From assembly GCF_004123295.1 (NCBI RefSeq), contig NZ_SDMK01000002.1:62001-126000 (forward strand): a DNA stretch of 64,000 nucleotides, given 5' to 3'. Under the pieces are notes generated by a model. That model was not told the origin of the DNA and ran no database searches. It worked only from the letters and a program-made list of their open reading frames with translations. The position numbers were made by a program, and so were the translations under genes. The DNA is from Silvibacterium dinghuense (GTDB taxonomy: Bacteria > Acidobacteriota > Terriglobia > Terriglobales > Acidobacteriaceae). Numbering within the stretch: position 1 is the stretch's first letter; each line of letters starts with the position of its first letter. Below, in pieces: positions 1-64,000 of the stretch.

Positions 1-885
1 TGGGCGAAGAGCCGCGGTGTACCGCTGTGGAAGCTGCTGCTGGATCTGAGTCCCGATGAGCTGGTGGCCTTGCTGGATCTGAGCTATGTAGAGGACGTTT
101 TGACACCGGAGCAGGCAAGGGAGATTTTTGCCGAGCGCTGGGCTGGGCGCACAGAGCGGGAGAGCATTCTGAAGCAGGGATATCCGGGCTATGACACCTC
201 CGTGGGCTGGATGGCGTACGAAGATCAAAAAGTCTGCGAGCTGACGAAGGCTGCACTCGCTAAAGGATTCACGGCGTTCAAACTGAAAGTGGGGTCACCG
301 GATCACGGCCGGGACCTGCGGCGGGCACAGTTGCTGAGAGAGTGTGCCGGCGACAGAGCGACACTGATGTTTGACGCGAACCAGCAGTGGAATCTTTTTG
401 CTGCGACAGAGATGGGCCGGGAGCTGGCAGCTCTGCGGCCGCTATGGATTGAGGAGCCAACCCATCCGGATGATGTGCTGGGGCACGTGAAGCTGACGCG
501 TGAGCTGGCCCCGGTGAAGCTGGCGGCAGGCGAGCATATGCCGAATCGCGTCGTCTTCAAGAACTTCATCGAGGCCGGGGCAATTCACTTTGTGCAGGCC
601 GATGCCGTACGCCTGGCGGGAATCAGCGAGTTTCTGACGGTGAGCCTGCTGGCGACTCGTTTTGGTTTGCCGCTGGTACCGCATGTAGGGGATATGGGGC
701 AGCTGCATCAGCACCTGGTGCTCTTCAATCGCGTCGCGCTGGGGCAGGAGATTCACTTCCTCGAGCACATTCCGCATCTGCGGCAGCACTTCCTGTTCCC
801 AGTCGAAGTGGAGGGAGGCGTCTATCGAACACCGCAAGAGCCGGGGGCATCGACCGATCTGGTAGACCTCAGGCCCTCGGCTTGA
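1..885 (+). CDS. L-fuconate dehydratase-like enolase-superfamily enzyme (5' end outside window)
   Basis: The frame is open from base 1 and ends with TGA at 883-885, giving 294 C-terminal residues of a protein usually about 430 long. The enolase-superfamily barrel is clear: a KLKVG lysine motif, then DANQQW, WIEEP and GEH, which supply the three metal ligands (Asp, Glu, Glu), then QADAVR and a PHVGDMG segment where the general acid/base region lies. The GEH..NRVVFK..IEAGA stretch and the DDVLGH stretch are typical of L-fuconate dehydratases, which convert L-fuconate to 2-keto-3-deoxy-L-fuconate in a cytosolic non-phosphorylative fucose route. A related acid-sugar dehydratase, for example for L-rhamnonate, is the alternative. 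It converges on the GntR gene and overlaps it by 17 bases. An aldolase that could act on its product lies at 42.2 kb. Confidence 0.82.
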   Translation, partial: WAKSRGVPLWKLLLDLSPDELVALLDLSYVEDVLTPEQAREIFAERWAGRTERESILKQGYPGYDTSVGWMAYEDQKVCELTKAALAKGFTAFKLKVGSPDHGRDLRRAQLLRECAGDRATLMFDANQQWNLFAATEMGRELAALRPLWIEEPTHPDDVLGHVKLTRELAPVKLAAGEHMPNRVVFKNFIEAGAIHFVQADAVRLAGISEFLTVSLLATRFGLPLVPHVGDMGQLHQHLVLFNRVALGQEIHFLEHIPHLRQHFLFPVEVEGGVYRTPQEPGASTDLVDLRPSA

Positions 886-1615
886 CACGTTTCTCTTCGC
901 CGCGCCGGCGCTGCTTGGTTTTTGCGGTGTCTGGCGTGGCATTCTTCTTTTCCCAGTTATCGTAAGCGCTCTGACCAAAGCGCCGCATGGCATTGTGCAC
1001 GTATTGCTCGGCAAGATCACCCGGGCCTTCGTGGACGAGGTCAATGATGCGTTGGTGGATCTCGATGTCTTTCCCCCATACATCAGCGGTCTGTCCGGTG
1101 GTGAGAACGCGGATGCGGGCAAAAGCGAAGAGCGGCAGGATGACCCGGCGCGCGTGGTCGAGAAGATATGGATTGCCGGAGAGACGGCAGAGCTCGAGGT
1201 GGAAGGAGAGATCCCCGTCGAGCATGTGTTCGGCATCGTCTTCCTTGAGTGCCTGGCGCATCTGATCGAGCGCCGCTGCGAGCGGAGCGATGTCGGCAGA
1301 GGACTCTGCAACGAGCCGCGCTGCCAGGCCTTCAAGAACACCCCGCAAGGCGAAAATCTGCAGCACATCCTGTTCCGTCAAGCTGACGACGCGGGCACTC
1401 CGGCCGGATGCCTTGGTGACGAATCCATCCTGCGCCAGGATGTTGATGGCTTCCCGGATCGATCCCTGAGCGACGCCGAAACGGCGAGCCCAAGTCCCCT
1501 CGACGATACGCATCCCGGGAAGCAGGGCACCGGTGGCGATTTCATTCCGTAGGCGATCCGCTACGGTGTGTTTTACAAGCGTCTCTCCGACGCTTTCGTT
1601 TGTTTTGGGCGGCAC
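869..1615 (-). CDS. GntR-family (FadR/FCD type) transcriptional regulator
   Basis: A 248-residue cytosolic regulator. Residues about 15-80 form a winged helix-turn-helix (ADRLRNEI, then GSIREAINILAQDGFV, then a basic SGR wing), followed by the all-helical FCD ligand domain. The FCD domain keeps likely metal-binding residues in DLSFH, in EIHQRI and in the late His of YVHNAM. FCD regulators commonly sense sugar acids or other carboxylates. It converges on the fuconate dehydratase-like gene, with 3' ends overlapping by 17 bases, so it may respond to a fuconate-type acid; this is inference. The C-terminal 30 residues are strongly basic (KQRRRGEEKR) and look like a disordered tail. The ATG at 1615 is the only well-placed start ahead of the HTH. 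Confidence 0.85.
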   Translation of the reverse strand: MPPKTNESVGETLVKHTVADRLRNEIATGALLPGMRIVEGTWARRFGVAQGSIREAINILAQDGFVTKASGRSARVVSLTEQDVLQIFALRGVLEGLAARLVAESSADIAPLAAALDQMRQALKEDDAEHMLDGDLSFHLELCRLSGNPYLLDHARRVILPLFAFARIRVLTTGQTADVWGKDIEIHQRIIDLVHEGPGDLAEQYVHNAMRRFGQSAYDNWEKKNATPDTAKTKQRRRGEEKRVKPRA

Positions 1616-1672
1616 TGTGGGTCCTTCAAGAATTTTTCAAAGCTTATAGAAAGCCATAATGGAGGTCAATCG

Positions 1673-1985
1673 TTTAAGTGCTCAAAATTGAATCCATTTG
1701 GATTTCTGCGACGCTAGACGCGAAAGCGGATACCGAGACGCCCAGGAGACAACCTGGCTCCAGCGATCTACAGCATATTTTCGACCAGACGTGAGCGATA
1801 GTGAGTATTAGGGCAGCAATCCCGCCCTTTAAGTACTTACTGGCGGCACGGAGAAAACTGTTGTGTCAACGGTTACATCGCGCTTGAAGTCGTATTTCTT
1901 TACATGGAATCAATTACTTACAGGAGGGCGTTGACAAGCAGTATTTTAAGCGCTTAAGTTTGGCGTCGCATTATGAGTGCTCAAA
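1673..1985. promoter_or_regulatory. Regulatory gap with four related dyads (candidate operators)
   Basis: The non-coding gap 1616-2104 contains four similar short dyads: TTTAAGTGCTCAAA at 1673-1686, TAAGTACTTA at 1830-1839 (perfect palindrome), TTAAGCGCTTAA at 1946-1957 (perfect palindrome) and TGAGTGCTCA at 1975-1984. All share an AAG-NN-CTT or GAG-NN-CTC core. Such AAGCGCTT-like palindromes are typical of LacI-family operators, although the nearest regulator is GntR type. The third site lies between the -35 and -10 of a promoter facing TonB receptor 1, where bound protein would block transcription. The rest of the gap shows no gene. Confidence 0.45.
1931..1959 (+). promoter_or_regulatory. 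Sigma-70-like promoter for TonB receptor 1
   Basis: A perfect TTGACA is at 1931-1936. After 17 bases comes TTAAGT at 1954-1959, a weak -10. The perfect palindrome TTAAGCGCTTAA (1946-1957) covers the spacer and -10, so the promoter is probably repressible. The leader to the ATG at 2105 would be about 140 bases. Confidence 0.4.
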
Positions 1986-2104
1986 TGTCGCATGGCTTAC
2001 GGCTTAGGCAGGCTTTTCTTCCCGAGAATTGCGGAGGAACAGGAAGCCCTTCCAGGGAAGTTTGCTGACAGATGGGTACACACAAAACGAGGGAAGGCGA
2101 AACC

Positions 2105-5100
2105 ATGTCTCCACAACTTAGAAAGCTGCTCACGCTGTTTCTTTTTTCCGGAGTGCCGTGCCTGCTTCTTCTGCTCCTCTGTTCTATGGGTTATGCCCAG
2201 GTAGATCAGGGAACGATCACGGGTGTAGTGCAAGATCCATCCGGAGCAGTAGTTCCAAAAGCAAAGGTGACGTTGACCGAAATTGATACGGGACTTGTAC
2301 TGGACCGGAGTTCGAATGAGAGCGGCGTTTATGTTTTTTCTCCACTGAAAATCGGCAATTACAAAGTAAGCGCCACTGCCTCAGGGTTTCAGACGACTAC
2401 CCGGGAGAATGTGCACCTCGACGCACAGCAGCGCTTGAACATTGTTCTGAGTCTGGTTCCTGGCGCTGTGACGCAGACGGTGACGGTGACCGATGCCGCT
2501 CCACTGTTGCAGACGCAGACGAACGAAGTGGGACAGGTGATCAGCGCCGAGACCATCAATAACACCCCGTTGAATGGACGCAACTGGGTCTACATCGCCC
2601 AGTTGACAGCTGGTGTGGCTCCGCCATTCGGGCAGACGCGCGGCAGCGGATCGGGGGACTTTGTCGCCAATGGCCAGCGTGCGGAACAGAATAATTTCAT
2701 CCTCGACGGCGTCGACAACAACACGAATCTGGTGGATTTTCTTAACGGCTCCAGCTATGTGATGCGGCCTCCTCCCGATGCTCTCTCCGAGTTCAGCTTG
2801 CAGACCAGTAACTTCAGCGCCGAGTTTGGTCACTCAGCAGGCGGTGTGATGAGCGCCAGCATCAAATCCGGTACCAACCAGATTCATGGAGATGTCTGGG
2901 AATATATTCGCAATACTGCACTTGACTCCAACTATTGGTATTCGGCTCCTAATACCCCTGTCCCGCCCTATCATCAAAATCAATTCGGCGCGACGCTGGG
3001 TTTCCCAATCTTGAAGAACAAGCTGTTCTACTTCGGAGATATCGAGGCCAACCGAATCTCGATCAGCTATCCGAGCATCCAGACAGTGCCTACGGCGCTG
3101 ATGCGTCAAGGCAATTTCAGTGAGTTGCTGAACGGCAATCTGACGGGAAATGGTCCAAATCAGCCGGTAACACTTTATCAGCCGAATTCGGCGAACCAGA
3201 GTCAACCGCTTTCGTGCAATGGGCAGGCCAATGTCCTGTGCTCGAACCAGATTGATCCTGTTGCCCAGAGCATTCTGAACCTCTATCCGAAGCCGAATGC
3301 GAATAATGGTCTAACTTACAACAACCTGAATGAAGTGCTTTCCAATTCGGACGACATCATTCAATGGGACCAGCGTGCAGACTGGAATATCAGCTCCAGA
3401 GACCAGGTTTATGCGCGCTTCAGTTACATGCATGAAATCAAGACGAACGGTTTGCCTCTGGGGCCGGTCCTTGACGGCAGCGGCTATGGTGGTCAAAGCG
3501 ATACGAATCTCTTTGAGAACTTCATGGGTAGCGAGACGCATGTCTTCAGCCCAATGCTGACGAATGAATTTCGCTTTGGCTATAACTGGGGAATCTCCAA
3601 GTATCTCCAGGCGAATGCTTTTAATCCAGGGCTTGCTGCGTCGCTCGGACTCGGAGGCATTCCCAGCCTTGGACCAGGAAAGTATGGTCTACCGCTTGGG
3701 CAGGTAAGCGGCATCACGAATTGGGGATCGGTAGGCACGAACGACGAATCCCAGAACACATATCAGATTCTTGACAACGTCACAGATGTCCTGGGCAATC
3801 ATTCACTGAAGTTCGGCGTTTCACTTCAGTCGATTCGTTTTGCATACCAATATGCGCCCGCCTCTCTGGGGCAGTATGACTGGAATGGCACGTATACAGG
3901 TATTCCTGGCGTGAGCTTTACCGGTTATGGCGTGGCGGATTTCCTGGCAAACCAGGCAGCCAGCGCCGATGTCGCGAATGCACCGAATATCAGCGATGCC
4001 CAGTGGTACTACGCGGGCTATGCGCAAGATGATTGGAAGGTAACGCACAAGCTGACTATCAACCTGGGCCTGCGCTACGACTACTACCAGCCATATAAAG
4101 AGAACGCGGGACAGCAGGCGAACTTTGTTGTGACCGGTCCTCTTGGACCTGGTACTGGCTCGGCCGTATACGAGTTGCCAAAGAAAGCGCAAAACGTTGC
4201 ATTAGGCGCAAACTTCATCAACACGTTGGCGGCAAACAATGTCACTGTGCAGTATGTGAACAACGATCGCTTAGTAAATGGGCAAAAGACGAACTTTGCA
4301 CCTCGTATCGGCTTTGCCTATCAGGCTCGTCCAACAACAGTCGTGCGTTCAGGCGTTGGTATCTTCTATGGCGGCCTGATGGCTGAAGGCAATACCAACC
4401 TTGGTGCAAACTATCCGTTCTTTAACCAGGCAAATTTCAATCCATACAACTGCCAGCCGGACTTCTGCCCTTCGATTGCCACTCCGTCGAATGGAACAGG
4501 GGGTTCGTCTGTCATTGCCGCGCCGGGCATCACTCTTGAAACTGGAGTCGAACCGCAAATTGCAGCTGGAGGCTTGGTCAACTTTGTTTCTTATCCCAGC
4601 TTCCACGCCTCTGATGTCAATATCAAGACGCCTTATACGATGAGCTACAGCTTGTCGGTTGAGCAGGCGATTACGAATAACACCGCTGCAACCATTAGCT
4701 ATGTGGGCAACTTTGCCCGTCACCTCTCACTGTACGGATCGCCAAACACGGCACCCGCGCTGTGGAGACCAGGTACTCCAAATACGAATCTCTATAATCC
4801 GTTCCCGACGCTCGGTGGTGTCGGTCAGATCCATTACGCAGGCGTAAGCACTTATAACTCGCTGCAGGCGAAGATTGAGAAGCGGTATTCGCATGGTCTC
4901 TCCTTCCTTGCGACTTACACCTGGTCACATGCTTTGGACGATGCAAGTGATGCGGGCGGTAACTTTGGGGCGGTCGGCGATCGCAATCTTGCATTGATTC
5001 CTTTTATTGATGAGCTTACAAACTCAAATTTTGACGTTCGCAATCGCTTCACCATCAATGGTAACTATGAACTGCCTTTTGGAAGAGGCAAGACATTCCT

Positions 5101-5728
5101 GAGCAACAGCTCTCGTTGGGTCGACGAGGCTATCGGTGGCTGGTCCTCCAGCTTGAGCTATGCCGCACAGACCGGCACGCCATTTACAGCTGGCCCGAAT
5201 ATCAGCACGGCGGGCGGCGGTGGTGCGCGGGCCATTATCAGGCGTGACCCGTATGCTGGGGGAGGCTCGCCTGACCCGACGAACCCGAACATTACATGCC
5301 CGGCACATGTAAAAAATAAGACGAATTACTTCAATCCATGCGCACTGGCGAACCCGATTCCAGGCGAGGCCATTTCCAATGCCAGCAATCCGGTTGGTAC
5401 TCGGAACTCGGATGGTTCTTATGTCACGATCCAGGGACCGGTTACGGATACGGCAACTGCGGAAGCTCTGCTTGGTGGTTTGCAGAATACTCTCTACAGC
5501 CCGGGCTATTACCAGGTGAACATGTCTCTCTTTAAGTCGTTTCCAACCTGGCGTGAGCAGAAACTACAGTTTCGCGCAGACGCTTTCAATATCCTGAATC
5601 ATCCCACGCTTGGGACTCCGAATGGTTCGATCAATGAAAACGGAGGCCAGATCACGGGGAGTAAATTTTTCCAAAACAATACCCCGGACTCACGCTTCTT
5701 CCAGCTCTCTCTGAAATATACGTTTTGA
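2105..5728 (+). CDS. Oar-like TonB-dependent outer-membrane receptor 1
   Basis: About 1207 residues. The start at 2105 is chosen over the upstream ATG at 2072 because AGGGAAGG lies 7 bases before it and a signal peptide follows at once (basic n-region, leucine-rich core, ending near GYAQ). After the leader comes a carboxypeptidase-regulatory-like beta-sandwich (GTITGVVQDPSGAVVPKA, residues about 38-120), then a TonB plug region (PLNGRNW, then VANGQRAEQNNFILDGVDNN), then a long 22-strand-type barrel that ends in KYTF with a terminal aromatic. In Acidobacteriota such receptors replace SusC and have no SusD; they import oligosaccharides or other bulky ligands using TonB energy. The ligand cannot be read from sequence. 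The hydrolases directly downstream suggest a galactose- or fucose-containing glycan. The AAGCGCTT dyad over its promoter points to repression. Confidence 0.9.
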   Translation: MSPQLRKLLTLFLFSGVPCLLLLLLCSMGYAQVDQGTITGVVQDPSGAVVPKAKVTLTEIDTGLVLDRSSNESGVYVFSPLKIGNYKVSATASGFQTTTRENVHLDAQQRLNIVLSLVPGAVTQTVTVTDAAPLLQTQTNEVGQVISAETINNTPLNGRNWVYIAQLTAGVAPPFGQTRGSGSGDFVANGQRAEQNNFILDGVDNNTNLVDFLNGSSYVMRPPPDALSEFSLQTSNFSAEFGHSAGGVMSASIKSGTNQIHGDVWEYIRNTALDSNYWYSAPNTPVPPYHQNQFGATLGFPILKNKLFYFGDIEANRISISYPSIQTVPTALMRQGNFSELLNGNLTGNGPNQPVTLYQPNSANQSQPLSCNGQANVLCSNQIDPVAQSILNLYPKPNANNGLTYNNLNEVLSNSDDIIQWDQRADWNISSRDQVYARFSYMHEIKTNGLPLGPVLDGSGYGGQSDTNLFENFMGSETHVFSPMLTNEFRFGYNWGISKYLQANAFNPGLAASLGLGGIPSLGPGKYGLPLGQVSGITNWGSVGTNDESQNTYQILDNVTDVLGNHSLKFGVSLQSIRFAYQYAPASLGQYDWNGTYTGIPGVSFTGYGVADFLANQAASADVANAPNISDAQWYYAGYAQDDWKVTHKLTINLGLRYDYYQPYKENAGQQANFVVTGPLGPGTGSAVYELPKKAQNVALGANFINTLAANNVTVQYVNNDRLVNGQKTNFAPRIGFAYQARPTTVVRSGVGIFYGGLMAEGNTNLGANYPFFNQANFNPYNCQPDFCPSIATPSNGTGGSSVIAAPGITLETGVEPQIAAGGLVNFVSYPSFHASDVNIKTPYTMSYSLSVEQAITNNTAATISYVGNFARHLSLYGSPNTAPALWRPGTPNTNLYNPFPTLGGVGQIHYAGVSTYNSLQAKIEKRYSHGLSFLATYTWSHALDDASDAGGNFGAVGDRNLALIPFIDELTNSNFDVRNRFTINGNYELPFGRGKTFLSNSSRWVDEAIGGWSSSLSYAAQTGTPFTAGPNISTAGGGGARAIIRRDPYAGGGSPDPTNPNITCPAHVKNKTNYFNPCALANPIPGEAISNASNPVGTRNSDGSYVTIQGPVTDTATAEALLGGLQNTLYSPGYYQVNMSLFKSFPTWREQKLQFRADAFNILNHPTLGTPNGSINENGGQITGSKFFQNNTPDSRFFQLSLKYTF

Positions 5729-5742
5729 AAAGTGGCTCCTCG

Positions 5743-5776
5743 AAAAGGGCGGCTTCCATTACCGCCCTTTCTTTTT
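5743..5776 (+). terminator. Rho-independent terminator after TonB receptor 1
   Basis: The 9-bp stem AAAGGGCGG / CCGCCCTTT (5744-5752 with 5762-5770) has a 9-base loop and is followed by CTTTTT. It separates receptor 1 from the downstream hydrolase run, so receptor and enzymes can be expressed at different levels. Confidence 0.8.
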
Positions 5777-5840
5777 ATGCAGTATCTAGACAATCCTTGT
5801 TTACTGTTGCAACCATGCTGGCCGGGTGAAAGAGATGAAT

Positions 5841-7982
5841 ATGTGCGTGCGCCTTTTATGGCGCGCTACTGTAACAAGCATTGTGTTATTTGTGGGGCTG
5901 GCTTCTGCCGAGGCTCAGGTAACCTCTTCTATTCATGCAGACGAGATCACGCTCAAGAGTCGTCTGCTGACTATCGACTACCATACGCAGACCGGCCGCA
6001 TGGATGCGGAGTGGCACGATGGGCAAAGGCTCAAGGGAATAGAGAGTGCGGTTCAGCTGGCGGATGGGCGTGAGCTTGCGACCTCGGCTTATACGACACA
6101 TACGCTCGAGTCACATATGGCTTTGAGCGGTAAGGATGGGGTGACGGAGTTCACCATCGTAAGTCGGGCGGAGGGCAAACCACCCCTGTTGCAGCATGTG
6201 CGGATTGCAGCGGATAAGCCGTGGTTTTCTGTGCAGCTTGAGTTGGATGCCGCCGCAAGTGCGGTCGGTACAAGGCATATCAATGCAGTCCGATTGGCAG
6301 GCGATGATGCGGTGACGGTAAAGCCAGGTGCTTCCTTGCGCGTACTGCATGTTCCATTCGATAACGACATGTGGTTTCGTTATGACAGTGAACCGGTGCA
6401 AGGGCTGACGGCGGGTAAAGACTTCACCAGCAGTGAAGTGACGGCGGTCTACGACAACGCAAGCCGCGCGGGCTTCGTACTGGGTTCGATCGATCACGAT
6501 GTATGGAAGACGGCGATTGATGTGCGTGTGGATTCCGGTAAGATCCGTGGATTGGATATTTACGGTGGCATTGCTTTACCGACCGGAGTTCGTACGGATA
6601 CGCATGATACCTTGCCGCACGGCGTGGTAAGCGGCAGGCGGGTGACTTCGCCGCGGGTTTTGATCGGATCGTTCGCGGATTGGCGGGATGGACTGGAAAC
6701 ATATGGCGCGGTGAATGCGGCAGTGCATCCGTCATTGCACTGGGCGGGGCCTGTTCCGATGGGATGGAATAGCTGGGCAGCATATGCAGACAAGATTGAT
6801 TATGACCGCTATCTGGGGGCCGCTGCGTATGTGCACGACACGCTGCTTCCGCAAGGCTTTGGCAAGGGGCGGGTCGTCTACATCAATCTTGACGCCTTCT
6901 GGTCAAGACTGGATGCAGTGCAGCTAGCAGATGCCGTGGCGACAATCAAGGCTATGCGCGCACCAGATGGCACGCGCTTCGAGCCTGGCATCTACTGGAC
7001 GCCGTTTGCATATTGGTCAGACAATCTGGATGCGATAGTTGAAGGTACACATGGTAAGTATCGCTACCGGGACATTCTTTTAAAGGCTCCGGATGGATCG
7101 TTGCTGCCAAAGGTGGACGGAGGCCGGCCGATCGATCCCACACATCCTGGAGAGATAGAGCGCATTCGCTTTACGATGCAGCAGTTTGCGCAGATGGGAT
7201 TCCAGTACCTGAAGATCGATTTTCTCTCGCATGGAGCGCTGGAGGGCAAGCACTATGATCCGGCGGTCCAAACGGGCATCGAGGCCTACAACAAGGGGAT
7301 GCAGGAGATCGCGAAAGCGGCTGACAGGCGTATATTCCTCAGTCTGTCGATTGCACCGTTGTTCCCTTCGGGGTATGGGAATGCACGGCGCCTCTCCTGT
7401 GATACGAAGGGGCACATCGACGGCGACCAGTCCACGGAGTACATGTTGAACTCGCTGACGTATGGATGGTGGACGAGCGGGAATCTATATATCGCAGATC
7501 CAGACCATGTGGTGCTGGGCGAGAATGCTGACCTGGGTGCGCGGAATGTCACCGAAGGAAGGAGCCGGTTACTGTCAGCGATCATAAGCGGAGGGATGAT
7601 CCTGGACAGCAGCAGATTAGCGGATGATCCGCAGGGGCGTGAGCTGGCGCGACAGGTCTATGACAATCCGCGATTGTTTGCTGTGGCCAGTGAGGGTAAG
7701 GTCTTTCGTCCGATTGAGGGGGACACGGGAGATCGGGCTGCAGCCGCCTTTGTGCGGAAGACATCGAGTGGCTACTATCTTGCGCTGTTTAACTATGACG
7801 CGAAGAATGCGAAGACGATAGACGTGCCACTGGAGAGGATTGATCCATCACTGAGAACAGTTAGTGGGGCCGCGCTCACAGATGTTGCAAGTGGAGAAGG
7901 AATGCCTTCGGTGCATGGAACGATTGCGATTTCACTTAGTGCAGGGGAGTCGAAGCTGATAGAAGTACGACCGCAGAGATGA
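5841..7982 (+). CDS. Secreted clan GH-D glycoside hydrolase (GH27/GH36-like alpha-galactosidase type)
   Basis: About 713 residues with a signal peptide (CVRLLWRATVTSIVLFVGL, cleavage near AEAQ). An N-terminal beta-sandwich of about 270 residues precedes a TIM barrel that opens with the clan GH-D signature PMGWNSW. YLKIDFLSHG carries the likely nucleophile Asp and the stretch from RRLSCDTKGH to GDQST the likely acid/base Asp. A short C-terminal beta domain follows. The family retains configuration on alpha-galactosides and related alpha-linked sugars; the exact sugar is not certain, and the low similarity of the linker motifs to standard GH27 suggests an unusual subfamily. In-frame GTG (5826) and ATG (5835) lie just upstream. 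5841 is preferred because GAAAGAG sits 6 bases before it. It is the first gene of a four-gene co-directional run (GH-D, GH95, SGNH, GH27). Confidence 0.75.
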   Translation: MCVRLLWRATVTSIVLFVGLASAEAQVTSSIHADEITLKSRLLTIDYHTQTGRMDAEWHDGQRLKGIESAVQLADGRELATSAYTTHTLESHMALSGKDGVTEFTIVSRAEGKPPLLQHVRIAADKPWFSVQLELDAAASAVGTRHINAVRLAGDDAVTVKPGASLRVLHVPFDNDMWFRYDSEPVQGLTAGKDFTSSEVTAVYDNASRAGFVLGSIDHDVWKTAIDVRVDSGKIRGLDIYGGIALPTGVRTDTHDTLPHGVVSGRRVTSPRVLIGSFADWRDGLETYGAVNAAVHPSLHWAGPVPMGWNSWAAYADKIDYDRYLGAAAYVHDTLLPQGFGKGRVVYINLDAFWSRLDAVQLADAVATIKAMRAPDGTRFEPGIYWTPFAYWSDNLDAIVEGTHGKYRYRDILLKAPDGSLLPKVDGGRPIDPTHPGEIERIRFTMQQFAQMGFQYLKIDFLSHGALEGKHYDPAVQTGIEAYNKGMQEIAKAADRRIFLSLSIAPLFPSGYGNARRLSCDTKGHIDGDQSTEYMLNSLTYGWWTSGNLYIADPDHVVLGENADLGARNVTEGRSRLLSAIISGGMILDSSRLADDPQGRELARQVYDNPRLFAVASEGKVFRPIEGDTGDRAAAAFVRKTSSGYYLALFNYDAKNAKTIDVPLERIDPSLRTVSGAALTDVASGEGMPSVHGTIAISLSAGESKLIEVRPQR

Positions 7983-8041
7983 TGTGATTGCATGATGAGT
8001 TGCATCATGTGGCAAAGAACTGGTAGCGAAAGGGTTTGGCA

Positions 8042-10429
8042 TTGTCCGTATCAAGGCGTGAATTTCTTCAGGGTGCCGCAGCGTTGGGGGTGATGACGAA
8101 GTTGCCTTCCTCATTGCATGGGGAGCAGACGCAAACAGGTGACGTGCTGTGGTATAGCAGGCCGGCAGATACGTGGTTGGAGGCGATTCCGCTGGGCAAT
8201 GGACGGCTCGGTGCGATGGTTTTTGGCGGTATGCAGCGGGAGCGGATTGCACTCTCTGAATCAACCGCGTGGTCGGGAGCCGCAGCAACAGGGGATGTGA
8301 ACCCGGGCGCGCGCGAGCACCTCGAGGAGATCCGGCGGCTGCTTTTTGCGGAAAAATACGATGAAGCGCAGGTGCTCAGCTCGAAGTATCTGGTCGGCAG
8401 TATGAAGAACTTCGGCACGAATCTTCCACTACCAGAGTTGCTGTTGGAGTTTGAGAGCGGCGCCGAAGTGACTGAGTATCAGCGATCGCTGCGTTTGAAC
8501 GAAGCCATCGCACAGGTGCGATGGATGGCGCACGGAGATCGCTATGAGCGGGAAGCCTTTGCATCCCATGCTGATGGCGTGCTGATAATGCGGGTGAGTT
8601 GTAACAGGAAAAAGCGGATCGGGTTCCGCATGCATTTTGGCGAGGGCGTATTGCCTGGTGAGGTGCATGCTGCGGATGGTGCGCTACGGTTCACTGGGCA
8701 TGCGTGGGAGACGTTGCATAGTAGTGGTCGTGATGGTGTGGCAGTGCAGATTGAAGCACGAGTGTTGAATGACGGTGGCATGGTGACAGCACAGGCGAAT
8801 AGCCTAGAAGTGCAAGGTGCCGATGAGGTGACGCTGCTTGTGGCAATCGGTACGAGTTATGGTGGTGCAAACGCTGGCCAGATGTGCCGCAAGATACTGG
8901 ATGCGTCCACAGTCAAGAGCTATTCGCAACTGCGAAAGGCTCATGTATCCGACTATCAGCCGCTTTACCGGCGCATGGCCATCGATCTTGGCGAAAGTAC
9001 ATCGGCAATGCGCACCATGCCAATCGATCAGCGGAGGAAGGCAGTCGAGGATGGCGCGGATGATCCGGAGCTCCTGGCGCTATTCTTTCAGTACGGGCGC
9101 TATCTCACCATTGCTGGTTCGCGCGAAGACTCGCCGTTGCCACTGGCTCTGCAAGGTATCTGGAATGATGGGTTGGCGAGCAGCATGGGCTGGACAGATG
9201 ACTTCCATCTGGACATCAATACCGAACAAAATTATTGGCCGGCCGAAGTATGCAATCTCTCCGAATGCCAGATGCCGCTGTTTCGTTTGATTGATGGGAT
9301 GCGGGAGCATGGACATGAAACGGCGCAGGGCATGTATGGGGCTCCAGGATGGGTAGCTCACACGGTTACCAATCCATGGGGATATACAGCGCCGGGAGGC
9401 ACAGGGTGGGGCATATTCGTAACTGCTGGCGTATGGATATCACTACAGCTCTGGCAGCATTGGAGCTTTGGCGGAGATATCGTATTTCTGCGCACGCGGG
9501 CGTATCCGGTGCTGCGCGATGCCGCGGAGTTTTTTCTCGGTTATATGGTCACAGAGCCGAAGCATGGATGGCTGGTGACCGGGCCATCCGAATCGCCTGA
9601 GAACTGGTACCTGACACCGACGGGTGGGAGGGCCAGTGTCTCCATGGGGCCAACTTGTGATCGGGTGCTGATCGATGCGCTCTTTCGCATATGCATAGAA
9701 GCGAGTGAAACGCTAGGAGTGGATGAAGCGCTACGTGAACGACTCATGTCTGCCAGACGGAAGCTGCCGCCATTTCAAGTTGGACGGCATGGGCAGTTGC
9801 AGGAATGGCTGGAGGATTTTGAAGAAGCGTATCCGAATCATCGCCACACGTCACACCTCATTGCACTCTATCCGGAGAACGAGATTTCACCTCGCAAGAC
9901 GCCAGAATTGGCTCGTGCAGCGGAGGTGACGATAGAACGTCGTATCCATGCGCCACACTGGGAGCAGAGCGAGTGGGGGCGAGCCAATCTGGTGGTCTAC
10001 TACGCGCGGCTGCTGAAAGGTGATGAGGCACGGAAGTATCTGATTGAGCTGATATCGAAGTCCTCTGCATCGAATCTGCTGACCTTTTCAAGCGGTGGCG
10101 TTGCCGGTGCGGAGCAGGACATCTTTGCCATCGATGGAAATACAGCAGGGGCAGCAGGTATTGCGGAGATGCTGCTGCAATCGCAAGGAGGAGAGATCGA
10201 ACTATTGCCCGCGTTGCCCGTGGCCTGGGCGAAAGGATCAATCCGTGGATTGTGTGCGCGGGGTAGCTTTGTGGTGGATCTTGCATGGGAACGCGGGCAG
10301 CTGAGGGAGGCAATGCTGTTTAGCCAGCGCGGCGGCAAGACACAGATCCGCTACGGGGAACGAGTACTGAGCGTAGAGATTGCTCCCGGCGAGACGCGGC
10401 GTATGCTGGCAAGGGATTTTCGAGCATGA
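8042..10429 (+). CDS. GH95 alpha-L-fucosidase / alpha-L-galactosidase, Tat-exported
   Basis: About 795 residues. The N-terminus SRREFLQGAAALG is a twin-arginine signal. The mature protein begins with the GH95 opening (WYSRPADTWLEAIPLGNGRLGAMVFG, then SESTAWSG), then the alpha/alpha-barrel with WNDGLASSMGW, DINTEQNYWPAE, SMGPTCD and the HRHTSHLIALYP motif near the active site. GH95 enzymes invert and remove terminal alpha-1,2-L-fucose or L-galactose, the latter in pectic rhamnogalacturonan II and xyloglucan. The start must lie after the in-frame TAG at 8024. TTG 8042 is chosen over TTG 8036 because AAAGGG sits 7 bases ahead of it. It lies 59 bases behind the clan GH-D gene, probably in the same transcript. 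Confidence 0.9.
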   Translation: MSVSRREFLQGAAALGVMTKLPSSLHGEQTQTGDVLWYSRPADTWLEAIPLGNGRLGAMVFGGMQRERIALSESTAWSGAAATGDVNPGAREHLEEIRRLLFAEKYDEAQVLSSKYLVGSMKNFGTNLPLPELLLEFESGAEVTEYQRSLRLNEAIAQVRWMAHGDRYEREAFASHADGVLIMRVSCNRKKRIGFRMHFGEGVLPGEVHAADGALRFTGHAWETLHSSGRDGVAVQIEARVLNDGGMVTAQANSLEVQGADEVTLLVAIGTSYGGANAGQMCRKILDASTVKSYSQLRKAHVSDYQPLYRRMAIDLGESTSAMRTMPIDQRRKAVEDGADDPELLALFFQYGRYLTIAGSREDSPLPLALQGIWNDGLASSMGWTDDFHLDINTEQNYWPAEVCNLSECQMPLFRLIDGMREHGHETAQGMYGAPGWVAHTVTNPWGYTAPGGTGWGIFVTAGVWISLQLWQHWSFGGDIVFLRTRAYPVLRDAAEFFLGYMVTEPKHGWLVTGPSESPENWYLTPTGGRASVSMGPTCDRVLIDALFRICIEASETLGVDEALRERLMSARRKLPPFQVGRHGQLQEWLEDFEEAYPNHRHTSHLIALYPENEISPRKTPELARAAEVTIERRIHAPHWEQSEWGRANLVVYYARLLKGDEARKYLIELISKSSASNLLTFSSGGVAGAEQDIFAIDGNTAGAAGIAEMLLQSQGGEIELLPALPVAWAKGSIRGLCARGSFVVDLAWERGQLREAMLFSQRGGKTQIRYGERVLSVEIAPGETRRMLARDFRA

Positions 10430-10496
10430 TGGACGAATGTTTGATCGAGCTATGCGCGATCTTGAAGGTAAGTGAAGGGAAGATGAGGTGACGTGG

Positions 10497-11201
10497 ATGT
10501 TTGTATGGTTCCGTAGAAAACGCGCCGTTGTGCTCCTGATTGCAGCTGGCGCGCTTGGCACACCGCTGTTATCCCTTGCACAGACACCGGTGTCGATCCC
10601 TGAAGAGATTGAATGGACATGGGAGGTGCGGCCAGCGCATGTCGATGCGCATTTACCGAATGTGCTGCTCCTGGGTGACTCAATCTCGCGAAATTATTTC
10701 CCAGAGGTGACGAAGCAACTGACGGGCCTGGCAAATGTTTATTTGATGGCATCGTCGATCTGTGTGGGAGACCCGCGTTTGCCGAAACAGATTGCGGAGT
10801 TCGCAAAGCTGGAAGGAGTGCGCTTTCGGGTGGTCCACTTTAACAACGGGATGCACGGGTGGAGTTATACGGAAGCTCAGTACGAAGCAGGTTTTCCTTC
10901 ATTTGTGAAAGCGGTGCGAGGACTTGCAGGCAGGGATGGTGCGCTTATCTGGGCCTCGACGACGCCAGTGCGCTCCGATGCCGATACAGGTGCAACCAAT
11001 CCACGTGTAGATGCCCGGAATGCGATTGCTCTGGCGATGGTAAAGGCGAAGAGGATTGCAGTAGACGACCAGCATGCTCTGATGCTGGATCACCAGGATC
11101 TGCACGAGGATCCAGTTCACTTTAACCCGAAAGGGGCGGACATTCAGGGTGACCAGGCTGCCGCAATGATTCGCTCTGCATTGGGAAAGGTAGCCCATTA
11201 A
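10497..11201 (+). CDS. Secreted SGNH/GDSL-type hydrolase (probable carbohydrate esterase)
   Basis: About 234 residues with a signal peptide (FVWFRRKRAVVLLIAAGALG, cleavage near LAQ). VLLLGDSISR is SGNH block I with the nucleophile Ser. FNNGMHGW supplies the block III Asn region, and the C-terminal DLHEDPVHFNPKG supplies the Asp and His of the catalytic triad. Enzymes of this fold in such clusters usually remove acetyl groups from polysaccharides, for example rhamnogalacturonan; the substrate here is inferred from neighbours only. The ATG is preceded by GATGAGG 8 bases away; a GTG at 10488 is a possible alternative. It sits 67 bases after the GH95 gene. Confidence 0.72.
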   Translation: MFVWFRRKRAVVLLIAAGALGTPLLSLAQTPVSIPEEIEWTWEVRPAHVDAHLPNVLLLGDSISRNYFPEVTKQLTGLANVYLMASSICVGDPRLPKQIAEFAKLEGVRFRVVHFNNGMHGWSYTEAQYEAGFPSFVKAVRGLAGRDGALIWASTTPVRSDADTGATNPRVDARNAIALAMVKAKRIAVDDQHALMLDHQDLHEDPVHFNPKGADIQGDQAAAMIRSALGKVAH

Positions 11202-11359
11202 GAGGCAGCAAAATTTAGATGAAATCCATGCATGACTTGCAAGATTGATTGCCTCGATCTGTGCCTACTCGAAGGATTCGCGTGGTACTGCTCCCGCTGT
11301 TCCAGCCATTGTGGATGCTTCGGCATTTCAGTGCTTTTCAACGGCCAGGAGTCGCTGTT

Positions 11360-13591
11360 ATGAGTGTTAGAGGTTTTCTTCGCAGTCGGGTTGGATTTTG
11401 TGCCACCCACTTCCTTTTCCCTGAACCTGCAAGACGGTCGAGATTGCGTCGCGTAAGGCAGGCGCTCTTGCTTCGGCGAAGCTGGTGCATGTTAACAGTC
11501 GTGCTGGCTTTGGCTTCATCAGCCTTTGCACAGAGCACGGTTCAACATCGCAACCCCTATTTAGGTTGGAGTACATTCAGCCAGCAGACAATCGATTCGT
11601 CATTCCTCACGCAGAGCAATGTCTCAGCGGAGTCTGATGCCTTGGCTGCTTCAGGGCTTGAAGCGCACGGATTTCAGTACATCAACATCGATTCAGGTTG
11701 GATGGGCAGCTTTGACGGCTACGGCCGGCCAATTCCGGATACAACGACATTTCCAGACATTCAGGCACTGATTGCACATATCCATGCGAATGGGCAGAAG
11801 GTCGGGATCTACTGGATTCCAGGTGTAGAGTATCCAGCTGTGGCGGCGAATTCGCCTATTCTCGGAACGCAGTACCACATTCAGGACATCCTTACAGTGC
11901 CTTATACAGCGGGGAATGCTTTTGGAGGGTCGGGGACTTCGCCGTATCACTACAAGATTGATTTTTCAAAGCCAGGCGCGCAGGAATATATGAATTCGGT
12001 CGTGGCGCTGTTTGCTTCGTGGGGCGTGGACCTGATCAAGCTCGATGGAGTTACACCGGGATCGGATAGCTACGGACTCTCTATTGATAACCGTGACGAC
12101 GTAGCTGCATGGTCAAAGGCGATTGCAGCAAGTGGCCGTCCGATCTGGCTGACGATTTCCTGGGCTCTCGATGAGGATTACCTCAGCGTATGGCAGGAGT
12201 ACGCGAATGCGCGGCGTATCGATCAGGATGTAGAGTGCGAAGGTGATTGTTCAAAGCTGACGAACTGGCCTCGCATCTATGAACGCTTCCGGGATCTGCC
12301 GGGATGGGAGAGTGCTGCGGGGTTCGAAGTGGGATGGAACGACCTCGATTCGCTGGAGTTGCTCAATGGCTCTGCAGACGGTCTGACGCGGGAAGAGAAG
12401 CGGTCGGCATTGAATCTATGGGTACTGGCGAATGCACCGATTACTCTAGGTGGCGATCTGCGCAGCATCGATACATTTGGCAAAGAGCTGTTGAGCAACG
12501 ATGAGGTGCTTGCTGTAGACCAGAGTGGCAGTCCGGCGAAGCAGGTGCTCGATGGCGACCTGGAAGTGTGGGTGAGCGATCTTGGCCATGGTGATTACAA
12601 CGTCGGTATTTTCAATATGAATGCAACCGTTGTGCGCGCGCAAATCCCATGGAGCTTGCTTGGCTTTGGGCAGGCAACGGATGTGCGTGATGTATGGCTG
12701 CATCGTGAGCTCGGTTCTGTGCCTGGGGGCTTTTCGACGGTACTAGCGGGCCATGGTTCACGACTGCTGCGGGTGCACGGCATTGGAAAGCCTGCCTCTG
12801 CTCCTTCAACAAACTATGAGGCAGAAAATGCAACGCTGAGCGGCTCGGCCTCGGTAGCAGAATGCAATGCCTGTTCAGGCGGAGAGAAGGTTGGCAATCT
12901 GGGACTTGGTGCGGCGAATACTGTGACATTTGAAAATGTGACGGTGCCGCGGAGCGGAGAATATCTGATGGAGGTGGACTCGATGACAATCGGTCTTAGG
13001 TCCTTCCTCTATAACGTGAATGGTGGCTCTTTCCAGACGCTTAACTGCAGCGGTGGAAGCTTCGAGATTCCGGCCAGCACAACGGTGCCGGTGTATCTGA
13101 AGAAAGGTGTGAATACCATTTCCTTTGGCAATCCGCCCAGTTATCCGCCCGATCTTGATCGCATCGTGATTCGCGGCAACGGTGATTTTCCCGCTCCATC
13201 CACAACGAGCTATGAAGCAGAAGTTGCTACGCTCAATGGTTCGGCGAGTGCGGTCTTCAGCAACTACTCCTCGGGACTTGCTAAGGCGGGAAACCTCGGT
13301 GGTGGAGCAGGGAACACGGTCACATTCGAGCAAGTGACTGTGCCGAGTGATGGAACTTATCAGCTCGAGATCGATTATCAAACCAGCGGCTTGCGCTCGT
13401 TCTTTATGAGTGTGAATGGAGCGGCGGCGACGGAACTCGATCTGAATGGCGATACCTTTAGCGATCCAACTCCGACGGTAGTTCCTGTGACGCTGCACGC
13501 GGGGACAAATACGATTGAGTTCGGCAACGCATCAGGTTATGCACCGGATCTGGATCGTATTGTCGTAGCCCCGAGACTTGGACACCCCTGA
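11360..13591 (+). CDS. Secreted GH27 enzyme with two C-terminal CBM35-like repeats
   Basis: About 743 residues. The ATG at 11360 has AGGAG 8 bases upstream, better than the upstream TTG at 11249. The N-terminus is unusually long and arginine-rich before a hydrophobic core ending SSAFAQ (residue about 58). The GH27 barrel shows YLGWSTF, then INIDSGW, the likely nucleophile D229 in LIKLDG and the likely acid/base D290 in RIDQDVE. A beta-sandwich C-domain follows. Two homologous modules start at TNYEAENATLSG (about 485) and TSYEAEVATLNG (about 616). Each ends in PDLDRIV(I/V) and resembles family 35/6 carbohydrate-binding modules. Likely role: release of alpha-galactose (or beta-L-arabinopyranose) while anchored to polymer. 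Last gene of the run; a strong hairpin follows. Confidence 0.85.
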   Translation: MSVRGFLRSRVGFCATHFLFPEPARRSRLRRVRQALLLRRSWCMLTVVLALASSAFAQSTVQHRNPYLGWSTFSQQTIDSSFLTQSNVSAESDALAASGLEAHGFQYINIDSGWMGSFDGYGRPIPDTTTFPDIQALIAHIHANGQKVGIYWIPGVEYPAVAANSPILGTQYHIQDILTVPYTAGNAFGGSGTSPYHYKIDFSKPGAQEYMNSVVALFASWGVDLIKLDGVTPGSDSYGLSIDNRDDVAAWSKAIAASGRPIWLTISWALDEDYLSVWQEYANARRIDQDVECEGDCSKLTNWPRIYERFRDLPGWESAAGFEVGWNDLDSLELLNGSADGLTREEKRSALNLWVLANAPITLGGDLRSIDTFGKELLSNDEVLAVDQSGSPAKQVLDGDLEVWVSDLGHGDYNVGIFNMNATVVRAQIPWSLLGFGQATDVRDVWLHRELGSVPGGFSTVLAGHGSRLLRVHGIGKPASAPSTNYEAENATLSGSASVAECNACSGGEKVGNLGLGAANTVTFENVTVPRSGEYLMEVDSMTIGLRSFLYNVNGGSFQTLNCSGGSFEIPASTTVPVYLKKGVNTISFGNPPSYPPDLDRIVIRGNGDFPAPSTTSYEAEVATLNGSASAVFSNYSSGLAKAGNLGGGAGNTVTFEQVTVPSDGTYQLEIDYQTSGLRSFFMSVNGAAATELDLNGDTFSDPTPTVVPVTLHAGTNTIEFGNASGYAPDLDRIVVAPRLGHP

Positions 13592-13603
13592 TCGCATTCT
13601 TGT

Positions 13604-13633
13604 CGGCCACACCGCATGTTTGCGGTGTGGCCG
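13604..13633. terminator. Bidirectional hairpin between convergent genes
   Basis: The 13-bp perfect stem CGGCCACACCGCA / TGCGGTGTGGCCG has a TGTT loop and sits between the convergent GH27 (+) and GH106 (-) stops. It lacks a long T tract on either side, so efficiency is uncertain, but position and strength fit a shared terminator. Confidence 0.65.
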
Positions 13634-13712
13634 ATTCTTGTCGCCTCAGATCCTATGACCCTTCATTCGATCTGTGGATGGTCCAGATGGAATCTCAATA
13701 CCTGTGCGATAT

Positions 13713-16700
13713 TTACTTTGTTGTAGAAACGCGGATCACACGTACAGGTCCCAACAGTCCGGAAGGAAGAAGAGGGGAATCGGCATGATATGGGGTTACA
13801 TCCGCAAAGGTGTACTTCACCGTAGCATCCGGCTGCTGGTCGCCGATCAGGCGATTAACCCATAGGTTAATTACCCGAATGGATATGTCATTCTTTCCTG
13901 GGTGTAAAGCGTGCGAGACATCGATTCGATACGGCGCGTGCCAGGTTACACCTAGATCTTTTCCATTGATCGTGACGCGTGCGAGTTCTTTTACCGCTCC
14001 AAGGTCGAGATAGAGTTTGCTGCCAGATTGAAACCATGCCTGTGGAGCTTCAAGAGATTTTGTGTATGTTCCGGATCCCGAGAAGTATCTGACTCCCGGA
14101 TCCGTGTTTTCACTCCAGGAGGCAAGGGACTGCATCGTGATAGAGGAGGGAGCACCGCGGCCAGCCTCGAAGCTGACAGTCCACGGTCCCTGCAAGGTCT
14201 CTAGATTCGTTTCCAGTAATGGCGGCACTTGGTGGGATGATTCTGTCGTTGACTGGCGGAAGACAACAAAGGCTGTCCCCCACGCTTCGAGGTGAAGAGG
14301 AACGTTTGTACGTCCATTGGCGATCTCGTACGAGACCGGCTCGGAGGTCCCGGTTTCTGCCTTCCAGATTTCCGGGGCTTTGCCCATGACTCGGAAACTT
14401 GCATCGATCGACGCCTCATGGTCGCTGCGATTGTCTATGAAATAGATCTCCCCATTGCTGACAGTGCGGTGTGCGAAGAGCACGGACGGATCGTCGCCTG
14501 CTCCCTTATAGTCAAAGTCGGGGGCGATATGCATCGCCTGAAATACTTCAGTAAGCGGCCTGCCAGCATAGACTGTCCCCCTGCCCACATGGCGCACACT
14601 AGGTTCGCTGCCGAATAGCTCTTCGCTCAAGCGTTTAAACTCGACCTGATCATCTGCGAGGCTCGGATCGTCCAGCGGCTTGGGGCCTGCAACCGTTGCA
14701 CCAGACTGCACCAGCTGATAAATGGCTCGTAGAACTGGCAGAGACATATGCTTTGAAAACGAATCGAGGCCGAGCAGGCGATAATGCATTCCGCTCGCTG
14801 TAGTCAGCGAGCCATCGTTCGCAACGTGTAGTTCATGGATCAGTGCGTCGGCATTGATGTAGTCGAAGCCATGCCCTGGAGGGATAGCGGGCGACGAGTT
14901 TTCGAAAATTGCTGTTAGATTCGAATCTTCTCCGTAGAAATAGACAATGTCTGCAGCATAGTGACCTTGCTGCAGAAGATAGCTGGTACGTGCTAGGTAG
15001 CTGATCCATGGGCCGGCTTCCTTGGCCCATGTCTCGTTCCTGTTGAACCATTGGCCGTAGGGCCCGAGTGTCAATCCCGGTGCTTTTCCGATAAGTGGCT
15101 GATGGGCCGACTCGTGGATCACGATACGATTAATGCCATTGAGGAACTCTTGATCTGCTGTGGGCTTGAGAGTAGCCGGCGACCAGCCCCATGGTGCATT
15201 CCCTGCGGTCATAGACTCGGCTGCAGCAATGTTTTGGCCATAGATGTGGGCCACGGATGCTGACTCGCGGTCGTCTGCGTTGTAGCGATATATCACGTTG
15301 TTCACGCCAGGCGTTTGCGTCCACATGGCAGACATCGGAATATCATCAAGTTTTTTTACTTCCATGCCATCTGCGATAAAAGCGCGCCCGGATTCATGCG
15401 ATTCACCATAGTGGCCCATGTCGCGCGCCTTCAGTGATGCCTCGATCTGACCATAGTGCTCATCGGCTGTCAGATCAGCAATCGTCTTGCGGAAGTCCCA
15501 CAGGAAGCGATCGCTATCCGCTGCGCTCTGCACAACCTGTCCCGCTAGAACGGGCATCCATGGCGTAGGATCGTAGCCGCGCAGCCGCTTGAAATCTGCC
15601 ACCATGTCGTCTGTCCAGTTCTGTGCGCCAGCTTCCCAGCTGTCCGTAATCACATATTGAATGCCGCGCTTGCCCATCTCCTCTGCACCGACCGTGCGTT
15701 TGTAGCTGTCGAGATACTGATCCATATAGTTTGCGACGTATCTGCGGTTCAGTTTGTCGACTTCGAGGCCTGTGGCTTCGGCCGTAGCCGGATGATTGGT
15801 TATGCCGAGCAGCGAATAGCCAAATCGCAGGACTACCCAGTGGCCCGATGGCGGAGTCCAGTCCAGAGTGCCGTCAGCCTTCATCTTGCTAGTGAGATCG
15901 ATAACATCGTGCTTTGCCACCGTGGTATCTGAGGGGAACTCTGGTGTGGCAAGATCGTAGAGGTTCGGCACTGGAACAAATGCGGCCTTCTCTTCAAAAT
16001 GATTCACATGAGCATCACTGAAGAGGCGCAACTCTTCGATGTCGAAGGTATTCTTTGCCTTGCTCCTTGCCGCCTCGAGTGCTTTCGGGTCCATGTTCCT
16101 GATCCGTGCAGGCAGCTCTTTGGGAGGGTTCTTCTTGAAGACAACGCGATAAAATCGTGCCTTTACAGCGGGAAAAGAGATCGTGGACTCCTGCGATCTG
16201 CCGCGAGGGATGTCTACAACCTTGCGGAAGGTCGTTCCATCCTCACTGGATTCCAAATCAATCTCGGGATTTGCTGTCCCGGTGATCTGTGCCTCCAGGC
16301 CGGAGTTCGTCTTCATCGCGAGTGATAGCCCGCGAATTGTTTGTGGGGATGAAAACTCATACTGGACCCAGGCCTCTCCGTCTTCGGCGATGGGAACATC
16401 TACTGTCTTTGTGAAGTCACCGTCCGAGAGCAGCGCGGCATCCGCGTTGTCTCCACTGAATGTAATGCGGGGCTGAGATGCTTTCATCGCAAGCGCATCG
16501 GCAGGCATGCGATAGGCGACCACGACAGAGTCTGCATAGAACTGAGGAGAGGTTTGAGATCCATCCGGCGCGGTGATTGTTTCGTGCGAGGAGAGATTCT
16601 GGAAGGCGCCTGTATCGCTCGGAGGATGCGCAAGTATTCCGTGGAATGGTCTTCCGCCCTCGACGAATGTCTCACTCCACACATATTTCTTCATGCCCTG

Positions 16701-17096
16701 CGAGGCAGGTACCCATGGTCCTCCGGTTTCGCTCCAGCCTGGCGATCCGGCGATGGCTTCTTCCATGCCGAGTTCATCAGCCGTCCTGGTGGCAAAGCGG
16801 AAGGCATCCTGCCATTCCGGCGTCATGTATACGAGACGCTTGGGAACAACCTGTGGCGTGGAAATGGCCGCATCGAACATCTGGAATCCGTCGATGCCTA
16901 CGCTGTGCATCCAGTGCAGGTCCAGGTCAATGCCACCCTTGCTGATGTTTCCGTTCATCCAGTGCCACCATACCCGCGGATGCGCTTCAGGCGGAGGGTT
17001 CAGAAACCCTAGTGGGTCCGGTTCCTGCGCAAATGCGGCTGCAGACGCGCAGCCAAGCAGCGCTAAAGCAAGGATTGTGCTGCGATGAGCGGCCAT
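13713..17096 (-). CDS. Secreted GH106 alpha-L-rhamnosidase A
   Basis: 1127 residues. The ATG is preceded by AGGAGAGAAG with good spacing, and a signal peptide ends near AAAFAQ. The family opening is clear: PRVWWHWMNGN, then GIDGFQMFD and GSPGWSETGGPWV. The TIM-barrel core has TDSWEAGAQNW and ESHESGR, which hold candidate catalytic glutamates by comparison with the related paralogue. The C-terminus has a jelly-roll with LYLDLGAVKELARV and NLWVNRLIGD, typical of the terminal galactose-binding-like domain. GH106 enzymes cleave alpha-L-rhamnose from pectic rhamnogalacturonans. It lies 140 bases downstream of the second GH106 gene on the same strand and is probably the last gene of the receptor 2 operon. 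The two GH106 proteins are clearly divergent paralogues rather than a recent duplication. Confidence 0.9.
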   Translation of the reverse strand: MAAHRSTILALALLGCASAAAFAQEPDPLGFLNPPPEAHPRVWWHWMNGNISKGGIDLDLHWMHSVGIDGFQMFDAAISTPQVVPKRLVYMTPEWQDAFRFATRTADELGMEEAIAGSPGWSETGGPWVPASQGMKKYVWSETFVEGGRPFHGILAHPPSDTGAFQNLSSHETITAPDGSQTSPQFYADSVVVAYRMPADALAMKASQPRITFSGDNADAALLSDGDFTKTVDVPIAEDGEAWVQYEFSSPQTIRGLSLAMKTNSGLEAQITGTANPEIDLESSEDGTTFRKVVDIPRGRSQESTISFPAVKARFYRVVFKKNPPKELPARIRNMDPKALEAARSKAKNTFDIEELRLFSDAHVNHFEEKAAFVPVPNLYDLATPEFPSDTTVAKHDVIDLTSKMKADGTLDWTPPSGHWVVLRFGYSLLGITNHPATAEATGLEVDKLNRRYVANYMDQYLDSYKRTVGAEEMGKRGIQYVITDSWEAGAQNWTDDMVADFKRLRGYDPTPWMPVLAGQVVQSAADSDRFLWDFRKTIADLTADEHYGQIEASLKARDMGHYGESHESGRAFIADGMEVKKLDDIPMSAMWTQTPGVNNVIYRYNADDRESASVAHIYGQNIAAAESMTAGNAPWGWSPATLKPTADQEFLNGINRIVIHESAHQPLIGKAPGLTLGPYGQWFNRNETWAKEAGPWISYLARTSYLLQQGHYAADIVYFYGEDSNLTAIFENSSPAIPPGHGFDYINADALIHELHVANDGSLTTASGMHYRLLGLDSFSKHMSLPVLRAIYQLVQSGATVAGPKPLDDPSLADDQVEFKRLSEELFGSEPSVRHVGRGTVYAGRPLTEVFQAMHIAPDFDYKGAGDDPSVLFAHRTVSNGEIYFIDNRSDHEASIDASFRVMGKAPEIWKAETGTSEPVSYEIANGRTNVPLHLEAWGTAFVVFRQSTTESSHQVPPLLETNLETLQGPWTVSFEAGRGAPSSITMQSLASWSENTDPGVRYFSGSGTYTKSLEAPQAWFQSGSKLYLDLGAVKELARVTINGKDLGVTWHAPYRIDVSHALHPGKNDISIRVINLWVNRLIGDQQPDATVKYTFADVTPYHADSPLLPSGLLGPVRVIRVSTTK

Positions 17097-17216
17097 GAAA
17101 TTCTTCTCTCCTGCAAAGCATCGTGGTCCAGGTCACAACGCAAAAATGCGAATGAGACTTGCCGAACTCTGATAACACACGCAATGCCATTAGGGCAATA
17201 GAACCATTAGGAAATC

Positions 17217-17236
17217 AATGGCACCCCTATGCCATT
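17217..17236 (-). terminator. Weak hairpin directly after GH106 B
   Basis: The 7-bp stem AATGGCA / TGCCATT with a CCCCTA loop starts next to the GH106 B stop codon on the minus strand. There is no T tract, so this may be a processing or stabilising hairpin rather than a terminator. The remaining gap to GH106 A (17097-17216) holds its ribosome-binding site and nothing else that I recognise. Confidence 0.25.
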
Positions 17237-20134
17237 TCACGGAATACGGTAAATCCACCAGGTTACTGGTCCGGAAAGCCCCGATGGCAGAAGAGATCGA
17301 TCTGCTGGCGGTATGACAATGTTGGTGTGGGTGCTTCGCTGCGCAGGGTCCATTGCATCTCCAACAAGCCGGTTATGCCAGAGGTTTGTGACATCGATGG
17401 ACAGATGAACGCGGTCGCTCTTGAATTCCCGGATGCAGTATTGGTAGGGATCTGTCCACACGATCGCCGGGTCCTGATCATCGCTGTGGAACCTGGCGAC
17501 TTCATGGATCTGCGATGTGTGCAGGCAGGCAAATTCGCCGGAAGCCAGACGAGGAGCATGGAGATTCGCCTGATAGGTTGCGGTGCCCGAGAAAAAGCGA
17601 AGCTCGTTCCTCTCGGTCCAAAATTCTGGCTTGTCGAGGGAGAGAGCAACCTTACCAGGCACCTTGAGCTGCCAGGAGCCTTCAGTTGCCTCTTCTCGCA
17701 CTTTTGTGGGTGCGGATTGGGTGGTGCTTCTCTCCGGGAAGACGATGCATATAGAGCCAAAAGCGGGCAGTTGCAGGTCCACTCTTGTACGATCGCCCGT
17801 GACTTGCATAGAAGCGGAGTAGATTTCTCCAGTGACGGGGTCCCAGAGCTCTGCTGCTCCTTGCGCGCGAAGGTAGAGGGAAAATTTCTTTTCTTCGCCA
17901 TAAGCGCTGCGGATGAAATAGATACTTCTTCCATCCACTATGCGATGGACCCAGTCGATGGTATTGCTGCTTGCAGCAGCGATGCGGATATCGCCGGAGG
18001 CAAGTTCTACATCTGGGGTCATCTCCATCTGTTGCAGCGCAGCATGAGCATCCGCGGTGCAATACACCATGCCTTTCAAGTATCGATGTACACCGTCGTG
18101 GCAGTGGTTCCATATTTGTGCGGATAACTGATCAAATTTGTTTTTTTCCGCCTCCGGCACATTGCCAGTCGCCGATGCAGGGGGGAGAGATGCGATGTGT
18201 CCACCGGCTTTGAGATATCGCTGTACAAACTGCAGGACCGGAAGTGATAGTCGTCTCGTAGGTGGAAGAACCAGCAGCTTCCAACGTACTCCGCTTGGTC
18301 CCAGGAGTTCTTCTCCTTCAATGTGAATGGTGCGCAGCAAGGCGTCTTCGTTGGTGACATCGTAGTCGTAGCCGGGCAACACATGGGCCGGGTCGTCGGC
18401 CTTGAGACGTACGAAGTTTGGCGTCTGGTCGCCATAGAAGTACAGAACATCACGGACGGCATGTCCCTGCTGCATCATGAACTGCACGCGATTCAGATAG
18501 TCAAAGAATGGGCCTCCGACATTCCACCATGTCACGTTGGGGTTCAAGTGTGTGCCTGCAAAGTACTCCTGCCCAGGCACACCCGCTGATGCAGGGCTCG
18601 AGGTAAATTCGTGCCAGACGAGGCGATTCATTCCTTCGGTCACTGCCATATCGAAGGAGGGTTTCAGGTCTTCAGAGAGAGACTCTGACCATTGTGGTCC
18701 GATGGAGGTTTCGCCTTCGGCAGCTGCATAGGGTTGGCCATAGATATCCGCGGCACTGGCGGACTCTTTGACGAAGTAACGATTCCTGTCATTGCGGCGG
18801 TGGTTGTTTTGCGCCCAGAATTCTGTCTGAGGTACAGCCGATCGGCGAAAGGTCTCGAGTGCATCGAGCGGAGCGACATGCGGGCCACCGCTTTCTGCCT
18901 GTGCACCAAGGCCGAACTCCGCAGCACGCGCGGCAAAATGGTCATAATGCTGCTTCACAATGAGATCTGCCACAGTACGCCGCATATCCGTTAAGAAGCG
19001 CGTCGAGACAGAGGGATTGCCGATGATGCGGCCCGCGATAACGGGAAGATAGGGGATCGGGTCATATCCGCGATTCTTTTCAAACTCCTCACGGAAGTCT
19101 TCAGTCCAGTTCATGCCGCCGACTTCCCAGCTGTCTGTGGCCAGGTATTTCAGGCTGTGATAAGGCTTTGCAGCTATGAGCAGTGGTTTCACATTCTGGT
19201 CCCAGTAGTGGTCGAAGGCGTGGCTGCTCAGATAGTCGATGGCAAGGCCCTTCCACGTATCACTGGATGTCGAGACTCTTGCGCCTGAGTTCGTGTACCC
19301 GACGCGCAGAATCTCCCATGTACCGGCTGGGAGCTGTATATGCACGAAGCCATCGGTGCGGAGGTTCAACACATGTACCTCGGCGACGGATGCATCCGCA
19401 AATGTGGGGTCGGCCTTAAAGGTTGTACTGGTGTCGTCGTCCAAGAGGAATGCGGTGTCCTCCATACTCATTCCGAATTCGGATGCAGCAGAGCGTACGC
19501 GCAGCATGTGCTCGTATGAAGCAGGACTTATCGCTTGGGAGTCAGTCTTTGTGATTGCGAAAGCTGCTCCGTGGTGCAGCGGATATGCGAGCACTGCAAT
19601 ATCCCGATAGAAGTTATTTGCAGCAGGCGGAAGAGGGAGATGAAGATCCTGTGCAGAGCCACCCTGTACATCGATGGCGGCAAAGGTGAGCAGCTTGGCA
19701 GCATCCTGCGGCGTTACCCCGGGGCCTCCCAGGTTCCAGCCACTCTGAATGTTCAAGGTAACTTCGAGCCCGAGACGGTCCGCCTCCTGGAGTGCATATA
19801 GGTAGAGTTCGGTCCACGCAGGAGATCCAAACCTTGGTCCTGCAGGTACGGATGCATTGCCATTCTGAGTGGCACCGCCAGCATCGACCAGAAGGACGCC
19901 ACCGAAGCCTTTCTCCTTCATCTGCTCAAGATCATGCCGAATGGTCGGTTTGTCGGTATTGCCGTTCAGCCACCACCAGTAGCAGCGCAAGCGCGCCTGT
20001 TGTGGAGGGTTGCGAAAGCCTGCGCGAAGCCGACTGATGCTGTCTTCCTGGGAGGGTGAGCTTGCAGTTTGTGAATAGCTGACCAGAGAGAATGTAAAGA
20101 CGATCGTCGCCGCGATCATCTGGCGAAGAAACAT
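17237..20134 (-). CDS. Secreted GH106 alpha-L-rhamnosidase B
   Basis: About 965 residues from the ATG at 20134, chosen over the ATG at 20188 because AAAGGA lies 5 bases upstream and a normal signal peptide follows (FLRQMIAATIVFTFSLVSYSQ). Family signatures: CYWWWLNGN, then GFGGVLLVDAGG, TLNIQSGWNLGGPGV, TDSWEVGGMNWTEDF and AQAESGGPHVAP, and near the C-terminus VTNLWHNRLVGDA. Expected role: hydrolysis of alpha-L-rhamnosyl links in imported or exposed pectic oligosaccharides, complementing GH106 A with a different linkage preference. It lies directly downstream of TonB receptor 2, separated by a hairpin at 20172-20201. Confidence 0.9.
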   Translation of the reverse strand: MFLRQMIAATIVFTFSLVSYSQTASSPSQEDSISRLRAGFRNPPQQARLRCYWWWLNGNTDKPTIRHDLEQMKEKGFGGVLLVDAGGATQNGNASVPAGPRFGSPAWTELYLYALQEADRLGLEVTLNIQSGWNLGGPGVTPQDAAKLLTFAAIDVQGGSAQDLHLPLPPAANNFYRDIAVLAYPLHHGAAFAITKTDSQAISPASYEHMLRVRSAASEFGMSMEDTAFLLDDDTSTTFKADPTFADASVAEVHVLNLRTDGFVHIQLPAGTWEILRVGYTNSGARVSTSSDTWKGLAIDYLSSHAFDHYWDQNVKPLLIAAKPYHSLKYLATDSWEVGGMNWTEDFREEFEKNRGYDPIPYLPVIAGRIIGNPSVSTRFLTDMRRTVADLIVKQHYDHFAARAAEFGLGAQAESGGPHVAPLDALETFRRSAVPQTEFWAQNNHRRNDRNRYFVKESASAADIYGQPYAAAEGETSIGPQWSESLSEDLKPSFDMAVTEGMNRLVWHEFTSSPASAGVPGQEYFAGTHLNPNVTWWNVGGPFFDYLNRVQFMMQQGHAVRDVLYFYGDQTPNFVRLKADDPAHVLPGYDYDVTNEDALLRTIHIEGEELLGPSGVRWKLLVLPPTRRLSLPVLQFVQRYLKAGGHIASLPPASATGNVPEAEKNKFDQLSAQIWNHCHDGVHRYLKGMVYCTADAHAALQQMEMTPDVELASGDIRIAAASSNTIDWVHRIVDGRSIYFIRSAYGEEKKFSLYLRAQGAAELWDPVTGEIYSASMQVTGDRTRVDLQLPAFGSICIVFPERSTTQSAPTKVREEATEGSWQLKVPGKVALSLDKPEFWTERNELRFFSGTATYQANLHAPRLASGEFACLHTSQIHEVARFHSDDQDPAIVWTDPYQYCIREFKSDRVHLSIDVTNLWHNRLVGDAMDPAQRSTHTNIVIPPADRSLLPSGLSGPVTWWIYRIP

Positions 20135-20171
20135 GCCGATCCTTTCAAGGTTGTTCGGCTTGAAAGACAGA

Positions 20172-20201
20172 CGCAGCGGCGCAAACAATAGCGCCGCTGC
20201 G
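20172..20201 (-). terminator. GC-rich hairpin between TonB receptor 2 and GH106 B
   Basis: The 11-bp stem CGCAGCGGCGC / GCGCCGCTGCG has an 8-base loop. On the minus strand it comes 15 bases after the receptor stop and is followed by a T-rich stretch. It would act as a partial terminator or as an mRNA-stability element, favouring receptor over rhamnosidase expression. Confidence 0.6.
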
Positions 20202-20215
20202 CTCAGAAGATGGAC

Positions 20216-23200
20216 TCAGAAGTTAAGGCGAGCTGTAAGCTGACCAATGCGCGGATCATTAGCCTGCGTCAGCGTCACCACCCCCCAGGTCGAGCTGCCG
20301 ATGGATGTTCCCGGGCCGCCGAAGATAGGGGTGTTCATGATGTTGAAGAACTCACCGCGGATCTCGAAGGTCGTTCCCTGCCGGATCTGGAATTGTTTGA
20401 AGAGCGAGGCATCGGCGACTGGCTTCACATGTACACGGATATTGAGTTCCGTGCTGTTGTACTGCGTGGTGTAGGACAGCCGCTGGCGATAAGCAGGTAC
20501 AGGTGAGAGACTGTCGCAGGCTGGAGCGCTGGCGGTCGACTCTACAAGCTCACCCGAAGTGTTCTCATAGCAGGTATTGAGATAGCGGCTGTATGTCGGG
20601 TTGGCCTGCTTCGTATTTCCGATAATTGTTACGCTGCCTGGAGCCGAAATAAGCGGTCCGTTTTCGAGACGCAGCACGCTGTTGAAATTCCAGCCGCCCA
20701 GGACCATGCGCTCAAAGAGATTATGTCGTGCGAACTTTGGCAGTTCGACAGTGGCGAAGATATTGCCTACCAGTGTCGGGCTTGAGTCTTCAATCGATGC
20801 GAGCTTGGTGTCGAATCCGTTCAGGTAGGATGTGTGATCCATTGTCTTGGACCATGTGAAATTGCCTTGCAGTGTGTAGTGGTTCTTCATCGAGTGCTGT
20901 ACTTGCACCTGCAACGCGTTATAGGGAGCGCTGCCGATCGAAGAATAGTCCTCGGTGACCGAACCAAATTCGGGATATGGCAGCAGGAGCAGATACTGCG
21001 CAATGGTTGTGTTGTTCAGCGAGGTCGTTCCGCTGAACACTCCCGCCATCGGATTCTCAACCTTGCTGTTCAGATACGTTATTTCGGCAGAGCCCTTGTC
21101 GTAATACTGTTTCGACAGGTAATTGATGTTGTGATTTACTTCCAGCCGGGTCGGCCGTGTTCCAACGTAGGCAATCTGGAGTACATAATCGCCGGGCATC
21201 TGTTGCTGCACGCTGGCCGACCACTGCGCGCTCTTTGGCTGTACGTGATTCTGATCGACGAAGCTGATGCTCTGGCCGAGCCCGGTGGACAAGCCTAGCG
21301 AACTGCCTGTTGGTTCCTGTACACCTGAGGGGAATGGATTGCTGATGGAGTAGAGCGGTGCGCTGGTTTCGTAATTGTTGTAGCTGGTCGTCTGGCTGAA
21401 GCCAGTACCAATTGGAGATTCCAGCGTGTTGAAGTAAATGATGCCGAAGCCGGCGCGTGCCACTGTCTTTGGTGTCGCAGCGTAAGCCAGGCCAATACGC
21501 GGCTGGAAGTTGTTCCAGTCCGAAGGATAGGGATGGCGGTTGGACGCATTGGTGAATTCCAGCCCGCCGTCGAGCGTAAGCCCGGAAACTGAAGCTTGCA
21601 GCGGGTTGGTGCAGCTGAAGCAGAAGCCGGTAACCTGCTTGTTGTAACGCTCAGTGAAGGGCGACTCATAATCCCAGCGCGCGCCGAGATTGAGTGTGAG
21701 TTTATCGGTTACGCGCCAATCGTCCTGCGCAAAAGGCGCGGTGTAGATTTGTTGCAGTGCGTAGGCTGCTTCGATGTTGTAGGACATGGACGAGTCGTAA
21801 CCGAGCAGGAAGGATGCGAACGGATCACCGGAACTTGCATCTGCCCCTACATTTTCGGTCACAGAGTTTTTCTGCGTGAAACGGCGATCGAACTCATAGG
21901 CACCAAGACCGCTTTCAGGGTTCTGCACGTTGTAGCGAATTAATTCGCCGTCAAAGCCGAAGCGGAAGGTGTGACGCGCAATTGTCTTAGTAAGGATTTC
22001 CGAGAGTGCAGCCGTCAGGTTCGTGCTGATCTGTCCGCCTGAGCCGCCTGCTAATCCGGCGTAGCTGTCAGAGTTGAAAGTAAGCCCTGGAAAGCTGGTA
22101 TACGGCAGTCCTGTGGACGAGATACCAAGTTGTGACAGATCGTAGTTTTCATTTCCTGGATAGACCAGGCCGAACGGGTGCCACATCACGCCCAGACGAG
22201 AGTCAAGAACCAGCGAATCAGAGAATTGTTGTACGTCGTCGATGCTGCCGCCGCGGTTATTGCGATAGACATGATAGCCATAGCCGGAGGGGCCGATTCC
22301 TTTGGGAAAACCCTGGAGTGGATAGTTCTGCGTGAGACCGGAGCGGAACATGATGGCTGAGAACTTGTTCCTTGCGCCGATCGCCTGGTCGACACGACCG
22401 ATGAAGGATGGATAGGTGCTCGGATACGAGGTCTGGTTGGAGATATAGTTTGGTACGGTCAACGCCGTTGCATTCACGACATTGGCCTGGGGAAAATAAT
22501 TCACCAGCGTTGCGGCCGAGGCGTTGATCGCCGAGGCGATATTATTGTCTGCGTAGTACTCCGTGCGGTTTCCATTCGCGTCTACCGGCGAATTCGGCTG
22601 GTAGAGCTGCACACCTGACTGACAGAGCCCATTTCCATCAAATCCTCCTGTGCAAAGCGCCGAAAAATCTCCGGAGCGCTCGGCGGAGGTTGGCACGCGC
22701 GAACTGTAGTTGATCGCCGTGTGCGAGGCATAGCGCTCGAAGGCAAACATAAAGAATGTCTTGTCGCGGCCATCATAGAGACGCGGTATACGCACTGGGC
22801 CGTCAATGACAAGACCGGTCTGGCTAAGCTGATCGTTGTTGCGTGGCGTCCGGATCGCGGGATTTGTCGCATCCTGATCAGGAACCTTCTCGTAGGTGTT
22901 TGCGTTGAGGTAGGTATTCTGAAAGGCGTAATACAGCGCGCCGTGGTAGGCGTTGCCGCCGCCGCGGATGATGGTATTGGTTACAGTTCCATTGCCGTGG
23001 CCCACCTGCGCGTCGAAAATCGAGGTTTGGACTTTAACTTCCTGCACAGCCTCGGGCGAGGGAACGAATCCCGTATAGGAGGCGCCGGACAACCGCTCCG
23101 CAGGATCGTCTGGGATGCCGTCCAGCGTAAGTCGGTTGTGGCCGCTGCTGCCTTCGCTCTCAATCTGCACAGCGACGCCGCTGAATGGATTGGTGAATTG

Positions 23201-23737
23201 GCTGGCTTTGGCCTGCGTATATTCCGTGGTGACCACGCCAGCCGCAAGCGTTGCCATGACAAAGGGGTTGCGGCCATTATTCGGGACGCTGGTGACCTCT
23301 TTCGCATCAAGCGTGGTGGCGAGATTAGGAGAGGCGGTATCCATCAGGGTGTTTTGCTCGGCCAGCACCCTGACGATCTCATTCTGCGTGCCGGGTTCAA
23401 GCCTGACGTCGACCTGCTCTACATTCCCCGCAATGAGCACGATGCCTGTCTGGGTCGAGGTGCGGAAACCTGCTGCTGTCACCGTGACCGTGTAGGTCCC
23501 GGGGTTGAGTGAGGCGAATGTGTAAGCCCCGTCGCCGTTGGACTTTCCCGTGGTCTTGAAGTGTGTGGTGGTTTCTTCCGTAACGATCTCCACCCCTGGA
23601 ACAACCGCTCCGCTCGAGTCTGTGATCGTGCCCCGGATTGAGCCGAGATAGCTTTGTGCCCGGGTAGTGGTCGAGCCTACCCAAAAGAGAGTGGCAACTA
23701 TAGTTGCAAGTAAAAGGAGCTGGAATCTGTTCCTCAA
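20216..23737 (-). CDS. Oar-like TonB-dependent outer-membrane receptor 2
   Basis: About 1173 residues if started at the TTG at 23737, which has GGAGG 6 bases upstream and begins a tidy signal peptide (RNRFQLLLLATIVATLFWVG, cleavage near TRAQ). An in-frame ATG at 23806 lacks a ribosome-binding site. Domain order: CarboxypepD_reg-like beta-sandwich (SIRGTITDSSGAVVPGVEI), plug (NNGRNPFVM, then LTLDGIPDD), large barrel ending in LTARLNF. It heads an operon with two GH106 rhamnosidases, so rhamnose-containing pectic fragments are the likely ligand; this is inference from context. The leader contains a perfect palindrome at 23834-23851. Confidence 0.88.
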   Translation of the reverse strand: MRNRFQLLLLATIVATLFWVGSTTTRAQSYLGSIRGTITDSSGAVVPGVEIVTEETTTHFKTTGKSNGDGAYTFASLNPGTYTVTVTAAGFRTSTQTGIVLIAGNVEQVDVRLEPGTQNEIVRVLAEQNTLMDTASPNLATTLDAKEVTSVPNNGRNPFVMATLAAGVVTTEYTQAKASQFTNPFSGVAVQIESEGSSGHNRLTLDGIPDDPAERLSGASYTGFVPSPEAVQEVKVQTSIFDAQVGHGNGTVTNTIIRGGGNAYHGALYYAFQNTYLNANTYEKVPDQDATNPAIRTPRNNDQLSQTGLVIDGPVRIPRLYDGRDKTFFMFAFERYASHTAINYSSRVPTSAERSGDFSALCTGGFDGNGLCQSGVQLYQPNSPVDANGNRTEYYADNNIASAINASAATLVNYFPQANVVNATALTVPNYISNQTSYPSTYPSFIGRVDQAIGARNKFSAIMFRSGLTQNYPLQGFPKGIGPSGYGYHVYRNNRGGSIDDVQQFSDSLVLDSRLGVMWHPFGLVYPGNENYDLSQLGISSTGLPYTSFPGLTFNSDSYAGLAGGSGGQISTNLTAALSEILTKTIARHTFRFGFDGELIRYNVQNPESGLGAYEFDRRFTQKNSVTENVGADASSGDPFASFLLGYDSSMSYNIEAAYALQQIYTAPFAQDDWRVTDKLTLNLGARWDYESPFTERYNKQVTGFCFSCTNPLQASVSGLTLDGGLEFTNASNRHPYPSDWNNFQPRIGLAYAATPKTVARAGFGIIYFNTLESPIGTGFSQTTSYNNYETSAPLYSISNPFPSGVQEPTGSSLGLSTGLGQSISFVDQNHVQPKSAQWSASVQQQMPGDYVLQIAYVGTRPTRLEVNHNINYLSKQYYDKGSAEITYLNSKVENPMAGVFSGTTSLNNTTIAQYLLLLPYPEFGSVTEDYSSIGSAPYNALQVQVQHSMKNHYTLQGNFTWSKTMDHTSYLNGFDTKLASIEDSSPTLVGNIFATVELPKFARHNLFERMVLGGWNFNSVLRLENGPLISAPGSVTIIGNTKQANPTYSRYLNTCYENTSGELVESTASAPACDSLSPVPAYRQRLSYTTQYNSTELNIRVHVKPVADASLFKQFQIRQGTTFEIRGEFFNIMNTPIFGGPGTSIGSSTWGVVTLTQANDPRIGQLTARLNF

Positions 23738-23833
23738 GTGACGCCTCCGGAAATTGCCGCGAAGAGCCTGCTCTTCGAAGACCGGAGGCCATGCTGAGTG
23801 GCCCATAGATCAACCAGCAAGTGAATTTACCGG

Positions 23834-23851
23834 AAGACCACAGGTGGTCTT
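23834..23851. promoter_or_regulatory. Palindromic operator candidate upstream of TonB receptor 2
   Basis: AAGACCAC-AG-GTGGTCTT is a perfect 8+8 inverted repeat with a 2-base centre in the gap 23738-24011. About 30 bases further upstream, relative to the receptor, is a minus-strand TTGACA (plus strand 23882-23887), a plausible -35, though no good -10 is visible. The dyad would then sit at or just downstream of the transcription start, a repressor position, or could form an mRNA hairpin. Confidence 0.5.
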
Positions 23852-24011
23852 TACCGTTAAAAGTCTATGTAAGTTCTTATTTGTCAATATTCTTCGCAAT
23901 GTGGAACGTCGTGGTGCGAGCGATAGGCACTCTTTGCAGGTACCCATGCCAGGCCATTTGTTACGTGGATGCCACCTGATAGTTGCGGGTGCTACACTTC
24001 GACCACGATAA

Positions 24012-25349
24012 ATGTTCCCTGTGGAAACTCGATTCCGTATTAAAGATGACCTCGCCGGCATCCCATCCGTGGAAGAACGCCGGGCGCTGATCGACCGGGT
24101 AGCTCATAGCTCCCAGTTCTCCCGGTCGGCGCGCCTCCGTGACTTTCTGCAGTATGTTGGGTATGGCTCTCTCGAGTCCGGTGGATCTGAAATCCACGAG
24201 CATACGATTGGTGTGCATGTGTTCGGCCGGTCTCCTGACTACGATCGCAGCCAGGACAATATCGTTCGCGTTAATGCGAGCGAGCTTCGCAAACGCATCG
24301 ACCGTTATTTTGAAACCGAAGGTGCGGAGGAGACGCTTACCTTTTCCATTCCACGCGGCGGATATATCCCGCTCTTCCAGTGGCGAGAAGCGCCAACCTC
24401 TTCTGCCATCGCCCTTCCGGAGGCGCAGGGGCTAACACTTTCTACAGACGCGTCGCTGGAGTCAGTTGCAAAGAAGCCTGTATCGCGAAAGCTTCCTTGG
24501 GCATGGCTTTGCGTCACATTTGTACTTGTTACAGTCTGCTGTATCCAATGGTGGCAGAATCGCGCACTGCGAATATTGACCGATACATGGGCGGGGCGGC
24601 CTGTGGTCTCGGAGTTCTGGACGAGTTTTGTCGCAGCGGCGCCAGAGACGCATATCATTCTTCCGGACGCTTCCGTGACCATGAGCGAAGAGATCACCCA
24701 TAAGCAGCTCTCCTTATGGGACTATATCCATCGAGATTTTCCCGGGAGTGCTCATGGCAGTAATATGAGTGCGGACCGGCAGCGAGATTTGGACACAATC
24801 TTTGGCCACAACATCGTTACGCTCGGAGACTTCGCCGCTGCGCAGCAGTTTCTGGCTCTCTCGCCCATTGCTCCGTCTTTTCACCTGTCATTGGCGCGCT
24901 TCTTTGAGGCGGACTCGATCAATCACGCCAATATGATTATTATCGGTGGCAGAAAAGCCAATCCGTGGACTGCGCTCTTCGATGAGAAGCTGAACTTCGG
25001 CCTCGAGGACAGTGACGAAGCTGCTTCACTCTGCGTGGTCAATCGGCATCCGCTCGCCAGCGAGTCTGCCAGGCTTTGTCCATCGATAGGGCAGAACTAC
25101 ATCACGGCGTACAGTGTGGTTGCCTTCGTTCCTAATCCGGGCAGGACCGGTAAGGTGCTGCTATTAGGCGGAACAGATTCTGACGCTACGGCTGCCGCGG
25201 CACAGTTCATGACGTCGACCGATGGTTTGAACGATCTAAAGGCGCAGCTGCATAGCGATCATATTGGATACTTCGAAGCGGTTTTGAAGAACACGAGCTT
25301 GCGTGGCGCGCCGTTCCGCGCTCAGTTGCTGTCCATACGCGCACAATAG
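24012..25349 (+). CDS. Single-pass membrane protein with N-terminal DNA-binding-like domain
   Basis: 445 residues. Residues about 20-120 match a domain common in Acidobacteriota, recognised here by SARLRDFLQYV, EHTIGVHVFGR, YDRSQDNIVRVNASELRKRI and IPRGGYIP; elsewhere it is often joined to a membrane segment and TPR or other sensory parts. A proline/serine linker leads to one membrane helix at about 161-181 (LPWAWLCVTFVLVTVCCIQWW), then about 260 residues outside the membrane with no catalytic motif that I recognise. The layout suggests a cytoplasmic DNA-binding head with a periplasmic sensor, like ToxR-type regulators; the DNA-binding role is inferred. It is divergent from receptor 2 and precedes receptor 3, so it may regulate either. 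No clear ribosome-binding site precedes the ATG. Confidence 0.6.
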   Translation: MFPVETRFRIKDDLAGIPSVEERRALIDRVAHSSQFSRSARLRDFLQYVGYGSLESGGSEIHEHTIGVHVFGRSPDYDRSQDNIVRVNASELRKRIDRYFETEGAEETLTFSIPRGGYIPLFQWREAPTSSAIALPEAQGLTLSTDASLESVAKKPVSRKLPWAWLCVTFVLVTVCCIQWWQNRALRILTDTWAGRPVVSEFWTSFVAAAPETHIILPDASVTMSEEITHKQLSLWDYIHRDFPGSAHGSNMSADRQRDLDTIFGHNIVTLGDFAAAQQFLALSPIAPSFHLSLARFFEADSINHANMIIIGGRKANPWTALFDEKLNFGLEDSDEAASLCVVNRHPLASESARLCPSIGQNYITAYSVVAFVPNPGRTGKVLLLGGTDSDATAAAAQFMTSTDGLNDLKAQLHSDHIGYFEAVLKNTSLRGAPFRAQLLSIRAQ

Positions 25350-25881
25350 TTCGCTGTAGAGGCATGCAGCCGTCATCGTTTCCGATATAACGATTTTCTA
25401 TCTGCACGTATCGGCATAGCTGAAGCGCCTGCTGGAATAAATTTTGACCTCTCTGAACTTTCGGGAAGATAATGCCCGCGTTGGAAATACGTTCAAGTTC
25501 TGAGCGTTGTTGCGACGGCGCGTTTCGAAAGCCCATGTTCGGGCGGATACCGAAAGAGTAAGAATGCACTTCGCTGTAGCCGATTGCATCGAGTGCACAA
25601 CAGCCTTAGAGCTTAGAGACTCTCTGAAATTATGTCTGCCTGGGTCTGTCCTGTCGAAAGTTCTTGATGCTCTGGGTAGCCTAGATGCAATAATGCGTCA
25701 TTAAGAAAACAGACGGAAGAAGGAACGTCCTGGCGATCGTGCGATTGCAGGGATACTGAAACTCAGTGCTGGCCGATCTGGTCACCTTAACCTTTATAAC
25801 CGTGTCGTCGTACGAGACTGAATCTTCAGCTCGTGCGATCTCTCTTCTTTGCATGATTGGTTTGCAACTTCGGAGGCTGGT
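25350..25881 (+). promoter_or_regulatory. Long non-coding gap upstream of TonB receptor 3
   Basis: This 530-base stretch has no convincing gene. A sigma-70-like promoter is possible at 25444-25473: TTGACC, 18 bases, GATAAT. It would give a leader of about 400 bases to the start at 25882. A second, weaker candidate is TTGATG at 25664 with AATAAT at 25689. A short open frame at 25507-25704 lacks a ribosome-binding site and similarity to anything I know. No RNA gene is recognised, but the long leader could hold one. Confidence 0.3.
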
Positions 25882-28800
25882 ATGAGGAATTTCTTTATAG
25901 GTACTCGTGTCATTGTCTGTTGTAGTATCGCGGCGCTGTTATCTGGCGGTATCAGCTTATCCGCGCAAGATGCTACTACCGGTGGCATCAGCGGCACGAT
26001 TACAGACACGTCTGGCGCTGTGATTAAGGGGGCCCAGGTCACCATCACGAACATTGACCGGAACCAGGTAGAAAAGACACTGCTCTCGAATGACAGGGGC
26101 TACTACACCGCAACGGCGTTGCCTCTGGGGCATTACACCATACAAATCAGCGATAACGGATTCAAGACCGAGTTGATTTCGGGCATTACGCTGCATGTGG
26201 CAGATGCGCTGACGGTGAACCGGTCTCTGGTGCCGGGCTCGGCGGATGAAACGCTGGTGGTGAAGGCGGATACGACCAGTATTGATCTGCAGGATGCAAC
26301 TTCAGCTGGCCTTATCAACAGCACACAGATCAACCAGCTGGTCATGGTCTCTCGTAACTATGAGAGTCTGATGACGCTGCAGCCCGGCGTTGCCTATGGC
26401 AATACGACCGACAATCTGCAGCGCGGTCCGGTCGGCGTAAATGGCGCTTCCTCGGTGGTGAACTTCTCGGTCAACGGTGCTCGCGACACTTCGAACAACT
26501 GGACGATTGACGGCGCGGATAACCTCGACCGCGGAGCCAATCTTACGCTGTATGTCTATCCCAGTCCGGATGCGATCTCTGAATTCAAGACTCTGCGCGG
26601 GCAATATAGTGCAGAGTTCGGACGCAATGCCGCGGGCCAGGTGGACGTGGTGACAAAGTCAGGCAGCAATAGCCTGCATGGCAGCGCTTATGAGTATTTT
26701 CGTAATGACGCGCTGGACGCCAACAACTATTACGACAACTACGTTGGCGTACATATCCCGAAGTATCGCTACAACGACTTCGGCTTCACCGTTGGCGGAC
26801 CTGTTTTGATTCCGAAGATCTATGACGGTAAGAACAAGACCTTCTTTTTCTTGAGCGAGAACTGGCTGCGCGAGGTGACCTATAGCACCGGTTCCGCGGT
26901 CGTGCCCACTTCAGAGGAGCGTAGTGGAGATTTCTCAAACGAGTGGTACCAGAATGCCTCTGGTGCATGGGTGCAGGGAGCAGTGCCTGTGTGTACGGCC
27001 TTTACCAATAACTCGTCCGAGCAGATCAATACCTGCACGACTGCGGGCACACAGGTTTCGAACATCTCATCGGCGGCCAATGCTTATCTGAAGGATGTCT
27101 ACAGCATCATCGGCAAACCGGACGAACAGGCTAACGTCGCCAAGGGGCTCGATCCCCACACGCTCACCAGCACGATTCCCAATAGTTATCCAAATCTCGA
27201 TACAGTCGTTCGCATCGATCACCAGATCGGGCAGAAGCTCGCCTTCCTGTATCGCTACGTGCATGACACCTTTCCCGATTACATCGGTTCGGGCACCTTT
27301 GTGGCTGTGCCAATTCCTGGCTTATCCGGCACTACTTCGGATAATCCAGGCACGCAGCATCTGGGCAAAGTAACCTGGACTGTTACCCCCACACTCGTAG
27401 CGAACATTGGCTATGCGTACTCGAATGGCTCTATCTACACAGCTCCGCAAGGCGCGTTGCTCTCTGCAAACTCGAAGGATATTGATATCACCACGCCCTA
27501 TACCAACGTGGTGGGGCTGGTGCCGACGATTGCTGTATCGAATATGACTACTCTCGGCGGAAGCGCTGTGTATCACGATCACGGAGTGAACCACCAAGCC
27601 TTCGGCGATATCACGAAGGTGTTGGGAAACCACACCCTGAAGTTCGGCTTTTCCTATTCACATTACGAGAAGCAGGAGAATAACTCTTCAAGCGGCAATA
27701 ACCAGGGTTCTTTTGGGTTTATCAATGACTCAGCTTACGCTTCGGTCGTAGGATTGCCGAGTGGAACTACCGCCTATGGGACCGGCGTCTCCGAGGCTCA
27801 GGCGTTTGCAAATTTTCTCCTCGGTAATGCCAATGACGGATTTTCGCAGTACAACCGCAATCCTGCGGTGGATGTAAAAGAACAGATTTACGAGACATAT
27901 GGGCAGGACAATTGGAAGCTGACGCCCCGCCTTACACTGGATTATGGTCTGCGTTATAGCTACGTGACACCGCCTGTCGATGATACGGGCTACCTGAACA
28001 ATTTCGATCCCGGAAGCTACTCTGCAGCGAAAGCGCCGACTATTGCAGCTTCAGGTCTGATATGCTTCACAGCTCCTTGCAACCAGTCGAACAGTGGCGC
28101 GGGTCAGTCAACCTCGCCGAATGCAAGTGCGGATTATGCCGGCGTCAACTACATCAACGGCCTTATCTACGGCACGCCGAGTTCGGCCAATAACAACCAA
28201 GCATCTCCATTTGGGCAATACACCAACACGATGCAGAAGACCAATTTCGCGCCGCGCTTCGGTTTTGCCTATGACGTGTTCGGTGATGGCAAGACGGCTC
28301 TCCGGGGTGGGTACGGCCTGGTCTTCGATGAACTGGAAGTCAGCTACTGGGAGACAACAGACTGGAGTAATCCTCCGGCTGTGACGACTTACTCTGTGAG
28401 TCAGGCTGTGTTGGATAATCCGACAGGCGGATCTGCCAGCACATCGCCATCAACCACGCCGGGACGCATCCAGGCCGTGCCTCTCCATGCCGCGACACCG
28501 TATGTTCAGCAGTATTCGCTTGGAATACAGCAGCAACTTGGCAGAAATGCGACCTTTGAACTCGGTTATATTGGCTCGCATGGCACACACCTGGCCGGAG
28601 CGGAAGAGATCAACCAGCCTGTGCCTGGCGCATGGCGAGGTGTCATCACGCCACTTTCAGCAAATACGGGCTGCTACATCGGTTCCTCGGCAACGCCGGC
28701 CTTTATCAGTTCCACTTGCGATCGCGTCCTGAACCAGATCAAGCCATACCTGGGTTATTTCTCTGTGGATGCGATGCGCACCGTCTTCAGTTCGAACTAT

Positions 28801-29616
28801 AACGGGTTGCAGGCGAAGGTGAATAAGCGGTTCAGCGGTATGACGTATATCGATGCGAACTTTACCTGGTCGCGCGATCTCACTAATTCGCCGGCCGACT
28901 ACTCCGGCTTCATTCAAAATATTTATAACCCTAATGGCGACTATGGGCGCGCTACCGATGATCGCAATATGATCCTGTCGATCGATGGTGTCTATGAACT
29001 GCCATGGTTCCGTGAACAGCACGGACTGGAGGGGAGGCTCATTGGAGGATGGGAGTTATCAGGCATCTACTCCGCGGCTTCGGGTCTTCCGTTTACGGTT
29101 GGAGCTTCGGGCGGCGCATCGATTCAGTACACTCCAGGCATCACACCTGCGGCCAGTGCCGATAACCCCAGCAATATAGTCAATGACAATGCAGGTCTGA
29201 GTGTTCTCGGCAATACGAATGCAGGTCTGCGTGTCAATCAGGTTTCAAATCCGCAGGACGGCCATGGCATCAAGCTACGTACGACCAAGAAGCCTGGGCA
29301 AGCTTCCAACCCGGAATTTTATACCGGTGCGTTCGAGGCACAGGATCCCAATAGCAACGTTCCCGGCACTGCCAAGCGTGGTACGATCGCTGGTCCGGGT
29401 TATCAGACTGTCGATCTCGGCGTCTTCCGCAACATTCGCATCTTCAACAATCTCAAGACGCAGTTCCGAGCAGAAGCCTTTAACGTCGCCAACCATACCA
29501 ATGTAAACAGCTACTATGCGACAGCGACATCATCTTATTTTGGACAGATATATCCTGCCACTACTTCCTACCGCGATCCGCGTATTCTTCAGTTCGCGCT
29601 CCGTTTTGACTTTTAA
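25882..29616 (+). CDS. Oar-like TonB-dependent outer-membrane receptor 3
   Basis: About 1244 residues. The ATG at 25882 is chosen because GGAGG lies 5 bases upstream; the earlier in-frame ATG at 25849 would extend the signal peptide awkwardly. The signal peptide ends near LSAQ. It is followed by a carboxypeptidase-regulatory-like domain (GGISGTITDTSGAVIKGAQV), a plug (VSRNYESLM, then GARDTSNNWTIDGADN) and a barrel whose last residues are ALRFDF, the terminal aromatic expected for outer-membrane insertion. A strong terminator follows, so it is probably monocistronic or follows the membrane regulator. Ligand unknown; sequence motifs are closer to receptor 1 than to receptor 2 at the plug, by eye only. 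Confidence 0.9.
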   Translation: MRNFFIGTRVIVCCSIAALLSGGISLSAQDATTGGISGTITDTSGAVIKGAQVTITNIDRNQVEKTLLSNDRGYYTATALPLGHYTIQISDNGFKTELISGITLHVADALTVNRSLVPGSADETLVVKADTTSIDLQDATSAGLINSTQINQLVMVSRNYESLMTLQPGVAYGNTTDNLQRGPVGVNGASSVVNFSVNGARDTSNNWTIDGADNLDRGANLTLYVYPSPDAISEFKTLRGQYSAEFGRNAAGQVDVVTKSGSNSLHGSAYEYFRNDALDANNYYDNYVGVHIPKYRYNDFGFTVGGPVLIPKIYDGKNKTFFFLSENWLREVTYSTGSAVVPTSEERSGDFSNEWYQNASGAWVQGAVPVCTAFTNNSSEQINTCTTAGTQVSNISSAANAYLKDVYSIIGKPDEQANVAKGLDPHTLTSTIPNSYPNLDTVVRIDHQIGQKLAFLYRYVHDTFPDYIGSGTFVAVPIPGLSGTTSDNPGTQHLGKVTWTVTPTLVANIGYAYSNGSIYTAPQGALLSANSKDIDITTPYTNVVGLVPTIAVSNMTTLGGSAVYHDHGVNHQAFGDITKVLGNHTLKFGFSYSHYEKQENNSSSGNNQGSFGFINDSAYASVVGLPSGTTAYGTGVSEAQAFANFLLGNANDGFSQYNRNPAVDVKEQIYETYGQDNWKLTPRLTLDYGLRYSYVTPPVDDTGYLNNFDPGSYSAAKAPTIAASGLICFTAPCNQSNSGAGQSTSPNASADYAGVNYINGLIYGTPSSANNNQASPFGQYTNTMQKTNFAPRFGFAYDVFGDGKTALRGGYGLVFDELEVSYWETTDWSNPPAVTTYSVSQAVLDNPTGGSASTSPSTTPGRIQAVPLHAATPYVQQYSLGIQQQLGRNATFELGYIGSHGTHLAGAEEINQPVPGAWRGVITPLSANTGCYIGSSATPAFISSTCDRVLNQIKPYLGYFSVDAMRTVFSSNYNGLQAKVNKRFSGMTYIDANFTWSRDLTNSPADYSGFIQNIYNPNGDYGRATDDRNMILSIDGVYELPWFREQHGLEGRLIGGWELSGIYSAASGLPFTVGASGGASIQYTPGITPAASADNPSNIVNDNAGLSVLGNTNAGLRVNQVSNPQDGHGIKLRTTKKPGQASNPEFYTGAFEAQDPNSNVPGTAKRGTIAGPGYQTVDLGVFRNIRIFNNLKTQFRAEAFNVANHTNVNSYYATATSSYFGQIYPATTSYRDPRILQFALRFDF

Positions 29617-29635
29617 TTTCCAGAGTCATCTCTTG

Positions 29636-29667
29636 GCCCTCCGCCTCAAGGCGGAGGGCTTTCACTT
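29636..29667 (+). terminator. Terminator after TonB receptor 3
   Basis: The 10-bp stem GCCCTCCGCC / GGCGGAGGGC (29636-29645 with 29650-29659) has a TCAA loop and is followed by TTTCACTTT. It lies 20 bases after the receptor stop. The convergent beta-helix gene ends at 29743. Confidence 0.8.
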
Positions 29668-29742
29668 TGCTTGCTGGTTCATTGCGAAGTCGTGGGGAAA
29701 GATAAGTTCAGAATTCTGTATCTCAAACGCTCGCACAGGTTC

Positions 29743-31806
29743 TTATTGCAAGTCGGGTGCGACTGATTTTTTAATTGCGTCAGGCTCAATGCCCGCATTT
29801 TTCATGATTTCGCGGGCTTCCGCAGGCCATTGATTGTTTATCACAAGATGGTCGTCGAAAATGAGATCGTTTTGGTAGTTGGTCCACATGCCGCCGATCT
29901 TTGTGCTGTCGTGCCAGTTATCGATAGCTGTGTTGTCGGGTGAGATGCGGAGCGGATAAGCAGCGTGAACGGTGTTGATATTGAGCCATTCCCCAGTCGG
30001 ATCTTGCACTACATTTTTGCGCACGGTGATATAGCGCGAGCCTTCGTCGAGATACAGTGCGATACGGCCGCTGTTGTCGAAGATGTAGTTCTCAGTGATC
30101 AGCGTGTTAGGGCTTGCGGAGAGATTGTAGATTGCTCCACCGTCATGGAAGAGCTGTTTGGCTCCATGAATGCGGTTCGCGGCAACCACGACATCATGGT
30201 GGGTGGTGGGTGTTTGATAGACGAGGTTCTGCGGCCAGTCGTAGCCATGCATGCGCAAACGATAATTGGGGTTGCCGCCGGGGTCCTGAATGCCCCAGCC
30301 ATATCCAATGTCGATGGCATCGTACGGAACATCGGAGATGTCGTTATGCAGGATAATGGCTCCTTCCACGTAGGTACTGAGGATGGCACTGTTATCGTGG
30401 TAATCGCGACTGACTGCATGGATGCGATTATTACGGATGATGAGCTGACGGTTTATCTGGCGTAAATCTGTAGGATGGTGCGCATCGCGCCGAACACCGC
30501 CGGCAAGGATAGCGCCGCCGGCACAATCGGTGAAGACATTGGCTCCGACGGTGATATCGCTGGTGGCGAGGCCGATGCCGGAGAGCATTGCATTGGCGTC
30601 GTTGCCGATGCCGAGCGCATATTGACCGAGATGAGCGAAAGTATTTCCATCAAAACTGATACGTTCGGCTGCGCTCACCTGGACGGATGCAGGCATCTGC
30701 TCCCACTCATTGCGCATGCTCTCGAATTCCCGGCATCCAACTGCGCAGGTGGCAATGGGGTCTGCGGGATATGCAGAAGCATGACCTGTCAGATACGAGC
30801 CGCTCTGCTGGCTGGCATAGCCTTCAGCTCCGGAAGGGCCGAGCCATGTGGTGTAAGAGAAGCGCAGGCCACGGAAGACGAGATCGTGTACTGGTGCATT
30901 CAGGCTGTTACCAATGGAGAGTAGGACGCTAAGTTGTGGCAGCTCCACATCGGCAGTGTTGAGTTTGATTCCCGCAGCAGGGCGCAAATAAAGGCGGCCA
31001 TGGTCAGAATCGAGATACCACTGGCCCAGCTGCGTGAGCAATGACAGCGCATTGGCGAGGTATAGGTGCTGAAGTTCAGGGTGAAAGGGCTTCTCTATCG
31101 TGTCATAGCCCCATAGATTGTTGTCCCATGCTGGCTGTTGCATGATGAGCGTGCCGTGATCGACGCGGGCGATTGGTGAGACACGCTCGGTGAAAAATCC
31201 GGTAGCACGAAGTTCGAGATGTATAGCTGTGTCGAGTGCAGGTATTGTTGGCGCGGAGCCCTTTGGCAACATGCCTTGGCGAGTGAAGGTGTAATCATTG
31301 CGATGAATCTCCATGGAGGCAATGGGCGCGAGCGCATTGTTAACCCAGAGCTGTCGCGAGGCTAGACCTAGGGGTGTCTTGGCAACGTAGATGTCTCTTT
31401 CTTTGTCGTAAAGCTGCCATCCGGTCACAGGAATGGCTCCGCTAAGGATTGGATGCGCACCAGGTGCGGCTTGCCAGACGACGGTGTGTCCGTTGTGGCC
31501 TCCATCTTCTGCCGAGAAACGCAGAGGCTGCGCGAGACGATAAACACCATCTTCGATTTGCACGGTGACATCATGCTGCGCATTCAGCGTGCGAACTGCG
31601 GACTGGGCTCGCTCCAAAGTGCGGAAGGGAGTAGCAGGGGTGCCGGCGGCGTTGTCATCGCCGGTAGGCGAAACCGCGAGAGTGATGGCATCCGGCGATG
31701 ATATTTCCGTATTTAACGGAAGAGCGTGGACAGAGAGCAGCAGAAGTGCAGAAGAGATGAGGAAAACCCTGTGCGCGAATGCGCCGAGATGATGGAGTAA
31801 CCTCAT
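29743..31806 (-). CDS. Secreted right-handed beta-helix glycosidase (GH141-like)
   Basis: 687 residues. A signal peptide (FLISSALLLLSVHAL) precedes LAVSPTGDDNAAGTPATPFRT, the usual opening of large parallel beta-helix carbohydrate enzymes, then VQIEDGVYRLAQPL, HPILSGAIPVTGW and many helix coils rich in Asn and Gly with ILHNDISDVPYDAID and LITENYIFDNSG. Overall layout and length resemble GH141, whose studied member is an alpha-L-fucosidase of rhamnogalacturonan II breakdown; GH120-type xylosidases or a lyase fold are alternatives. The start overlaps the GH31 stop by ATGA, so translation is coupled, although GH31 appears cytosolic and this protein is exported. Last gene of the PhyH-GPH-GH31 operon. 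Confidence 0.68.
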   Translation of the reverse strand: MRLLHHLGAFAHRVFLISSALLLLSVHALPLNTEISSPDAITLAVSPTGDDNAAGTPATPFRTLERAQSAVRTLNAQHDVTVQIEDGVYRLAQPLRFSAEDGGHNGHTVVWQAAPGAHPILSGAIPVTGWQLYDKERDIYVAKTPLGLASRQLWVNNALAPIASMEIHRNDYTFTRQGMLPKGSAPTIPALDTAIHLELRATGFFTERVSPIARVDHGTLIMQQPAWDNNLWGYDTIEKPFHPELQHLYLANALSLLTQLGQWYLDSDHGRLYLRPAAGIKLNTADVELPQLSVLLSIGNSLNAPVHDLVFRGLRFSYTTWLGPSGAEGYASQQSGSYLTGHASAYPADPIATCAVGCREFESMRNEWEQMPASVQVSAAERISFDGNTFAHLGQYALGIGNDANAMLSGIGLATSDITVGANVFTDCAGGAILAGGVRRDAHHPTDLRQINRQLIIRNNRIHAVSRDYHDNSAILSTYVEGAIILHNDISDVPYDAIDIGYGWGIQDPGGNPNYRLRMHGYDWPQNLVYQTPTTHHDVVVAANRIHGAKQLFHDGGAIYNLSASPNTLITENYIFDNSGRIALYLDEGSRYITVRKNVVQDPTGEWLNINTVHAAYPLRISPDNTAIDNWHDSTKIGGMWTNYQNDLIFDDHLVINNQWPAEAREIMKNAGIEPDAIKKSVAPDLQ

Positions 31807-34301
31807 AGATCGAAATGACTCCCTGGGATGGAAACAGTATGCTGCATGCCGCTGTAACGGAGTTCGCGCATTACCTGTCCTTGCTGTGTATGAAAAATGA
31901 CACGGTAATCGCGTTCCCGCACAAGCGATGAAAAGTCTCCTATGCGCCTCGAAAGCGTGAGGTTGTGCGTAGATTCATCCCAAGAAATAAGGGTAGTGGC
32001 GAAGGCGCCATCTTCATAGGCGTAGCTGTCGCCATCGTCTTCGTAAAGCGTGAAACTCGTATTTGCTCCGGTATAGACATGAATCTCGTAGGGCGCATCT
32101 GGCTGCTCTTCAGTATGTTGTGTTACCTCGCCGAGAATAAGAATCGATCCGGAAGGAACGTAGAGCGGGATGTGATCGAGAGTTGCGGAGGTGAGGATGG
32201 TCTGGCCGCCGCTGAAATAATCATTAGACCAGAAGTCGTACCAATCACGGCCATGCGGGAGATAAACGAGGCGCGTGTGATCTACGTCTCGTATCGGGCG
32301 TGAGTTTTTACTGTAATGCATGGCATGTGTGATGGGGCACACCATTATGGCGGGTCCGAATAAGAACTGGTCGGCGATCACATGCGTGGCATGGTCTTGC
32401 GGAAAGCATAGGGCCATAGCTTGCACCATCGAAGCATCAGAGAACGTAACATCGGCAGCGACAGAATATATGTAGGGGAGCAGGCGATAACGAAGCCGGA
32501 TGGTAGAAGCGATGGCGTCATAGAACAGATTGCCGGGCTCGCCGAAGCGCCATATTTCGCGCGGGGCATCGGTACCGTGTGAACGAAACATAGGTAGAAA
32601 TGCGGCATATTGCAGCCAGCGGGTATAGAGCTCATGAAAGCCAAGATCGGTACAGCCCAGGTCGCTGGGGTCTGGCTCGATTGCATCCATGGCGGTGAGG
32701 CCACGAGAGCCAGCGTTATAGTCGCCGCGCCAGAACCAAAGCGAGGGGTCGTTACGAAGGAAGAAACCTCCGATGTCGACGGTCCAGTATGGCTCTCCAG
32801 TTGCGCAGAAGTTCAGTCCCTCTGCGATAGACCGGCGCAGTGAATCCCAGGTGCCGCAGATATCACCGTTCCAGGTGAATGTGCCGTAACGATGCTGTCC
32901 GGCGTAGGAAGAACGGGTGAGATTGAGCACGCGTTTCTGGTGATTCGTTCGGCGCTGTCCTTCGTAGATTCCTTGCGAGTGGAGAAGCGAATAAGCATTG
33001 ATATTGCCTGCATCCAGGTAGCGCTTTGATGCTTCTGTGTTGAGCCTGAGCCGCTGATGTGGCTCAGGCTTGATGGCGCCGGACCAGTCTGCCTCGAAGG
33101 GTTCCGTGCAATCGCACCACCAGGCATCGACTCCTTTTGAAAATAGACCGCGCGACACCTGCTGCCAGTAAAGTTCGCGCGCTTGGGGATGAAAGGCGTC
33201 ATACGTGGATTGGTTGCCGAGCATGAAGCCATGCTGAAGTAATTCGCGCTGGTCAGGGCATGAACCGGTCATGATCGGCCAGATAGAGACCATGAGCCGT
33301 GCGCCGAGCGTGTGAAGCTCGGTGGTAAGGCCTTCGGGATTGGGGAAACGGAGTGGGTCGAAGGACTTCTGGCCCCAGCCGGCACCGTTTGGCCAACTTT
33401 TCCAGTCAAGGACGATGACATCGAGCGGGATAGCGCGGCGTCGATATTCCCGGACTACGTCGATAAGCTCTTGTCCGTTGACGTAGCGCTCCTTGGACTG
33501 CACATAGCCAAAGGCCCAGCGCGGCGGTAATGGTGTGCGTCCGGTAAGACAGCGATAGTGACGGATGACGCCGTCGTAGGTCTCTCCGTAAAGCAGGTAG
33601 TAGTCAAGTTGATCGACGCAGTCAGCCCACCAGTATGAGCCAAGCGCATCGTCATGGAAGGTCATCAGGGAGCAGCAGTCAAACAACAAACCGTAGCCGC
33701 GGGTGGAGACGAGATGCGGTACGACGGCCTTCATATTTTGTTGATAGAGCTCGCGTGAGCGGCCGCGAAGATTTGCGTATCCCTCTTCATGTGAACCAAG
33801 GCCGAAAAGCGCCTCATCTTTGGCAAATTCGAATTCGAGCTTTGCCTCAAAGGCCTCGCGATCGAACAAGGAAGTATAAGTAGCAGAATTTGCGCGAGCA
33901 CCGTCGATGCCTTGTCCTTCGGCAATGCCTATACCCCTATCAAAAACATTGCGTGTAACTGGTCGTGGCGTGAGCCATTTCCCGCCATGCTCAGGTTCCT
34001 GCATCAACGTACGCCCGCCAGCAGTTGCATACACAAGACGGCCGGTTGCGCGAACGAGTGTGATCGTAAGTGCCGTGGTACGGAAAGTGTACTCATGCGG
34101 AGTTTCGTGCAGTTTGACCTCAACTTCTTCCGGTCTTCCAATGACAATGCGGCTAGGGCGGTCATGAAATACATCGTGCCCGGTGACAGTGATGCGGACG
34201 ATGGCTGGAGTAACAAAGCCAATCCGTAAAAGGCGATCCAAGGAGCGAAAGAGGAAGGCCCCGGGCATTTCGTCCGCATGATAACTGTCAATGGTAAACA
34301 T
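31803..34301 (-). CDS. GH31 glycosidase, alpha-xylosidase/alpha-glucosidase type, no signal peptide
   Basis: 832 residues with no signal peptide, so probably cytosolic. Family features in order: beta-sandwich N-domain, WAFGYVQSKERY at the barrel start, nucleophile D397 in WWCDCTEP, acid/base D480 in WNGDICGTWDSLR, TVDIGGFF, and a C-terminal domain with LYEDDGDSYAYEDG. The W-x-D-x-(S/T)EP form of the nucleophile loop is closer to xyloglucan-type alpha-xylosidases than to DMNEP alpha-glucosidases. It starts 1 base after the symporter stop and overlaps the beta-helix gene by 4 bases. This suggests the symporter imports an alpha-linked disaccharide that GH31 splits inside the cell. The two cysteines flanking the nucleophile loop are unusual. 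Confidence 0.88.
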   Translation of the reverse strand: MFTIDSYHADEMPGAFLFRSLDRLLRIGFVTPAIVRITVTGHDVFHDRPSRIVIGRPEEVEVKLHETPHEYTFRTTALTITLVRATGRLVYATAGGRTLMQEPEHGGKWLTPRPVTRNVFDRGIGIAEGQGIDGARANSATYTSLFDREAFEAKLEFEFAKDEALFGLGSHEEGYANLRGRSRELYQQNMKAVVPHLVSTRGYGLLFDCCSLMTFHDDALGSYWWADCVDQLDYYLLYGETYDGVIRHYRCLTGRTPLPPRWAFGYVQSKERYVNGQELIDVVREYRRRAIPLDVIVLDWKSWPNGAGWGQKSFDPLRFPNPEGLTTELHTLGARLMVSIWPIMTGSCPDQRELLQHGFMLGNQSTYDAFHPQARELYWQQVSRGLFSKGVDAWWCDCTEPFEADWSGAIKPEPHQRLRLNTEASKRYLDAGNINAYSLLHSQGIYEGQRRTNHQKRVLNLTRSSYAGQHRYGTFTWNGDICGTWDSLRRSIAEGLNFCATGEPYWTVDIGGFFLRNDPSLWFWRGDYNAGSRGLTAMDAIEPDPSDLGCTDLGFHELYTRWLQYAAFLPMFRSHGTDAPREIWRFGEPGNLFYDAIASTIRLRYRLLPYIYSVAADVTFSDASMVQAMALCFPQDHATHVIADQFLFGPAIMVCPITHAMHYSKNSRPIRDVDHTRLVYLPHGRDWYDFWSNDYFSGGQTILTSATLDHIPLYVPSGSILILGEVTQHTEEQPDAPYEIHVYTGANTSFTLYEDDGDSYAYEDGAFATTLISWDESTHNLTLSRRIGDFSSLVRERDYRVIFHTQQGQVMRELRYSGMQHTVSIPGSHFDL

Positions 34302-34302
34302 G

Positions 34303-35664
34303 TTAAACAGCTCCGCTTACGAGAGCCGCGATCCTACGACGCGCCTCGAGCTCTGCCCGAATGCGCGGCTCCAGACACTCATAGCGGTGATAAAAGCAGA
34401 CAGGCACCGTGGCGAGCAGCCATGCTGCGGCAGGCAGCCAAATGAAGCTGGCACAGATGCCATGCAGCGCGGAGGAAGACTGGATCGCATTTGGCACATA
34501 ACCGGTATTGGCGAGAATCCATGCGGATGCCGCGCCCCCAATGCCACTGCCGGCCTTGAGGCAAAAAGCGGCACCGATCGCAGTGAGCAGGCCTGCGGCG
34601 CGGATACCGCTCTTCCATTCGCCGTAATCGACGCTGTCAGAAAGCACGGAGAAGGGGATCGCCATGGCGATCCCGCTGGCTAGAAAACCCAAAATCCATC
34701 CGGCGAAGATGAGAGGAATCGACGCGGCAAAGGTTCCTGCGCCGAGAATAACTTGTCCTGCAATGGAGCCGAGGAGTGCGACAACCCAGGTATTGCGCTT
34801 TGAAAAGCAACGACAGAGTGTGGGTAGAAAGAAGATGCCGGCCAAAGAGACGACGTCCATGCTGTTGGCGATGGAGGTGAGCTCGGGACGCCGAAGCACG
34901 TACTGAAAAAAATAGGGTGCGGAGGAGATGCGCGCGATGAAGGCAATCCAGAAAAAGAGGCTACTGAAAAAGATGATGTGCCAGGGCGCATTGCCTCGTA
35001 GCGCATGGAGACTGCGGGCCACAGGGAGTCGGTGGCGATGTGTAGGTACTGCTTCGTGAAGGTTTCGAAAGGCGACGAGGTAGAGTGCCACAGTGCCGAG
35101 CGCATAAATGGGCATCACCCTCATGAAGCCAAGGCGATCATTGCCTTGCCCAAGCACAGACACTAGCGGCAGCACGGAGAGATTTACGAAGAGGACGCTG
35201 AGCTTGGAGCCAAACATGCGCCATGTGGTGAGCGTGATGCGCTCGTGTGGATCTGACGTGAGCGACGCAAGAATGGATGTGACCGGAGTATTGATGCCTG
35301 TGTAGAGAATGCTGGAGGCAACGTAGGTGAGAACTGCGTAAATGATTTTAGAAGCGGGCCCGAAGTGGGGCGTGACAAAGGTGAGGACGCCGAAGACTGC
35401 GAAGGGTAGGCATAGCCAGAGGAACCATGGGCGGCTGCTTCCCCAGCGGCTGTGTGTTTTCTCGAAAAGGATACCCCAAAGAGGAGCGTCGAACGCATCG
35501 ACACAGCGTGCGATGAGCAGGATCATGCCGGCCACTGCTGCGGAGATGCCGTACACATCGGTATAAAACTTGAGCAGATAAAAAGAGATGACACAAAAGA
35601 TGAGCTGGCCGGCGATTTCGCTGGCCATATAGCTGAAGCGCGTGGTGTAGCTCCTGCTGCTCAT
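34303..35664 (-). CDS. GPH-family glycoside/pentoside/hexuronide:cation symporter (MFS)
   Basis: About 453 residues with 12 predicted membrane helices. The opening TRFSYMASEIAGQLIF and FYLLKFYTDVYG is the hallmark of MelB/GPH symporters, with a conserved aspartate region at ARCVDAFDAPLWG and the SRWGSSRPWFLW loop. These proteins bring mono- or disaccharides, or their uronic or pentosyl derivatives, into the cytoplasm with Na+ or H+. The ATG at 35664 is taken because it matches the usual family N-terminus; the ATG at 35715 would add 17 untypical residues but has a weak GGA ahead of it. It sits between the PhyH dioxygenase and GH31 genes on the same strand. Confidence 0.88.
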   Translation of the reverse strand: MSSRSYTTRFSYMASEIAGQLIFCVISFYLLKFYTDVYGISAAVAGMILLIARCVDAFDAPLWGILFEKTHSRWGSSRPWFLWLCLPFAVFGVLTFVTPHFGPASKIIYAVLTYVASSILYTGINTPVTSILASLTSDPHERITLTTWRMFGSKLSVLFVNLSVLPLVSVLGQGNDRLGFMRVMPIYALGTVALYLVAFRNLHEAVPTHRHRLPVARSLHALRGNAPWHIIFFSSLFFWIAFIARISSAPYFFQYVLRRPELTSIANSMDVVSLAGIFFLPTLCRCFSKRNTWVVALLGSIAGQVILGAGTFAASIPLIFAGWILGFLASGIAMAIPFSVLSDSVDYGEWKSGIRAAGLLTAIGAAFCLKAGSGIGGAASAWILANTGYVPNAIQSSSALHGICASFIWLPAAAWLLATVPVCFYHRYECLEPRIRAELEARRRIAALVSGAV

Positions 35665-35803
35665 CGATTGCACGGTTGTGTTCCGCAGATCGTCCTCGCG
35701 ATACTTGCATAGCATACCGATTCCAGTGGGGCTGGCGGCGTTGTGTGCGTCAGGCCGAATATGTCCCAGTTATGCCGTCAAACGGGTTAGGCATAGGGAC
35801 GGT

Positions 35804-36622
35804 TTACACGACAACATTCTTGTCTTCGGGGAAAGGGCCCCAGTTTTCTGCAGAGTCTTCTGCGTGGTTATAGATATTCTTTCCGTCTTTGAGGAAAGGG
35901 GTAGCCATTGCCCAGGGTTTGCCGTCGGGGCGGGTGAGTGGCTTTTCACTGTATTGTGGGAGGTAGATGCGGCGCATGTTTCCCGTCAGGTTGGGGCCAC
36001 TGCGGTGGAAGACGAAGCTATCAAAGGCGACGATGCTGCCGGCAGGCACAACTACGGGGTCGCCGGGATCGCTGCCGGTATAGCCGATGAGATCGTTGGT
36101 GCCGTCTTCCTTGATATGGGTGATGATCTCGCTCTTTGTACCCCCGCGTGAATGTGGCAGAAGATAGACCGTGCCATTCTCTTCACTGACCTCGTCGAGC
36201 GTGCACCAGCAGGTGACGTAAGGTTTGTGCTGCGTGGTGGGGTTGTACCACTTCACATAACCGGAGTCCTGATGCCATGCAAATTTCATCCCTTGTTCGG
36301 CGCCTTTGACAACCCACTGCTCATGCATCAGCCATGCCTCATCCCCAACGGTGGCCCGAGCCACCTCCGCCATGAGGTCGCTGAAGATGAATTGCCATAG
36401 GCGGCTGCTCAGGCGGTAGCGGTTGTTGATAAAGTAGCGCTTTCCACGATGGCTGATGTTCTCGGTTTGCACTCCTCGGCTGTCCATTATGCAGTCGTAA
36501 TAGCCGAGATAGTAGGAGCACTCCTCGCGCAGCATGGCAAGCATGGCCGGCGGGATGACGCCGGGCAGGATCATATAGCCTTCAGAGCGATAGAGACTGC
36601 GCTGTTCTTTCGTGATCATCAT
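35804..36622 (-). CDS. PhyH-family Fe(II)/2-oxoglutarate dioxygenase
   Basis: About 272 residues from the ATG pair at 36619-36622; the longer frame to 36685 has no ribosome-binding site and would cross the divergent regulatory repeats. The iron-binding facial triad is visible as H117-x-D119 in FAWHQDSGY and H206 in FVFHRSGPN, with the 2-oxoglutarate-binding Arg at 217/218 in NMRRIY. No signal peptide, so cytosolic. Family members hydroxylate or oxidatively demethylate small molecules. In this operon (PhyH, GPH symporter, GH31, beta-helix) it may modify an imported sugar or sugar acid; the substrate is unknown. It is divergent from the AraC regulator, which probably controls it. Confidence 0.85.
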   Translation of the reverse strand: MMITKEQRSLYRSEGYMILPGVIPPAMLAMLREECSYYLGYYDCIMDSRGVQTENISHRGKRYFINNRYRLSSRLWQFIFSDLMAEVARATVGDEAWLMHEQWVVKGAEQGMKFAWHQDSGYVKWYNPTTQHKPYVTCWCTLDEVSEENGTVYLLPHSRGGTKSEIITHIKEDGTNDLIGYTGSDPGDPVVVPAGSIVAFDSFVFHRSGPNLTGNMRRIYLPQYSEKPLTRPDGKPWAMATPFLKDGKNIYNHAEDSAENWGPFPEDKNVVV

Positions 36623-36664
36623 GGCCGCTACTTTAGTGAGGATGCGACACGACTGGCTTCTCAC

Positions 36665-36694
36665 TTTTGTCGAAGTTGTTATCATTTTTTGTCG
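36665..36694. promoter_or_regulatory. Direct repeats between PhyH and AraC genes (candidate AraC sites)
   Basis: TTTTGTCG occurs twice, at 36665-36672 and 36687-36694, with starts 22 bases apart. Two same-facing half-sites about two helical turns apart is the normal layout for AraC-family activators. The second copy abuts the ATG at 36697, leaving no room for a ribosome-binding site. Confidence 0.4.
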
Positions 36695-36696
36695 CT

Positions 36697-37500
36697 ATGT
36701 TGCAACGCCTCCAACTCCCGGACGAACTTGACGGAAATATGTGGCGCTATGCCAGCCTGGCAACGGCGAACCGGCGGCATCGGCACGCTGAGTTGGAGCT
36801 GAACCTGGTAACTCGCGGTAAAGGTCTATATTTACTGGGTGCACGCCGATATGAGATCCGGCGTGGAGACCTGCTGTGGCTTTTTCCGGCGCAGGAGCAT
36901 GTCTTGATCGAGCAGACTGCGGACTTTGCCATGTGGATCGCAGTTTTTCGACGCCGGGCAGTGAAACGCTGGGCCGTCGATCGGGCTGCGCGTCCTCTTT
37001 TGCAGCGGGAGCTCCAGGGCGAAGCATGCCGCAGACTGGTGCGACAGGAGCTCGAACGCTCCGAACAGCTATTCCAGGAACTGGCTGCCACGGATTGCGA
37101 CCCCGGACTGAAGAATGCAGGGCTGGGATATGCCCTGCTGCATGCCTGGAAATGTTTCGAGCAGGCCGCGGCGGTACCTGCGCAGGCACTGCACCCCGCA
37201 GTAGAGCGGGCAGCAAAAATCATCCGCTCGGGTGGTGATGGATATAGTCTGCAGGAGCTGGCGCGACAGGCAGGTATTAGTACATCCAGATTAAGCAGGT
37301 TATTCCCACAGCAGACGGGGACCACAATTGTGGAATTTCGTAATCGTCAACGCGTGCAGCGATTCCAGCAGGAGCGGGAACGAAATCCTCACCGTAACCT
37401 GCTGGATGCCGCTCTGGATGCGGGCTTTGGAAGCTATGCGCAATTCCACCGTGTCTTCCGCGAAATGGTGGGATGCTCTCCGAAAGAGTATGGGCTCTAG
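36697..37500 (+). CDS. AraC-family transcriptional regulator
   Basis: 267 residues. An N-terminal cupin-like sensor (HRHAELELNLVTRGKG, then YEIRRGDLLWLFP) would bind a sugar. The C-terminal double helix-turn-helix is typical: YSLQELARQAGISTSRLSRLF, then LLDAALDAGFGSYAQFHRVFRE and the closing GCSPKEY. It is divergent from the PhyH-GPH-GH31-beta-helix operon and is probably its activator. The ATG at 36697 has no ribosome-binding site; an ATG at 36739 preceded by GACGGAAAT is a possible true start that keeps the whole cupin. Its 3' end overlaps the convergent TIM-barrel gene by 4 bases. Confidence 0.87.
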   Translation: MLQRLQLPDELDGNMWRYASLATANRRHRHAELELNLVTRGKGLYLLGARRYEIRRGDLLWLFPAQEHVLIEQTADFAMWIAVFRRRAVKRWAVDRAARPLLQRELQGEACRRLVRQELERSEQLFQELAATDCDPGLKNAGLGYALLHAWKCFEQAAAVPAQALHPAVERAAKIIRSGGDGYSLQELARQAGISTSRLSRLFPQQTGTTIVEFRNRQRVQRFQQERERNPHRNLLDAALDAGFGSYAQFHRVFREMVGCSPKEYGL

Positions 37501-38360
37501 AGCCGGCTCCATAGTTCTTCGACCTCAAGACGCACGATGCGCGCATCCTCCCATGGGTTGGGAAAGGTGGATAGCGCATAGCCTCCTTCGACTGGGCCAA
37601 GTTCGGGGCAGATAAAGATCTCCCGATCGGTGGATGAATTGCCGGAGAGCCAGCATTCAAGGAGTGCCTGTGCAAAGGGTAGCCAATCATGAAACTCCTG
37701 CGTTAGGGAACCGCGTCCATCCGTGATCGGAATCTGGACGTGGTGACCGTTAAAAGGGCGGAAGTGAAACTGCTGTGCATGCTGGATGAGCTCAGGGCGC
37801 AGCATGAGGCGTGCTGCGAAGTGCGAAGTTGCAAGGTGTTTTACGACGGCAAAATGTGAGAAATCCCAGGAGATACGAAGCAGGCGGCCTGTCTTTTGCT
37901 GGTATGCATCCGCAAGGGCATAGGTCTTCTCTGGAGTCTCGGTACACGTGCCGCGATGCGATTCGATGGCGGGTAGCAGGCCGAGCGGTTCAGCAAGAGT
38001 ATCGAGGGCGAGGGTAAGATCGAGAGCCTCAGGTGTCAGAGTATCGTCCGCGGCCAACTGCACATTGACGTGATGGGCGCCCCAGCGATGCAAGTCATGA
38101 AGAAGTATGGGAAAAGCTGAGGCGTCGCCTGAGGCCATACCGCCGACAAAGATCAGCCCACGCTGATGGCAACCGGTATGGAGCTCTGCGCTAGGAGCCC
38201 AGCAGACACCATCAAAGCCAGCTGCCTGGATAGCATCGAGCTTTTCGCTGAGTGTCCATTCGGTACTGGGGGCTGGATGGTTCATCAACGTCCAAAGATT
38301 GGCGATGTGGCGGAGTTGCGGTTTCACGATTCCTCTCAGATGAGCCATGCGAGAAGCCAT
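37497..38360 (-). CDS. Sugar phosphate isomerase/epimerase-like TIM-barrel protein
   Basis: 287 residues, cytosolic, of the AP-endonuclease-2/xylose-isomerase-like fold. Visible signs are LSEKLDAIQAAGFDGVCW near the N-terminus, an inner-strand Glu in LLPAIESHRG, the metal-region stretch RISWDFSHFAV, and a late Glu in ICPELGPVEGG. These Glu, Asp/His and Glu positions fit a divalent-metal site. The family includes ketose 3-epimerases, hydroxypyruvate-type isomerases and inositol dehydratases, so the reaction is not assigned. The start codon lacks a clear ribosome-binding site; an in-frame ATG follows at 38348. It is divergent from the four-carbon acid sugar kinase operon across 181 bases and may feed that pathway. 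Confidence 0.72.
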   Translation of the reverse strand: MASRMAHLRGIVKPQLRHIANLWTLMNHPAPSTEWTLSEKLDAIQAAGFDGVCWAPSAELHTGCHQRGLIFVGGMASGDASAFPILLHDLHRWGAHHVNVQLAADDTLTPEALDLTLALDTLAEPLGLLPAIESHRGTCTETPEKTYALADAYQQKTGRLLRISWDFSHFAVVKHLATSHFAARLMLRPELIQHAQQFHFRPFNGHHVQIPITDGRGSLTQEFHDWLPFAQALLECWLSGNSSTDREIFICPELGPVEGGYALSTFPNPWEDARIVRLEVEELWSRL

Positions 38361-38417
38361 GGCTATGCAGATTCAGGTGACCGGAATGGAAATTACTTCC
38401 GTATTCACGTAGATATC

Positions 38418-38457
38418 GAAAATTAGCTTGACATGATTTTCAGGTTTTCGGAAGAAT
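38418..38457 (+). promoter_or_regulatory. Promoter with symmetric operator ahead of the acid-sugar operon
   Basis: TTGACA is at 38428-38433 and AAGAAT at 38452-38457, 18 bases apart. An inverted repeat GAAAAT-N12-ATTTTC (38418-38423 and 38436-38441) is centred on the -35 box. A second small dyad GGAA-ATTAC-TTCC is at 38388-38400. This is the only promoter-like signal in the divergent gap 38361-38541. Confidence 0.45.
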
Positions 38458-38541
38458 GCAGAGGACTTCGGGAGCAACCGGTCGATAGTTTCAAGGCCGA
38501 GGAAAGAGGATCAAATCGCTTACGGCAAAGCTCCAGAAGGT

Positions 38542-39624
38542 GTGGCTATCGTCGCAGACGACCTGACGGGCGCCTGCGATGCCGCAGTTGCGTTTACGGG
38601 CTTAGGCCAGACGGTGCGGGTGTACCTGGATGCAGTTCCGAAGGCGGCTGAAGGTGTGTACGCGGTATCCACGGAGAGCCGTAGTCTTACCGAGCACGAA
38701 GCGGTCGCGAGGCTGGCCCGACTGGCATGGGAACTGCCGCGCATGGCGCAGATCTTCAAGAAGATTGACTCCGTATTTCGTGGCAACAGCTTCGCGGAAA
38801 TTGCAGCGGCTGTACGAACCTTTCCGGAGCGGTTGGCGGTGCTGGCGCCGTCGTACCCTGCGCATGGGCGACGGGTACGGAACGGAATGTTGCATGGGAG
38901 TGGATTGGAGAATGATCGCCCGCTGGATCTGGCGGCAGCACTATGTGCTGCTGTATGCGCGCCTTTGGTGATGGTGTCTGGAGAGGATGCGGAAACGCAA
39001 ATGCAGGCAGCTCCGTATGGAGCTTTGTTGCTCTGCGATGCATGGGATCAGGATGAGTTGGAAGCTGTGGTGCGGGCCGCGGCTACGCTTCGCGAACGTG
39101 TGTTGTGGATCGGATCGGGAGGGCTGGCGCATGCGCTGGCCGCGGCTTATGGTGTAACAGTGTCATGCGACTCAGTGCGCTGGCCACGAGGGCGAACAAT
39201 TTTTGTTGTGGGAAGCGATCACATCGCGACGCAGCAGCAGGTACTGCATTTGGAAGAGAGCGCAGTTGTTCAGCGGAGTGGATGCGGAGAAAAAATAAGG
39301 ACAAAGACTTCGAGCTTTGTGCTGGATGTACCGCGAGGCACAGGAGTAGAGAGCGTGCGGGCCGCATTGATGGATATCCGTCCTGAGGATACTGCATGTC
39401 TCTTTCTTACTGGAGGTGATACCGCGATGCTTGTGTGCCGGGCGCTGGGAATACGAAGCCTGCGTCTGTTGCGTGAGTTCGCGCCTGGCGTTCCTATGGG
39501 GATTGCCGAGGGCGGTGCCTTCGATGGCGTGAGAGTGATGCTGAAGAGCGGCGGGTTTGGAGAACGCGATCTTTTGCAGCGTGTGTATGAGTCATTTCAC
39601 GACAAAGAAAGTGTCACTGTCTGA
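38542..39624 (+). CDS. Four-carbon acid sugar kinase family protein (DUF1537)
   Basis: 360 residues; family members are usually 400 or more, so this is short. The N-terminal sugar-binding domain opens with VADDLTGACDAAVAF and has the KKIDSVFRGN motif. The C-terminal nucleotide-binding domain carries FLTGGDTAMLVCRALG and GIAEGGAFDGV. Known members phosphorylate D-erythronate, D-threonate or related acids at C4, next to a PdxA-like dehydrogenase, exactly as here. The only legal start in frame is GTG 38542, with AGAAGG just 1 base upstream. The frame is open further back, and ATC at 38515 follows GAGGA with better spacing, so a rare start or an N-terminal truncation is possible. It overlaps the next gene by 1 base (TGATG). 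Confidence 0.83.
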   Translation: MAIVADDLTGACDAAVAFTGLGQTVRVYLDAVPKAAEGVYAVSTESRSLTEHEAVARLARLAWELPRMAQIFKKIDSVFRGNSFAEIAAAVRTFPERLAVLAPSYPAHGRRVRNGMLHGSGLENDRPLDLAAALCAAVCAPLVMVSGEDAETQMQAAPYGALLLCDAWDQDELEAVVRAAATLRERVLWIGSGGLAHALAAAYGVTVSCDSVRWPRGRTIFVVGSDHIATQQQVLHLEESAVVQRSGCGEKIRTKTSSFVLDVPRGTGVESVRAALMDIRPEDTACLFLTGGDTAMLVCRALGIRSLRLLREFAPGVPMGIAEGGAFDGVRVMLKSGGFGERDLLQRVYESFHDKESVTV

Positions 39625-40601
39625 TGCATATATATCCCCCTAGGATCGTGATATCGCTGGGCGACCCTGCGGGCGTTGGCGCGGAGGTGACTTTGAAAGC
39701 GCTCAGCGCTGCAGAATTACCGGCCGCGAGGGTTCTCGTATTAGGAGACCGCGCAGCAGTTGCCACGGCTGAAGCGAGCACGGGCATCCACATGGCAGAG
39801 CTGCCGGTGGAGTTTCGCGATTGCGGGATGTTATCTCCGGACGAGCCGGTCCGGATGGGATCGTTGCGCGCGGAATATGGCGCGGCGGCGATGCGCTACG
39901 TGAAAGATGCGACTCTGATGTGCCTGCATGGAGACGCCGATGCCATGGTGACGGCGCCTCTCAACAAAGAAGCTGTTGCCTTGAATGGCATTCCTTTCAG
40001 CGGACACACAGAATATATCGCGGAGCTATGCGGTGTGAGCGGGTCCTGCATGATGTTGACCAGCGAACGGCTGAGCGTCGTGCATGTTTCGACGCATGTA
40101 AGCCTGCGTCGCGCGACGGAACTGAACACTGAGAGGATTATCCGCACCATCGAACTGGGTTACGAAGCGATGCGGATGATGGGCAAGGAACGGCCGCGGA
40201 TCGCAGTATGCGGGCTGAATCCCCATGCTGGCGAACACGGCATGTTTGGTGCGGAGGACGAAGCCTTCATCCTGCCTGCAGTGGATGCATGCCGCGCGCG
40301 GGGCATCGCCTGTGAAGGTCCGGTAGCGGCAGATACGATTTTCTTCAAGGCGGCGCGCGGATCGCATGACCTGGTGGTGGCGATGTATCACGATCAGGGA
40401 CACATCCCGATGAAGCTTCTGGACTTTGAGGCGACGGTGAACACCTCACTTGGTATTCCGCTTATCCGCACGTCGGTGGATCACGGCACTGCATTCGACA
40501 TTGCGGGAAAGAATCTGGCAAGCGGCGCGAACATGGCTGCGGCGATTCGGCTGGCGGTGACGATGGCGAGTCATCGCATTCCGGCGCGGACGAAGGGCTG
40601 A
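39624..40601 (+). CDS. pdxA: PdxA-family 4-phospho-acid dehydrogenase (PdxA2 type)
   Basis: 325 residues. Hallmarks: SLGDPAGVGAEV at the N-terminus, TAPLNKEA, FSGHTEYIA, the NPHAGE stretch and MYHDQGHIPMKLL. Likely metal ligands are H158, H201 and H256. Classical PdxA oxidises 4-phosphohydroxy-L-threonine in vitamin B6 synthesis. PdxA2 forms paired with DUF1537 kinases instead oxidise 4-phospho-D-threonate or -erythronate, giving dihydroxyacetone phosphate and CO2. The 1-base overlap with the kinase and the catabolic setting favour the second role. Cytosolic and NAD-dependent by family. Confidence 0.88.
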   Translation: MHIYPPRIVISLGDPAGVGAEVTLKALSAAELPAARVLVLGDRAAVATAEASTGIHMAELPVEFRDCGMLSPDEPVRMGSLRAEYGAAAMRYVKDATLMCLHGDADAMVTAPLNKEAVALNGIPFSGHTEYIAELCGVSGSCMMLTSERLSVVHVSTHVSLRRATELNTERIIRTIELGYEAMRMMGKERPRIAVCGLNPHAGEHGMFGAEDEAFILPAVDACRARGIACEGPVAADTIFFKAARGSHDLVVAMYHDQGHIPMKLLDFEATVNTSLGIPLIRTSVDHGTAFDIAGKNLASGANMAAAIRLAVTMASHRIPARTKG

Positions 40602-40604
40602 GCC

Positions 40605-42188
40605 ATGCGGACCGCCGATGTGCTTGTGATTGCAGCGTATATCGCCGGGTTGATAGGTATTGGGCTGCGCTTTTCCCGCCGGCAGAATACGACGGATGAG
40701 TACTTTGTCGGCGGCCGTTCCATTCCAGGCTGGGCGACTGGGCTCTCGCTACTGGCGACAATCATTACCAGCGTGACGTTCATTGCCTATCCAGGCTCCT
40801 CGTACGCCGGCGACTGGTCGCTGATGGTGCCCGGGCTGCTATTTGTCGGTGTGCTGGCGCTGGTTGGGCGCGTCATTGTCCCGTTCTTCCGGCATGTTGT
40901 GCGAATGAGCGTGTACGAGTATTTCGGGCATCGCTTCGGACCTAGAGTCCGACTCTATGCCTCGCTTGCATTTGCCGCCGGACACTTCTCGAAGATGGCC
41001 TTTGTGTTTTATCTGCTGGCGCTCACACTGGCAGGCATGACCGGATGGCCGGTGCAGCGCATCATCGTATTGACCGCTGCTATTACGATCTTCTACACGC
41101 TGATCGGCGGAGTGAAGGCCGTGGTATGGAGCGACGTGGTGCAGGGCTTCGTGCTGTGGACCGGGATATTGGTTTCTCTGGGATATCTGCTCTTTCTTCC
41201 TGCGCAAGGGCCGCATGCGGTGCTGGCAGATGTGTGGAAGCATGGCAAGATGAGTCTGGGCAGTACGGCTCTTCGCTTCGATCAGCCGACGATCCTGGTT
41301 CTGGTGATTTACGGATTCTTCTTCTATTTGCAGAAGTACACAGCCGACCAGACAGTAGTGCAGCGATACCTGATCGCCAAGTCTGACAAGAGCGCATTAC
41401 GCGGGATTGCGTTGGGTGCAGGGCTCTGCGTACCTGTATGGGCAGCCTTCATGTTGATCGGAAGCCTATTGTGGAGTTTTTACCGGCTCACCGGCGAGCG
41501 TCTTCCGAAGAGTATTACCAAGCCGGATCAGGTGTTTCCACACTTTTTGTTGACTCACCTGCCTGCCGGGTTGGCAGGGCTTTTCATCGCTGCTTTGCTG
41601 GGCGCAGCTATGGCGATGCTGGCATCGGATATGAACTGCTTTTCCGTAATCGCGACAGAGGATTTCTATCGGCTGGCGCGGCCGCAGAGTTCGGACCGTG
41701 AGTTGCTGCGCGTAGGGCGCATCGTCGTGGCGCTGTGCGGAGCCGCGGCTGCAGCGATGGCCATCCTCCTGGTGCACAGCCAGGGGAGCGCGCTCTCGCT
41801 TTACTACACGTTGACTTCCATCGTGGCAGGGGGACTTGCGGGGCTCTTTCTGCTGGCCTTCCTTGTGCCGCGCGCTACACCCGCAGGAGCCACTGCCGGC
41901 GTTCTCGCCGGGTTGCTGTTTACGGCGTGGGGCGTGCTCACGGAGAACGGAAAGATCCTAAATCTCGTGCACTGGAACTTTACCTGGCACGACTACATGC
42001 TGGGTGCGCTTGGACATGTAGTGGTGCTGGGAGTGGGTGTGGCCGCGAGCCTACTGCTGCCGGGCACGCCGCGATCCAGCGAGCTGACGTGGCAGGGGTG
42101 GCGGCGACGCATGTCTTCTGCGACAGAAATGTCTGTGCCCAAACTCTCCGCACCATTCACTTATTCCATCGATCGGGAGCCCAGATGA
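40605..42188 (+). CDS. SSS-family sodium:solute symporter
   Basis: 527 residues with about 13-14 membrane helices and no signal peptide. The N-terminus shows the typical RRQNTTDEYFVGGRSIPGWATGLSL and then TIITSVTFIAYPG, where the sodium site of LeuT-fold SSS proteins lies. The motif VVWSDVVQGFVLW and the later DMNCFSVIATEDFYR are also characteristic of sugar and sugar-acid SSS transporters. It starts 3 bases after the PdxA stop and ends in an ATGA overlap with the aldolase gene, so it very likely imports the substrate of this pathway: a monosaccharide, uronate or aldonate. Confidence 0.9.
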   Translation: MRTADVLVIAAYIAGLIGIGLRFSRRQNTTDEYFVGGRSIPGWATGLSLLATIITSVTFIAYPGSSYAGDWSLMVPGLLFVGVLALVGRVIVPFFRHVVRMSVYEYFGHRFGPRVRLYASLAFAAGHFSKMAFVFYLLALTLAGMTGWPVQRIIVLTAAITIFYTLIGGVKAVVWSDVVQGFVLWTGILVSLGYLLFLPAQGPHAVLADVWKHGKMSLGSTALRFDQPTILVLVIYGFFFYLQKYTADQTVVQRYLIAKSDKSALRGIALGAGLCVPVWAAFMLIGSLLWSFYRLTGERLPKSITKPDQVFPHFLLTHLPAGLAGLFIAALLGAAMAMLASDMNCFSVIATEDFYRLARPQSSDRELLRVGRIVVALCGAAAAAMAILLVHSQGSALSLYYTLTSIVAGGLAGLFLLAFLVPRATPAGATAGVLAGLLFTAWGVLTENGKILNLVHWNFTWHDYMLGALGHVVVLGVGVAASLLLPGTPRSSELTWQGWRRRMSSATEMSVPKLSAPFTYSIDREPR

Positions 42189-43018
42189 ATCGCCTGCATG
42201 CTGCAATCGGAATGAACAAGGGAAAGCCTCTGCTCGGCGCCGCGCTCTATTCCTACGACCCGATCTTCCTCGAAATTGCCGGACACCTGGGCTTCCAGGT
42301 GATCTGGATTGAAATGGAGCATGCAGCGATCACCTTTGCTGAAGCGGCGGATCTGTGCCGGATGGCTCAAGGGGCTGGGTTGTTGACGATGATCCGCATC
42401 CCCGATGCACGTCGGGAGAGCGTCCTGAAGGCCTCGGAGTGTGGGCCAGATATGATCGACATCCCCATGGCCGATTCGCCCGAGCAGGTCTCCGAACTCG
42501 TGCGGTATGCGAAGTTCGCACCGATGGGGGCGCGCGGATTCTTCAGCGTATCTCGTGCTATCAAGTACGGCATTGTAGACAGCGTGCCCGAGGAGCAGCA
42601 GAAGCTGAACCAGGAATTGGCCCTCCTGGCGCAGGTGGAGACGAAGGAATCGCTGGCGCGGATTGAGGAGATTGCCGCTATTCCTGGCGTGGATATTTTT
42701 ATTGGACCGGCGGATCTCGCTGCGAGTATGGGGCTTCCGGGACAAACTGGACATCCTCAGGTTCTCGCCGCCGCCGAACATATTGTCAGCGTGGCGCGAC
42801 AGCATCACAAGAAAGTTGTGACTGCGTGCGGCACAGCGGATTACACCCACTGGATTCGGCTGGGTGTGGACCTGCTCTTCTGCACGAACAACATCGTGTG
42901 CCTGAAGGTGGGAGCACAGCATGCGCTGGATGCCGCGAAGAAAGCTTGCGCCGAAGCGGATGCGCAGACCGGTGTGCGTCATAGTGCGGAGCCCGCTCCG
43001 ATGCGCATTTTGCGGTAA
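42185..43018 (+). CDS. HpcH/HpaI-family class II aldolase (2-keto-3-deoxy acid type)
   Basis: 277 residues from the ATG at 42185, which overlaps the symporter stop (ATGA) and has GGGAG upstream. An open frame continues to 41735, but that part lies inside the symporter gene. Visible active-site parts: H46 in WIEMEHAAI, R71 in MIRIP, metal ligands E152 in AQVETKES and D177 in GPADLAAS. Family members cleave 2-keto-3-deoxy acids to pyruvate and an aldehyde; those acting on 2-keto-3-deoxy-L-rhamnonate or -fuconate give L-lactaldehyde. With the iron alcohol dehydrogenase next and a fuconate dehydratase at the left edge, a deoxy-sugar route is plausible. Confidence 0.87.
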   Translation: MNRLHAAIGMNKGKPLLGAALYSYDPIFLEIAGHLGFQVIWIEMEHAAITFAEAADLCRMAQGAGLLTMIRIPDARRESVLKASECGPDMIDIPMADSPEQVSELVRYAKFAPMGARGFFSVSRAIKYGIVDSVPEEQQKLNQELALLAQVETKESLARIEEIAAIPGVDIFIGPADLAASMGLPGQTGHPQVLAAAEHIVSVARQHHKKVVTACGTADYTHWIRLGVDLLFCTNNIVCLKVGAQHALDAAKKACAEADAQTGVRHSAEPAPMRILR

Positions 43019-43054
43019 TCACCTTTTAGGCCGGCCACAAAGGCTTCTGAAATC

Positions 43055-44209
43055 ATGCGAACGATTACTTTTCTACAACCGCGTGTTCTGACGTTTGGAA
43101 ACGGTTGTCTGCCGGATGCAGTGACATATCTGCGGGAGACGCCGCACACACGCATTCATATCCTTGGATCACCCTCGCTTTCGCAGACAATTGAGGTATT
43201 GAGCGGGCAACTTGCGCATGCAGGATGTTCAGTGACGGCGCAGCTTGCTGCACGTGCCGAGCCGACGATCCGTGACTTTAATCTGGCACTGGAAACTGCG
43301 CGCAATGCAAGCCCAACGTGCGTTCTGGGTATCGGCGGTGGGAGCACGCTCGACCTGGCGAAACTGGTGGCTGCCTTCGTCAATAGCACGCAACGGGTAG
43401 AGGAGAGCTTCGGTATCGGCCTGTTGCGGGAGCGCACGTGCGGGCTGGTCTGCATGCCGACGACATCGGGTACGGGCAGCGAGGCCTCTCCGAACGCTAT
43501 TTTGCTGGATGAAGCAGCGCAGCTAAAGAAGGGTGTGATCAGTCCGCATCTGGTGCCGGATGCAACCTTCATCGATCCATCGCTTACAGAGAGCGTTCCT
43601 CCGGAGGTGACTGCGGCGACGGGGCTCGATGCCTTGACACACTGCATCGAGGCATACACAAACAGACATGCGCATCCTCTGGTGGATGTATATGCGCTCG
43701 AAGGCGTGCGGCTGGCAGCTCGATTTCTTGTAAGGGCCGTACAGGATGGACGAGATCGCGAGGCTCGTGAGGGGATGGCACGAGCGAGTCTCTATGGTGG
43801 CCTGTGTCTTGGTCCAGTGAATACTGCGGCGGTGCATGCGCTGGCTTATCCGCTGGGCGGAGAGTTTCATCTTCCGCATGGGCTTTCCAATGCAGTGCTG
43901 TTGCCGGCTGTTTTTCGTTTCAATGCCGAAGCCGCGCTGGAGCGCCATGCTGCGGTTGCGCTCGCCTTGGGGGCAGAGACGGGAGTGGATGCGATGGAGA
44001 CAGCGGAAAATGGCGCCCGCGCACTCGAAGACTTAGCACGGGCCTGCGGAGTGGAGATGGATCTGGAAAAGCACGGGCTGCGGAGGGATGCAATCCCGAA
44101 GATGGCCGAAGTCGCGCTTAGTGTGCAGCGGCTGTTGCGGAATAATCCGCGTGAGGTAACGCTCGAAGCTGCGCAGCAGATTTACGCACAGTGCTTTGGC
44201 AAGTCCTGA
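43055..44209 (+). CDS. Iron-containing alcohol dehydrogenase (lactaldehyde/maleylacetate reductase type)
   Basis: 384 residues, cytosolic. A Rossmann-like N-domain holds the nucleotide motif GIGGGSTLDLAK, then PTTSGTGSEAS. The helical C-domain carries the metal ligands D192 and H196 (LDALTHCIEAY), H261 (HALAYPLGG) and H275 (LPHGLSN). Group III alcohol dehydrogenases reduce aldehydes such as lactaldehyde or glycolaldehyde, or keto acids such as maleylacetate, with NAD(P)H. Placed 36 bases after an aldolase expected to release a small aldehyde, reduction of lactaldehyde or a related aldehyde is the simplest role. Last gene of the operon, before a hairpin. Confidence 0.88.
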   Translation: MRTITFLQPRVLTFGNGCLPDAVTYLRETPHTRIHILGSPSLSQTIEVLSGQLAHAGCSVTAQLAARAEPTIRDFNLALETARNASPTCVLGIGGGSTLDLAKLVAAFVNSTQRVEESFGIGLLRERTCGLVCMPTTSGTGSEASPNAILLDEAAQLKKGVISPHLVPDATFIDPSLTESVPPEVTAATGLDALTHCIEAYTNRHAHPLVDVYALEGVRLAARFLVRAVQDGRDREAREGMARASLYGGLCLGPVNTAAVHALAYPLGGEFHLPHGLSNAVLLPAVFRFNAEAALERHAAVALALGAETGVDAMETAENGARALEDLARACGVEMDLEKHGLRRDAIPKMAEVALSVQRLLRNNPREVTLEAAQQIYAQCFGKS

Positions 44210-44222
44210 GCCCATCTGCGAA

Positions 44223-44244
44223 CGCGCATTGGTGCGAATGCGCG
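44223..44244. terminator. Hairpin between convergent operons
   Basis: The 8-bp stem CGCGCATT / AATGCGCG with a GGTGCG loop lies between the alcohol dehydrogenase stop and the convergent BNR gene stop. No T tract on either side, so the terminator call is moderate. Confidence 0.5.
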
Positions 44245-44248
44245 GGGT

Positions 44249-45418
44249 TCAGGAGCGAGGGACTTCCGCGAAAGAAAGATGGACGTGCCGGATGGCGGTG
44301 CGATGCCAGGTGTAGGTGATTTCCAGATCGCCGTTGCGTGTCTGGATGATGGCAGGGTACGAGTATTCTCCTTCTCCCTGCTCGAGTGTTGCGAAGACGC
44401 GAAAGTGCTCGCCGTCGGTACTGATGGCGAGGTTGAGTGGTGAGCGTCCGCGCGGAGTGTCGTTGAAGATCATGATCACGCGGCCGTCGGGACGGTTGTT
44501 TTTGCCGAGCAGAGACACGGCGTCGAGTCCGGAATTGTTGCTGGGCAGATCAAGGAAATGAGTCTTTGTCCAGGTGAGTCCCTGGTCGTAGGAGTCGGCT
44601 ACAACAATCTTTGCGGCAAGCGTGCGAGATCGTGCATAGAGACGCAGATGCGCAGGCCCGAGAGACACGACGGATGGTTGAATGATGCCGTCGAAGGCGC
44701 GTGGTCCTTTGTCTTTCTCGCGCAGTTCGGGTGAGCTGAGAGAGGGTTCAGGCGCTGGCGGCTCTGCCTTATCCTGGGCTTCTGTCACTGTGATTGGACC
44801 AATCTTTGTCCATGTGGCGCCATCATCGGTGCTCCGTTCGATCCATGAGGCCCAAGCTTTGTAGGCCTCAACGGAGGAACCGCTGACGATGAGGTGATCC
44901 GGCAGCACCAGCGGCTTGGTGCGGCTGGGACCGATGATGCCCGCAGGCAGGCGCTCGGGACTCGACCAGCTGCGGCCTTCATCCGTGCTCGAGATGCGAA
45001 CGGCAGACCATTCGCGCGGATTATCTCCGGTCTTGTAGTAGAGCCAGAGTCGACCGTCCTGGGTATGGAAGAGAACTGGATTCCATGTTGGAATGCCTTT
45101 GTCGCCGTCGTGCTCGCGTGCAACTTCTACGGGTGGCGACCAATGGCCGCCAGAGAAACGTGCCGTGTAGATGGCGACGTCGGGCGCGCCCTCCTTGGTG
45201 CCACCAAACCATGCGGCCAGCAATGAGCCATGGCGGAGCTCGATGAGCGTAGAGGCATGACACTGCGCGAAGGAGGCCGAGCCTGGAGCGAAGACAAAGT
45301 CGGTGACCGGGTGAATGCCGGGGTCTGTATTGTGCGCTGGTTTCCATTCCGCAAATGCGGAAATGCAGGTCAGTAGCAGGGAGGCGGCAAGGGTTCGGCG
45401 GAAAGTTCTAGTCATCAT
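44249..45418 (-). CDS. Secreted BNR/Asp-box beta-propeller enzyme (sialidase superfamily)
   Basis: 389 residues with a signal peptide (RRTLAASLLLTCISAFAE). Asp-box-like repeats are seen at STDEGRSW, STDDGATW, DSYDQGLTW and STDGEHF, giving a six-bladed propeller. The sialidase Arg in the usual RIP motif is not present; its place is taken by QCHASTLIE. Sialic-acid cleavage is therefore unlikely, and another exo-acting activity on pectin-type glycans (as known for propeller families GH93 or GH145) is more probable. No close family was recognised. Its start overlaps the stop of the GH30-like gene by 4 bases, and it is the last gene of the GH28 operon. Confidence 0.7.
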   Translation of the reverse strand: MMTRTFRRTLAASLLLTCISAFAEWKPAHNTDPGIHPVTDFVFAPGSASFAQCHASTLIELRHGSLLAAWFGGTKEGAPDVAIYTARFSGGHWSPPVEVAREHDGDKGIPTWNPVLFHTQDGRLWLYYKTGDNPREWSAVRISSTDEGRSWSSPERLPAGIIGPSRTKPLVLPDHLIVSGSSVEAYKAWASWIERSTDDGATWTKIGPITVTEAQDKAEPPAPEPSLSSPELREKDKGPRAFDGIIQPSVVSLGPAHLRLYARSRTLAAKIVVADSYDQGLTWTKTHFLDLPSNNSGLDAVSLLGKNNRPDGRVIMIFNDTPRGRSPLNLAISTDGEHFRVFATLEQGEGEYSYPAIIQTRNGDLEITYTWHRTAIRHVHLSFAEVPRS

Positions 45419-47310
45419 GGGGCAGAAAAGCTCGCGAGGGTGACGATCTCGCCGGGAGCAATGGTGAGGGCATCGGGCATCGCCGTCTCGAGATTCGGTG
45501 AGTAGAAACTGGTGCGCTCGAGCCGTGTCCAGTGTGCATCCGGCCAGCTAATGTGAAGCTGCTGCGTCGAGGTAGACCGGTTGAGAACAATAAGGGTGGT
45601 GCGCTTGCCGTCCGTAAAGGCTACGGTCAGCAGATCGGGGTTAGAAGACGAGGCATCGACGCGGTGCATGCCCTTCGGCACGTGCCGGCTGAAGGCGCCG
45701 AGAACTCGTAATTGGAAGCTGGAGGGAATAGGAATCTCCCCTTGCGAGCGATCAGGCACAAGCAGTGAGCGTGAGCCACCGAAGTTGGGTTGTTCAACAT
45801 CGAGGATGAGCCAGCAGTAGAGCAACATCTCCGCATCGAGCTGCGTGAGGTCTTTCTGGTAGAGCTGACCAACCTGCAACGCAAGGCGATACGAAGCATC
45901 CTGATAGCGGCCGTCGTTCAGGCAGATTTCGGAAGCGAGGAATGGCTTGTCCTCCGAAGCTGTGTGCATGGCGGCGAGGCGTGAGTTGTAGAGATCGGGG
46001 TTGGCGAGGAACTCCTGGTAGTCGTACTGGTGAGCTGCGGTGAAGTCGGTCGCAGACCATGCAGCAGGGAAGCGTTTGAGATCGTTTGCGCGGGTGGTGC
46101 CCATCCAGAGGTACGGTGCGTCGGCCATCTGGATCTTCGTGGATTGGAAGCCGGCTTCATCCAGAGCCTTGCGCACAGCGGTGGTCATAGAGGCATAGAT
46201 TTCTGGGTACTGTTCGACTTCATTCTCGATGCCGATGATCTCGGGTGCAGCCCCTGAGCGCTCCTTTGCGCGACGGCAGAACTCGACCACGATACGCGCA
46301 TAAACCTCCGGATTCGCCGAGGTTTTCACCGGCTTACCCCAGGCATCGAGAATCGGTTTTCCCTGTGGGGTATAGTCCTGCGTTGCCCAGTGTGGAAGAG
46401 CCCACATCTCGTAAAGCACACTGCCGCCAAGCTCGCGTGTTCTGCGGCTGTAATCGAAGTCGGAGACTTCGCCGTTGGGAAAGTTGTCGCCGTAGTAGTG
46501 GGGCGTGGCGTCGTGGAGATCTTCCACGTTGGAGAGATCAGGCTTGAGCTCTGTCCCCATTGGATACTCGCGGTCGATGAGAAGGTTGTAGCGGCGTAGC
46601 CAATCCCAGTATTGGCGCTTGCCCTCATCGCTTAGGGCAGCATAGGCGGGAACACTGGGACTGCCGCCAAAGCCGAGCATCACTTGGTGTTGCTTTGCAG
46701 ACGAGACGGTGATCGTTGTATCGACCACCTTTTCTGCGAGGAGCGCGCCAGCCAGCACGAGATGCTCATGGCGTGGGCCAGTGAACTTGAGCTGATGTCG
46801 GGTGAGGTCGAAGATCAGCGGCTGCATCAGCAGTGTCTGACCATTGAGCAATACGCTTACTGAAAGATGCGCATCGACCACTACCGTGAGCGTGCGTGCC
46901 TGCCCTGTATAGGGCCGCTCTTCGTCATGGAGAATAGGTTCGCCTTCGCCAGGCGCTCGCAACCCCGCCGAGGCATATTCACGCTCGTAAAGCCGCACCG
47001 TGGTAGCGGTCAACTCGACGGTGAGTCCGGCATGTGGACCAGTGAAGATCCAGGAGAGACGGGTCTTGTCGGGAATGCCGGCATCCAGCAGTATCGTGCG
47101 GCGGAAGAGCGCGGGCAGCTCCTCGTGAAAATAAACGCGTGCAACTTCGTCCGGATGCGACCAGCCGGGACCGATCGGACCGTCAGATGCAAAGCGGAAG
47201 TCCTGCGCCCGCGCTGCTACTGGCTGTGAAATGGCGGGAAGCGGAACTGCCTCCTGTGCGAGAACAGGAAGTGGAAGCAGGGACGCGGTGAGAAGCAGTG
47301 CAATTCGCAT
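45415..47310 (-). CDS. Secreted clan GH-A glycosidase, GH30-like, with N-terminal beta-sandwich
   Basis: 631 residues, with a signal peptide ending near VLAQ. Residues about 35-200 form a beta-rich domain without a clear family. The barrel starts at MLGFGGSPSVPAYA, like the GFGG opening of GH30. The likely acid/base is E364 in IGIENEVEQYP and the likely nucleophile E461 in FLASEICLNDG; a C-terminal beta-sandwich (LIVLNRSTSTQQL) completes the GH30-type two-domain fold. GH30 enzymes act on beta-1,6-galactan, glucuronoxylan or beta-glycosides. A separate unclassified family is possible because the overall match is limited to these motifs. It lies 6 bases after the GH28 gene and overlaps the BNR gene by 4. 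Confidence 0.68.
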   Translation of the reverse strand: MRIALLLTASLLPLPVLAQEAVPLPAISQPVAARAQDFRFASDGPIGPGWSHPDEVARVYFHEELPALFRRTILLDAGIPDKTRLSWIFTGPHAGLTVELTATTVRLYEREYASAGLRAPGEGEPILHDEERPYTGQARTLTVVVDAHLSVSVLLNGQTLLMQPLIFDLTRHQLKFTGPRHEHLVLAGALLAEKVVDTTITVSSAKQHQVMLGFGGSPSVPAYAALSDEGKRQYWDWLRRYNLLIDREYPMGTELKPDLSNVEDLHDATPHYYGDNFPNGEVSDFDYSRRTRELGGSVLYEMWALPHWATQDYTPQGKPILDAWGKPVKTSANPEVYARIVVEFCRRAKERSGAAPEIIGIENEVEQYPEIYASMTTAVRKALDEAGFQSTKIQMADAPYLWMGTTRANDLKRFPAAWSATDFTAAHQYDYQEFLANPDLYNSRLAAMHTASEDKPFLASEICLNDGRYQDASYRLALQVGQLYQKDLTQLDAEMLLYCWLILDVEQPNFGGSRSLLVPDRSQGEIPIPSSFQLRVLGAFSRHVPKGMHRVDASSSNPDLLTVAFTDGKRTTLIVLNRSTSTQQLHISWPDAHWTRLERTSFYSPNLETAMPDALTIAPGEIVTLASFSAP

Positions 47311-47316
47311 AGGGGC

Positions 47317-48579
47317 TTACTTCCTCTCCATATCGAGACCAGGCCCTTTGAGGATGCTTTCTCCGCTGGACGCAGTCACGACGAAGTCGGTGGCGCGAAT
47401 TTGAGCGTACTGCATTGCTGCACCCTTTTCACTGGCGATATGAACATGGCGCAGGACGAGGTTGCGGATTGGGCTCTCAGGTAGCCCGTAAATCTCCGCG
47501 GCCTGCTTCGCACCCGTGGCACGGACGTTCTCGATCCTGAAGTCATGAAAGCGCGGCGTATGCGGCGTCATGGGTTGCGCCGTGTCTCCGTGTACGCCGC
47601 CGGTGTAGTATGCGGTGATCTGGATAGGCACCTCCACGCCAGAGAGCGTGATGGCCTTGAAGACGAAGTTCCCGATATCATTGCCGCGGCCGCGCGCGCT
47701 CTTGATGCGGATACCTTGCCGGGTGCCCTGAAAAGTGACATGTTCGACGTGCACATCGCGAACACCGCCTGCGGTCTCGCTGCCGATGGACAGCCCATGA
47801 CCATTGCGCAGCGCACAATTCCGAATGGTGATGTGAGTGCTGGGAACATCGGGATCACCGCGCTCGACTAAGCCGCTCTTGATGGCAATGTCATCGTCAC
47901 CGGTGTCGATGAGATCGTGTTCGATGAAGACGTGACTGCTCGAGATGGGATCGATGCCGTCTGTATTCGGTGCGTTACGTCCGGGATTAAGAATCTTGAC
48001 GTTGCGCACGGTGAGGCCATCGCAAAGCACGGCCATGATGTTGTACTGCGGCGAATTCTGGATCGTTACGCCATCGATGCGAATCTTCGAGGAGTGGGTG
48101 AGGTCGAAGAGCATGGGGCGAGGTTTTTCCTTAAGTCCTGCATGGCGGTCGGATTCTTGCTGCGTCCACCAGATCTGGCCATTACCATCGACGATCCCCG
48201 CGCCGGTGAGTGCGATATCCGTCGCGTGATCCGCGTGAAGTAGTGACACGCGACGCCAGGGAGCATCCTCGCGTATTGGATAGTCGTCCATATCGGACGA
48301 TCCAAGGAGCGTAGCGCCGGAGTCGAGCTGGAGCCGGACATGGCTCTTCCACTCAAGTGGCGCAGAAAAATAGGTTCCAGGTGTGAAGCGGACTGTGCCG
48401 CCTGTCTCGGCGCAGCTGTCGATGGCTTTCTGTATGGCGGCGGTGTCCTTGCTGTGACCGTCTCCAGCGGCGCCGAAAGCGCGGACGTCGCAAACCTTGC
48501 CCGAGGCATGAGCGAATGTGGCTACAGACAGGGCGAAACAGAGCAAGGCTGCCTGGCAGGGGGTAGACTTTATTTTCAT
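47317..48579 (-). CDS. Secreted GH28 polygalacturonase-type enzyme
   Basis: 420 residues with a signal peptide ending near FAHASG. The parallel beta-helix begins with VRAFGAAGDG and DTAAIQKAID. All four GH28 motifs are present: NTDGID (205-210), TGDDDIAIK (D228/D229 region), GHGLSIGSE (His 261) and RIKSARG. These give the two-Asp inverting mechanism on alpha-1,4-galacturonan, or exo-action on rhamnogalacturonan. Exo-type is favoured by its place with rhamnosidases, but that is inference. It leads a minus-strand operon (GH28, GH30-like, BNR) and is divergent from GH78 with only 22 bases between annotated starts. Confidence 0.92.
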   Translation of the reverse strand: MKIKSTPCQAALLCFALSVATFAHASGKVCDVRAFGAAGDGHSKDTAAIQKAIDSCAETGGTVRFTPGTYFSAPLEWKSHVRLQLDSGATLLGSSDMDDYPIREDAPWRRVSLLHADHATDIALTGAGIVDGNGQIWWTQQESDRHAGLKEKPRPMLFDLTHSSKIRIDGVTIQNSPQYNIMAVLCDGLTVRNVKILNPGRNAPNTDGIDPISSSHVFIEHDLIDTGDDDIAIKSGLVERGDPDVPSTHITIRNCALRNGHGLSIGSETAGGVRDVHVEHVTFQGTRQGIRIKSARGRGNDIGNFVFKAITLSGVEVPIQITAYYTGGVHGDTAQPMTPHTPRFHDFRIENVRATGAKQAAEIYGLPESPIRNLVLRHVHIASEKGAAMQYAQIRATDFVVTASSGESILKGPGLDMERK

Positions 48580-48601
48580 ATCTGAGTGTTAACTTGCATG
48601 T

Positions 48602-51028
48602 ATGCGGAATCCTACCTGCAACACGCGGCACGCGACAAGCGGGATATTTCGGGCAGCGTGGATCATGCTGTATCTGTTGACCGTTGTCGCTTCATCTAAT
48701 GCGCGGGCGCAACGTTCCATTGATCCGGCGCGCAGAGTAGTTCTGGCCGAGCCTCCGCCGAACCGGTTGCGGGAGCAGTTCGTATGGACGGCAAACGATG
48801 CTGCGGCGCTGGACCCGACGTTACAGGCGCGTGTCCGGGGGCAGAACGACAAGGTAGAGCCGCATTTCTTCCGGGCACACTTTTATGTGGAGCAGGTGCC
48901 GCGCGAGGCGACGCTGTATCTGGCCGGACCTCGGGCTGCGACTGTGTATTTAAATGGGCAAGTCGTGCTGCAGAGCACAGATCACCCAACCAGGCCGAAG
49001 GGATTGACCGTACTCCATGCCGCTGTATCCGCTGCGCTGCGGCCGGGTGAAAACGTGATTGCTATCGAAGCGATGCGTGGGCACTCCTCGCTGCACACAG
49101 GAGCGGACGCGACTATTAACCAGGTGACCTACGGAGAAGTGCTGGCATGCAAAATCGTGCCACAGTCTACGGGCATTGATGCCAAACCGCTGGTGATCTC
49201 GGATGGCTCGTGGAGGAGTGTGCTTGCCTCCGGGACAGGATGGCAGGAGCCAGGGTTTGATGACACAAGCTGGCCGAGGGTACAGGCGCTGGGCGTGCTT
49301 GGGATGAAGAGCGATTTTCTGCAATGGAATGCCGACGCCGGGCTATACACCTGGCCAGGATATGCCGGCATCAGTGACCGGCTGCGTGTGTTTTCGCTGC
49401 AGCCGGTCACCGATACTAAGTCAGCGGACGGAGAGACGGTGGACTTCGGGCGCGAGATCAGCGGGCGCGTGCGGATCACGACCCGTTCTTCAGAGCCGCT
49501 GACTGTGCAGGTGAGCTACGGTGAATCGCGTGAGGAGGCTGAACGCGGGAAGAGCTATCTGGGAACGCGGACGATGCTGATTCCCCCGCGCAGCATCTCT
49601 TACGGGCCAAAGAGCGGTTTCCGCTATGTGCGGGTCATCGCACCGCAAAGCTTGCTGCGGCGGATACAGATTGACGCACAGGGAATCACGTATCCGGTGC
49701 GTTATTTAGGCTGGTTCGAGAGCTCAGATCCTACGGTGAACCGCATATGGGAGACGGCCGCATATACAGCGCGGCTGTGTATGCAGGAGGGGATCTGGGA
49801 TGGCGTGAAGCGCGATCGCGCGCGATGGATGGGCGATCTCGATGTGACCGGACGTACGATCAGCAGCGTCTTTGGCGAAGATGCCGCAGTGGAAGAAACG
49901 ATGAAGGACATTATTGGCGAGCCGCCGGTGACACGAGATATCAATACAATCGTGGGCTACTCGGCATTATGGATCACAGGGCAGGCCGAGCTCTATCGCC
50001 ACAGCGGAGATCGAAACTATCTGCAAGCAATGCGTGTGCCGCTGATGCAGTTGGTTAAGCGGATGGAGAGCGAAGTGGATGCGGATGGAGTCTTCCGCAA
50101 TCATGAGGGGCATAAGGTCTTTGTCGACTGGTCCGAAGGGTTCAGCTCGGATACCGCAGAGTCGCGTGTGGCTACCGGCTTCGAGTTGACACGGGCCTTT
50201 GATGAAGCTGCATTCCTCTTCGAGCAGCTCGGTGACAAAGAGGAAGCAGCGCAGGCTCGCACAGAAGCAGACCAGATGCGGGCAGCTGCACGCGTTCATG
50301 AGCTGACAGGCGAGACCTTTGGCCAGAGATGGCAGACGAATGCGATGGCCGTGCTTTCCGGGAGTACCGATGCCGGCGAACGGGATGCCATCTGGGGGCA
50401 GATCTTGTCGCATATTGGCGAGGGCGATGCGGTGATCACGCCTTATTACGGCTATTACGTGCTGTCAGCGATGGCCGAACTGGGGCATGGCCGCGAAGCA
50501 CTGGACTGGATGCGCCGGTACTGGGGTGGCATGCTCGAGGAAGGGGCAACGAGCTTCTGGGAGGCGTACGATCCGCACTGGCCGAAGCAGGATTTTCATG
50601 CGTATCTGCAGGCCGACGGCAAGCAGGGATATTATGTTTCGCTCGCGCATGGATGGTCGAGTGGCCCCGCGCCCTGGCTGATGGAGCGGGTGCTGGGCAT
50701 TCGTCCAACCGATGCAGGCTTTCGCGAGGTGACGATCGCTCCCGAATTGGACGGGTTGAAGTGGGCACGAGGCGCAGAACCGACGCCGCGTGGAGCTATC
50801 CGCGTGGAGGTAAGCGCGAACGTAGTGATGGTGACCTTGCCTCCGGAAACGCGGGCTACAGTGCGATTGCCTTTCTCGGCAGACGCGGTTGTGAAACAGA
50901 ATGGAAGGCTGTTGCCAACATGGGATGAAGCAGGCAATCAGAAGAAGATTGTGCTGGACCATGCGGGGACCTATCGCTTTGATGTGACTTCTCCGCTCGT
51001 TACAGAGGAGAAACATCACGCACCTTGA
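48602..51028 (+). CDS. Secreted GH78-like alpha-L-rhamnosidase
   Basis: 808 residues. The long N-terminus has a hydrophobic core (WIMLYLLTVVASSNARAQ); the ATG at 48665 just before it is an alternative start. Two beta-sandwich domains come first: one with ATLYLAGPRAATVYLNGQVV, typical of the GH78 N-domain, and one with VDFGREISGRVRI. The alpha/alpha-barrel has the family motif DGVKRDRARWMGDLDVTG, whose acidic residues surround the active site, and EEGATSFWEAYDPHW with the likely catalytic Glu. The C-terminal beta domain is also typical (VTIAPELDGLKWARG). Its role is removal of alpha-L-rhamnose from pectic or glycosidic substrates. It starts the + operon reaching 58764 and is followed after 7 bases by the esterase fusion. 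Confidence 0.87.
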   Translation: MRNPTCNTRHATSGIFRAAWIMLYLLTVVASSNARAQRSIDPARRVVLAEPPPNRLREQFVWTANDAAALDPTLQARVRGQNDKVEPHFFRAHFYVEQVPREATLYLAGPRAATVYLNGQVVLQSTDHPTRPKGLTVLHAAVSAALRPGENVIAIEAMRGHSSLHTGADATINQVTYGEVLACKIVPQSTGIDAKPLVISDGSWRSVLASGTGWQEPGFDDTSWPRVQALGVLGMKSDFLQWNADAGLYTWPGYAGISDRLRVFSLQPVTDTKSADGETVDFGREISGRVRITTRSSEPLTVQVSYGESREEAERGKSYLGTRTMLIPPRSISYGPKSGFRYVRVIAPQSLLRRIQIDAQGITYPVRYLGWFESSDPTVNRIWETAAYTARLCMQEGIWDGVKRDRARWMGDLDVTGRTISSVFGEDAAVEETMKDIIGEPPVTRDINTIVGYSALWITGQAELYRHSGDRNYLQAMRVPLMQLVKRMESEVDADGVFRNHEGHKVFVDWSEGFSSDTAESRVATGFELTRAFDEAAFLFEQLGDKEEAAQARTEADQMRAAARVHELTGETFGQRWQTNAMAVLSGSTDAGERDAIWGQILSHIGEGDAVITPYYGYYVLSAMAELGHGREALDWMRRYWGGMLEEGATSFWEAYDPHWPKQDFHAYLQADGKQGYYVSLAHGWSSGPAPWLMERVLGIRPTDAGFREVTIAPELDGLKWARGAEPTPRGAIRVEVSANVVMVTLPPETRATVRLPFSADAVVKQNGRLLPTWDEAGNQKKIVLDHAGTYRFDVTSPLVTEEKHHAP

Positions 51029-51035
51029 TCGGCAC

Positions 51036-53633
51036 ATGAGGAAGAGGATGAAATTTGCGGCAATGCTGCTGAATGCGGTTGTTCTGGTGCTGTGCGTGGC
51101 TTCATCTGCCAGCGCTCAGCGCATTCCTGGCTACCTGTATGACGAATCGAAGATCGCGTCGTATACGATGCTCGATCCCCTGCGGATGGAGAACGGTAAG
51201 CCAGTGACAAACGCGGCGATGTGGAACGCGCAGCGCAGGCCCGAGATACTGCGGCTCTTCGAAGAGAACGAATTTGGGCGAACGCCAGATGCGGCCAGGG
51301 CCGCGGTGATGCATGCGAAGATCATCGAGCGGAACGACTATGCTCTGAACGGCCTTGCGGTGCGGGAGCAGATCGAGCTGACCTTCGATCCTGCGCCGGG
51401 TGTCACGCCTCCAGCCGAGGCCTCGCGCAGCATGCGCCTGCTGCTCTACGTGCCGCATGTCCAGCATCCCTCTCCGGTAGTGCTGGGGCTTAATTTTCTT
51501 GGTAATCAATCGGTGGTGGATGACGCCGGGATTCTACCGACGCCAGTGTGGTCGAAGCCGAAGGGAAGCACCGCTCTGGTGCATGAACTGCCTGCGGAGA
51601 GTACGCGCGGCAGTGGTGCTCAGCAGTGGCAAGTAGAGATGCTTCTGAAGCACGGCTATGGGCTGGCGACAATCTATTACGGTGATTTAGAGCCAGATTT
51701 TAAGGATGCTTCGCAATACAGCGTGCGACAGCTCTTCGATCGGCCAGGTGCTGTGCAGGCTCAGGACGCATGGGGATCATTGGGTGCGTGGGCCTGGGGA
51801 TTGAGCCGGGCAATGGATTATCTCGAGAACGATCCGCTGGTGGATGCGAGCCACGTTGCGGTTACGGGACACAGTCGTCTGGGCAAAGCTGCGGATTGGG
51901 CTGCGGCGCAGGACACTCGTTTTGCTGCACTGCTCTCGACAGAGAGCGGACATGGCGGCCAGTCGATTCAGCGGCGCGCGCTAGGCGAAACCGTTCAGCA
52001 CCTGGAGCATTCGTTCCCCTACTGGTTTTGTCCGGCATATGCCCAGTGGGTCGGGCACGATAACGAGATCCCCGTCGATGGAAATCTGCTGGTGGCGCTG
52101 GTAGCGCCGAGGCTGCTGTATGTGGCAAGTGCGAAGGAGGATGAATGGTCGGATCCGAAGGGGGAATTCCTGAGCGCGTTGAGCGCCAGCAGCGTCTACC
52201 GTTTGCTCGGCGAGAAGGCTCTCCCTCCAGATATCCCAATGCCGGCGGTAGATACAGCGATCGGCTTTGACGGCGATGTGGCGTATCACGAAAGAGCAGG
52301 GAAGCATGATGTGACGAGCTTCGACTGGGAGCATTACATTGTGTTTCTGAATCGCCATTGGGGCGACCCAGAAACGTTGCCAGCCGTGCCGCCGACAGGA
52401 GAAGTTCCGCCTCCTGCTGCAACCCATGCGGCGAGCAAGGTACAAATCGCAGCATGGCGCCGACAGATGCAGCATGCGCTCTATCTGCCCGGCCAGCCGC
52501 TTGCGCCGCAGACGCAGAATTTCGGCGGCAGCGAGGTGACGCCAGGTGTAACGGTGGAGAAAATCACGTACCAGACGCTCTACGGGCTGCGTGTACCGGC
52601 GGTGATCTATCGTCCGACGGTGCGTCCGGCAAGGAAGTTGCCGGCGCTCGTGATTGTGAATGGGCATGGAGGCGATAAGTCGAGCTGGTATGCCTATTAC
52701 GCAGGCATACTTTATGCGCGAGCTGGAGCCGTGGTGCTCACCTATGACCCCATCGGCGAAGGCGAGCGCAATGACGAGCATAAAACGATGACCGGCGAGC
52801 ACGATCAGCTGGTGTTTTCGCCGAAGAGTATGCCGATCCGCATGGGGGGCTTGATGATCGCCGATGCGATGGGTGCTGTAAGCGCGCTTGCGGCGAGGCC
52901 GGATGTGGATCGGCATCGCATCGGCATGATGGGATTTTCTATGGGGTCGTTCATCGCCGCGCTCACCGGGGCGGCGGACGAGAGAATTCATGCGCTGCTG
53001 CTGGATGGAGGTGGCGACCTGGATGGGGTCAACGGGTATTGGGATTCAGGCCACGCCATCATGTGCCAGGCGGCGCCTTACAAAGCCCTGCGCGTGCTGG
53101 GCGATCGGGGAGCCGTGCTCTATACGCTGAATGCCCGTCGTGGCGACACGTTCGTAATAAATGGGACGGCGGATACAGTCGTGGCGATTCCGACGCATGG
53201 GCCTGAATTCTTCTCCATGCTGCAGACGCGTGTGGTGGCATTGAATGGTGGCGAGAAGGGCGTATTTGCTACCTATTTCGATCCGGGTGCGAGCCACCGT
53301 CCTTCGTGGATGACGCCCACGGCGGCAGCGTGGCTGCATGCGGAGCTGAGGTTTCCCGCGTGGCGCGGCAAGAAGATAGGCGTCATGCCGACGGTGACTA
53401 TCCGTACCTGGGCTGCGAAGGTTGGTTATGCTCTCGGCAAGAGCAGTGGACGCGAAGATCGAGACGCCGGAATTGTGGCCCTCGAGGCAGGTGTGCCCTT
53501 GCTTACCGCGGACCAGCTGGATGTGTTTTCGCCTCCGGAATGGGAGCAGAGAAAAGCAGAGCTGATTTATGCCTCCTGGCTGGGCCGGGCAGCGCAGGCG
53601 GCTACGGCAAGCACTTCCAATAATGGACGTTAA
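51036..53633 (+). CDS. Secreted two-domain esterase: CE15 glucuronoyl esterase fused to a second alpha/beta-hydrolase
   Basis: 865 residues with a signal peptide ending near SSASAQ. Domain 1 (about 30-445) is CE15-like: nucleophile S280 in VTGHSRLGKAA, CPAYAQWV, and His 433 in DWEHYIVFLNRHW. CE15 enzymes split ester links between 4-O-methyl-glucuronate and lignin. Domain 2 (about 490-860) is an acetyl-xylan-esterase-like alpha/beta-hydrolase with an oxyanion-region NGHGG, nucleophile S635 in GFSMGSF and a late His in GASHRPSW. Both triads look complete, so the protein should be bifunctional, removing a glucuronoyl ester and an acyl group from the same chain. Such a fusion is uncommon. It follows GH78 by 7 bases. 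Confidence 0.82.
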   Translation: MRKRMKFAAMLLNAVVLVLCVASSASAQRIPGYLYDESKIASYTMLDPLRMENGKPVTNAAMWNAQRRPEILRLFEENEFGRTPDAARAAVMHAKIIERNDYALNGLAVREQIELTFDPAPGVTPPAEASRSMRLLLYVPHVQHPSPVVLGLNFLGNQSVVDDAGILPTPVWSKPKGSTALVHELPAESTRGSGAQQWQVEMLLKHGYGLATIYYGDLEPDFKDASQYSVRQLFDRPGAVQAQDAWGSLGAWAWGLSRAMDYLENDPLVDASHVAVTGHSRLGKAADWAAAQDTRFAALLSTESGHGGQSIQRRALGETVQHLEHSFPYWFCPAYAQWVGHDNEIPVDGNLLVALVAPRLLYVASAKEDEWSDPKGEFLSALSASSVYRLLGEKALPPDIPMPAVDTAIGFDGDVAYHERAGKHDVTSFDWEHYIVFLNRHWGDPETLPAVPPTGEVPPPAATHAASKVQIAAWRRQMQHALYLPGQPLAPQTQNFGGSEVTPGVTVEKITYQTLYGLRVPAVIYRPTVRPARKLPALVIVNGHGGDKSSWYAYYAGILYARAGAVVLTYDPIGEGERNDEHKTMTGEHDQLVFSPKSMPIRMGGLMIADAMGAVSALAARPDVDRHRIGMMGFSMGSFIAALTGAADERIHALLLDGGGDLDGVNGYWDSGHAIMCQAAPYKALRVLGDRGAVLYTLNARRGDTFVINGTADTVVAIPTHGPEFFSMLQTRVVALNGGEKGVFATYFDPGASHRPSWMTPTAAAWLHAELRFPAWRGKKIGVMPTVTIRTWAAKVGYALGKSSGREDRDAGIVALEAGVPLLTADQLDVFSPPEWEQRKAELIYASWLGRAAQAATASTSNNGR

Positions 53634-53646
53634 TTTTCATTTATGG

Positions 53647-53676
53647 TTGCCGACTCTCGTATCATTTCGCTATAGT
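53647..53676 (+). promoter_or_regulatory. Possible internal promoter before the MGH1-like gene
   Basis: TTGCCG at 53647-53652 and TATAGT at 53671-53676 are 18 bases apart in the 63-base gap, the only sizeable break within this operon. Transcription would start about 14 bases before the ATG at 53697, which lacks a ribosome-binding site. Confidence 0.35.
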
Positions 53677-53696
53677 GGCACCGTCTGAACTTCGCC

Positions 53697-55349
53697 ATGT
53701 CCTGCCATCGCGTGCTCCTTATCTGCTGCTTTCTTCTGTTGCCGCTGGTTCCCAGTAGCACCTGGGCTGAGACTTCGGCTATGGTGCTGCAGCCTGCGGA
53801 TTATCGGCACTATGTGGAGCAATTCGAAGCCGATGAGCGGGCCGCGACGGGGAAGGTGTATGACGGCGAGCCTCAGGCAGACGGCCTTACACCGGAACCA
53901 GCGTGGGCGTGGATGGAGCGTGAGCTGCCCTGGTTCGACAGCTCTGACAAGGCCGTCGAGGAGATGTACTACTTTCGCTGGTATGCATGGAAGAAGCATC
54001 TGGTGAAAACGCCGCATGGCTATGTGATCACGGAATGGTTGCCGAAGCCGGAAGTGAAAGATGGCAGCTATGGTGCGCTGCCGGATGCGGCTCCGTTTCA
54101 TCTGGATGAAGCGCGCTGGCTGCATACGCGGGCGATTGCGGAAGACGATGCACGGTTCTGGTTCCAGCCTGAGAACGATGTACGGAAATATTCCGACGCC
54201 ATGGCGACGGCGGTGCGATCGGTCATGCTCGCCAATGGCGACAACGCATTGGCGACAAGTCTCCTGCCAGAAATGAAGCGGGTATACGGGGATTGGGAAC
54301 GGACGCAGCAGGACTCGAATGGGCTGTTCTGGTCGATCGATACGCGGGATGCGATGGAGAAGTCGATCAGCGGTGACGGTTACCGACCCACTCTGAACAG
54401 TTACATGGAATCCGACGCGCGGACTATCGCCGCAACCGCGCGGCTGGCGCATGACGAAACAACAGCGCGCGAGTATGAGGCCAAGGCAGACAAACTACAT
54501 CAGTTGATTGAGACTGTGTTGTGGAATCCGAAGGATGAATTCTACGAAGTGGTTTCCCCGGCAAAGGATTCGGGGATTCGCGCTCAGAAGAAATTTGTGG
54601 ATTCCGGAACGACGATGCAGTTCTCCGGCGTGCGTGAGTTAATTGGTTATCTGCCGTGGGAATATAGCGAGCCGGCGCAGGACCATGACGTGGCTTGGAG
54701 GCAACTCTTCGCCCCGCAGGGCTTTGACGGGCATTACGGCGCGACCACAGCGGAGCGCCGCAGTCCGCGATTTCGTTTCGCTTCCTCCGATCAGTGCACA
54801 TGGAACGGACCGGCATGGCCGTTCGCGATGACGCAGACGCTGCAGGCACTTGCATCCTATCTCGATGGAGCAGGCAAGCACGTATTGGACGGTGCGGACT
54901 ACATGCGGCTTTTCGATCGCTATGTGCTGGCGCAGCACATCAAGCTGAAAGATGGCCGCATGATCGATTGGATCGATGAGGACTATGACGCCGACACGGA
55001 TGAGTGGATTGCGAAGCGGATGCTGATCGAGAAGAACAAACAGGTGGGACGTGGCAACTATTACAACCACTCCGGCTTTGCTGATCCGCTGATTACAGGA
55101 GTTATCGGGCTGCGGCCCAGGGCTGATGACCGCATTGTCGTGCAGCCGCTGGTGCGCGCATGGAGCTACTTTGCCATCGATGCGTTGCCTTATCACGGAC
55201 ATCTACTGACGATTGCCTGGGATGCGACCGGCAAGCGATACAGGCATGGCAAAGGCCTGTGGCTGGCAGTCGATGGCCGCATCATAGCCCGGCGCACAAC
55301 CTTGGGCACACTCGAAACACGCTTGAACGCAACCAAGGAGAAACGATGA
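53697..55349 (+). CDS. Secreted (alpha/alpha)6-barrel glycoside hydrolase, MGH1-like
   Basis: 550 residues with a signal peptide (HRVLLICCFLLLPLVPSSTWAE). The mature part resembles the glycosidase fold of MGH1, GH37 and GH63: MYYFRWYAWKKH, then YMESDARTIAATARLAHD, SSDQCTWNGPAWPF and YYNHSGFADPLITGVIGLRP. WNGPAWPF matches the conserved W-x-GP-x-W motif of the group. The acidic pair likely to be catalytic cannot be fixed by eye. Activity might be on an alpha-linked pectic side-chain sugar; the CAZy family is unknown to me. It ends in an ATGA overlap with the FGE/BNR fusion gene, so the two are translated together. Confidence 0.62.
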   Translation: MSCHRVLLICCFLLLPLVPSSTWAETSAMVLQPADYRHYVEQFEADERAATGKVYDGEPQADGLTPEPAWAWMERELPWFDSSDKAVEEMYYFRWYAWKKHLVKTPHGYVITEWLPKPEVKDGSYGALPDAAPFHLDEARWLHTRAIAEDDARFWFQPENDVRKYSDAMATAVRSVMLANGDNALATSLLPEMKRVYGDWERTQQDSNGLFWSIDTRDAMEKSISGDGYRPTLNSYMESDARTIAATARLAHDETTAREYEAKADKLHQLIETVLWNPKDEFYEVVSPAKDSGIRAQKKFVDSGTTMQFSGVRELIGYLPWEYSEPAQDHDVAWRQLFAPQGFDGHYGATTAERRSPRFRFASSDQCTWNGPAWPFAMTQTLQALASYLDGAGKHVLDGADYMRLFDRYVLAQHIKLKDGRMIDWIDEDYDADTDEWIAKRMLIEKNKQVGRGNYYNHSGFADPLITGVIGLRPRADDRIVVQPLVRAWSYFAIDALPYHGHLLTIAWDATGKRYRHGKGLWLAVDGRIIARRTTLGTLETRLNATKEKR

Positions 55350-57787
55350 CGCTGGCTGTAACACGGATGGGCCGTCTGACTGCCTGTTGGGGTACAGCGC
55401 TTCTGTGCTGCCTGGTCGCAACGGCTCAGAAGGATGGCGTGCTGGCGCGGATGGCTGGTGAAGCCCCGGTAATGGCTGCGAATGGCGTGCCGGCAACCGT
55501 GAATATTCCGGCGGGAAGCTTTGAGATGGGCGCGGATGGTGAGACCCTCGATGCTTCGATAACAAAGGGCTATGGCGTGATGTCGTCACGTCCGAAGCAT
55601 GGAGATTTCGATGAGAAGCCGGCGCACCGAGTAAGGATCACGCGCAGCTTTCGCATGAGCGTCACACAGATTTCTCCTGAGGAGTATGCGCAATTTGATC
55701 CGACGTACAAGGCTCATGCCTCAACGCCCGCGTACGCGGCTGGTGTGAGTTGGGATCAGGCTATGGCGTACTGCCGCTGGCTGAGTCGCAAGACGGGCAA
55801 GCCGTGGCGGTTGCCGACAGAAGCCGAATGGGAGTATGCAGCACGCGCTGGCGGTACAAAGATCTACGGCGCAACAGATTCGCCGATGCCAGTGGATCAG
55901 CCGAATGCTTTCGGCGTAAAGAATATGGAGGTGGGACGCCCGGAATGGACTCTCGATTGGTACGGACCATACCAGCCAGAGGAGATTGCGGATCCAACCG
56001 GCGTTGCGAGCGGTATGACCAAGGCCATCCGTGGCGGCGGTCTCGACTGGCGCCACACGGCGACGAAGACCTCACCCGATCTGGATGTGCCGGCAACCGC
56101 TTCGTATTTTGATCGGCCGGCAAATCGCGCGAGCCTGCCGCCCACGTATAAATCGGACACGGGTAACGTGGGCTTTCGTGTTGTGCAGGCAGCGATGCCG
56201 AAGGTGAATACGACGCCACCTCGTCAGTATTTCTTTATGTCGGCAGTGAAGCAGCGGTCGCTGGCAGGCGGTCCGGCACGCTCCCAGAGCGTGGATACGC
56301 CGGATGCATCGACGCCAATCTATCGCACGCACGAGCTGTTTCCGGATCTCGGCGGGAAGAGCATGATGGGCATCGGTTGGCGCCTGGGCATCGCTGAAGG
56401 GATCGGCGTGAATTATCACAACTCCGCCATCCAGGTACTGCCCAATGGCGATCTGCTCGCGGCGTTTTACAACTCTCCGGATCATGAAGACGACCCGGAC
56501 CAGACGATTATGACGATGCGCCGTCGTGCCGGAGCGAACGAATGGGATATGCCTGAGCCTTGGCCGATCTTTGCCGATGCGGGGCTCGCCGGACCAGTGA
56601 TCTGGAACGATCCTGCGCATCAGCAGCAGGCGGGTGGCAAGGTCTGGTTCTTCTGGGGATTCGCAAGGCTCATCGGTGCCCCTCCATTTGCATGGGCTAC
56701 GAGCGACGACAACGGTGCGACATGGAGTGCTGCACATTTTCCGGCATTCCCGCAGCCGATCGGGCGTTATGTTTCACAGCCAATCAACTCGATCGTACGC
56801 GGGCCGGATGGTGCGATTTATATGCCCACCGATTCGACTGGAAGAGACTCCGACGGCAATGGCTCTATCAGCGCGGTATGGCGCACGGACGATGAAGGCA
56901 AGAGCTGGGCCGACACGGGAGGACGCACAGCGGGGCGGCACACCACGATCGTGTTTGCTGAAAACGGCGACTTGCTGGGCTTCGGCGGAAAGAATTCGAA
57001 TATCGATGGCCGCATGCCGCTGGCAACATCGAAGGATGATGGCAAGACCTGGGTCAAATCGAAGCTGCCTTTCGATCCTTTGCTCTCCGGCGAGCGCCCG
57101 AGCGTGATCCGGCTGAAGAGCGGACGCTTATTTTTTGTTGCCGACAGAAATCCGAATCATCAAAAGCATGTCCACAAGGATGGTGCCTATGTGGCACTCT
57201 CTGACGATGATGGAAAAACCTGGGCGGTGAAGTCACTGCCTGAAAACATCCTGACGGTGGGCTACACCACGGCTACGCAGGGACCGGACGGCATGATCCA
57301 CATCGTAACAACAAAGAACACGGTGAATTACGAGATCGAGCTGAATGAAGCCTGGGTACTGGATAAATCCGCAGGCGAAGAAAACGCAGAGCCAGAGCAG
57401 GTAAAGGACCGCAAGAGCTATACGGAACGCTATCCGGGAGGCCACGTGAGGGCAACGTGGAGCGTTGGTCGTGCCGTTGATGGTCGCTTACTGCTGGATG
57501 GGGCAGAGAAGTTCTTCTATCCGGATGGAAAGCTGATGTGGGCGGTGAATTTTCGCGCAAGTGAGAAGACAGGCGAGGAACGATGGCTTCGTGAGAATGG
57601 CACGCCGATCTGGGTGAAGACTTATGCAGAAAATGGTATGTGGACCTGGGAGAACTTCGACGCGTCGGGCAGGCGCATCGCCATCTCGCATTGGAAGGGC
57701 AAGCATTTGCTGAGCAGCGATGTGCCCGATGGCCCTGTGGATAAGCTGCCGGGGGTGGATAAGATGCCTACTCCAGAAGGGATGTAA
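55346..57787 (+). CDS. Secreted fusion: FGE-sulfatase fold + BNR beta-propeller + C-terminal repeat domain
   Basis: About 813 residues. The ATG at 55346 overlaps the previous stop and has AAGGAG upstream; the longer frame to 55160 is inside the previous gene. After a signal peptide (near VATAQ), residues about 50-290 match the formylglycine-generating-enzyme fold: NIPAGSFEMGAD, SWDQAMAYCRWLS, RLPTEAEWEYAARAGG, RGGGLDWRH and GNVGFRVV. The paired cysteines needed for sulfatase maturation are missing. Residues about 330-680 are an Asp-box propeller (SDDNGATW, TDDEGKSW, SKDDGKTW, SDDDGKTW). The last 120 residues resemble short MORN-like repeats (FYPDGKLMW, WENFDASGRR). Probably a carbohydrate-binding or exo-hydrolase protein; the reaction is unknown. 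Confidence 0.7.
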   Translation: MTLAVTRMGRLTACWGTALLCCLVATAQKDGVLARMAGEAPVMAANGVPATVNIPAGSFEMGADGETLDASITKGYGVMSSRPKHGDFDEKPAHRVRITRSFRMSVTQISPEEYAQFDPTYKAHASTPAYAAGVSWDQAMAYCRWLSRKTGKPWRLPTEAEWEYAARAGGTKIYGATDSPMPVDQPNAFGVKNMEVGRPEWTLDWYGPYQPEEIADPTGVASGMTKAIRGGGLDWRHTATKTSPDLDVPATASYFDRPANRASLPPTYKSDTGNVGFRVVQAAMPKVNTTPPRQYFFMSAVKQRSLAGGPARSQSVDTPDASTPIYRTHELFPDLGGKSMMGIGWRLGIAEGIGVNYHNSAIQVLPNGDLLAAFYNSPDHEDDPDQTIMTMRRRAGANEWDMPEPWPIFADAGLAGPVIWNDPAHQQQAGGKVWFFWGFARLIGAPPFAWATSDDNGATWSAAHFPAFPQPIGRYVSQPINSIVRGPDGAIYMPTDSTGRDSDGNGSISAVWRTDDEGKSWADTGGRTAGRHTTIVFAENGDLLGFGGKNSNIDGRMPLATSKDDGKTWVKSKLPFDPLLSGERPSVIRLKSGRLFFVADRNPNHQKHVHKDGAYVALSDDDGKTWAVKSLPENILTVGYTTATQGPDGMIHIVTTKNTVNYEIELNEAWVLDKSAGEENAEPEQVKDRKSYTERYPGGHVRATWSVGRAVDGRLLLDGAEKFFYPDGKLMWAVNFRASEKTGEERWLRENGTPIWVKTYAENGMWTWENFDASGRRIAISHWKGKHLLSSDVPDGPVDKLPGVDKMPTPEGM

Positions 57788-57789
57788 GC

Positions 57790-58764
57790 GTGAGACGGAG
57801 CATGCAAATTGGCGCGATGCTTCTGGCTGCAGTTGTGCCGGCAATGGCGCAGGCGCTGAAGGCCGGTGATCCATATGTCTTTGCTTATTTCAGGGAACCG
57901 GGTAATCAGGGCATCTACTTTGCACTGAGCCGCGACGGTTACCACTACACTCCGCTCAACGATGGGCAGCCGTGGATTAGACCCACGGCTCCGGGTGAGA
58001 TCATGCGTGACGTCTACATCACGCGGAATCCGGATGGGCACGGCTTTCGGATGGTCTTCACCTGGGCCTGGCACGGAGATTCGATCGGTGTAGCAAGCTC
58101 AGATGACCTGATGCACTGGTCGCCGCAGCGTGATGTGAAGATCATGAGCGATTTTCCGTCGGTGCAGAATACGTGGGCTCCGGAGACTTACTGGGATGTG
58201 AAGAAGAAACAGTGGCTGATCGTGTGGGCAAGCTCGTTTGCGGCCGCATCGGGGAGCAAAGATAAGGGTGAGGGGCTTCGTCTGTGGTCGTCATGGACAC
58301 GCGACTGGCAGAGCTTTACGAAGCCGGAGAAGTTCTTCGACCGTGGCTATCCGGTGATCGACGCCACCATGTTTCATCGTGAAATGCATGGGAAGAAAGA
58401 TGTGGTGATGGTTTTTAAGGATCAGACGACAGACCCGTTGCGCTATAACGAGCGGTGGGTAGCCGGCCCGACAGTGGCCGGTCCCTGGGGCGAAGCTTCG
58501 GGGCCAATCAACGAGAGTTGGTCCGAGGGGCCAAGTGTGATCCATGTGAAAGACAAATGGGTCGTCTTCTACGATCATTACCGCTCTCCCCGGGCACGCT
58601 TCGAAGCGGTCGAGACCTCGGACTGGATTCACTGGGAAAGCGCGGATGACGCCATCGATCTTCCCGAAGGTTCGAAGCACGGCAGCTTCTTCCAGGTGAC
58701 GAAGCAAGAAGCGCAGCGGCTGCTCAGCCGCCACGATACTCCATCTGTTGCAACGCAGCCCTGA
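57790..58764 (+). CDS. Secreted GH43-like five-bladed propeller glycosidase
   Basis: 324 residues from a GTG that follows the previous TAA by 2 bases, with AGAAGGGA upstream. A short signal peptide (MQIGAMLLAAVVPAMAQ) is used whichever start is right. The propeller shows FAYFRE near the first blade, RDVYITR, TWAPETYWD, PVIDATMF and SEGPSVIHVKDKWVVFYDHY. The Asp of VIDATMF and the Glu of SEGPS fit the GH43 modulator Asp and acid Glu; the general-base Asp of the first blade is less clear. GH43 members are mostly arabinofuranosidases, xylosidases or galactosidases. Convergent with the next gene with 2 bases between stops. Last gene of the GH78 operon. Confidence 0.72.
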   Translation: MRRSMQIGAMLLAAVVPAMAQALKAGDPYVFAYFREPGNQGIYFALSRDGYHYTPLNDGQPWIRPTAPGEIMRDVYITRNPDGHGFRMVFTWAWHGDSIGVASSDDLMHWSPQRDVKIMSDFPSVQNTWAPETYWDVKKKQWLIVWASSFAAASGSKDKGEGLRLWSSWTRDWQSFTKPEKFFDRGYPVIDATMFHREMHGKKDVVMVFKDQTTDPLRYNERWVAGPTVAGPWGEASGPINESWSEGPSVIHVKDKWVVFYDHYRSPRARFEAVETSDWIHWESADDAIDLPEGSKHGSFFQVTKQEAQRLLSRHDTPSVATQP

Positions 58765-58766
58765 GG

Positions 58767-61520
58767 CTAATCCTCGAAGAGCCAATCCAGATTCGGTGGC
58801 TGCTTGCTGTTCGGGTCAAAGGCAACGTGCGGCGTAACGTGCGTATCCGCTGGGATGAAGCCCAGAACAACATAGGCTCCTTTGCCCAGGTCGAGATCGT
58901 TTTCACCAGCAGGAAGTGGTTTTGCCCACACGCTGATGGGCAATCCCTTCTGCTGTGCGACCGCATCGGGTAGCAGGATGTTCCACTGCTCAGTATCGGG
59001 TGAGACATTCATGGCCTTGCGCGAGTTCGACTTAAAGAAGCCGACAAGAATTTGTGCCGGGTGATCGAGGGTAAAACGGATCGGTGTCTCCTGGTGGATG
59101 GAGAGCCGGATGCCCTTGAGGCCGTCGAGTTCAGGAGAGAGTGCGGTGATTAGCTCCTGCTGGTCGGTGTAAAGGCTCACACCTTTGTTTACGGTGAAGA
59201 CTTCACCGCCTCCGCCGTCGAGAGTGAATCCAACCTGCGGCAAAGGCCCGTTGCTGTGTGCAGTTTCAACCGCCGACCCGGAGGCCAGCGCGCTGAGGCG
59301 ATGATCGAAGATGGCAAGCTCTTTTTGATAGACAGGCAAAAGCTCGCGCCAGTGATTCGTATCCGGGCCGCCGCGCACGGGGATCTGCCGCTGCGAAGTC
59401 TCCATGCCGGCCGCGTTGCGATACGTGTGCTCCGTGAGGCTGGAGAGTTCTGCAAAGTGCTGCACGCTCTCGGCCAGCAATGGCTGCGCCGCGGTGAGGT
59501 GTGCCACATTGCGGTCATAACCGTAACGCATCACCAGTGCAGCTGCCTGCACCTTCGCGTTGTAGAAGGCCATGAGCGCTGCAATGCAGCGCATATCGTT
59601 TACCACTCTCTCATACTCAGGCTGCGCGGAGGCCGCAATGCCAGGCGATGCAGCTTCTGCTTCTTTGACCGCTTTCGCAGACTTTTCAGCTGCGTCAGCT
59701 GCAACGCTCAGTGGGCTTTCGCCATGATGCTTGCCGCCATTGATTTCATTTGCTACCCACTCATTTAGCTCCTCACCGTCCGGAGCATCAGCAGTCCAAA
59801 GCGTGGTTGCTGGATTAAATCTTGCAGCATCGATGAGCTGCGGCATGGTCATGCCCAGCGAGAGCACCTCACGATTTCCTTCGGTAATGCCGAGGCGGCG
59901 GATAACCTCCGGAGCTGCCACGCCGGAATCTTCATACGCTGCCAGCAGGTCGCGTCCAGCATCCAGTTGAGCCGCTGTGTAGTCGTGCGGTTGGGCCGTG
60001 AAGGTGTCCAGGCTTTCGAGACCGACGACTGTGTCGCTATGTCCCTGGGCATCGATGCCGCCGGGCACGGCAAACCGGCGTGTAAACTGCTCCGCCCAGT
60101 ATTGCTGTTCCATTGCCGGATCGCGTTCCGGGTTCCAGGCATAACGCGCCCAGCTGGCAAACCAGATCCAGTCGCGGTCTGTCTGTGACAGTAACGGTTC
60201 CGTATTGTCTGCGGAAACAGGCCAATCCCAGTAGCGCAGGGGATAGACATGCACGCCGCCGATGCCGAGACGCACAAAGTTGATGGCTGTCTCGCGTACA
60301 AAATCGGGATCGCCCCAACGGAAAGGCTCGAGGTTCGATAGGAGATGCATGTTCACGATGGTGTCGTTGGAGTTGGCCACCATCATCTGGAATTTCTGCC
60401 GGACGCTGCCGCGGATGTTGGTCCAGGTCAACGACTCTCCATTCCATTTCCACATGCTGTCGATATTCGAATAGAGCGGTTTCGCATCGGCGAGGACTTT
60501 GTCGATATCTGTGGCGTGCGCACGCACTACGATGGGCGGCTGCGGAACAGGATGGCCGACGGCCTTTTCTTCTTCCGCAAGGCCGTCGAGCACGCCAGGG
60601 ATGATTGTTTTCGTCAGCCATTCAGGTCCGTAGTGCGGGCCCATCGCCTCACCGAGCGTCATGAAGATGCCGACGTTTGGATATTCGCGGATGAACTCGG
60701 AGATGCAGTAGCGGGTGTATTCGCTGGCGAGCGGGCTGGGAGCAGAGAGGTGATAGGGAAGGTTGTGCGCGCGAGCGAAAGCATGCGAGAGGTGGATGTT
60801 GTAGAAGCCCTGCAAAATCCAGATGCCACGCTTGTCGGCTTCTTTCGTGAGCCAGCGGAACATGGCAATGTTTTGCTCGAGTTGTGCATCAGGAAGCTCC
60901 TGTGCCTCCGGATATTTCGATAGCTTCAGCAGAGAAGTAAAGGGATGTCCGTTCCAGAGGAAGAGCGCATTTGTGCGCTGTTCAGCTAACTGATCGAGAT
61001 AGCGAGTCCACGCAGCTTTGTCGTAGAACCAGGGAAAGCTCTGCGGTGTGTAGGGGTAGTCGTATTCTGCGCCGTCGTATGTAATTTCAGGTTTCTGCAG
61101 TCCGATGACGGCTCCACGAATCTTGAGCTGGGGATGGTCTTCGAAGTCGAGCTCACGCGGCAACGCGTGCTTCGCATGGATGCGGTCGATCAGCTCTTCC
61201 GTGCCATAGAAAACACCCGAAGGGTCATAACCGGCGACGAGAATCGTGTTGCCGATGCGCCGGAGAATAAAAGCTTCTTTCGCGCCGGGCCACAGGTCGG
61301 GAATTGTTTTGTCATAGCGGAGGAGCAGCGCATCATGTCGCGTAGCGAGCAGGATCGTCTCACGGCCAGGCAGGCTGGATACCGCATCGTGAAGAAGCTC
61401 AGCAGCATATTGCTCACGAGGTGTGGCAGTAGCGGAGATCTTTATTTGCGGTGCGGCATATGCTGCAGAGGTAGAGCAGGCTGCGGCGAAGAAGAGAAGT
61501 ATGGCACGGTGCAAAACCAT
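58767..61520 (-). CDS. Large secreted glycosidase with GH20/GH67-type N-domain and TIM barrel
   Basis: 917 residues with a signal peptide (LHRAILLFFAAACSTSAAYA). Residues about 25-130 form the small alpha/beta N-domain shared by GH20, GH67 and GH84 enzymes (GVFYGTEELIDRI before the barrel). The barrel begins at LKIRGAVIGLQKP and includes NALFLWNGHP, IFMTLGEAMG and IDSMWKWNGESL with candidate catalytic acids. A helical region about 560-700 and a C-terminal beta region (PLPQVGFTLDGGGGEVF onward) follow. It is not a standard GH67: length and motifs differ, and alpha-glucuronidase-type or novel activity are both open. It lies 2 bases downstream of the DUF5060 gene on the same strand. Confidence 0.55.
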   Translation of the reverse strand: MVLHRAILLFFAAACSTSAAYAAPQIKISATATPREQYAAELLHDAVSSLPGRETILLATRHDALLLRYDKTIPDLWPGAKEAFILRRIGNTILVAGYDPSGVFYGTEELIDRIHAKHALPRELDFEDHPQLKIRGAVIGLQKPEITYDGAEYDYPYTPQSFPWFYDKAAWTRYLDQLAEQRTNALFLWNGHPFTSLLKLSKYPEAQELPDAQLEQNIAMFRWLTKEADKRGIWILQGFYNIHLSHAFARAHNLPYHLSAPSPLASEYTRYCISEFIREYPNVGIFMTLGEAMGPHYGPEWLTKTIIPGVLDGLAEEEKAVGHPVPQPPIVVRAHATDIDKVLADAKPLYSNIDSMWKWNGESLTWTNIRGSVRQKFQMMVANSNDTIVNMHLLSNLEPFRWGDPDFVRETAINFVRLGIGGVHVYPLRYWDWPVSADNTEPLLSQTDRDWIWFASWARYAWNPERDPAMEQQYWAEQFTRRFAVPGGIDAQGHSDTVVGLESLDTFTAQPHDYTAAQLDAGRDLLAAYEDSGVAAPEVIRRLGITEGNREVLSLGMTMPQLIDAARFNPATTLWTADAPDGEELNEWVANEINGGKHHGESPLSVAADAAEKSAKAVKEAEAASPGIAASAQPEYERVVNDMRCIAALMAFYNAKVQAAALVMRYGYDRNVAHLTAAQPLLAESVQHFAELSSLTEHTYRNAAGMETSQRQIPVRGGPDTNHWRELLPVYQKELAIFDHRLSALASGSAVETAHSNGPLPQVGFTLDGGGGEVFTVNKGVSLYTDQQELITALSPELDGLKGIRLSIHQETPIRFTLDHPAQILVGFFKSNSRKAMNVSPDTEQWNILLPDAVAQQKGLPISVWAKPLPAGENDLDLGKGAYVVLGFIPADTHVTPHVAFDPNSKQPPNLDWLFED

Positions 61521-61522
61521 CG

Positions 61523-63142
61523 TCAGTCCTGCACCTCTGGTGTCGGAGCTTTGCCGGTGGGTTTGCCGATCACATCGGATATCTTGCGAAAGAGAATGGC
61601 CTGATAAGGGCGGTTAGGGAGTGCGACGCGCGACTTTCCGGAGAACATTCCGTCAAGCTTAGTCTGCGTCATGGCATAAGGATCGATGAGCGTTGCTTCG
61701 AAGTTAGCCGTGTTGGGCAGGGGAAATTCATAACGCGCGGGGCGATGGTAGTCGAAGTACCACAGGTACAGTTCATTTGGGGTGCCGGAGCAGAGGTAGT
61801 ACGAGCCTTCATATTCATTCAAGCCAACCTGCGTATGCGCGGCAACCAGGTCATGGAGAAAGTGAATCCGGGATGCGGATTCTCCGCGAAGACGTCCAGC
61901 GTCGGACCAGCTCGGCTCATGCGCATGAGGTCCGTTCTCATCGGCGATGAAGACTTCTCCATGCGTTGCGTAGACACCCCGCACGGCAGCAAGCCAGAAG
62001 CGTCGGGTCATCTCTTCCGCAGAGAGATTCCCCCAACGCCGTTCCACGTCGCCTTCATACTGGATTTCGTCATAAATAATGGGCTTGTTCCATGCCGCGC
62101 GGCGCTCGGCAGACTTCTCGAAGTCATAGCTCTGCAGGCTGGCATGCGTGCACCAGGGTTTCGAATGGTCATAGATGACGGCAGAATGATGGATCGAGCG
62201 TAGATGGCTGTATGGATCTTCGGCTTGCACGATACGAAAGAAGCGATCCCAGTCGGCGGTGGTCTTGGACTTCACCAGGTCATACTCGTTGGCGATGGAC
62301 CACCAGACATTGCGATATGCCGCGAGGCGCGCGACAACATAGCGCAGGTAAAAATCATCGACCTCGGACGGCATAGCCTTGTATCCCCACGCATCGTAAG
62401 GATGGAAGAGGATACAGTCGGCCTCGATGCCCGCGGATTGAAGCTCGACGATGCGTTTCTCGAGCAATTGGAAGTATGCAGGGTTAAAGCGCGCGTAGTC
62501 ATTTGTGCCGCCGCGACTGTCTGCCGCTGCGCCGGTATTGGGAAAAGGAAGAATCTGAGCTCCCTGGCCCAGGGGCTTGGGCAGCACACAGGCGCGTGTT
62601 TTGTTGAAAGCCCCTTTCATGCCGGCAAGCGAATCTGCGGCGTGTGCATCCCCGGTGAAAAAATAGGCGTAGGTTGTGGTGCCGAAGGGGAAGTATGGTG
62701 TGCGATCGGCATGGAGAAAGTGATAGCGGTGCGCAGTCGTTACAGGGCCGTGATTCTCGGGGGAAGGTGCGGTGCAGTCAAAGCGGGTGCTGTGGCCGTT
62801 GAGTTCCTTTGACGAGCTAGCAGTGACGCAGCTCCACGGCCCCTGCATATCGGGCATAAATCGGACCTTGTAAACGCCATCTCCGTCGTAGAAGCCCTTG
62901 ACCTCAACGGTGCGATGTTCATGAGTAAAAGCGGCGCTGAATGTGACATCCTGGAACGGGTTGCCCGAGGCTGGGCCATGCAGCGCGAGTTCGAAGAGCC
63001 CCCATTGTTCAACCCTCTGCAGAGTGTCAGGAGAAGGAGAAGCTGTGGATCGGGTTTTCTCCGCGCTTTTGGCGAAAGCTGCCGGCTGCAGCGTGACGGC
63101 CATTGTGGCCGCGCCAAACTTGAGCATCTCTCTTCGATCCAT
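61523..63142 (-). CDS. Tat-exported DUF5060/DUF4038-like TIM-barrel glycosidase
   Basis: About 539 residues from the ATG at 63142, followed at once by a twin-arginine signal (MDRREMLKFGAATMAV). An upstream in-frame ATG at 63175 adds residues before it. Residues about 40-125 form a DUF5060 beta-sandwich (WGLFELALHGP, then KVRFMPDMQGPWSC). The barrel follows with FPFGTTTYAY, WWSIANEYDLVKSK and IYDEIQYEGDV, giving Glu residues at the usual clan GH-A positions. A C-terminal beta domain (LYLWYFDYHRPARYEF) resembles DUF5605. Related DUF4038-type enzymes include apiosidases (GH140) and other pectin-active hydrolases. A promoter and the IclR regulator lie just upstream. Confidence 0.7.
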   Translation of the reverse strand: MDRREMLKFGAATMAVTLQPAAFAKSAEKTRSTASPSPDTLQRVEQWGLFELALHGPASGNPFQDVTFSAAFTHEHRTVEVKGFYDGDGVYKVRFMPDMQGPWSCVTASSSKELNGHSTRFDCTAPSPENHGPVTTAHRYHFLHADRTPYFPFGTTTYAYFFTGDAHAADSLAGMKGAFNKTRACVLPKPLGQGAQILPFPNTGAAADSRGGTNDYARFNPAYFQLLEKRIVELQSAGIEADCILFHPYDAWGYKAMPSEVDDFYLRYVVARLAAYRNVWWSIANEYDLVKSKTTADWDRFFRIVQAEDPYSHLRSIHHSAVIYDHSKPWCTHASLQSYDFEKSAERRAAWNKPIIYDEIQYEGDVERRWGNLSAEEMTRRFWLAAVRGVYATHGEVFIADENGPHAHEPSWSDAGRLRGESASRIHFLHDLVAAHTQVGLNEYEGSYYLCSGTPNELYLWYFDYHRPARYEFPLPNTANFEATLIDPYAMTQTKLDGMFSGKSRVALPNRPYQAILFRKISDVIGKPTGKAPTPEVQD

Positions 63143-63208
63143 CTTTCCGTCCATCCCTGCAATTTGTCCCGGCACATGTCTTTCCGCCGCCGTACTGGAC
63201 GCATTGAG

Positions 63209-63237
63209 TTCTAACGGAGCTGAGAAAGCAAAGTCAA
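63209..63237 (-). promoter_or_regulatory. Sigma-70-like promoter of the DUF5060 operon
   Basis: On the minus strand TTGACT (plus 63232-63237), 17 bases, TTAGAA (plus 63209-63214). Transcription would start about 60 bases before the ATG at 63142. It lies in the divergent gap with the IclR gene (63176-63358), where an inverted ATATTTT / AAAATAT pair (63239-63245 and 63267-63273) could be an operator. Confidence 0.5.
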
Positions 63238-63358
63238 TATATTTTGGAAATTAATGACGATAAGCGAAAATATTCATCGTGCCCTACAATATCGCACAAG
63301 CATCTACCCGGTTGAAGGCAGGCAAATACGCTGTGCTCCTTCGCGACGAGAGTGACGT

Positions 63359-64000
63359 ATGAAGAAAACTGAAAGCAAATCGAAGGCTGGAATCCGCAGA
63401 CGGGTTCCCAAATGGGCGATGACGAACACGGAGACCGCGCCGGATGACGATGCTTATTACCTGCGATCGATCGGCCGGGCTCTCGATGTCCTGAATTGTT
63501 TCGACGGGCAGACTCCGTTGTCGTTGAAGGAGATCAGCATGCGGGTGGGATTACCGGAGTCCTCGCTCTTCCGCGTGTTGCGAACGCTCGAAAAGCATGA
63601 GTATCTGCAGCAGTTCCGCGATGGCACCTATCAATTGTCGCCGCGGCTGATCTTCGGATGGCTCGTGCGGGCTGCTGACAAAGTGCGGGATACGGCGCGT
63701 CCTGAGCTGGAACGCCTGGTGAACGCGTTCAATGAAACAGCGAGCCTGGCGTATTTATTCGATGACCGCATTCACGTGCTCGATTGCATGGAGACCTTCC
63801 ATGAGATTCGCATGACCAATAAAATCGGGCGCGTGCTTCCGCCACATTGCTCTGCGCTGGGCAAGGCCATTACCGCGTTCCAGGAGCGCAGCCAGGCAGA
63901 TCGCTTGCTTGAGGTATACGGCTTGACGCCACGTACCGAGCACACGATCACTGATCGTCAAAAGCTCTTCGCGGAGTTTGCGCACGTACGCAAAAGTGGT
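63359..64000 (+). CDS. IclR-family transcriptional regulator (3' end outside window)
   Basis: The frame is open from the ATG at 63359 to the window edge, 214 codons without stop. After a basic N-terminal tail (KKTESKSKAGIRRR), residues about 30-110 are the IclR winged helix: YYLRSIGRALDVLNCF, LSLKEISMRVGLPESSLFRVLRTLEKHEYL and YQLSPRLI. The effector domain follows (ETASLAYLFDDRIHVLD, then PPHCSALGKAI, the usual ligand-site sequence). IclR proteins often repress sugar-acid or aromatic catabolism, KdgR in pectin use being a known case. It is divergent from the DUF5060/GH operon and probably controls it. GAGAG lies 7 bases before the ATG. Confidence 0.88.
   Translation, partial: MKKTESKSKAGIRRRVPKWAMTNTETAPDDDAYYLRSIGRALDVLNCFDGQTPLSLKEISMRVGLPESSLFRVLRTLEKHEYLQQFRDGTYQLSPRLIFGWLVRAADKVRDTARPELERLVNAFNETASLAYLFDDRIHVLDCMETFHEIRMTNKIGRVLPPHCSALGKAITAFQERSQADRLLEVYGLTPRTEHTITDRQKLFAEFAHVRKSG

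Follow-up and report, generated by a model that had tools for sequence, protein, structure and literature searches.

The fusion gene and its FGE-fold domain

The window analysed here, a stretch of 64 000 nucleotides from Silvibacterium dinghuense, contains on its forward strand a gene (55346–57787; ATG at 55346, TAA at 57785–57787) encoding a protein of 813 amino acids, with the frame, start and stop given in a first-pass annotation of the same DNA. The protein carries the FGE-sulfatase motifs quoted there and is probably secreted, residues 1–28 resembling, by eye, a signal peptide. Its FGE-fold domain (residues 49–282; 55490–56191, forward strand), recognized by Pfam, profile and structure model, is followed by a sialidase-superfamily propeller (residues 322–676; 56309–57373, forward strand), recognized by structure model, Foldseek and profile match, and by a MORN-like beta tail (residues 686–791; 57401–57718, forward strand). 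Pfam FGE-sulfatase matched the protein above its cut-off in two stretches, the best covering residues 49–182 (E 4e-23). The tail, also described previously, consists of confidently modelled strands and has a weak match to Pfam MORN_2 (16.2 bits; cut-off 29.6).

The cysteines of the fusion protein are residues 14, 21 and 22, within the signal-peptide-like start, and residue 143. Cys143 is thus the sole cysteine of the mature protein, and the catalytic pair of FGE (336/341 in the human enzyme) is absent, as the first-pass annotation had proposed. Structure prediction and a search against known structures nevertheless recovered the FGE fold (Z 22.7 to PvdO, 22.1 to Treponema variable protein 1 and 20.9 to human FGE, 1y1e), a fold common to FGE/SUMF1, PvdO and other such proteins; unlike FGE/SUMF1, the fusion lacks the cysteine pair and is joined to a glycosidase-type propeller. 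There was no sign of sulfatase maturation, which had already been judged unlikely, and no sulfatase (PF00884) in the window; of eight matches genome-wide, none lies on the window's contig (C2). Another FGE-family gene occurs in the genome, an open frame of 354 amino acids at C4:398045–398899, approximately 4 kb from a sulfatase match.

It is very unlikely, in our view, that the domain retains a PvdO- or EgtB-like oxidation activity and that the propeller merely binds sugar. PvdO is the best match both of the domain model and of the FGE profile (E 2e-29 against the PDB), and plasmid records annotate relatives of the fusion as nonheme iron enzymes (SUMF1/EgtB/PvdO), but the cysteine pair is missing, Treponema variable protein 1, presumably a binding protein, scores equally, and invariant His, Glu, Arg and Tyr residues are kept in the propeller. 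We read the invariant residues of the FGE domain as structural. The earlier suggestion that the fold has become a binding or positioning module is compatible with these data, and it is as such a module that we would tentatively view it.

A sialidase-type propeller with a partly remodelled arginine triad

The propeller exceeded the gathering cut-off of Pfam BNR_2 (PF13088) over residues 371–653 (E 5e-18; 66.0 bits against 31.4), and its four Asp boxes, as previously counted, lie on the forward strand at residues 453–460 (56702–56725), 514–521 (56885–56908), 562–569 (57029–57052) and 619–626 (57200–57223). Among 2000 shuffles of residues 291–690 the mean number of boxes was 0.01 and the maximum 1. 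The structure model matched the sialidase from Micromonospora with a VIA Z score of 33.1 (2ber; rmsd 2.8, 317 aligned residues), and Foldseek returned a sialidase fold at E 3e-16. On these models the propeller is a member of the sialidase (GH33-like) superfamily, a relationship overlooked in the first-pass annotation, although its reading of the domain as an exo-enzyme type of propeller stands.

The fusion has in common with GH33 sialidases (Micromonospora viridifaciens, 1EUR/2BER) the fold, the Asp boxes and a tyrosine at the nucleophile position. Tyr640 (codon at 57263–57265, forward strand), which is Tyr in 24/24 aligned rows (window sequence counted), probably corresponds to Tyr370, the nucleophile of sialidases, a pairing read from the ends of the structural alignment (673–403 and 676–406) and not from a residue-level superposition. 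Other active-site positions differ. In the profile alignment His358 stands opposite the Arg of YRIPAI, so that the arginine triad of GH33 is not reproduced at the RIP motif, and His532 faces the Glu of TTEAQ, which we take to be the Glu paired with the nucleophile in sialidases; both histidines are present in all 24 rows, and the GH33 Glu is absent. Glu381, Arg392, Arg584 and Arg589 are as invariant as Tyr640, and all five residues are kept in proteins from Croceibacterium, Spirosoma and Halomontanus. Position 549, where BNR_2 propellers have an Arg, is Lys in 18 rows and Arg in six. The alignments thus present the arginine triad as partly remodelled. The two His replacements could indicate a non-catalytic surface or periplasmic protein that binds pectic fragments, a reading we hold to be distinctly improbable given the invariance of these five residues, also in the three distant proteins, and a gene pairing like that of BT1020, both halves of which are enzymes.

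A stand-alone BNR_2 propeller (44249–45418, reverse strand; 244 bits) also lies in the window. It shares motif residues with the fusion, as BNR_2 propellers do, but like the other stand-alone propellers found here it has neither FGE domain nor tail. This second propeller could do the same job as the fusion.

Pectin-related neighbours and distribution of the fusion

Upstream, the gene overlaps by 4 bp (ATGA) a gene at 53697–55349 (forward strand), described previously as an MGH1-like hydrolase. A Pfam match (PF22422) agrees with that name, but GH142-like is the better description: residues 18–539 align to residues 608–1101 of BT_1020 (PDB 5mqr; E 2.9e-91), and a BT1020-like protein of Bacteroides finegoldii matches at E 3e-98. 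The two genes may well be translationally coupled, as proposed earlier. A GH43-like gene (57790–58764, forward strand) begins 2 bp downstream of the fusion and scores below cut-off with both GH43 (20.6 bits; 32.2) and NF052546 (89.8 bits; 500). It is followed on the reverse strand by a gene for a GH138-like alpha-D-galacturonidase (58767–61520; E 7e-155 to BPa0997, PDB 6hzf; 795 bits with NF049878, below its cut-off of 1300) and one for an apiosidase-like hydrolase (61523–63175; DUF5060/DUF5605 by Pfam). Elsewhere are genes for a CE15-like protein with a second alpha/beta-hydrolase domain (51036–53633, forward), GH28 (47317–48579, reverse), GH95 (8036–10429, forward) and two GH106 alpha-L-rhamnosidases (13713–17096 and 17237–20188, reverse; together 13713–20188). 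The GH138-like, GH28, GH95, GH106 and CE15-like genes give the window the appearance of a locus for rhamnogalacturonan II (RG-II), a plant pectin; the pectic setting had been recognized before, its RG-II character and the operon hinting at the rare sugar acid 3-deoxy-D-lyxo-hept-2-ulosaric acid (Dha) had not.

In BT1020 of Bacteroides thetaiotaomicron (PDB 5MQR/5MQS) the GH142 half is homologous to the coupled gene over the latter's length, and a GH43 neighbour is present in the B. finegoldii locus as it is here. Chain D of RG-II is Araf–Dha, and the GH142 half of BT1020 is an arabinofuranosidase; its sialidase-like and GH142 halves are reportedly both enzymes acting on that chain. In the present case there are two genes instead of one, and the fusion propeller is of a different subfamily, with an FGE domain and tail added. 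The B. finegoldii relative scored 18.1 bits with a mixed BNR profile and 1.3 bits with the fusion's own, and the Dha-hydrolase half of BT1020 appears to resemble the fusion propeller only remotely.

An assembly join, raised earlier as a possible source of the fusion, does not account for it: near full-length relatives (54–72 % identity) occur in 14 genomes, and distant fusions are found on plasmids of Croceibacterium, Spirosoma and Halomontanus. The fusion is patchy, being present in 17 of the 300 genomes of the family sampled, and the MORN-like tail marks one clade, a point missed earlier; the sister clade lacks it and has Arg at the position of Lys549. An HpaI-type aldolase (E<=1e-50) was found in 14/15 genomes with the tailed fusion and 9/285 others (Fisher p 3e-17, with kinship ignored and both counts assumed to come from the same 300 genomes). 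Within the fetched stretches, kinase, PdxA2, symporter or aldolase genes accompany 13/18 tailed-clade loci and 0/7 others (p 0.002), and a GH142-like gene is present at 13/18 tailed-clade loci, window counted. At five of the 18 tailed-clade loci the operon is not nearby; its genes lie elsewhere in genomes G275, G209 and G659, and the aldolase is on another contig in G296. In G575 and G380 the symporter alone is near the fusion, the aldolases being distant (26–34 % identity). The exclusivity of the link between GH142, fusion and aldolase is weakened by GH142–GH43–GH138–apiosidase clusters lacking the fusion (G177, a second locus of G158 and, there also without GH138, G025) and by G016, where fusion and GH142 are present but the closest aldolase is 33 % identical and a search for PdxA at E 1e-20 gave no match.

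The set is repeated on the sphingomonad plasmid of Croceibacterium, where kinase, PdxA, a DHDPS-family aldolase, the fusion (34 % identity over residues 49–784) and Fe-ADH are grouped in one pectin island; a GH142-like gene follows approximately 5 kb downstream of the fusion.

A proposed route from RG-II to Dha and DHAP

Convergent with the stand-alone propeller gene is a forward-strand operon. It comprises genes for a DUF1537-type kinase (38542–39624; Pfam SBD_N/NBD_C), whose best model, in four relatives also, is D-threonate kinase (NF047819; 161 bits, below the cut-off of 450); a PdxA-type dehydrogenase (39624–40601), proposed to be PdxA2, which passes the TIGR00557 cut-off with 340 bits and reaches 280 of the 583 bits required by the model for D-threonate 4-phosphate dehydrogenase; a sodium:solute symporter (40605–42188) whose closest solved relative is SiaT (5nv9; E 1.4e-71, 245 bits; runner-up 135 bits); an HpcH/HpaI-type pyruvate aldolase (42185–43018; TIGR02311 107 bits, below 369); and an iron-containing alcohol dehydrogenase (Fe-ADH; 43055–44209), a putative aldehyde reductase. 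Kinase, aldolase and Fe-ADH fall below every NCBIfam cut-off examined.

The RG-II locus and the operon together suggest both the product, Dha, and its fate. Our working hypothesis, which we regard as somewhat more probable than the sum of its alternatives, is that the fusion belongs to the sialidase superfamily as a secreted exo-glycosidase and supplies the operon's route with Dha; substrate, direction and reactions are deduced from the genes. The GH142-like enzyme would first strip the capping beta-L-arabinofuranose from RG-II side chain D, whereupon the fusion, as a retaining exo-glycosidase with Tyr640 as nucleophile, would free Dha. Substrate binding, usually the task of the arginine triad, may fall to His358, Glu381, Arg392, Lys549 (Arg in the sister clade, which has no tail) and neighbouring residues. 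The FGE fold, dead as an FGE, would serve as a non-catalytic platform or substrate-positioning module and the tail as a structural element. The SiaT-like symporter would import Dha (4,5,6-trihydroxy-2-oxoheptanedioate), the aldolase would cleave it to pyruvate and 2,3-dihydroxy-4-oxobutanoate, and Fe-ADH would convert the latter to D-threonate, which the kinase would phosphorylate and PdxA2 oxidize with decarboxylation to DHAP. The chemistry of the operon fits such a route, and the stand-alone BNR_2 propellers next to operon genes in G220, G275 and G070 speak for it too. Weighing against the hypothesis are the His at the RIP motif, the remote kinship to BT1020, the sub-threshold scores of kinase, aldolase and Fe-ADH, the second propeller, the patchy distribution of the fusion and the genomes in which fusion, GH142 and operon do not go together.

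The neighbourhood could mislead: the fusion might be an exo-enzyme that acts on a different pectic sugar, with the operon devoted to, for example, rhamnonate or glucarate breakdown. On the aldolase the models differ little in score, HpaI reaching 107 bits, the two deoxyglucarate models 99 and 96, and the rhamnonate model 92, and a lactaldehyde-reductase model gives 235 bits on Fe-ADH. We think this improbable, as the Croceibacterium plasmid swaps the aldolase family yet keeps kinase, PdxA and Fe-ADH, neither the rhamnonate nor the glucarate route is known to use a threonate kinase with PdxA2, and no rhamnonate or glucarate dehydratase was found among the part of the window's genes that was scanned.

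Alternatively, the fusion may hydrolyse Kdo in chain C, leaving Dha to a stand-alone BNR_2 propeller such as that at 44249. Besides Dha, Kdo is the one ulosonic sugar that RG-II contains (PMC12282258). The two propellers have H, E, R, Y and Q motif residues in common, and a BNR_2 propeller gene overlaps the operon kinase gene in G220 and G275 and adjoins the aldolase in G070. We consider this unlikely: those operon-side propellers are merely 27–29 % identical to that at 44249, the fusion abuts GH142, and in Croceibacterium the fusion lies between aldolase and Fe-ADH, and the gene table, which may be incomplete, lists no further propeller for that stretch. Furthermore, Kdo aldolase yields D-arabinose, which is not known to require threonate kinase or PdxA2.

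Dha is among the most unusual of plant sugars; within plants it has to date been found in RG-II only (PMC12168206). Among the matches listed from the open-access literature, as titles and abstract openings, no paper on bacterial use of Dha after its release was found, and the pathway may be undescribed. We put at slightly under an even chance the broader proposal of a new glycosidase family, FGE-fused and with His for Arg, that releases Dha from RG-II. The proposal includes the first complete pathway for Dha, running from import through retro-aldol cleavage by an HpaI- or DHDPS-type enzyme and reduction to D-threonate, then by kinase and PdxA2 to DHAP. Its range would take in Acidobacteriota and Sphingomonadales, while in Bacteroidota and haloarchaea relatives that lack the tail occur close to genes of the DHDPS family. 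If true, the FGE fold has been recruited into a glycosidase, and proteins now annotated just as SUMF1/EgtB/PvdO nonheme iron enzymes acquire a proposed function; the locus allows bacterial use of Dha to be tested with a handful of genes. The logic of sialidase-type release, SiaT-like symporter and pyruvate aldolase matches that of sialic acid catabolism (sialidase, SiaT, Neu5Ac lyase), whereas the product proposed here would lead to D-threonate and DHAP and not to an amino sugar.

Architecture and predicted folds of the fusion protein

The fusion gene (55346-57787, + strand) is a single open gene, 813 codons long, whose product has an N-terminus resembling a signal peptide. It overlaps the upstream hydrolase gene in an ATGA and is followed, 2 bp 3' of its end, by the start of a GH43-like gene. 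The FGE-sulfatase and BNR_2 domains of its product exceed the Pfam cut-offs and MORN_2 is weak, cysteines occur at positions 14, 21, 22 and 143 only, and there are four Asp boxes, at 453, 514, 562 and 619. Open frame, Pfam domains, cysteine positions and Asp boxes all agree with the first-pass annotation, which had described an FGE fold without active cysteines fused to a propeller, and the fusion is real; an assembly join is ruled out by relatives of similar length in many genomes.

In the AlphaFold2 model of the fusion with 24 homologues (mean pLDDT 84.3, pTM 0.86), residues 322-673 match the Micromonospora viridifaciens sialidase by VIA (Z 33.1, rmsd 2.8, 317 residues), and Foldseek gave a sialidase match of the propeller at E 3e-16. 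For the FGE domain modelled alone (pLDDT 82.0), VIA Z scores were 22.7 with PvdO, 22.1 with Treponema denticola variable protein 1 and 20.9 with human FGE. These matches identify the protein as a sialidase-superfamily propeller that carries an FGE fold, the superfamily fold being near certain; the structure prediction and search proposed as a check in the first-pass annotation have recovered both folds, and its guess at the general nature of the protein was a good one. Since sialidases fill the VIA list of the propeller, and FGE-fold and related lectin-fold proteins that of the FGE domain, the absence of any other family from these lists is uninformative. Loss of FGE catalysis is near certain, and sulfatase maturation is ruled out: the Cys pair is absent, the contig has no sulfatase match and another FGE-family gene lies elsewhere in the genome. 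A GH145-type rhamnosidase was rejected, the only link being a stray match (E 0.07) to a model of BT3686, a GH145 enzyme.

Distribution and active site

Fusion profiles matched 17/300 genomes of the window's family and 15/396 of the phylum sample, in searches that scored at most three and at most two candidates per genome, respectively, and may undercount fusions. The same domain order does recur elsewhere, as the first-pass annotation had suggested looking for: 14 proteins align to the fusion over almost their full length at 54-72% identity. More distant fusions are found on plasmids of Croceibacterium (34% identity, residues 49-784), Spirosoma and the haloarchaeon Halomontanus (residues 72-675). 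A haloarchaeal FGE-propeller fusion adjoins a DHDPS-family gene on plasmids of two strains (L141 8156-10120, L146 5950-7914). A genome-contig search with the fusion protein returned 19 loci, all matched within residues 50-281 (the FGE part) only. The tree of 24 propellers separates a clade of 18 with the MORN-like tail (support 100/100) from six without it. The genomes of the window's family are probably acidobacterial, which would put Croceibacterium in another phylum; the FGE profile (A4) holds 21 of the 24 rows, loci L093, L094 and L096 being excluded.

H358, E381, R392, D496, H532, R584, R589, Y640 and Q645 are invariant in all 24 rows, the window included. The ends of the structural alignment (673 on 403, 676 on 406) place Y640 on the sialidase nucleophile Y370, and PDB titles of the matched sialidase entries name Y370 as an active-site residue and mention the nucleophilic tyrosine. 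Compared with GH33 sialidases, the Tyr position is kept, whereas in HMMER alignments the fusion has His opposite both the RIP-motif Arg (H358) and the Glu of TEAQ (H532). In these alignments the second sialidase Arg falls, depending on gaps, at or beside K549, a position with 18 Lys and six Arg among the 24 rows. K549 lies opposite an Arg in stand-alone BNR_2 propellers, and the H, E, R, Y and Q are common to both. By strict features the fusion is not a member of GH33, although it may well work like a GH33 enzyme, and there is a fair chance that it represents a separate CAZy class. Among the literature matches listed (titles and abstract starts) nothing relevant to an FGE-sialidase fusion appeared; one review, on red-complex vesicles (PMC12336276), contains each of the two terms once.

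The GH142-like neighbour and a probable rhamnogalacturonan II setting

Our current working hypothesis, which we consider somewhat more likely than not, is that the fusion is an enzyme releasing 3-deoxy-D-lyxo-hept-2-ulosaric acid (Dha) at a rhamnogalacturonan II (RG-II) locus, with the FGE fold as a dead platform. The coupled upstream gene (53697-55349, + strand) matches residues 608-1101 of PDB 5mqr (BT_1020) at E 2.9e-91. Excerpts of two papers describe BT_1020 (5mqr) as a GH142 beta-L-arabinofuranosidase (PMC7263609) and chain D of RG-II as a disaccharide in which Dha carries a terminal beta-1,5-Araf (PMC12282258). In chain D, Dha is reportedly hydrolysed off by the N-terminal half of BT1020 (Ndeh, 2017).

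Close kinship of the propeller with BT1020 itself was rejected: 5mqr is absent among the best 60 of 101 and the best 60 of 102 PDB profile matches of the propeller, and a relative from Bacteroides finegoldii reaches 18.1 bits at best. This BT1020-like protein (1106 aa; gene neighbours GH43, GH78, GH28, DUF3826 and GH140) has a C-terminal half with 36% identity to the window's GH142, and its N-terminal half scored 18.1 bits (E 5e-8, single target) against a mixed BNR profile and 1.3 bits against the fusion's own.

The window also carries GH138-like, GH28, CE15-like, GH95 and two GH106 genes, all compatible with an RG-II locus. Enzymes of the families GH138, GH28, CE15, GH95 and GH106 serve in RG-II breakdown. 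Three long window proteins have no NCBIfam match at E 1e-4 (5826-7982, 24012-25349 and 20216-23806), and the first two, which were also scanned with Pfam, have no match there either.

A universal dependence on GH142 is ruled out by GH142 clusters without the fusion and by genome G158, in which the two lie apart. Counting against our reading, a GH142-GH43-GH138-apiosidase cluster without the fusion occurs in G177 and at a separate locus of G158, and partially in G025; likewise, six genomes from a different family of the same class carry a GH142 relative in a stretch where neither fusion profile matched. None of ten genes beside GH142 at fusion-less loci exceeded the BNR_2 cut-off of 31.4 bits; one, on L118, scored 20.4. 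In G016 the fusion-GH142 pair adjoins a sugar-binding-domain regulator, a fucose-isomerase-C protein, a permease, an FGGY kinase and part of a transketolase (L072 9363-15544), a neighbourhood as for the use of a sugar, perhaps arabinose.

A putative Dha route and its linkage to the fusion

From gene content we infer Dha as the substrate and the operon at 38542-44209 as its pathway. The operon comprises a DUF1537-type kinase, a PdxA-type dehydrogenase, a symporter, an HpaI-type aldolase and an Fe-ADH. D-Threonate kinase is the best model for the kinase; kinase, aldolase and Fe-ADH fall below every NCBIfam cut-off listed, and the dehydrogenase passes the general PdxA model but not the D-threonate one. 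A kinase and PdxA2 convert D-threonate to DHAP in a known pathway. Dha, as 4,5,6-trihydroxy-2-oxoheptanedioate, would be a hydroxylated HpaI substrate; loss of pyruvate would leave, given the D-lyxo configuration, a threo C4 aldehyde acid, whose reduction would yield D-threonate for conversion to DHAP by kinase and PdxA2. Among solved structures the symporter comes closest to SiaT, which transports sialic acid (5nv9, E 1.4e-71; identified as SiaT in an excerpt of PMC5931594). At 29743-38360 lie beta-helix, GH31, MFS, PhyH-like, AraC and one unassigned gene; G129 and G096 have them next to the operon in the same order.

The aldolase (E<=1e-50) occurs in 23/300 genomes of the family, namely 14 of the 15 with a tailed fusion versus nine of the 285 others (p 3e-17, ignoring shared ancestry and assuming that both searches sampled identical genomes), or 14/17 versus 9/283 (p 1e-15) when the tail-less G001 and G318, otherwise set apart, are included. 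The sole exception among the 15 is G016. Eight of the nine loci with aldolase and without fusion were covered (G084 excepted): G220 has the entire operon, whose kinase gene is overlapped by that of a BNR_2 propeller; the five operon genes are complete in G130 and four of them occur in G228, with no propeller called in either stretch; G025 has symporter and aldolase only, and at the loci of G086, G139, G165 and G003 just the aldolase is present.

One or more of the kinase, PdxA2, symporter and aldolase genes lie near the fusion at 13/18 tailed-clade loci versus 0/7 tail-less loci (p 0.002), with limits for neighbour calling of our own choice, with L083 (G250), L095, the second fusion piece of L093, L097 (FGE part only) and a G471 match outside the 18, and with L090, which is outside the tree, counted as tail-less. 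Two of the 13, the distant tailed fusions of G575 and G380, have only the symporter near, which counts against the reading. For G096 and G129 the operon came to light only once a further 15 kb past the first 20 kb was included, a longer stretch than elsewhere. Tailed-clade loci without operon genes nearby are L072, L082, L084, L085 and L089; operon genes lie elsewhere in the genomes G275, G209 and G659, as does an aldolase in G296. Some contig pieces are short (L066, 3.4 kb; L090, 7.4 kb; L082, 5.8 kb).

In Croceibacterium, kinase, PdxA, a DHDPS-family aldolase, fusion and Fe-ADH are adjacent in a pectin island, whose 'GH65' gene has 35% identity to the window's GH142 (E 1e-99). A search of plasmids for the HpaI-like aldolase gave no match at E<=1e-40. 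A DHDPS-family gene also lies near the fusions of Spirosoma and Halomontanus, both tail-less, and in three stretches of the window's family whose fusions lack the tail (L078, L086 and L088). Such genes lend the Dha reading weak support, because they are common.

A second sialidase-superfamily (BNR_2) propeller is encoded at 44249-45418 (- strand), and, as a point against our reading, work could be shared or divided between the window's two propellers. The alternative readings partly overlap ours and each other, and their odds need not sum to one. Stand-alone BNR_2 propellers overlap or adjoin operon genes at L129 (12873-14111), L138 (3966-5240) and L087 (4947-6158), where they perhaps replace the fusion. 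A plasmid of Rufibacter tibetensis encodes a propeller with 37% identity to that at 44249-45418, and on it there are also pectin genes, a GH142-like gene, a RuBisCO-like gene and a kinase for four-carbon sugar acids.
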